17,809 bases of DNA, taken from assembly GCA_026692885.1 (NCBI GenBank), contig JAPLNJ010000218.1, forward strand, positions 1 to 17,809. Direction: 5' to 3'. The notes under the pieces are model-generated. The model had not been told where the DNA came from. It saw nothing but the letters and a program-made list of their open reading frames with translations, and searched no databases. The DNA comes from Planctomycetota bacterium. GTDB lineage: Bacteria; Planctomycetota; Planctomycetia; Pirellulales; Pirellulaceae. The translations under genes and the position numbers were made by a program. Shown one piece after another: positions 1 through 17,809 of this stretch (within the stretch, counting starts at the first letter, position 1; each line of letters starts with the position of its first letter).

Positions 1-138
1 CCCGACCAGATGCTCACGCGGACCAAGCTTCGCGAAACACTGGGCGTCAAGAACGAGCGACTGGGCGCGGTCCTGGACACGCTGGAACGCGCTGGCCGAA
101 TCCGTCGCACGCCCGGCGGTTGGCAACGTGTCGACTGA
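1..138 (+). CDS. C-terminal end of a winged-helix-like protein (partial)
   Basis: The frame is open from base 1 and stops with TGA at 136-138, leaving the last 45 residues of a protein that begins outside the window. The tail has the pattern of a small winged helix: TKLRETLGVKNERLG, then LDTLERAGRIRRT, then a Gly-Gly-Trp turn. Such domains often close replication helicase/primase proteins or DNA-binding regulators. The CHC2 zinc-finger gene 104 bases downstream on the same strand fits a replication or mobile-element setting, but the catalytic part is not in view, so the function is inference only. A strong hairpin follows 12 bases after the stop. Confidence 0.5.
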   Translation, partial: PDQMLTRTKLRETLGVKNERLGAVLDTLERAGRIRRTPGGWQRVD

Positions 139-150
139 CGACGAGCCGAT

Positions 151-190
151 CGTTCCCGTTCCCTCTCTAGAGAAAGGAGGGAACGGAACG
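151..190 (+). terminator. Strong hairpin after the partial gene; terminator-like, no T-run
   Basis: CGTTCC (151-156) and GTTCCCTC (158-165) pair with GAGGGAAC (177-184) and GGAACG (185-190), giving 14 base pairs with one bulged C at 157 and an 11-base loop. No T tract follows, so a classical intrinsic terminator is not supported. The loop and 3' arm contain a good Shine-Dalgarno core (AAAGGAGGG, 173-181), but no start codon lies at the right distance behind it. Confidence 0.4.
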
Positions 191-242
191 GTCTGCAACG
201 CGTCCTTCGGCCGCGATTCTCCCGCACGTCAGAGGAACCACC

Positions 243-557
243 ATGCCCGGCATCGACTTCGACCGCTTACGCCGCGAGATCACGATGGTGGAAGTTCTGA
301 ACCTGCTCGGCTTCCACCCCACGCAGCGACGGGGCGACCAATGGCACGGACCTTGCCCCGTGCATGGCTCGACATCAGCACGCAGCCGCACCTTCTCCGT
401 GAACGTCGCCTTGGGCCGTTATCATTGCCACAAGTGCCGCAGCCGAGGCCACCAGTTGGAATTGTGGGCCGCCGTGCTCAAGCAGCCACTGCATCCCGCC
501 ACTATCCGTCTCTGCCACGCCCTTGGCCGAGAAGTCCCCTGGATGCACCGCTGGTGA
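243..557 (+). CDS. Stand-alone CHC2 zinc-finger protein (DnaG-primase-type finger)
   Basis: A 104-residue protein. CPVH at about residues 38-41 and CHKC at about 60-63 form a C-x2-H...C-x2-C finger, with FSVN and RYHCHKCRSRGHQLEL between and after. This is the layout of the CHC2 zinc-binding domain at the N-terminus of DnaG-type primases, which helps recognise template DNA. No Toprim catalytic domain follows: the frame stops after WMHRW, so it is either a free zinc-finger protein or a remnant of a larger primase. The ATG at 243 is preceded by GAGGAA (232-237), five bases upstream. An overlapping longer ORF in another frame (128-838) is Pro/Arg-rich and judged a shadow. Confidence 0.7.
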   Translation: MPGIDFDRLRREITMVEVLNLLGFHPTQRRGDQWHGPCPVHGSTSARSRTFSVNVALGRYHCHKCRSRGHQLELWAAVLKQPLHPATIRLCHALGREVPWMHRW

Positions 558-914
558 CTGTCTGCTACGCCCGCAGATCAGCACCGCGGCCCACCCTGTT
601 CACATCCAGAACAGAAGAGAGGAGGCACCGGTACTTCCGCCGCCGGTCAACAACCCGTCTTCCCGCGATTACCTCGATCGCATGCCCATCGATTATCGTG
701 CCCGCTCTCAGCCCGCAGTTGGCACATTGGGCCGAATCAAACCGTTCGCCTTGTGGCCATAGGCGGCTCAGAGAAGCCCGCCCGAGAAGCACTGAGCGAC
801 CGTCGAAGAACATTGACGCCGCCCACCCGAGTCGCTAGATTGCGCCCCTGACGGGGCTGTCCTTGACCCGACCGGAGTGGCCGGCATGCACCGCACGCTC
901 ACGTCCGTGTAGGG
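558..914. other. Stretch without a convincing gene
   Basis: No plus-strand frame here has a plausible start, Shine-Dalgarno site and protein-like composition together. On the minus strand, 813-565 encodes 82 residues with CANC and, 30 residues on, RRRKYRC. This resembles the first half of a zinc ribbon, but the second cysteine pair is out of frame, so a relic is possible and not established. A short hairpin GCCCC-TGAC-GGGGC lies at 845-858. Confidence 0.4.
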
Positions 915-944
915 TTGATTGCACGGCCCCTCGCTGGTGATAAA
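915..944 (+). promoter_or_regulatory. Promoter-like pair at the front of the cassette array
   Basis: TTGATT (915-920) and GATAAA (939-944) lie 18 bases apart, each matching four of six sigma-70 consensus positions, and point into the array. The -10-like element is one arm of the palindrome GATAAA-GT-TTTATC (939-952), which could serve as an operator. In integrons the common promoter driving the cassettes lies at this end of the array. The assignment rests on consensus and position only. Confidence 0.3.
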
Positions 945-1022
945 GTTTTATCGAGCCGGTGATAATCCCGCTGATAAGCGGCATATCACCGAGTCAGCAC
1001 GGGTTAATTATTGATGTTCGGC
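933..1022 (+). promoter_or_regulatory. Leading edge of the array: nested palindromes and GTT core (attI-like or diverged attC)
   Basis: CGGTGATA (957-964) pairs with TATCACCG (984-991) around an inner hairpin CCGCT-GATA-AGCGG (968-981). In competition, GCTG and GTGATA (933-942) can pair with TATCAC (984-989) and CAGC (995-998). After a more AT-rich spacer comes GTTCGGCG (1016-1023), whose reverse complement ends the first cassette (1560-1567). This GTT is therefore the 5' junction of cassette 1. The site lacks the 90-base layout of the other attC sites, so it may be an attI-like primary site or a decayed attC. Confidence 0.35.
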
Positions 1023-1036
1023 GATGGAGGATGCCG

Positions 1037-1555
1037 ATGCCGGTAAGTTACTTGCCGTTGATCTTGCCGGCGCTGCTAATCGGCGTGCCCTTGCTCCTTC
1101 TTACGAAGGGACGAAAGCCGTTCCTCGGTGCGGCGGCCGTGTCAGTCTCAATCGTAGTGCTACTTTTCCTTTGGGTCTACGTTCCCGGGTGGGTTCTGAT
1201 GTGGAAAGCCAATCGCGGCGATCCCGCAGCCATGTATGAATTGGCGCGATGGACCGAAAAGCATGATGAGGAGATCGGAAATTTGATTCTCTGGCCGTTC
1301 TCACCGGACGTACAGGGCGGCTACGCTTGGCTTGAAAAAGCCGCGGCCGTGGACTATCCGCCCGCCGTCTATGCTGTAGGGGTCCGACTGAAGTACGGGG
1401 ACCATGTGCCGCGCCCGCCCGGATGGAAAGGTCCACCAGGGGGACATTTTCCCCAGCCTGAGCGGGGTCAAGTATTGATTGACAAGGCAATCCATCTTGG
1501 ATACCGACCCTCCATCGAGGAGGGGTATTTCTACTGGCACCAGTACCGAAAGTGA
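1037..1555 (+). CDS. Cassette 1: small membrane protein with Sel1-like repeats
   Basis: A 172-residue product. Two hydrophobic helices (about residues 4-22 and 30-52) are followed by a soluble part with Sel1-like/TPR-like signatures: GDPAAMYELARW, AWLEKAAAVDYPPAVYAVGV and LIDKAIHLGY. Sel1-like repeats are alpha-helical hairpins that usually mediate protein contacts, so a membrane-tethered scaffold is a reasonable guess. The ATG at 1037 is chosen because GGAGG (1026-1030) sits six bases upstream. A GTG at 959 would extend the frame through the palindromic leading edge and the R' core, which is unlikely. The stop lies six bases before the R'' of the next attC site. No specific family was recognised. 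Confidence 0.7.
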   Translation: MPVSYLPLILPALLIGVPLLLLTKGRKPFLGAAAVSVSIVVLLFLWVYVPGWVLMWKANRGDPAAMYELARWTEKHDEEIGNLILWPFSPDVQGGYAWLEKAAAVDYPPAVYAVGVRLKYGDHVPRPPGWKGPPGGHFPQPERGQVLIDKAIHLGYRPSIEEGYFYWHQYRK

Positions 1556-1560
1556 GCTGC

Positions 1561-1651
1561 GCCGAACCAAGCGGTGAACGGGAGCCGCCGATCACGCGGG
1601 TTTTGAAGTTATAGCGTTTTGGCGGCGGCCCCGTTACCGCTGCCGTTACTG
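1561..1651 (+). repeat. attC-like site 1 (91 bp)
   Basis: R'' GCCGAAC (1561-1567), spacer CAA, L'' GCGGT-[G]-AACGGG-[A]-GCCGCC (1571-1589), loop, L' GGCGGC (1621-1626), three extra bases, CCCGTT (1630-1635) and ACCGC (1636-1640), spacer TGCC, R' GTTACTG (1645-1651). The bracketed G (1576) is extrahelical, and there are extra bases at the A (1583) position. Unpaired spacers and extrahelical bases in one arm are hallmarks of integron attC sites, which recombine as folded single strands. Confidence 0.75.
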
Positions 1652-1672
1652 TGCCAAGGCCGGGAAGCATCG

Positions 1673-1906
1673 ATGCAACGGAACATCGGGATGACCCTAA
1701 TGGCTCTCTCCATCATCGCGGCTGCTTTTCTCCTCGTAACCGGCAACCTCGGCTCCGAAAGGGTGACGGGAACCACCCGCGGCCAGGTCTCGTTCGTCAC
1801 TTGGGATCTGACAGATGTGGCGTACTTCCCGAACTGGTGGGTCGTGGTGCCTGTTGGCAGCTCCTTTTTGGTAGGGCTGTTTTGCGCGGTACGGGGCACA
1901 CGGTAA
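1673..1906 (+). CDS. Cassette 2: small two-helix membrane protein
   Basis: A 77-residue product with two hydrophobic helices (about residues 5-23 and 54-72) joined by a polar loop containing GTTRGQVSFVTWDLTDVAYF. This loop is probably outside the membrane on one face. No family was recognised. The ATG at 1673 is preferred over upstream in-frame codons because those fall within the attC palindrome, and because GGGAAG (1662-1667) is a usable Shine-Dalgarno site five bases upstream. The ORF starts 21 bases after R'. About 146 bases after the stop, to the next R'' at 2053, contain no gene that I can support. Confidence 0.6.
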   Translation: MQRNIGMTLMALSIIAAAFLLVTGNLGSERVTGTTRGQVSFVTWDLTDVAYFPNWWVVVPVGSSFLVGLFCAVRGTR

Positions 1907-2052
1907 CCGGATGCTGCCCAGGGCCGCTGAAGAACGAACGCGGCACGGTGCAGTGAATCGACAACCCAGCGGCGGCGGTCGTGCTGATGGTGGGACGGCT
2001 GGCCCCGCGATATACTGACGGCGAAAATCGTGCGGGTCGCGCGCGACGGGCC

Positions 2053-2142
2053 CAGTAACTACCCGATGAACGCGAGGCGTCCGCAGGGTCTGAATTTGCG
2101 GCGTGGTCCGTGAGGACGCCCGCGTTATCGTTACCGTTCTGC
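2053..2142 (+). repeat. attC-like site 2 (90 bp)
   Basis: R'' CAGTAAC (2053-2059), spacer TACC, L'' CGAT-[G]-AACGCG-[A]-GGCGTCC (2064-2082), loop 2083-2113, L' GGACGCC-CGCGTT-ATCG (2114-2130), spacer TTACC, R' GTTCTGC (2136-2142). All three helices are fully paired, yet their sequences differ from sites 1 and 3, and the extrahelical G (2068) and A (2075) sit at the same places. R'' is the exact reverse complement of the R' of site 1, as expected for the two ends of one cassette. Confidence 0.8.
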
Positions 2143-2146
2143 TCAA

Positions 2147-2884
2147 ATGAGAACAATCGTCGCCGCACTCCTTGCCGTGTTCCTTGCCCAGCGGCCTCTG
2201 GTCTCCGGAGAGCTGGGGTTTCGGCTAATGGTCTCCGGGAAACTCGCCGAAAAACTGGAAGCGGATACGACGCTCTCCCTTTGGTGCCCCTGTAATGCCC
2301 CTTCAGCCTGGATTTCCGTCGGTTTAACTGAGCTGCCCGTGGATTTGCCTTTTGAAAGGTTCCATAAACAGACTTGGCACGTAGCTTTTTACAGTAAGAA
2401 GTCAGGCCCTTACTTCTCCGTGACCTTAAATCACGATCTGTTTGACCGTGCCAGGACTGTCAATATCCTGCTGGATTCGCCGGAACCGCGTCTGCACGCG
2501 GATTTCGGATGGTCAGGCGGTCTCTTTCTTTTTTACAGTCCGAATATCACAAAGCGAATGTTCTACCGCGACTTGCCCCGCTGGGACGCAACTAAGGGAC
2601 GGATTGTGCAATCGCCGGCGCCCGTGGTGCTAGTGACAAGACTCCGCGATGGAGTCACGGTGTACAGCGGTGAGATGGGCGATTCATGTCGTGCGTCGAG
2701 ATGGTTCATTCAGCCTGGCGCTTTAGCCAGCAAGCTAGAAGACGGTGAGGCTTATCGAGCGTCGGTCAGATATGATTCCGGTGGGCTGTTCCCGCCAACG
2801 AATACGACATGCGATTTCACGTACCGCGCGTCATACCGCGACCCCAGCGAGGGCGGATCGGGCGGTGAAGAAGAGCAGAACTAA
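2147..2884 (+). CDS. Cassette 3: exported protein of unknown function
   Basis: A 245-residue product. It has a short signal peptide (MRTIVAALLAVFLAQRPLVS, residues 1-20, cleavage near residue 20-21), then a soluble, mostly beta-type domain rich in Tyr, Phe and Trp. Four cysteines remain after the signal (CPC near 47-49, GDSC, TTCDF), compatible with disulfides. The C-terminus is acidic and low in complexity. The start is ATG 2147, five bases after R', with no recognisable Shine-Dalgarno site, so it may be translated weakly or from a leaderless message. The stop TAA lies in the spacer of the next attC site, and the last codons CAG-AAC form its R''. No family was recognised. Confidence 0.7.
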   Translation: MRTIVAALLAVFLAQRPLVSGELGFRLMVSGKLAEKLEADTTLSLWCPCNAPSAWISVGLTELPVDLPFERFHKQTWHVAFYSKKSGPYFSVTLNHDLFDRARTVNILLDSPEPRLHADFGWSGGLFLFYSPNITKRMFYRDLPRWDATKGRIVQSPAPVVLVTRLRDGVTVYSGEMGDSCRASRWFIQPGALASKLEDGEAYRASVRYDSGGLFPPTNTTCDFTYRASYRDPSEGGSGGEEEQN

Positions 2885-2966
2885 AGCGGTGAACCCGAGC
2901 GGCGGATCGGGTCAGCAATGAAGTCAACGGTACTTGGCCGCCGCCGGGTTACCGCTACCGTTCTGG
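2875..2966 (+). repeat. attC-like site 3 (92 bp)
   Basis: R'' GCAGAAC (2875-2881), spacer TAAA, L'' GCGGT-[G]-AACCCG-[A]-GCGGCGG (2886-2905), loop, L' CCGCCGC-CGGGTT-ACCGC (2938-2955), spacer TACC, R' GTTCTGG (2960-2966). Compared with site 1, the outer helix is the same while the middle and inner helices changed on both strands together (compensatory change). GAGCAGAAC (2873-2881) is the exact nine-base reverse complement of GTTCTGCTC at the start of the same cassette (2136-2144). Confidence 0.8.
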
Positions 2967-2981
2967 CCGTGGAGTTCATCC

Positions 2982-3560
2982 GTGACCGCGACATCGAACA
3001 ATCGCGTCCGCGAGATCGAATCCTGGTTCCACGACCACGACGATGGCGAATTTGTGGTGGCCAGTTCCGAAGCTGGGTCCAGCATCGTGGGCGATTCTTC
3101 TGCCGCGCGAACGGTTATCTACACGACCAAGTTCCATTGCCTCAACCACAACCTCCGTGCCCTTGATGTTGCGCACCCCGTCATGATCGTCGGCCGATAC
3201 GGCCTTCCCGTGTCCGCCGACCTGATCCACCTTGATGCGCTGCCGGTCGGTACTCGATGCTACTTCGTGGGCGACGCCGATCCGCCGGACATCCTCGCGT
3301 TCGCTTGGCTGCGCGAGCATGCTGCGATCGGCTGGCTGGGCGTCAACGACAAAATGCTGACTCAAAGCCTGGCCTCGGATCTCACCTCGCTAGAAATCGC
3401 GATGTCCGACGCGGAGAAACTGACGATACGCTCGTTGCCCGACTTATGCCCGGATTTTCGCGATCTGCTGGGGCCGTACTGCTCCGGGACGCTTGACCGG
3501 GGATTCAAGATCGAACTCGAGGCGGCTATGATCTGTCTTGGTTCCCGGCCCAAAGACTGA
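2982..3560 (+). CDS. Cassette 4: unknown soluble protein, possibly Toprim-like
   Basis: A 192-residue cytoplasmic product with no signal peptide or membrane helix. The central segment RCYFVGDADPPDILAFAWLR has the strand-D-x-D-helix look of Toprim-type metal-binding folds, but I see no second acidic motif that I can assign with certainty, so this is only a suggestion. The N-terminal half contains YTTKFHCLNHNLRALDVAHP and the C-terminus ends in a helix around FKIELEAAMI. GTG 2982 is chosen because GGAG (2971-2974) lies seven bases upstream and because the longer TTG start at 2934 would place the protein start inside the attC palindrome. The stop is followed four bases later by GGCCAGAAT, the cassette end. 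Confidence 0.65.
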   Translation: MTATSNNRVREIESWFHDHDDGEFVVASSEAGSSIVGDSSAARTVIYTTKFHCLNHNLRALDVAHPVMIVGRYGLPVSADLIHLDALPVGTRCYFVGDADPPDILAFAWLREHAAIGWLGVNDKMLTQSLASDLTSLEIAMSDAEKLTIRSLPDLCPDFRDLLGPYCSGTLDRGFKIELEAAMICLGSRPKD

Positions 3561-3566
3561 GGTAGG

Positions 3567-3761
3567 CCAGAATCGGGTAGCCGGGGGGGTTCCCCGCACA
3601 GCCTGCCACCCGGCGTCCATTTCCCCGCCCCGTGTTGCGTGCCGAGGCCGCGGGGTAAAATGGGGCCTGTCCGGCTGCAACGGGGTGCACGCGAGGCGGC
3701 GATTGCGTGCGAGATGATGGTTGGGTCACACAAGCCGCCCGCATGACCCGTAACATTCGGC
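3567..3761 (+). repeat. Enlarged attC-like site 4 (about 195 bp)
   Basis: R'' is CCAGAAT (3567-3573); GGCCAGAAT (3565-3573) matches the complement of the cassette's start (2960-2968) in eight of nine bases. The body holds a G/C hairpin CGGGG...CCCCG (3582-3596), a promoter-like pair and a second palindrome in which GGCGGC pairs with GCCGCC and, further out, GGGGT pairs with ACCCG (3746-3750). R' is ATTCGGC (3755-3761), one base off GTT, and matches GCCGAAC at 4935-4941. It shares long stretches with sites 7 and 8. Less canonical than sites 1-3, since no spacer follows R''. Confidence 0.55.
3635..3661 (+). promoter_or_regulatory. Promoter-like TTGCGT / TAAAAT inside site 4
   Basis: TTGCGT (3635-3640) and TAAAAT (3656-3661) are 15 bases apart. 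The same spacing and the block CCGCGGGGTARAATGG recur at 6398-6424 and 7261-7287. Conservation in three copies suggests a functional element. A 15-base spacer is short for a sigma-70 promoter, so this is tentative. Confidence 0.3.
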
Positions 3762-3811
3762 TAGTCATCCGTGCGTCCTCCAGTACGCGTCGCCCGTTGT
3801 GCCACTCGATA

Positions 3812-4890
3812 ATGAAATATGTCAACATACTGCTGATGGCCACTGTTGCCTGTGCGTTAAGCAGTGCAATCCCGTGTCTTGGAATCGCTGGCGAGCCCGA
3901 AGAAGCCCTTGATTTGACCGAGGGTGGTGCCGGGCAAACACGGCATGCGAACCGTCCCGTCCCCGCGGCCTTTGGCTGGATGTTGCGGCAGCAGGCGGAC
4001 GACGGGAGTTGGAACTACTTGCCTCCCCCCCCGGTGTGGCCTCGGCGGGCGCCCAGGCTGAGGCCACAGCATTGGTGCTCACCGCCTTGGCCAGTTACGG
4101 TCATACGCCCAACGGCACCGGGCCTTTCGCGAAGGCGATGACCAAGGGTCTGACTTTCCTGCTCGCCCAGCAGAGAAGTAGCCCACACAGCAACGATTTT
4201 TCTGGCAATGGGGCCGCAGTGAACGCTCACGCTTCCGCGACTTTGGCCGTGGCCGCGATTTACGGATTGACGGGACAGGCGAATCTGCGCGAACCCCTAC
4301 GGCGCGCCGTGGACCTCATACTTGCCCGGCAAGACGGGAAGAGTGGCAGTTGGGCGGCGGCTGGCCAGGACGTCAATCTTCCGACAACGTATCGTCAGCT
4401 TGCGGCGTTGTTCGAGGCCCAACCTGTCCTCTCGGAGCCGGAATGGCACGACGCGGCAAAGAAAGCGGCTCTGTATCTGTCGAAAACGCGTCCGCCCGAG
4501 GGGACGTCGCTCCACGATCTGACGGCCGTCGCCATGCACATGATCTGTCAAATGTGCGTTCTCGGCCAGCGTGGGGACGGGGCATGGAAACCGGTAATTC
4601 AGCTAATCGTGAATCAGGGGCCTGCCAAGGACGACGCAGTGTACACCTACTATGCCACCCAGGCCGTGTTCGACTGGGAGGGCGACTCTTGGCGGACATG
4701 GGATCAGTGGCTTCGCCAGCTTCGCCGGCAACAGGTTGAATCGCAAATCGCGGAAGGTGAGAACGCGGGCAGCTGGCCACCGGGAGCAGGCAGATCGCTG
4801 GATGACGACCGTTTGTACCGCACTGTGCTAAACTCGATGACTTTGCAAGTGCACACACGTCACATGCATCGGTACTTTCAATTTCGGTAG
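3812..4890 (+). pseudogene. Cassette 5: exported alpha-toroid (prenyltransferase/squalene-cyclase-like repeat) protein, frameshifted at a C8 run
   Basis: Two overlapping frames make one protein of about 359 residues. The first frame gives a signal peptide (MKYVNILLMATVACALSSAI, cleavage near residue 27) and the first repeat motif AAFGWMLRQQADDGSWNY. The rest lies in another frame: LTALASYGH, KGLTFLLAQQ, ATLAVAAIYGLTG, AVDLILARQDGKSGSWAAA, ATQAVFDWEGDSW. These helices with Q-x-DGSW-type turns resemble the alpha-alpha toroid of the prenyltransferase/squalene-oxidase repeat family, which is common in planctomycetes; catalysis is not shown. The frames meet at eight C's (4025-4032); adding one C restores a continuous reading. 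This could be decay, phase-variable slippage or a sequencing error. ATG 3812 follows R' by 50 bases and has no clear Shine-Dalgarno site. Confidence 0.65.
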
Positions 4891-4934
4891 CCATATTGTC
4901 GAAGGACTTGCGTACGAGTCGTGGCTGCCCAACC

Positions 4935-5025
4935 GCCGAACAAGGCGTCGGATCAGAGCCGCGATCTGGTCTGGCAGAATGGATGCGTTGGCTCGTCGCG
5001 GCCTGGTAAACGCAATTCGTTACGT
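4935..5025 (+). repeat. attC-like site 5 (91 bp)
   Basis: R'' GCCGAAC (4935-4941), spacer AAG, L'' GCGT-[CGG]-ATCAG-[AG]-CCGCG (4945-4963), loop, L' CGCGG-[C]-CTGGT-[AA]-ACGC (4997-5013), spacer AATTC, R' GTTACGT (5019-5025). Length and layout match sites 1-3 although the sequence is different. The loop carries CGGATCAGA...TCTGGTCTG, paired if G-U is allowed; it is related to site 6. Confidence 0.7.
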
Positions 5026-5107
5026 GCCCTGCGAGATTCCAAGAGCAAGGGCTGATGCCATGACAGAGTGGACGACATAACTTCGTCACGTGGAGAGCAA
5101 CGCGGCC

Positions 5108-5830
5108 ATGAAACTCACGAAACCACATGCTCTGATGGCCATGATTGTGGGTGGCTGCCTGCTGCCTGTTACGACCCTCAGCGCGGAATCGGCAAAGGGC
5201 AATTCGAAGCGAGCCAAGAAGATTGAGACGCTTATCGACAAACTCGCGTCGGAAAACGATCGCCCGCAGGCCGTACGGGACAAGACCGGTCGTCGAACGA
5301 CGGTGTTCCCGTCCGGATGGTCCGAGGAAAAGCAAGACGCCGTGTTCCGGGCGGCAGACGAACTCGTGAAGATGGGCGTGCGGGCATTTCCGCAACTCAT
5401 CGAACACTTCGACGACGATCGGTACAGCTATTCGCACGAGGCACTAAACGCGGCTCCAGGCGACCGCGTCTACTACAACGAAAACGTTGGCCGCCACTGC
5501 CGGAAGATTGTCCGCGAGCAGCTGCACAAATACGAGATATGGGGTGAGCCCCTCAGCGGCTTTGGCCCAACTCGCTGGGGCCCCCCCGGATTCGACAACA
5601 ATGATGCCGCGCGCCGATGGTGGGAACAGAACAAGGACAAGCCGCTCTGGAGACTGCAAGCCGATGCCCTGCAATGGGCGATTGACGTGGAAACGGAGTA
5701 CCGCGAGCAGAAGCACGATGAACGCGGGCTTGATGCCATTCGGGCCGACAAGGAGTTGCTTCGTCGCCTCATCGAGACGGAGGAGGCTATTCCGACTGAC
5801 CTTCGGCGAAGCCGGATGCCCGACGAATGA
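5108..5830 (+). CDS. Cassette 6: exported protein of unknown function
   Basis: A 240-residue product with a clear signal peptide (MKLTKPHALMAMIVGGCLLP, cleavage probably after LSA, residue 26). A basic stretch then leads into a helical, charged domain: DAVFRAADELVKMGVRAFPQ, then HCRKIVREQLHKYEIWGEP, then DAARRWWEQNKDKPLWRLQA, then DALQWAIDVETEYREQK. The WW-E-x-NK segment resembles a motif seen in other exported planctomycete proteins, but I cannot name a family. ATG 5108 is preferred to GTG 5090 because GGAGAG (5092-5097) then sits ten bases upstream and the signal peptide starts at the N-terminus. The gene ends 27 bases before the R'' of site 6. Confidence 0.7.
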   Translation: MKLTKPHALMAMIVGGCLLPVTTLSAESAKGNSKRAKKIETLIDKLASENDRPQAVRDKTGRRTTVFPSGWSEEKQDAVFRAADELVKMGVRAFPQLIEHFDDDRYSYSHEALNAAPGDRVYYNENVGRHCRKIVREQLHKYEIWGEPLSGFGPTRWGPPGFDNNDAARRWWEQNKDKPLWRLQADALQWAIDVETEYREQKHDERGLDAIRADKELLRRLIETEEAIPTDLRRSRMPDE

Positions 5831-5857
5831 CGCGACGAATCCCGTGGTCGGTCCAGC

Positions 5858-5945
5858 ACGCAACAAAATGTCGGACCAGAGCGCGATCTGGTCCGGGGAG
5901 ATGGCGAGTTGATCGGCCGGGAGCCGGTCAAGATGGTCGCTCGGT
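5858..5945 (+). repeat. attC-like site 6 (88 bp, diverged)
   Basis: R'' ACGCAAC (5858-5864); GCACGCAAC (5856-5864) matches the complement of the cassette start GTTACGTGC in eight of nine bases. The 5' half is a relative of site 5 (GTCGGAYCAGAG then CGCGATCTGGTC). The inner stem CGGACCAGA (5872-5880) / TCTGGTCCG (5887-5895) is a perfect nine-base palindrome. The outer L'/L'' pairing is weak. R' GCTCGGT (5939-5945) departs from GTT by one base but pairs with CACCGA at the cassette end (6317-6322). Confidence 0.5.
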
Positions 5946-5959
5946 GGAGGGCTAAGCCG

Positions 5960-6331
5960 ATGCTCGGGCACGCGATCGGTTTCTTGGCGGCGTACATTGT
6001 CGGCACGGTGGCCATGATGTACGCGAACACGGCCTGGTTCGGACTCGGCGATGTCAAGTTCGGCACCGGTGGATGGGAGTTGTACTGGCCGCTGTGGGCC
6101 GGGGGGTACGCTCCTGTGGCTATCACTGCGGTGATTTCCGTCTGGCGCTCAGGCTTGCCGGAGGGGCCACAAGTTGCCCTCCTCTGGGGCTACCTGGTAG
6201 TCATTTTCACCTGCATGGAAGTGTCGTTCCTGCTGGACATCGATTGGCCGACAGTGCTGGCCGAGTGGGCGTTGCTGGCAGCGGTGTTCTTCGCGATTGC
6301 GAGAGCCTGGCGAGAGCACCGAATCGGGTAA
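5960..6331 (+). CDS. Cassette 7: four-helix membrane protein
   Basis: A 123-residue product with four predicted membrane helices (about residues 3-21, 41-61, 71-90 and 98-115) and short loops; the last residues AWREHRIG are basic and probably cytoplasmic. No conserved motif allows a functional assignment. ATG 5960 is chosen because GGAGG (5946-5950) lies nine bases upstream and because longer in-frame starts (5909, 5933) precede or overlap the R' core. The stop TAA is inside the next attC-like site, so removal or exchange of that site would alter the C-terminus. Confidence 0.65.
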   Translation: MLGHAIGFLAAYIVGTVAMMYANTAWFGLGDVKFGTGGWELYWPLWAGGYAPVAITAVISVWRSGLPEGPQVALLWGYLVVIFTCMEVSFLLDIDWPTVLAEWALLAAVFFAIARAWREHRIG

Positions 6332-6523
6332 TCGGGGCGGATTCTCACGCCCAGCCGCTACACCACCAAGCCGCGAGTCAATTTGCCCCGTCCTGTGTTG
6401 CGTGCCGGGACCGCGGGGTAAAATGGGACGTGTCCGGCTGCACCAGTGCAGCGGAGCCGCCGGGCGGGCGCATGAAAAATGGGAGGTCACTTGGCGGCGG
6501 CCGGGTGACGGTGTTCGTTATGT
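6318..6523 (+). repeat. Enlarged attC-like site 7 (about 206 bp)
   Basis: R'' ACCGAAT (6318-6324) is followed by the block AATCGGGTA shared with sites 4 and 8, a weak hairpin (GGGCG...CGCCC), the promoter-like pair and then a second palindrome. In that palindrome AGCCGCC (6454-6461 region) pairs with GGCGGC (6493-6498), and CACC pairs with GGTG further out. R' is GTTATGT (6517-6523), a normal GTT core. The 5' and 3' outer arms do not pair with each other, so the site may be a hybrid of two attC types. Confidence 0.5.
6398..6424 (+). promoter_or_regulatory. Promoter-like TTGCGT / TAAAAT inside site 7
   Basis: TTGCGT (6398-6403), 15 bases, TAAAAT (6419-6424). It is identical in boxes and spacing to the copy at 3635-3661 and points at the cassette 8 gene. 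Confidence 0.3.
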
Positions 6524-6550
6524 GCGTGGATCTTCACGGGGGATCGAGAG

Positions 6551-7183
6551 ATGCGTTCGCTCGCATTGGCGGCTTTCGTGCTCGGAGCGACTCTACCGTC
6601 GTTTGCCAAAGACAAGCTCCCCGGCTTCGACTCGCCGGAAAAGGCATTTCATGCCTATTGCACGGGCGTCGTTTCCGTAGACTTCGACTTGATGCTCTCG
6701 TCGTTGACCTCCGAAGCGAAAGCCTACCACGTCGCCCTGTCTCTCTTCTCTGCCGCGTTTCTCTTCGGCCAAGACCCCGAGATGCAAAAGGTCTTCCGCG
6801 AACATGGCATCGAGCCGTCCTCAGATGATGGTGGTGATGGTCAGACAGAAAAGGCTGACGAAGATTCGCCGGATAGAGCGCTCGTGGAGGCGGTGTCGAA
6901 GATCAAGAACCCAGGCAAACTCATGAAACAGATCGCGGACAGGCACGAGAAACTGGCGAAACTGATGGCGAGCTCAGGCGATGCCCGGCCGGAATCGGCG
7001 CGACCGACCGCGAAAGAACTGCTTTCGTCCGTCACACTGGGCAAAATGGCCATGAAAAGGAACTCGGCCGTAGCGACCGTGACGGTGGCTGCACCCGCAA
7101 AGGACGTTTTCTCTACGATGCCCGAAAAGGTCAAGTTCCGCAAAATCAAGAGCCGGTGGTACTGTCACATCGATCCAAGATAG
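6551..7183 (+). CDS. Cassette 8: exported protein of unknown function
   Basis: A 210-residue product. A signal peptide (MRSLALAAFVLGATLPSFA, cleavage after residue 19) is followed by GFDSPEKAFHAYCTGVVSVD. This is the opening helix pattern seen in many exported planctomycete proteins with small alpha/beta (NTF2-like) domains; the fold is not proven. A charged, low-complexity linker (about residues 93-110, Asp/Gly/Glu-rich) and a Lys-rich helix follow. The end, KVKFRKIKSRWYCHIDPR, looks like a final beta-hairpin. The ATG at 6551 lies 28 bases after R', with a G-rich stretch (6538-6542) upstream. The stop is three bases before the R'' region of site 8. Confidence 0.65.
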   Translation: MRSLALAAFVLGATLPSFAKDKLPGFDSPEKAFHAYCTGVVSVDFDLMLSSLTSEAKAYHVALSLFSAAFLFGQDPEMQKVFREHGIEPSSDDGGDGQTEKADEDSPDRALVEAVSKIKNPGKLMKQIADRHEKLAKLMASSGDARPESARPTAKELLSSVTLGKMAMKRNSAVATVTVAAPAKDVFSTMPEKVKFRKIKSRWYCHIDPR

Positions 7184-7188
7184 CCGGC

Positions 7189-7370
7189 ACACAATCGGGT
7201 AGCCGGGGCGGGTTTCCCCGCCCCAGCCCCGGCGCCCCCGCCGGTCGCCTGTCCCCTGTGTCGTGTGGCGAGACCGCGGGGTAGAATGGAGCCGGATCAG
7301 ATACCGGGGTGCACGCGAGGCGGCGATCGCGTGCGGTCAACGGCGCGGGCCGCGCAACTCGGTCTTTACG
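7189..7370 (+). repeat. Enlarged attC-like site 8 (about 180 bp)
   Basis: GCACACAAT (7187-7195) matches the complement of the cassette start GTTATGTGC in seven of nine bases. The site contains the best hairpin of this family, GGGGCGGG (7205-7212) / CCCGCCCC (7217-7224) with a TTTC loop. It also has a promoter-like pair and the palindrome GCACGCGA...TCGCGTGC near 7312-7335. The block GGGGTGCACGCGAGGCGGCG is shared with site 4. The R' is poorly defined: GGTCTT (7361-7366) is one mismatch from GTTCTT. Confidence 0.45.
7261..7287 (+). promoter_or_regulatory. Promoter-like TCGTGT / TAGAAT inside site 8
   Basis: TCGTGT (7261-7266), 15 bases, TAGAAT (7282-7287). This is the third and most diverged copy of the element, upstream of the cassette 9 gene. 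Confidence 0.25.
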
Positions 7371-7389
7371 TGGTCGGCGGAGAATAGCG

Positions 7390-8310
7390 GTGGCTGCCAG
7401 CTCTGCTCATGACGATTTAGCCACTCGCAGGGCGATTGTCTTGGCCCTCGGTGTCCAATTCCTCTGTGTCGGCTGCGATCGTACGAAGACGTTAACCGCG
7501 GCTGACAGCCTGGATGGTGCCGTGTGTCCCTTCAGCATCTATTGGCCCCCGCGAGATCCGCAGGACAGACTCCCGGCATCGGCCAAGCCGCTGCTCCGCG
7601 GGAGTTTGGCTCTCGACGCGAAGCAGGCGGCACGGGGCGAAGCAGAGGTTCGGCTAGTGGTCACAATTGCGCGTCCGTCGGAGGAGACAGATCGTCAGTT
7701 TTGGAATTCGGAATTGGCCTTCGCCGACATTCCGTGGATGGATGAAGTCCGAGTGTGGGACGCAGACGCGAAGTGGCTTTGGCCCAACCTTCCGTACCTG
7801 TTGCGTCTGCCCGGCCAGGAACGAATTGAACGGTACGGTGGCACCGATCCGGTGAAACACGTGGACAATGATTTCGCTGCCGTGTTGATCCGCAAGTACG
7901 ACGCGCACGGCAAAGCGGAGACGTTCGAGACCAAGGACTCGCCGTTGGTGTCTGCAGAGTGGCACGCGGAAGGGATGTCGAAGACGGACCTGCAAACCGT
8001 CTCGCATGTCGCGAAATCCGATCCGTTCTTGCTGCACCTCGGCGCCGACAGCGGCCCAGCCAGCGGGCAAGTGAAGGTCTGGCTGATCTATGCCGATTTT
8101 CTCGGTGCGCGGCCGCCCCGCACATGGCCCAAGGAACGCGAATGGGCAGGCGGCATTTTGGCCTACTTTGAAATCGAATGGGAGACCTCGCCCGGCCACG
8201 ATTGCCGGGGGATCATCCGGCAGAAGAGGCCCGAGGAGGGAACGAGATTCAAGTGGGCCGAGTGGGCGCCGGAGACGGCCCAGGTCCGCCTGTCGGATTT
8301 CGGGAAGTGA
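7390..8310 (+). CDS. Cassette 9: putative lipoprotein of unknown function
   Basis: A 306-residue product. The N-terminus RRAIVLALGVQFLCVGC has a basic n-region, a hydrophobic core and a cysteine preceded by V-G, resembling a lipoprotein signal with an imperfect lipobox. The mature part is rich in Trp and acidic residues. It contains LRGSLALDAKQAARGEAEVR, which looks like a beta-rich domain, and VKVWLIYADFLGARPPRTWP; no family was recognised. GTG 7390 is chosen because GGAGA (7379-7383) lies six bases upstream; the longer ATG at 7309 would read through the attC palindrome as an Arg-rich stretch. It is the last plus-strand gene before the convergent minus-strand block. Confidence 0.65.
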   Translation: MAASSAHDDLATRRAIVLALGVQFLCVGCDRTKTLTAADSLDGAVCPFSIYWPPRDPQDRLPASAKPLLRGSLALDAKQAARGEAEVRLVVTIARPSEETDRQFWNSELAFADIPWMDEVRVWDADAKWLWPNLPYLLRLPGQERIERYGGTDPVKHVDNDFAAVLIRKYDAHGKAETFETKDSPLVSAEWHAEGMSKTDLQTVSHVAKSDPFLLHLGADSGPASGQVKVWLIYADFLGARPPRTWPKEREWAGGILAYFEIEWETSPGHDCRGIIRQKRPEEGTRFKWAEWAPETAQVRLSDFGK

Positions 8311-8320
8311 GCGACTTTCT

Positions 8321-8427
8321 CGAAGAACTAACGTCCGTCGAAGTTTGGGGCATACGGCCATTCGCCCACGTTTTCAAACAGGTGTTGCTTGTCCGGTTGT
8401 GTGCCCCGTTCGCCTACTTGGTTTTGT
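8321..8427 (+). repeat. Possible terminal attC-like site 9
   Basis: CGAAGAAC (8321-8328) is a candidate R''. CGAA-GTTT-GGGGCA (8339-8352) pairs with TGCCCC-G-TTCG (8402-8412), and GTTTTGT (8421-8427) could be R'. Length (107 bp) and position fit, but the arms next to the cores do not pair, and the 3' half overlaps the end of the minus-strand gene that stops at 8374. Confidence 0.25.
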
Positions 8428-8923
8428 CGTAACCATCGAGGCAAGGACTACGGCTAGGACACAGATCCCGACGATAAGGGCATCGAGAACTACAACTCCG
8501 ACTCGATATCGAATCGGTACAACGACGGCATTCTTTGGTACCACGTAAATTGAGCAGTTTCGGCCGTGAGTGACGGGGGTCGCCCACCCGGCAAAGAACA
8601 CAACACGCCCTGCAAGGCGCACTGACACCAATGGTTGTTCGTCGCCTCTGTTCCAAGGCACGGCTATGGCATCATATACGTGAAGATCAACTGCTTGCGT
8701 CCTTCCGTTCGTGTCCAGGTAATCTCGCAAGCAGGCGTGAAAGCCATCTTGTGTGGCGTCTGATTCGTTTCGTATGCGACGAGTGGTGAACCGTCCGCCG
8801 TCTCGACCGATACTGCAGTAGTATCGCGATGGTGGCGATCGCCACGAGAATCGTGGCAATGGAGAAACGTGGCGGAATGAGCCGCGCCCGTACTAACGCT
8901 ACTATTTCCAAAACAACAGCCAT
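8374..8923 (-). pseudogene. Small two-helix membrane protein, frameshifted
   Basis: Two minus-strand frames join into one product of about 180 residues. The first (from ATG 8923) gives a cytoplasmic stub and a helix, PRFSIATILVAIATIAILLQ, a typical planctomycete N-terminal anchor, and then degenerates into Arg/His-rich sequence. The second frame continues with a soluble domain (RNESDATQDGFHACLRDYLD, VDLHVYDAIAVPWNRGD, LVSVRLAGRVVFFAGW) and a last helix, VGVVVLDALIVGICVLAVVL. The frames must cross between about 8780 and 8815. Function unknown. The start is 27 bases after the WD40 gene stop, so it is probably the last gene of the same transcript. A sequencing error cannot be excluded. Confidence 0.55.
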
Positions 8924-8950
8924 TTCAGCACCGCCGGTCCGCGATTCGCT

Positions 8951-11176
8951 TCAGGGCAGGGTCGGTAGGCGCGCGATGGTCAGTGTTTGTCCGGCGGCGC
9001 TGGGAATGACCGCCAGCAAGCTGGCATCCGGCGTAACGGCCAACGCCTTGATGTACTGGGCATCGCCCGCAGCGACGTGGACCACGGGTTCGCCGTTGGC
9101 CAAGCTCCAGAGCGTTGCCGTGCCGCGCCCACCGGAGATGAGTCCTCGCCCGTGAGGCAAGAACTCCAGGGACCATTGGAGGTCGCGCTCGGCAGTCAGC
9201 GTCGTGAGCAAGTGGGCGGTCGATGTGTCCCAGATGCGGATGTTGGTCCCTTGGCAAATGGCCAACTGCTTGCCGTCCCGTGAGAACGCTGCCACCTGGC
9301 CTGAGCCGCGGCCGAGTTCCTGATCGCGGACAACACTTGCCTCCCGCAGGTTGACTTGCACCAGACGGCGCCCGTCGGTGGCCCAGGCCTGATCGCCCTG
9401 GCCAGAGAGACAAATGCTCAGCACCGCCCGCTGGAAGACCGGCAATCGCTGTAAATTGGGCGTCGCAGGCTCGCCGTCGTGCCAGGCCAATTCGCCCGCG
9501 GCGCTGCCGCTGATGACCAGTGAAGTCTGCGCACCGGTTGCCAGGCTGGTCACGGGGCGTGCGTGGGCCGGCAAGGATGCAATTGCCTGCAAATGCCCGG
9601 CCTCGTCCACATCCCAGACCTGGATTACGCCGCGGTGTCCGCCGGCAATCAGGCGGTGACCATCGTTAGTGAAAGCCAGGCCCTGGATCTGCCCCAGGTC
9701 ATTGCGGCGAGACTCGGAATGCAGCGATTGCCCTGTGGTCGCATCCAAGACGACCACGCTGGCATCCAACTTGCCCGCCGCCAGATAACGCCCATTGGCT
9801 GCAAAGGCCAGGGACTGCACCGTCCAGCCCATGTTGGGAACTTGTTTGACGATTTCAGCCAGGCGCCCGGTCTTGGCCGGAGTCGCTACGGACTCCGGAT
9901 GTTCGCCTGCCGGTGGAGGGAAGCTCGGACGTGGCAAATCAACGTGGCTTCGCGGCGCGACCGAGGCCGGAGGGTCGCGCGACTCGACACCGGGCGACTC
10001 GCCGGAGTCGAGAGCGTCCGGCTCAGCACGCCCCGTGGCCGACATGCCCGGAACTGCGGGCTCGCCGCAGGGAACCTCGCCGTCGGCGTCGGGCACGGAA
10101 AAGAACGCCAGCAGTTCGCGCCGTTCGCCACGGGTGTAGTTTGGGGACTCGGCCGCATTGCCAGCGGCGGGGCCTACGAGGATTGCCCCATACAACGCGA
10201 CACCGCGCAGGCCGACTGCCAGACGGTCTTCCGGCTGTAAGGTTCCTTGCACGGTTCCTTGGGCTAGTTCCCAGGCCCTGCTTTCCAGCTCCCGTTTGGC
10301 TTCTTGCGCGAAACCACGGTAGGAGGGCACATGGACCAGGAACAGACAGCGGCCGGTGTGTAACTCGCAGTAGACCACGAACCGGCCCTCTGTTAAGGAA
10401 AAGACGCGGTCGCGGTCTGGCGTGAAATCCTCGGCACGCATGGCCTGCAGTGCCTGAGCGTACTTTTGGGCAAGTTCGGTTGCTGCCGGAGAGTTGCCCG
10501 TAGCGGCGCCGTTGGTGCCGGGCGTCAGGACTCGCATCTCGGCGGACTGCAGTTGGTGCTCGGCGGAAGCACGCGCGGGCGACTGCGGCCCGGCAGCGTG
10601 CTCCCGCGTTTGTCTCCAGCCGCTGACGAACGGGGGCGCCACCAGCGTCCAGACGGCTATTGAGGCGACCAGGAACACGTAGCCGCACACGCATCCGGTC
10701 AGGGCGTAGCCTCGTCCTGCCAAGCGACCTGCGGAACGCCGGATGCTCGCGAGCGCGAGATGCCCCGTGGCGATTGCCGCCGGCGAGGTGAGCAGTGAAA
10801 CTCCGCAAACGCATAAACCAAAGAACGACAGGATGCCCAGGACCAAGCTGCTGATCGCCAGCGCGGAAGTCTTCTGCATCGGAGATGACTGCCACGTTGT
10901 CGCCGACTGGCCAATCGCGGTTCCGTCGACCAGTGTGGCCGTCACGACTTCTTCGTTTGGCGGACCTGCCAACACAGCGGGCACGAAACGGGAAAAGCAA
11001 CCCTGGCATTCGACCTGTTCTCCGACCCGGCCCAATGGCAGGACGGGAATGAAGTACAGGGTAAACCAGCGTCTGTGAAGCAAATGGTAATACCCTTGCG
11101 AGGTGCGGCATCGCGGACAGACAAATACCCCGCTGGCTACAATCGAGGCAGTCGTCTTGTGGCCGAAGATGATCAT
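8951..11176 (-). CDS. Membrane protein: zinc ribbon + DUF4190-like helices + C-terminal WD40 repeats
   Basis: A 741-residue multidomain protein. Residues 1-60 form a zinc ribbon with CPRC (20-23) and CQGC (57-60) around RRWFTLYFIPVLPLGRVGEQ, a pattern known from small bacterial zinc-ribbon proteins. Residues about 99-182 match the DUF4190 type: two hydrophobic helices around GHLALASIRRSAGRLAGRG. A linker and a domain of unknown type (about 215-360) follow, then a Pro/Ser/Glu-rich stretch, and from about 440 to the end repeated WD40-like blades (LAFAANGRYLAAGKLDASVV, GVIQVWDVD, AAFSRDGKQLAICQGTNIRI, TATLWSLANGEPV). It is probably a membrane-anchored beta-propeller sensor or scaffold. The start at ATG 11176 lies 45 bases after the truncated LRR ORF, with only a weak Shine-Dalgarno site. 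Confidence 0.8.
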   Translation of the reverse strand: MIIFGHKTTASIVASGVFVCPRCRTSQGYYHLLHRRWFTLYFIPVLPLGRVGEQVECQGCFSRFVPAVLAGPPNEEVVTATLVDGTAIGQSATTWQSSPMQKTSALAISSLVLGILSFFGLCVCGVSLLTSPAAIATGHLALASIRRSAGRLAGRGYALTGCVCGYVFLVASIAVWTLVAPPFVSGWRQTREHAAGPQSPARASAEHQLQSAEMRVLTPGTNGAATGNSPAATELAQKYAQALQAMRAEDFTPDRDRVFSLTEGRFVVYCELHTGRCLFLVHVPSYRGFAQEAKRELESRAWELAQGTVQGTLQPEDRLAVGLRGVALYGAILVGPAAGNAAESPNYTRGERRELLAFFSVPDADGEVPCGEPAVPGMSATGRAEPDALDSGESPGVESRDPPASVAPRSHVDLPRPSFPPPAGEHPESVATPAKTGRLAEIVKQVPNMGWTVQSLAFAANGRYLAAGKLDASVVVLDATTGQSLHSESRRNDLGQIQGLAFTNDGHRLIAGGHRGVIQVWDVDEAGHLQAIASLPAHARPVTSLATGAQTSLVISGSAAGELAWHDGEPATPNLQRLPVFQRAVLSICLSGQGDQAWATDGRRLVQVNLREASVVRDQELGRGSGQVAAFSRDGKQLAICQGTNIRIWDTSTAHLLTTLTAERDLQWSLEFLPHGRGLISGGRGTATLWSLANGEPVVHVAAGDAQYIKALAVTPDASLLAVIPSAAGQTLTIARLPTLP

Positions 11177-11221
11177 GGCTCGACTCGATCAGGGTTGCGG
11201 AATGCGTCCGCTTCCGCAGGA

Positions 11222-11401
11222 TTAACGATCTTGCCTGCCAGCGGGCGGCCGCCGCATTGTACTGCCCAGCACCGCACGGTGACACTGCGGGAATTGGGAC
11301 CGCCGACGCATTGCGTCGAGATCGGCGGAAACGACGTGCCGCAGGCTGAACTGCAGCCAGCGGCGACGGCGGTGCGGCCATGCAGGCGGTTTGGTGGTCA
11401 C
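11222..11401 (-). pseudogene. Truncated seventh LRR paralogue (N-terminal fragment)
   Basis: From GTG 11401 the minus strand encodes MTTKPPAWPH then RRRRWLQFSLR, the same opening as the six LRR genes upstream. The frame then reads unrelated Arg-rich sequence to TAA at 11224-11222, 59 residues in all. The membrane helix and every leucine-rich repeat are missing. The start overlaps the stop of the preceding LRR gene in GTGA, so the coupling junction survived the truncation. It is best read as the remnant of a duplicate whose 3' part was lost. Confidence 0.6.
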
Positions 11402-12603
11402 GGAAGTCGGGCCTCGCCAGTGTCAGGAAACATCGCGAGCGGTTTCCAGGTGATACCTCTCGGGTCGAGTACCTCAAGGTTAGGCAATAGCTTCCGAAGC
11501 CGCATGACCCCATCGTCGCTGACACTGGTGTCTTCCAGCCACAGTTGCCTCAAGCTCATCAGGTCAGCGAGGTGAACCAATCCACCGTCAGTGACCTTAG
11601 TGCCCGCGAGGTCCAGCTCCTGTAGCTTGGTCAAGGTTCGAAGGTCCTCCAGCCCCGCGTCAGTGACCAACGTGTTGCTAACGTCCAGGTGTTCAAGTTC
11701 CGCGAACTCCCGGAGGTGAACCAGACCCGCATCGGTGACCTGTGTATTGCTGATGGCCAAGGACTTGAGCATCGTAAGTGTATTCAGGTGAATCAGTCCA
11801 GCATCGGTTACTCCGGTGCTGCAAAGGTCCAACTGTCGCAGCCGCGTCAAGGCCCGAATGTGAAGGAGTCCAGCGTCAGTAATCCGCGTGGTCCAGGGAA
11901 ACCACTTCTTACGCCGCGTCAACCGTTCCTGCTGTATCTGACCCCGGTGGCGGTAGTGAGGAGGGACAATCAGATCGTTGCCGAGAACCAAGACCTGGAG
12001 CCGAGTCCGGTCTTTCAATTGAACAAGTCCTGCATCCGTCACCTGAGTGTTGGCCAGAATCAGCCTTTCCAGGTTGACCAGCGGCTTCAAGTGCATGAGT
12101 CCCGCGTCGCTGACCGACGTGAGTCCGAGGTTCAAGCATTCAAGAGATCTCAGGCCTGTGAGATGGCGGAGGCCGTTGTCGGTGATGTGGGTGCCTGCAA
12201 GGCCAACGAATCGCAAGTCAGGGAGCCGAGCCAGCGGCACAAGGCTGCCATCGACACATCCAGGATTTTGACCGATTGGCCCCCACGCATGGAAGCCGTC
12301 CTTGAGGGTGAAAGTCAAGCCAGTGACGTCATCGAACAAGTTGTCTCTTGCCCAGCGAGGCACCAAGTCTTCAGGGATCAAGGCCCGCCATTTCGGCGGT
12401 ACTTCTGAGGGGTAATCCTGACGGACAGCGCCAATTCCCGAAAGTGCCTGAAGTGCCCCGTCCTGTTCCTTCGCCGCTTTGACCTTTGTGCCGAGCCAGC
12501 CGAAGCCGCAACCGAGCACCACCGTCAGTGCCAACATCGTCCGGAGGCTGAACTGCAGCCAGCGGCGTCGAGGCTTCGGGGGGATGGTCGGTGCGGTGGT
12601 CAT
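11398..12603 (-). CDS. Membrane-anchored LRR protein F (last intact paralogue)
   Basis: A 401-residue protein. KPRRRWLQFSLR is followed by one membrane helix (MLALTVVLGCGFGWLGTKVK), then a juxtamembrane domain with LVPRWARDNLFDDVTGL, then about eight leucine-rich repeats of the 24-residue (V/I)TDAGL type. Unlike its paralogues it has an extra stretch of about 30 basic residues (around IVPPHYRHRGQIQQERL) inside the third unit, and a different C-terminal cap (LEVLDPRGITWKPLAMFP) instead of the AELQKALP cap. ATG 12603 overlaps the preceding stop in ATGA; the longer start at 12714 would run into the neighbour's coding sequence. The repeats are predicted to lie outside the cytoplasm; ligand unknown. 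Confidence 0.8.
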   Translation of the reverse strand: MTTAPTIPPKPRRRWLQFSLRTMLALTVVLGCGFGWLGTKVKAAKEQDGALQALSGIGAVRQDYPSEVPPKWRALIPEDLVPRWARDNLFDDVTGLTFTLKDGFHAWGPIGQNPGCVDGSLVPLARLPDLRFVGLAGTHITDNGLRHLTGLRSLECLNLGLTSVSDAGLMHLKPLVNLERLILANTQVTDAGLVQLKDRTRLQVLVLGNDLIVPPHYRHRGQIQQERLTRRKKWFPWTTRITDAGLLHIRALTRLRQLDLCSTGVTDAGLIHLNTLTMLKSLAISNTQVTDAGLVHLREFAELEHLDVSNTLVTDAGLEDLRTLTKLQELDLAGTKVTDGGLVHLADLMSLRQLWLEDTSVSDDGVMRLRKLLPNLEVLDPRGITWKPLAMFPDTGEARLP

Positions 12604-13388
12604 CGGATGATCTGGCACCTCGGCAATGCCTTCTGGAGTTCGGCTACGCCAGCGTCGGTGACCTGGGTGCCCCTCAGGTCGATAAGTTCGAGTCTGACCA
12701 ACCCTTTCAGACACACCAACCCGGCGTCGGTGACCTTGGTGCCGATAAGTTCCAACTCTTGAAGTTCGGCCAACCCACTCAAGTGTTCAAGGCCAGCGTC
12801 AGTCACCTGAGTACCGTACAGGCTCAGGAAGTCTAGGCGTGTGAAACCGCGAAGGTGTTCGAGACCTGCATCTGTGATCCGGGTGTTCGAGAGCGATAAC
12901 TTCCGCAGTTGATGGAGGTCCTTGAGTTGTTCCAGGCCACCGTCTGAGACTGGCGTGGAAAACAATAGCAGCGTTTCGAGCTTTTCCAAACCCTTGAGGT
13001 GTCCCAAGCCGACATCAGCGATCTTGGTGTCCATAAGGGACAGTTCCTTGAGTTGGGTCAACACTTTGAGGCGTGCGAGTCCGGCGTCCGTGACTTGGGT
13101 GCTAATTAGTTCGACCCCGACTACGTTGAGAGACAAGTCTTCCCCGAACAACTTCCCGACCCAAACCGCCGCCTTTGGAATCATGCCCTCGGATTTGGCC
13201 TCGTATGAGACGGACCCGCCAAGCACTAGGATCGCCTCCACCGCCTCCCGCTGTTTCCTTGCCAAGTTCAGCTTCCATGACAGCCACCCGCACGGCCCGC
13301 TGATCAGTAACACGATCACCATCAGCCCCCGCAGGCTGAACTGCAGCCAGCGGCGGTGACGCTTGGGGGTGGTGGGCTCGTTGGTCAT
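12600..13388 (-). CDS. Membrane-anchored LRR protein E
   Basis: A 262-residue protein, the shortest intact paralogue. It has RHRRWLQFSLRGLMVIVLLI with one helix, the juxtamembrane motif AVWVGKLFGEDLSLNVVGVE, six 24-residue repeats from about residue 99 and the common cap VTDAGVAELQKALPRC. ATG 13388 overlaps the upstream stop (TGA 13387-13385) as ATGA, which suggests translational coupling; five extra upstream codons are possible but would remove the exact overlap. The repeat pattern V-T-D-A-G-L-x2-L-x2-L-x2-L-x2-L-x-L is the ribonuclease-inhibitor-like bacterial LRR form, normally used for protein binding. Confidence 0.82.
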   Translation of the reverse strand: MTNEPTTPKRHRRWLQFSLRGLMVIVLLISGPCGWLSWKLNLARKQREAVEAILVLGGSVSYEAKSEGMIPKAAVWVGKLFGEDLSLNVVGVELISTQVTDAGLARLKVLTQLKELSLMDTKIADVGLGHLKGLEKLETLLLFSTPVSDGGLEQLKDLHQLRKLSLSNTRITDAGLEHLRGFTRLDFLSLYGTQVTDAGLEHLSGLAELQELELIGTKVTDAGLVCLKGLVRLELIDLRGTQVTDAGVAELQKALPRCQIIR

Positions 13389-14377
13389 CGGTAGATCCGA
13401 CAAGTCGGCAGTGCCTTCTGGAGTTCGGCGACGCCCGCATCGGTAACTTGCGTGTTAAAGAGGTCCAGGTACTTGAGTTGCTTCATTCCTTCGAGCTGCT
13501 TCAGGCCCGCGTCATTCACCCCGTTGTCGCGCAGTTCCAGGCTGTGAAGTTGCTTCAACCCTGTTAGGTGCTGCAGCCCGGTATCCGTAACCCCACTGTT
13601 TATCAGACGCAGGTCTCGAAGTTGGCTCAGTCCCGCGAGGTGCTTGAGCCCGGCATCTGTGAGACAGGCGTTTTCCAAGTCCAGACTCAAAAGTTGGGGC
13701 AATTCCCTGAGTTGCTCCAGCCCGGCATCGGTGACCCCGGTGGTTTTCAAACTCAGATCCCGGAGTTGGCTCAAACCTCTAAGGTGCTTCAGCCCGGTAC
13801 CCGTCAACCGAGCGTATCTAACGTACAGACTCTGGAGTTGGCTCAACTCGCTGAGATGTTCCAGCCCCGCGTCGGTGACCTTCGTGTCATCGAGACTCAG
13901 GTGTCGGAGCGAGATCAGTCCGCGGAGATGTTCCAGCTGCGAATCTGTGACCTCGTCGCCCTTCAAGTCTAAGGCCTCGAGCTTCGGCAGTCGCCGAAGT
14001 TGCTCAAGCGCCGCGGCAGTGACCCGATGGTCCGGGTCACTGACTCGGTACTCGTTGTTGGGCGTTCTTGTCGTCGCCACCCACTGCGGACCAAGATTTA
14101 CCGAAATCACGTATTCGCACAGGTCCTCTCCGAGCAACTTTCCGATCCAGGCCATCGCCCCCCGCTCGGCGTCAGGCGATTCGGGGGCCGCGGTCACGGA
14201 AGCTCCGAGTCGCCGCATCGCCTCGACCGCCTCCCGCAGGTCCCTCGCCTGCTTGACCTTGTACGCCAACCAACCAAGCGGCACGCTGAGCACCAGCATC
14301 AGCACCATCAGCGCCCGCAGGCTGAACTGCAGCCAGCGGCGGCGGGGCTTCGGAGTGGTGGCCGTGGCGGTGCTCAT
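13385..14377 (-). CDS. Membrane-anchored LRR protein D
   Basis: A 330-residue protein. RRRWLQFSLRALMVLMLVL begins the single helix, followed by the positively charged AYKVKQARDLREAVEAM. The juxtamembrane motif is AWIGKLLGEDLCEYVISVNL. Eight 24-residue repeats start near residue 119. Some units deviate (LTGTGLKHLRGLSQ, VNDAGLKQLEGMKQ), so the domain is older or less homogenised than that of protein A. It ends with the cap VTDAGVAELQKALPTC, nearly identical to that of E. ATG 14377 overlaps the upstream stop as ATGA. Confidence 0.82.
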   Translation of the reverse strand: MSTATATTPKPRRRWLQFSLRALMVLMLVLSVPLGWLAYKVKQARDLREAVEAMRRLGASVTAAPESPDAERGAMAWIGKLLGEDLCEYVISVNLGPQWVATTRTPNNEYRVSDPDHRVTAAALEQLRRLPKLEALDLKGDEVTDSQLEHLRGLISLRHLSLDDTKVTDAGLEHLSELSQLQSLYVRYARLTGTGLKHLRGLSQLRDLSLKTTGVTDAGLEQLRELPQLLSLDLENACLTDAGLKHLAGLSQLRDLRLINSGVTDTGLQHLTGLKQLHSLELRDNGVNDAGLKQLEGMKQLKYLDLFNTQVTDAGVAELQKALPTCRIYR

Positions 14378-15315
14378 CGTTCGATCTTACAGTTTGACAA
14401 GGACTGTTGCAGTTGCGAGACACCAGCGTCAGTCGACCGCGTGTCCGTGAGGTCCAGCACTTCGAGCTGGCTGAGCCGCTGGAGATGCGCCAGCCCTTTG
14501 TCGCTGACCTGCGTGTTGTTTAGAGCCAACCATTCCAAGTGTGTCAGTCCTTGTAGATGCACCAGCCCGGTGTCGCTGACACGCGTGCCAGCGAGGGACA
14601 GTATTCGAAGGCGCGTCAGCCCGCGCAGATGCACAAGCCCCGCGTCGCTGACCTGGGTGCGCCCGAGGCTCAGGCAGTCCAACTGGCTCAACCCTCGGAG
14701 ATACACCATCCCGGCGTCGTCGACTTCGGTCTGTTCAAGAACCAGACCCACCAGTTGCGTCAGCCCTTCGATGTGCGCCAATCCGGCACTGCTGACTTTG
14801 GTGTTGTCGAGGGCCAGGTACCTCAGTCGCGTCAGTCCTTGGAGATCCGTCAACCCTGCGTTGGAAACGCGGGTGTTGCCAAGTCCCAGGCATGTGAGTT
14901 GCGTCAGTCCCCGAAGGTGTACCAGAGCACCGTCCGTGACCCGGAAACTATCGGGAAATGCGTTGTAATCGATGTCCGTCCGTGCTCCCAGCCGATGCCG
15001 CAGGCCTCCGCTGCTGACACGTGTCTGTCCGAGCCAGACCTCACACACGTCTTGTGACAAGTCCTCGCCACGCCATTGGGCAATCCACGCCACGGCGATT
15101 CGCATCGGGTCAGAGGCTGCGGCCTCCCAAACGACTTCCCCCCGCCAGCTCTCCATCGCCTCCGCCGCCCTTCGCTGTTCCCGGACCCGTTGCACCTCGT
15201 ATGCCAACCACCCGCACGGAATCGAACAGATCAGCACCAACACCATTAGCGTCCGCAGGCTGAACTGCAGCCAGCGGCGTCGGGGCTTCGAGGTGGTGGT
15301 CGGTACGGTGGTCAC
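14374..15315 (-). CDS. Membrane-anchored LRR protein C
   Basis: A 313-residue protein. TTVPTTTSKPRRRWLQFSLR leads into a helix TLMVLVLICSIPCGWLAYEV. The juxtamembrane motif is AVAWIAQWRGEDLSQDVCEV. Seven repeats run from about residue 126, most with serine at the second position (VSDAGL, VSNAGL, VSSAGL), unlike the threonine of the other paralogues. The cap is STDAGVSQLQQSLSNC. GTG 15315 follows the upstream stop after one base (TGA-C-GTG), the only LRR junction without a four-base overlap; an ATG at 15342 would add nine residues and is the alternative. Confidence 0.78.
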   Translation of the reverse strand: MTTVPTTTSKPRRRWLQFSLRTLMVLVLICSIPCGWLAYEVQRVREQRRAAEAMESWRGEVVWEAAASDPMRIAVAWIAQWRGEDLSQDVCEVWLGQTRVSSGGLRHRLGARTDIDYNAFPDSFRVTDGALVHLRGLTQLTCLGLGNTRVSNAGLTDLQGLTRLRYLALDNTKVSSAGLAHIEGLTQLVGLVLEQTEVDDAGMVYLRGLSQLDCLSLGRTQVSDAGLVHLRGLTRLRILSLAGTRVSDTGLVHLQGLTHLEWLALNNTQVSDKGLAHLQRLSQLEVLDLTDTRSTDAGVSQLQQSLSNCKIER

Positions 15316-15316
15316 G

Positions 15317-16456
15317 TCAATCGTTCCTCTCCGTGTTGGCATGGATGTCACACTTCGGCAAAGCCTTCTGGAGTTCGGCGACACCGGCGTCGGTGACCCG
15401 GGTACGGAAGAGTTGTAGGTCCGAGAGCTGGGTCAAGTTCCGAAGGCGAAACAGTCCAGTGTCGGTGACCGCGGTGCCGTTGAGCCGGAGTCGCTGCAGT
15501 TCCGTAAGACCGCAAAGATCCACCAGCCCGGCATCAGTCACCTGGGAATCGTCGAGCCACATCTCGTGGAGTTGCGTCAGTGCCCCGACATGTACGAACC
15601 CGGCACCGGTGACCTGCGTGCTGCTGAGCTCCAGCTCTTGGAGTTGGGTGAATCCCTGGAGGTGTTCCAGTCCAGTGTCGGTGACCGCGGTGCCGTTGAG
15701 CCGGAGTCGCTGCAGTTGCGTCAGATTCCGCAAGGACTGCAACCCGGCGTCGGTGACCTGAGTGTCCTCAAGGAAAAGATCCTTGAGCTGTGAGTGTCGC
15801 TGGAGACGCTCCAGTCCCGCGTCCGCGACCCGTGTGCCGGAGAGGTCCAAGCGTTTGAGTCTGGCTAGTGGCTTGAGGTGCTCCAATCCAGCGCTCGTGA
15901 CTTGGGTGCCAGAGAGGTTCAAGTGTTCGAGCTTGGTCAGCCGTTCGAGGTGCTCCAATCCGGCGTTCGTGACACGGCTGTGAGTCAGGTTCAGCTCTTG
16001 GAGTCGGTGCAGTTCGCTTAGCCGCTCAAGTCCACCATCCGTAACGTTGGTGTTCTCCAGAGAAAGGCGTCTGAGCCGCGGCAGCTTCACGACGTGAACG
16101 AGGTCGTCGTCGGTGACGTCAGGGCTACGCAGATACACTTCGTCTACATTCGAGAACAGGTCGTCTCTGAGCAGCTCGTGGAGCCAAACGAAACGAGGTG
16201 GTCTTGCCGCAATTGTTGGCGAGGAGATCGGTGGAGGCGGATAGACTCTCCAGTCGTGGTGATAATCGTATTCTACCGTGCCGCTGAGTTGGCGAATCGC
16301 CCTTACCGCCTCCCGCTGTTCCCTCGCCTGGCGGATCTTGTACGCCAACCATCCCAGCGGCGCGCTGAGCACGAGTATCAGCACCAGCAGCGTCCGCAGG
16401 CTGAACTGCAGCCAGCGGCGGCGCGGCTTCGGGGGGGTGGCCTGTGCGGTGGTCAT
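15317..16456 (-). CDS. Membrane-anchored LRR protein B
   Basis: A 379-residue protein. RRRWLQFSLRTLLVLILVL starts the helix. The spacer is longer and Pro-rich (YPPPPISSPTIAARPP), followed by FVWLHELLRDDLFSNVDEVY. Ten 24-residue repeats occupy about 114-353 and are followed by the cap VTDAGVAELQKALPKC with a short polar tail. LQRLRLNGTAVTDTGL occurs twice, three units apart, and its DNA is identical over 50 bases, which shows a recent internal duplication or conversion. ATG 16456 overlaps the upstream stop as ATGA. Confidence 0.82.
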   Translation of the reverse strand: MTTAQATPPKPRRRWLQFSLRTLLVLILVLSAPLGWLAYKIRQAREQREAVRAIRQLSGTVEYDYHHDWRVYPPPPISSPTIAARPPRFVWLHELLRDDLFSNVDEVYLRSPDVTDDDLVHVVKLPRLRRLSLENTNVTDGGLERLSELHRLQELNLTHSRVTNAGLEHLERLTKLEHLNLSGTQVTSAGLEHLKPLARLKRLDLSGTRVADAGLERLQRHSQLKDLFLEDTQVTDAGLQSLRNLTQLQRLRLNGTAVTDTGLEHLQGFTQLQELELSSTQVTGAGFVHVGALTQLHEMWLDDSQVTDAGLVDLCGLTELQRLRLNGTAVTDTGLFRLRNLTQLSDLQLFRTRVTDAGVAELQKALPKCDIHANTERND

Positions 16457-17610
16457 CGAACGATCTCGCACTTCGGCAATGCCTTCTTCAGTTCGTCAAC
16501 GCCCACGTTACTGACCTGCGTGTTGCCAAGGTTCACGCTCCAGAGCAGTGTCATTCCTCGGAGATTGGTCAGTCCCGCATCCGTGACCAGGGTGCTGTCG
16601 AGGTACAGCCCTTGGAGTTGCGTCAGTCCGCGGAGGTGCGCCAACCCCGCGTCGCTGACCTGGTCGGTGGAAAGGGACAGCACCAGCAGCTTCGTCAGTC
16701 CGCGGAGATGCGTCAGTCCGGCGTCGGTGACCTGGGTGTTGGCAAGGTACAGTCGTTTGAGTTGCGTCAATCCGCGGAGATGCTCCAGTCCGGCGTCGGT
16801 GACCCCGGTGTTGCCAAGGAACAGCGACTGGAGGTGCGTCAATCCCCGGAGATGCTCCAATCCGCCATCGGTGACCCGGCTGCTGCCGAGGGACAGCCCT
16901 TGGAGTTGCGTCAATCCGCGGAGATGCTCCAGTCCCGCGTCGGTGACCTGCGTGCTGTCGAGCTGAAGCCCTTGGAGTTGCGTCAGTCCGCGGAGATGCT
17001 TCAGTCCCGCATCGGTGACCGGGGTGCGGGCGAGGTTCAGCCATCGGAGTTGCGTCAGCCTTCGGAGATGCGCCAGTCCGGTGTCGGCGACTCGGGTGCT
17101 GTCGAGGTAGAGCCCTTGGAGTTGCGTCAGTCGCCGGACGTGCTGAAGCCCGGCGTCGGTGACCCGGGTGTTTTCGAGGGACAGCGTTTCGAGTTGCGTC
17201 AGTCCCCGGACATTCTCCAGTCCGGCGTCGGTGACCTGAGCGCTGTCGAGGTACAGCGTTTCGAGTTGCGGCAGTTTGCGGAGATGCTCCAGTCCGGCGT
17301 CGGTGACCTGGGTATTGGCAAGACTGACGCGACACACATCCACAGACAGGTCTTCCCCCAGCAACTTCCCGACCCAAGCGACTGCGGTTGGTATCATGCC
17401 GCCGGAAGCGGGCTCGAAGTCCACTTGGCCTCCCGGCAGCTTCTCAATCGCCCTTGCCGCTATCAATTGCTCCCGCGCCCGTTGGACTTGGTGGGCAAAC
17501 CAGCCGAACCCAGCGCCAAACGCCAACATCAACGCCAGCATCGCCCGCAGGCTGAACTGCAGCCAGCGGCGTCGGGGTTTGGGGCTGGGCGGTGCTGACG
17601 TAGTACTCAT
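16453..17610 (-). CDS. Membrane-anchored LRR protein A (first gene of the block)
   Basis: A 385-residue protein. KPRRRWLQFSLRAMLALMLA gives the anchor helix (about residues 22-40), then a helical linker, the motif AVAWVGKLLGEDLSVDVCRV (about 78-96), eleven very regular 24-residue repeats (102-365, core VTDAGLEHLRGLTQLQGLYL) and a 20-residue cap. The 72-base repeat is conspicuous at the DNA level from about 16510 to 17310. With basic residues before the helix, an N-in/C-out orientation is expected, placing the LRRs outside the cytoplasm as a binding surface. It is followed at once by five paralogues in the same direction. ATG 17610 is the only reasonable start and its Shine-Dalgarno site is weak. 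Confidence 0.82.
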   Translation of the reverse strand: MSTTSAPPSPKPRRRWLQFSLRAMLALMLAFGAGFGWFAHQVQRAREQLIAARAIEKLPGGQVDFEPASGGMIPTAVAWVGKLLGEDLSVDVCRVSLANTQVTDAGLEHLRKLPQLETLYLDSAQVTDAGLENVRGLTQLETLSLENTRVTDAGLQHVRRLTQLQGLYLDSTRVADTGLAHLRRLTQLRWLNLARTPVTDAGLKHLRGLTQLQGLQLDSTQVTDAGLEHLRGLTQLQGLSLGSSRVTDGGLEHLRGLTHLQSLFLGNTGVTDAGLEHLRGLTQLKRLYLANTQVTDAGLTHLRGLTKLLVLSLSTDQVSDAGLAHLRGLTQLQGLYLDSTLVTDAGLTNLRGMTLLWSVNLGNTQVSNVGVDELKKALPKCEIVR

Positions 17611-17742
17611 GGTCTCAGCGATTGGGCTTCACACCTGTCTGCCCCTCCCGTTTCGCTTCAAGACGCCGCAGACCAAGAACTCGGACCCAGCTCCGACTAA
17701 GATCACAACTGCGAGTCTACTGAAAATGACCGAATGGCGGAC

Positions 17743-17769
17743 ATTTTACTCGAAGAACTTGATTTACAA
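17743..17769 (-). promoter_or_regulatory. Promoter-like TTGTAA / TAAAAT upstream of the LRR block
   Basis: On the minus strand TTGTAA (17769-17764) and TAAAAT (17748-17743) are 15 bases apart, the same spacing and -10-like box as in attC-like sites 4, 7 and 8. The stretch 17700-17809 is clearly more AT-rich than the rest of the window. It would leave a leader of about 130 bases before ATG 17610. No gene is supported between 17611 and 17809. Confidence 0.3.
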
Positions 17770-17809
17770 ATTAAGAACGATAAAAAAATTGGAAATTTGG
17801 TAGCAAACT

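Follow-up and report, generated by a model that had tools for sequence, protein, structure and literature searches.

In the sedentary chromosomal integrons of the Planctomycetes, arrays of attC sites lie next to TIGR02249 integrases. An attC model specific to Planctomycetes is already in the literature (PMC8352920). Clusters of at least two attC sites with no integrase in sight are described as CALINs (PMC9024848, PMC8618304). Group IIC-attC introns are described as lying antisense to the cassettes at R'' on the bottom strand of the attC, with TTGT/T as the published position; the same paper describes a truncated IIC-attC intron in a cassette array and IIC-attC introns in CALINs (PMC7923331). 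Here, we analyzed a 17,809-bp stretch of DNA from an uncultured planctomycete (referred to in its entirety as the window). On the sequence evidence, it carries a genuine integron-type gene-cassette array in a planctomycete-like genome, and the kind of system is already known. The evidence comprises canonical 90-bp planctomycete attCs separating co-directional ORFs, R''/R' pairing specific to each cassette, and one cassette whose homology to a cassette of another array (in genome G112) begins at G|TT. The locus shares the attC length, consensus, strand asymmetry, GTT core, and R''/R' chain rule of the sedentary planctomycete integrons; unlike them, it has no intI or attI found on this contig, three of its attCs are interrupted, and the array is short. 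It resembles CALINs in its attC sites with no integrase in sight, here across a contig of 17.8 kb only. We are highly confident in reading it as an eight-cassette integron array, either a CALIN or part of a larger integron that the end of the contig cuts off, whose integrase and attI are unseen and three of whose attCs would have been split by group II introns. Following established integron biology, an integron integrase would have folded the bottom strand of each attC, with G|TT as the point at which it joined each cassette. The locus adds a short, well-resolved cassette array to those known.

In order to locate the recombination sites, a covariance model (R1) was built from 66 attC sites, all lying beside planctomycete integron integrases and none taken from the window. 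The 20 reference loci gave 120 attC candidates, of which 118, from 17 loci, were retained; one site of locus L048, two odd sites of L047, and all sites with a pairwise score above 0.80 to a kept site were then excluded, leaving 66. R1 found six sites in the window (E from 1.7e-18 to 2.7e-5), all on the plus strand and all at ORF junctions. Together with two sites placed by other means, they are as follows.

1561 to 1651, plus strand: attC 1, canonical, 91 bp (R1 E = 1.7e-18)
2053 to 2142, plus strand: attC 2, canonical, 90 bp (R1 E = 2.3e-11)
2875 to 2966, plus strand: attC 3, canonical, 92 bp (R1 E = 5.7e-15), overlapping the last codons of ORF 3
3565 to 3761, plus strand: attC 4, interrupted, with R'' at 3565-3573, insert at about 3572-3676, and inner L''-L'-R' at 3674-3761 (R1 E = 2.7e-5 for the inner part)
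4935 to 5025, plus strand: attC 5, canonical, 91 bp (R1 E = 1.2e-7)
5858 to 5947, plus strand: attC 6, decayed, with R' core GCTCGGTG (R1 E of only 5.7, over 5858-5945)
6316 to 6523, plus strand: attC 7, interrupted, with R'' at 6316-6324, insert at about 6323-6443, and inner part at 6437-6523 (R1 E = 2.1e-5 for the inner part)
7187 to 7380, plus strand: attC 8, interrupted and decayed, right end uncertain, with R'' at 7187-7195 and L'' discernible by eye

The six R1 sites have the integron attC architecture (R''-L''-L'-R', extrahelical bases, and a GTT core), except that the core of site 4 is ATT. These matches, obtained with an independent model in the covariance test that an earlier note on this DNA had proposed, bear out the view in that note that co-directional ORFs are separated here by imperfect palindromes of attC layout, forming an integron cassette array that is a CALIN or part of a larger integron. 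The same note regarded the att types as undescribed, but they are ordinary 90-bp planctomycete attCs that match the consensus beside intI genes. By eye, attC 1 is nearly identical to attCs in loci L049, L050, L051, and L063. Sites 5 and 6 contain short hairpins that were considered as complete attCs of 58 to 60 bp; this was rejected, as R1 gives both sites a length of about 90 bp. The core of attC 6 is GCT. For attC 8 there was no R1 match, and L' and R' were not recognizable by eye; its insert matches the model of the inserts (R2, described below) by construction. The decayed attC 6 and the incomplete attC 8 are candidate sites that rest on the R''/R' rule.

GC-rich hairpins are common between genes, and the inserts in attCs 4, 7, and 8 hold strong hairpins. 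In an alternative reading the genes are ordinary ones, and the palindromes between them would be transcription terminators or REP-like repeats instead of recombination sites. A palindrome scan of one strand of positions 851 to 8950 gave 8, 3, 3, and 2 hits at scores of at least 20, 24, 28, and 32, compared with means of 1.15, 0.3, 0, and 0 for 20 mononucleotide shuffles. Terminators or repeats are extremely improbable as an explanation, given that the attC model matches on one strand: the list of R1 matches to E = 10 has 15 rows, and the best reverse-strand match, in seventh place, is that to site 3 (E = 0.57). Furthermore, R'' and R' vary from cassette to cassette and pair with the start of their own cassette; terminators would be expected to show neither this nor the one-strand matches.

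The units are tandem single-ORF cassettes with G|TT boundaries, in which the R'' matches the 5' end of its own cassette. When each R'' was compared with the first bases of its cassette, 41 of 48 variable positions matched, and 2 of 40,320 permutations were as good; such matches guided the placement of the R'' of cassettes 4, 7, and 8 and of the cassette 7 start, which makes the contribution of these boundaries to the test partly circular. Without cassette 7, the count was 36 of 42 (reached by 2 of 5,040 permutations); for the five cassettes with noninterrupted sites it was 25 of 30 (2 of 120); and with cassette 7 misframed by one base it was 38 of 48 (2 of 40,320). The R'' at attC 4 pairs with its own cassette start at 8 of 9 positions, R'' and R' of cassette 6 match at 8 of 9, and the R'' at attC 8 matches its own cassette start at 7 of 9. 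In loci around real intI genes, 87 of 96 neighboring pairs follow the same chain rule, with three or more of the 4 variable bases matching. Boundary matching thus backs eight cassettes, with the following coding content.

1031 to 1555, plus strand: cassette 1 ORF, from the first in-frame ATG past the core; weak Sel1-like match (Pfam E = 0.22, below the cutoff)
1673 to 1906, plus strand: cassette 2 ORF, small and hydrophobic; DUF2177 below the cutoff
2147 to 2884, plus strand: cassette 3 ORF, encoding 245 aa, without a Pfam hit at E of 1 or less
2982 to 3560, plus strand: cassette 4 ORF, 192 aa; a relative is the first cassette of an array in G112
3812 to 4890, plus strand: cassette 5, with a coding stretch that is broken into two frames at a C run near 4025-4033; the pieces have no Pfam match
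5108 to 5830, plus strand: cassette 6 ORF; no Pfam family over the cutoff (scanned from 5090)
5960 to 6331, plus strand: cassette 7 ORF, small and hydrophobic, running over R'' (Pfam scan from 5909)
6551 to 7183, plus strand: cassette 8 ORF, 210 aa; 15 homologues

The expectation that stops lie at or inside R'' held for only some of these ORFs: that of cassette 3 stops right after R'', that of cassette 7 crosses it, and that of cassette 8 stops a few bases 5' of it. The predicted model of the cassette 8 protein (pLDDT 81) is weakly NTF2/cystatin-like and gave no match to the PDB at E of 0.001 or less. Two of its homologues lie in genome G193 (L013 and L014), with no R1 attC match on the same contigs. 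Searches for DNA matches in plasmids (window positions 1 to 8950 and the site 7 region) and in phages (site 7 region) returned none.

At its left end, the array begins at the following boundary.

1016 to 1024, plus strand: left edge of the array, where cassette 1 starts, with core G|TTCGGC matching the R'' of cassette 1 at 8 of 9 positions

The start proposed earlier, 1016, is exactly the G of this first G|TT core. Upstream of 1016 there was no R1 attC match and, as compared by eye, no clear planctomycete attI motif. Among the reference loci, a matching first-cassette start lies within 2 kb of intI in 11 of 20, and 7 of these 11 carry ..AAACAA|GTT; by eye, boundary 1016 does not, and its reading as an attI is unsupported by motif. 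With neither attC nor clear attI features, the left edge is compatible with insertion at a nonclassical GTT site. A tblastn search with the longest open frame of each of 30 intI loci gave no integrase-like hit in the 17.8-kb window, in agreement with the earlier observation; one query (L028) is not an integrase and matched cassette 5, and the best E value among the others was 0.095. The array-building integrase may be encoded elsewhere or may since have been lost. The locus has the two or more attC sites of a CALIN, with integrase absence covering 17.8 kb only. A complete integron with its integrase beyond the contig, rather than a CALIN, is somewhat unlikely. The contig is apparently only 17,809 bp long and intI is common in the reference family, in which an integrase over the curated cutoff occurs in 122 of 241 genomes; on the other hand, a CHC2 zinc-ribbon ORF but no recombinase lies in the 1,015 bp that precede the first core, and the window does not share the motif of the 7 reference first-cassette starts. 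Neither an integrase nor a recognizable attI was found on so short a contig, and the array may be either a CALIN or part of a larger integron. With an integrase in 122 of the 241 genomes, integrons extend beyond the few planctomycetes credited with them in the earlier note. The survey also found attC sites in 213 of the 241 genomes (R1 run within planctomycetes), and the two counts suggest that this family is a rich integron reservoir.

The attCs at sites 4, 7, and 8 are each split at R'' by an insert of 105 to 125 nt. Over their R''-proximal 45 to 61 nt, the inserts look like the 3' end of a group II intron that lies antisense to the cassettes, as judged by local alignment to the 3' end of a G112 intron against 300 shuffles.

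3572 to 3616, minus strand: putative group II intron 3' end remnant in attC 4, part of domain V plus domain VI (z = 7.4)
6323 to 6367, minus strand: putative group II intron 3' end remnant in attC 7 (z = 8.2)
7194 to 7254, minus strand: putative group II intron 3' end remnant in attC 8 (z = 10.5)

Judged by their sequence, these three sites look like attCs interrupted by a group II intron remnant. The inserts end as a domain V/VI 3' end does, with CTACCCGAT at sites 4 and 8 and TTACCCGAT at site 7. They lie at R'' of the bottom strand in antisense orientation, as described for IIC-attC introns (PMC7923331), and the junction ..A|ATCGGGTA adjoins R'' in all three, as in the copies of locus L094. 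In that locus, three R2-like copies lie between R'' and L''; for two of the three, the insertion point is TTGT/T on the bottom strand. R2 matched 11 of the 241 family genomes at 22 places, and in seven scanned loci 7 of 11 R2 matches coincided with Rfam RF00029. In contrast to IIC-attC introns, the inserts are about 105 to 125 nt long, have neither a reverse transcriptase nor a full domain V, and have an unrecognizable other half; their assignment to subclass IIC is putative. The two G112 intron copies in L094, of about 805 nt, are themselves too short for a full reverse transcriptase and have no long ORF in the ORF list. Rfam detected no intron at gathering score in the window and none at E of 1 or less in 3540-7420. 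The insert half nearest L'' was considered as an intron 5' end with domain I, which was unsupported: z scores against the G112 intron 5' end were -0.4, 2.1, and 0.9, and the best blastn E value against the loci was 0.51. A model of this half (R3) gave a best E value of 0.25 in 12 loci with R2 matches; across 396 genomes of the order it had one marginal match, with no att features around it. Genome contigs and viral contigs contained nothing that matched the shared repeat when it was used as a DNA pattern.

The three long sites could instead be a distinct long attC type. The inserts are alike over their whole length (mean column identity, 78%), and the fold predicted for site 4 has R'' and R' paired around the insert. 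This is improbable, since the R''-proximal segments resemble group II intron 3' ends that Rfam recognizes in relatives, the inserts are oriented and placed like IIC-attC introns, and the relative of cassette 4 carries a canonical attC. Recognition of the 3' ends likewise weakens the idea that the long sites form a novel attC type whose core is AAT/ATT. We favor intron remnants: these three attCs would later have been split at R'' by group II introns, probably IIC-attC introns, that have since shrunk to about 105 to 125 nt. It is distinctly doubtful that the insert is a miniature, nonautonomous, group-II-intron-derived element that spread among the attCs of this array; this reading arises because one short form recurs, identically placed, in three unrelated cassettes, and because the site 4 insert is closest to that of site 7 while the site 4 L'' is closest to that of site 8. 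The data suggest that group II introns attack attCs in planctomycetes, leaving short scars that could be taken for a new att type.

To the right of site 8 lies a ninth unit.

7390 to 8310, plus strand: ORF 9, putative cassette, member of a widespread family

This family comprises 336 proteins at E of 0.001 or less, the window's own included, and 1 of 15 family loci has a flanking attC. Nine cassettes ending at 8428 had been proposed, but the ninth unit is without support; because site 8 has no recognizable L' or R' and R1 found no attC behind ORF 9, an array end at 8428 is unsupported.

The relative of cassette 4 provides a comparison with a second array, in genome G112 (probably Lignipirellula cremea). 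The two proteins are 64% identical over 191 aa, and DNA homology starts at the same G|TT core: identity in four 30-base steps 5' of the core was 0.37, 0.53, 0.37, and 0.60, and that directly after it was 0.80. In G112, R'' (GGCCAGAAC) is intact and the attC is canonical. Cassette 4 is a cassette of unknown function common to two planctomycete arrays, and its protein family has 56 listed members, including that of the window.

The array is of a type already known, an integron cassette array, and its attC sites, its boundaries, one shared cassette and intron-like 3' ends at R'' were demonstrated from the sequence. ORFs 1 to 9 all lie on one strand, in agreement with the earlier note, which had also reported palindromes of attC layout between them. 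With minimum scores of 20, 24, 28 and 32, our own scanner for R''-L''-L'-R' palindromes, run over one strand of 851-8950, returned 8, 3, 3 and 2 hits, compared with means of 1.15, 0.3, 0 and 0 in 20 mononucleotide shuffles. The earlier note had further proposed an attC covariance search. For this, a model (R1) was derived from 20 stretches around TIGR02249 integrases in a reference family of 241 planctomycete genomes (the G001 family). Of 120 attC candidates, 118 were kept, from 17 stretches, and 66 sites were aligned after near-duplicates and three odd ones were dropped; R1 contained no sequence from the window. It recovered six + strand sites at E <=2.7e-5, listed here with one decayed site:

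1561-1651, + strand, attC 1 (R1 E 1.7e-18)
2053-2142, + strand, attC 2 (R1 E 2.3e-11)
2875-2966, + strand, attC 3 (R1 E 5.7e-15)
3674-3761, + strand, inner part of attC 4 (R1 E 2.7e-5)
4935-5025, + strand, attC 5 (R1 E 1.2e-7)
5858-5945, attC 6, decayed (R1 E 5.7)
6437-6523, + strand, inner part of attC 7 (R1 E 2.1e-5)

Beyond the six, the remaining nine of the 15 matches listed had E >=0.57, including site 3 on the reverse strand (0.57), and R1 had no match at sites 8 and 9 in the window. Among 18 other loci used as background (86 kb), only L111 was matched.

In an integrated cassette, the bases that follow the starting G|TT are the missing half of the cassette's own attC and must therefore be complementary to its own R''. 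Over eight cassettes, start and own R'' agreed at 41 of 48 variable positions (permutation mean, 22.2; 41 reached by 2 of 40,320 permutations), with the contribution of cassettes 4, 7 and 8 partly circular, since their R'', like the start of cassette 7, had been chosen in the course of searching for such matches. The second equally good permutation would be explained by the TTCGGC common to cassettes 1 and 5. Agreement was 36/42 without cassette 7 (2 of 5,040 permutations as good), 38/48 with its start placed one base off (2 of 40,320), and 25/30 for the five cassettes with noninterrupted sites alone (2 of 120). The reference loci kept the rule (a match at 3 or more of 4 variable bases) in 87 of 96 neighboring pairs. 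The boundaries follow cassette logic as had been claimed, and eight of the nine cassettes proposed hold by start/R'' matching; the ninth is unsupported, site 9 having no R1 match and no start/R'' partner by eye. The ORF 9 family comprises 336 proteins in a protein search, its own included, and is present in 15 of the 241 reference-family genomes. An attC was found in the stretch examined for one of these 15 (at L111), which indicates that members of this family can be cassettes but usually are not.

Cassette 4 has a relative in L094, an array of genome G112 (probably Lignipirellula cremea, Pirellulaceae). The two ORFs are 64% identical over 191 aa, and the L094 cassette also opens with G|TTCTGGCC and closes with the R'' GGCCAGAAC; a canonical attC comes next (R1 match, 4650-4739). 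In a global alignment, DNA identity between the window and L094 stood at 0.80 in the first 30-base step past the core, against 0.37, 0.53, 0.37 and 0.60 over the four steps leading up to it.

At the ends of cassettes 4, 7 and 8, homologous stretches of ~105-125 nt separate R'' from L'', with the L''-side edge placed by inference. A model of these inserts (R2) matched 22 places in 11 of the 241 reference-family genomes, whereas an initial set of 22 comparison loci had yielded nothing convincing (best E, 0.3). In seven loci analyzed with Rfam, group II intron families were matched 22 times; RF00029 coincides with 7 of the 11 R2 matches there, and the R2 match of L096 lies near an RF02001 match. 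Rfam found nothing at the R2 matches of L090 and L100 or at the third of L094. L094 carries three R2-like copies, oriented antisense to its cassettes and placed between R'' and L'': each is ~805 nt long in the two that Rfam recognizes, and the one that it does not recognize is ~230 nt long and deletion-like in form. Their R''-side junctions are of the RYYYA|ATCGGGTAG kind; the other side reads GGCGTAC|ACAA in two and TCAA in the third, and ACAA is TTGT on the bottom strand. A passage of PMC7923331 gives TTGT/T as the target of group IIC-attC introns. Several group II introns were seen in or beside attC arrays on contig C1 of G112 (L089, L093, L094 and L095).

The R''-proximal 45-61 nt of the window inserts are shared with the 3' end of the L094 intron (z = 7.4, 8.2 and 10.5; 300 mononucleotide shuffles each). 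The other half did not align with the 5' end of that intron (z = -0.4, 2.1 and 0.9), had no blastn match below E 0.51 in the comparison loci, and with its own model (R3) gave a best E of 0.25 in the 12 loci with R2 matches and one marginal match (E 0.004), lacking att features there, in 396 genomes of the order. Rfam found no intron in the window itself. We conclude with good confidence, as judged by sequence, that the R''-proximal ends of the inserts derive from group II introns. Like IIC-attC introns, the inserts are antisense and sit at R''; unlike them, only the 3' end is recognizable here. According to PMC7923331, IIC-attC introns also insert in CALINs (attC clusters without integrase), and a truncated copy is known from a cassette array. 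A literature search of limited scope returned no paper linking group II introns, attC and planctomycetes and nothing relevant on miniature forms of such introns. attC 4 spans ~197 bp in total and its R'' reads AAT; intron insertion would account for both this R'' and a length above the 57-141 bp stated in a passage of PMC12901181. The ATT in its R' core represents a different change. Cassettes 4, 6, 7 and 8, whose sites are interrupted or mutated, probably have low mobility.

We obtained no evidence of an integrase gene in the window, as the earlier note had observed; the window appears to make up its whole contig (17,809 bp). tblastn with the longest open frame from each of 30 intI loci gave a best valid E of 0.095 (the L028 query, which matched cassette 5, is a gene neighboring intI rather than an integrase), and NCBIfam identified no recombinase (eight window ORFs, five in the left 1 kb). 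The array would have been built by bottom-strand attC recombination, with an integrase that acted in trans or was later lost. Within the stretches examined, R1 had no match at E <=0.01 upstream of the left edges (window, 1016; L094, 4042). In 11 of 20 reference loci, a cassette start fitting the first R'' was found no more than 2 kb from intI, and in 7 of these 11 it read ..AAACAA|GTT, which is probably attI; judged by eye, the window start lacks this motif. Insertion at nonclassical sites (attG) is mentioned in PMC12901181, and the left edge may have arisen at such a site. intI shares its orientation with the cassettes in L051, L056 and perhaps L048; the two are divergent in 11 of 20 loci, and the rest have no orientation call.

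TIGR02249 exceeded its curated cutoff in 122 of 241 reference-family genomes (control genomes, 0 of 14 at the same E-value limit), so that integrons extend beyond the few planctomycetes named in the earlier note. attC sites (R1, E <=1e-6) were found in 213 of 241; almost every genome of this family carries integron cassettes, often without a detected integrase, and many of the genomes look like drafts with numerous contigs. Passages of PMC2426708 and PMC8618304 establish integrons in Planctomycetes, and CALINs are defined in PMC9024848. The att types had been thought undescribed; PMC8352920 already contains a Planctomycetes-specific attC model. Many listed planctomycete TIGR02249 matches fall within open frames 450-780 aa long (model, 315 positions), which suggests extensions or an upstream open frame.

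A lone CHC2-type zinc-ribbon (DnaG-like) ORF adjoins the array (243-557; Pfam E 1.2e-8). The right half (8951-17610, - strand) carries a WD40/DUF4190 gene and leucine-rich-repeat genes in the two scanned. The WD40 protein is 48% identical to one from a Planctomycetaceae MAG (L001, in genome G001), which suggests a planctomycete origin for the window. Tandem leucine-rich-repeat paralogues occupy 11398-17610 (- strand); in most, a motif of the PKPRRRWLQFSLR type and a hydrophobic stretch stand at the start.

None of ten cassette stretches scanned reached the Pfam cutoff. In L028/L090 (G064), the gene beside an integron integrase encodes a protein related to that of cassette 5 (28% identity, E ~1e-17). 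The cassette 5 reading frame shifts at a run of C (~4025-4033), through a sequencing error or a genuine frameshift. For the cassette 8 protein, 15 relatives were found; its structure model (mean pLDDT, 81) gave weak NTF2/cystatin-like matches, all with E above 0.001. A further dispersed repeat (~110 bp) was noticed by eye in G193, where it separates small genes close to cassette 8 homologues:

L013, 6301-6420 and 8213-8330, G193 repeat
L014, 3820-3890, G193 repeat
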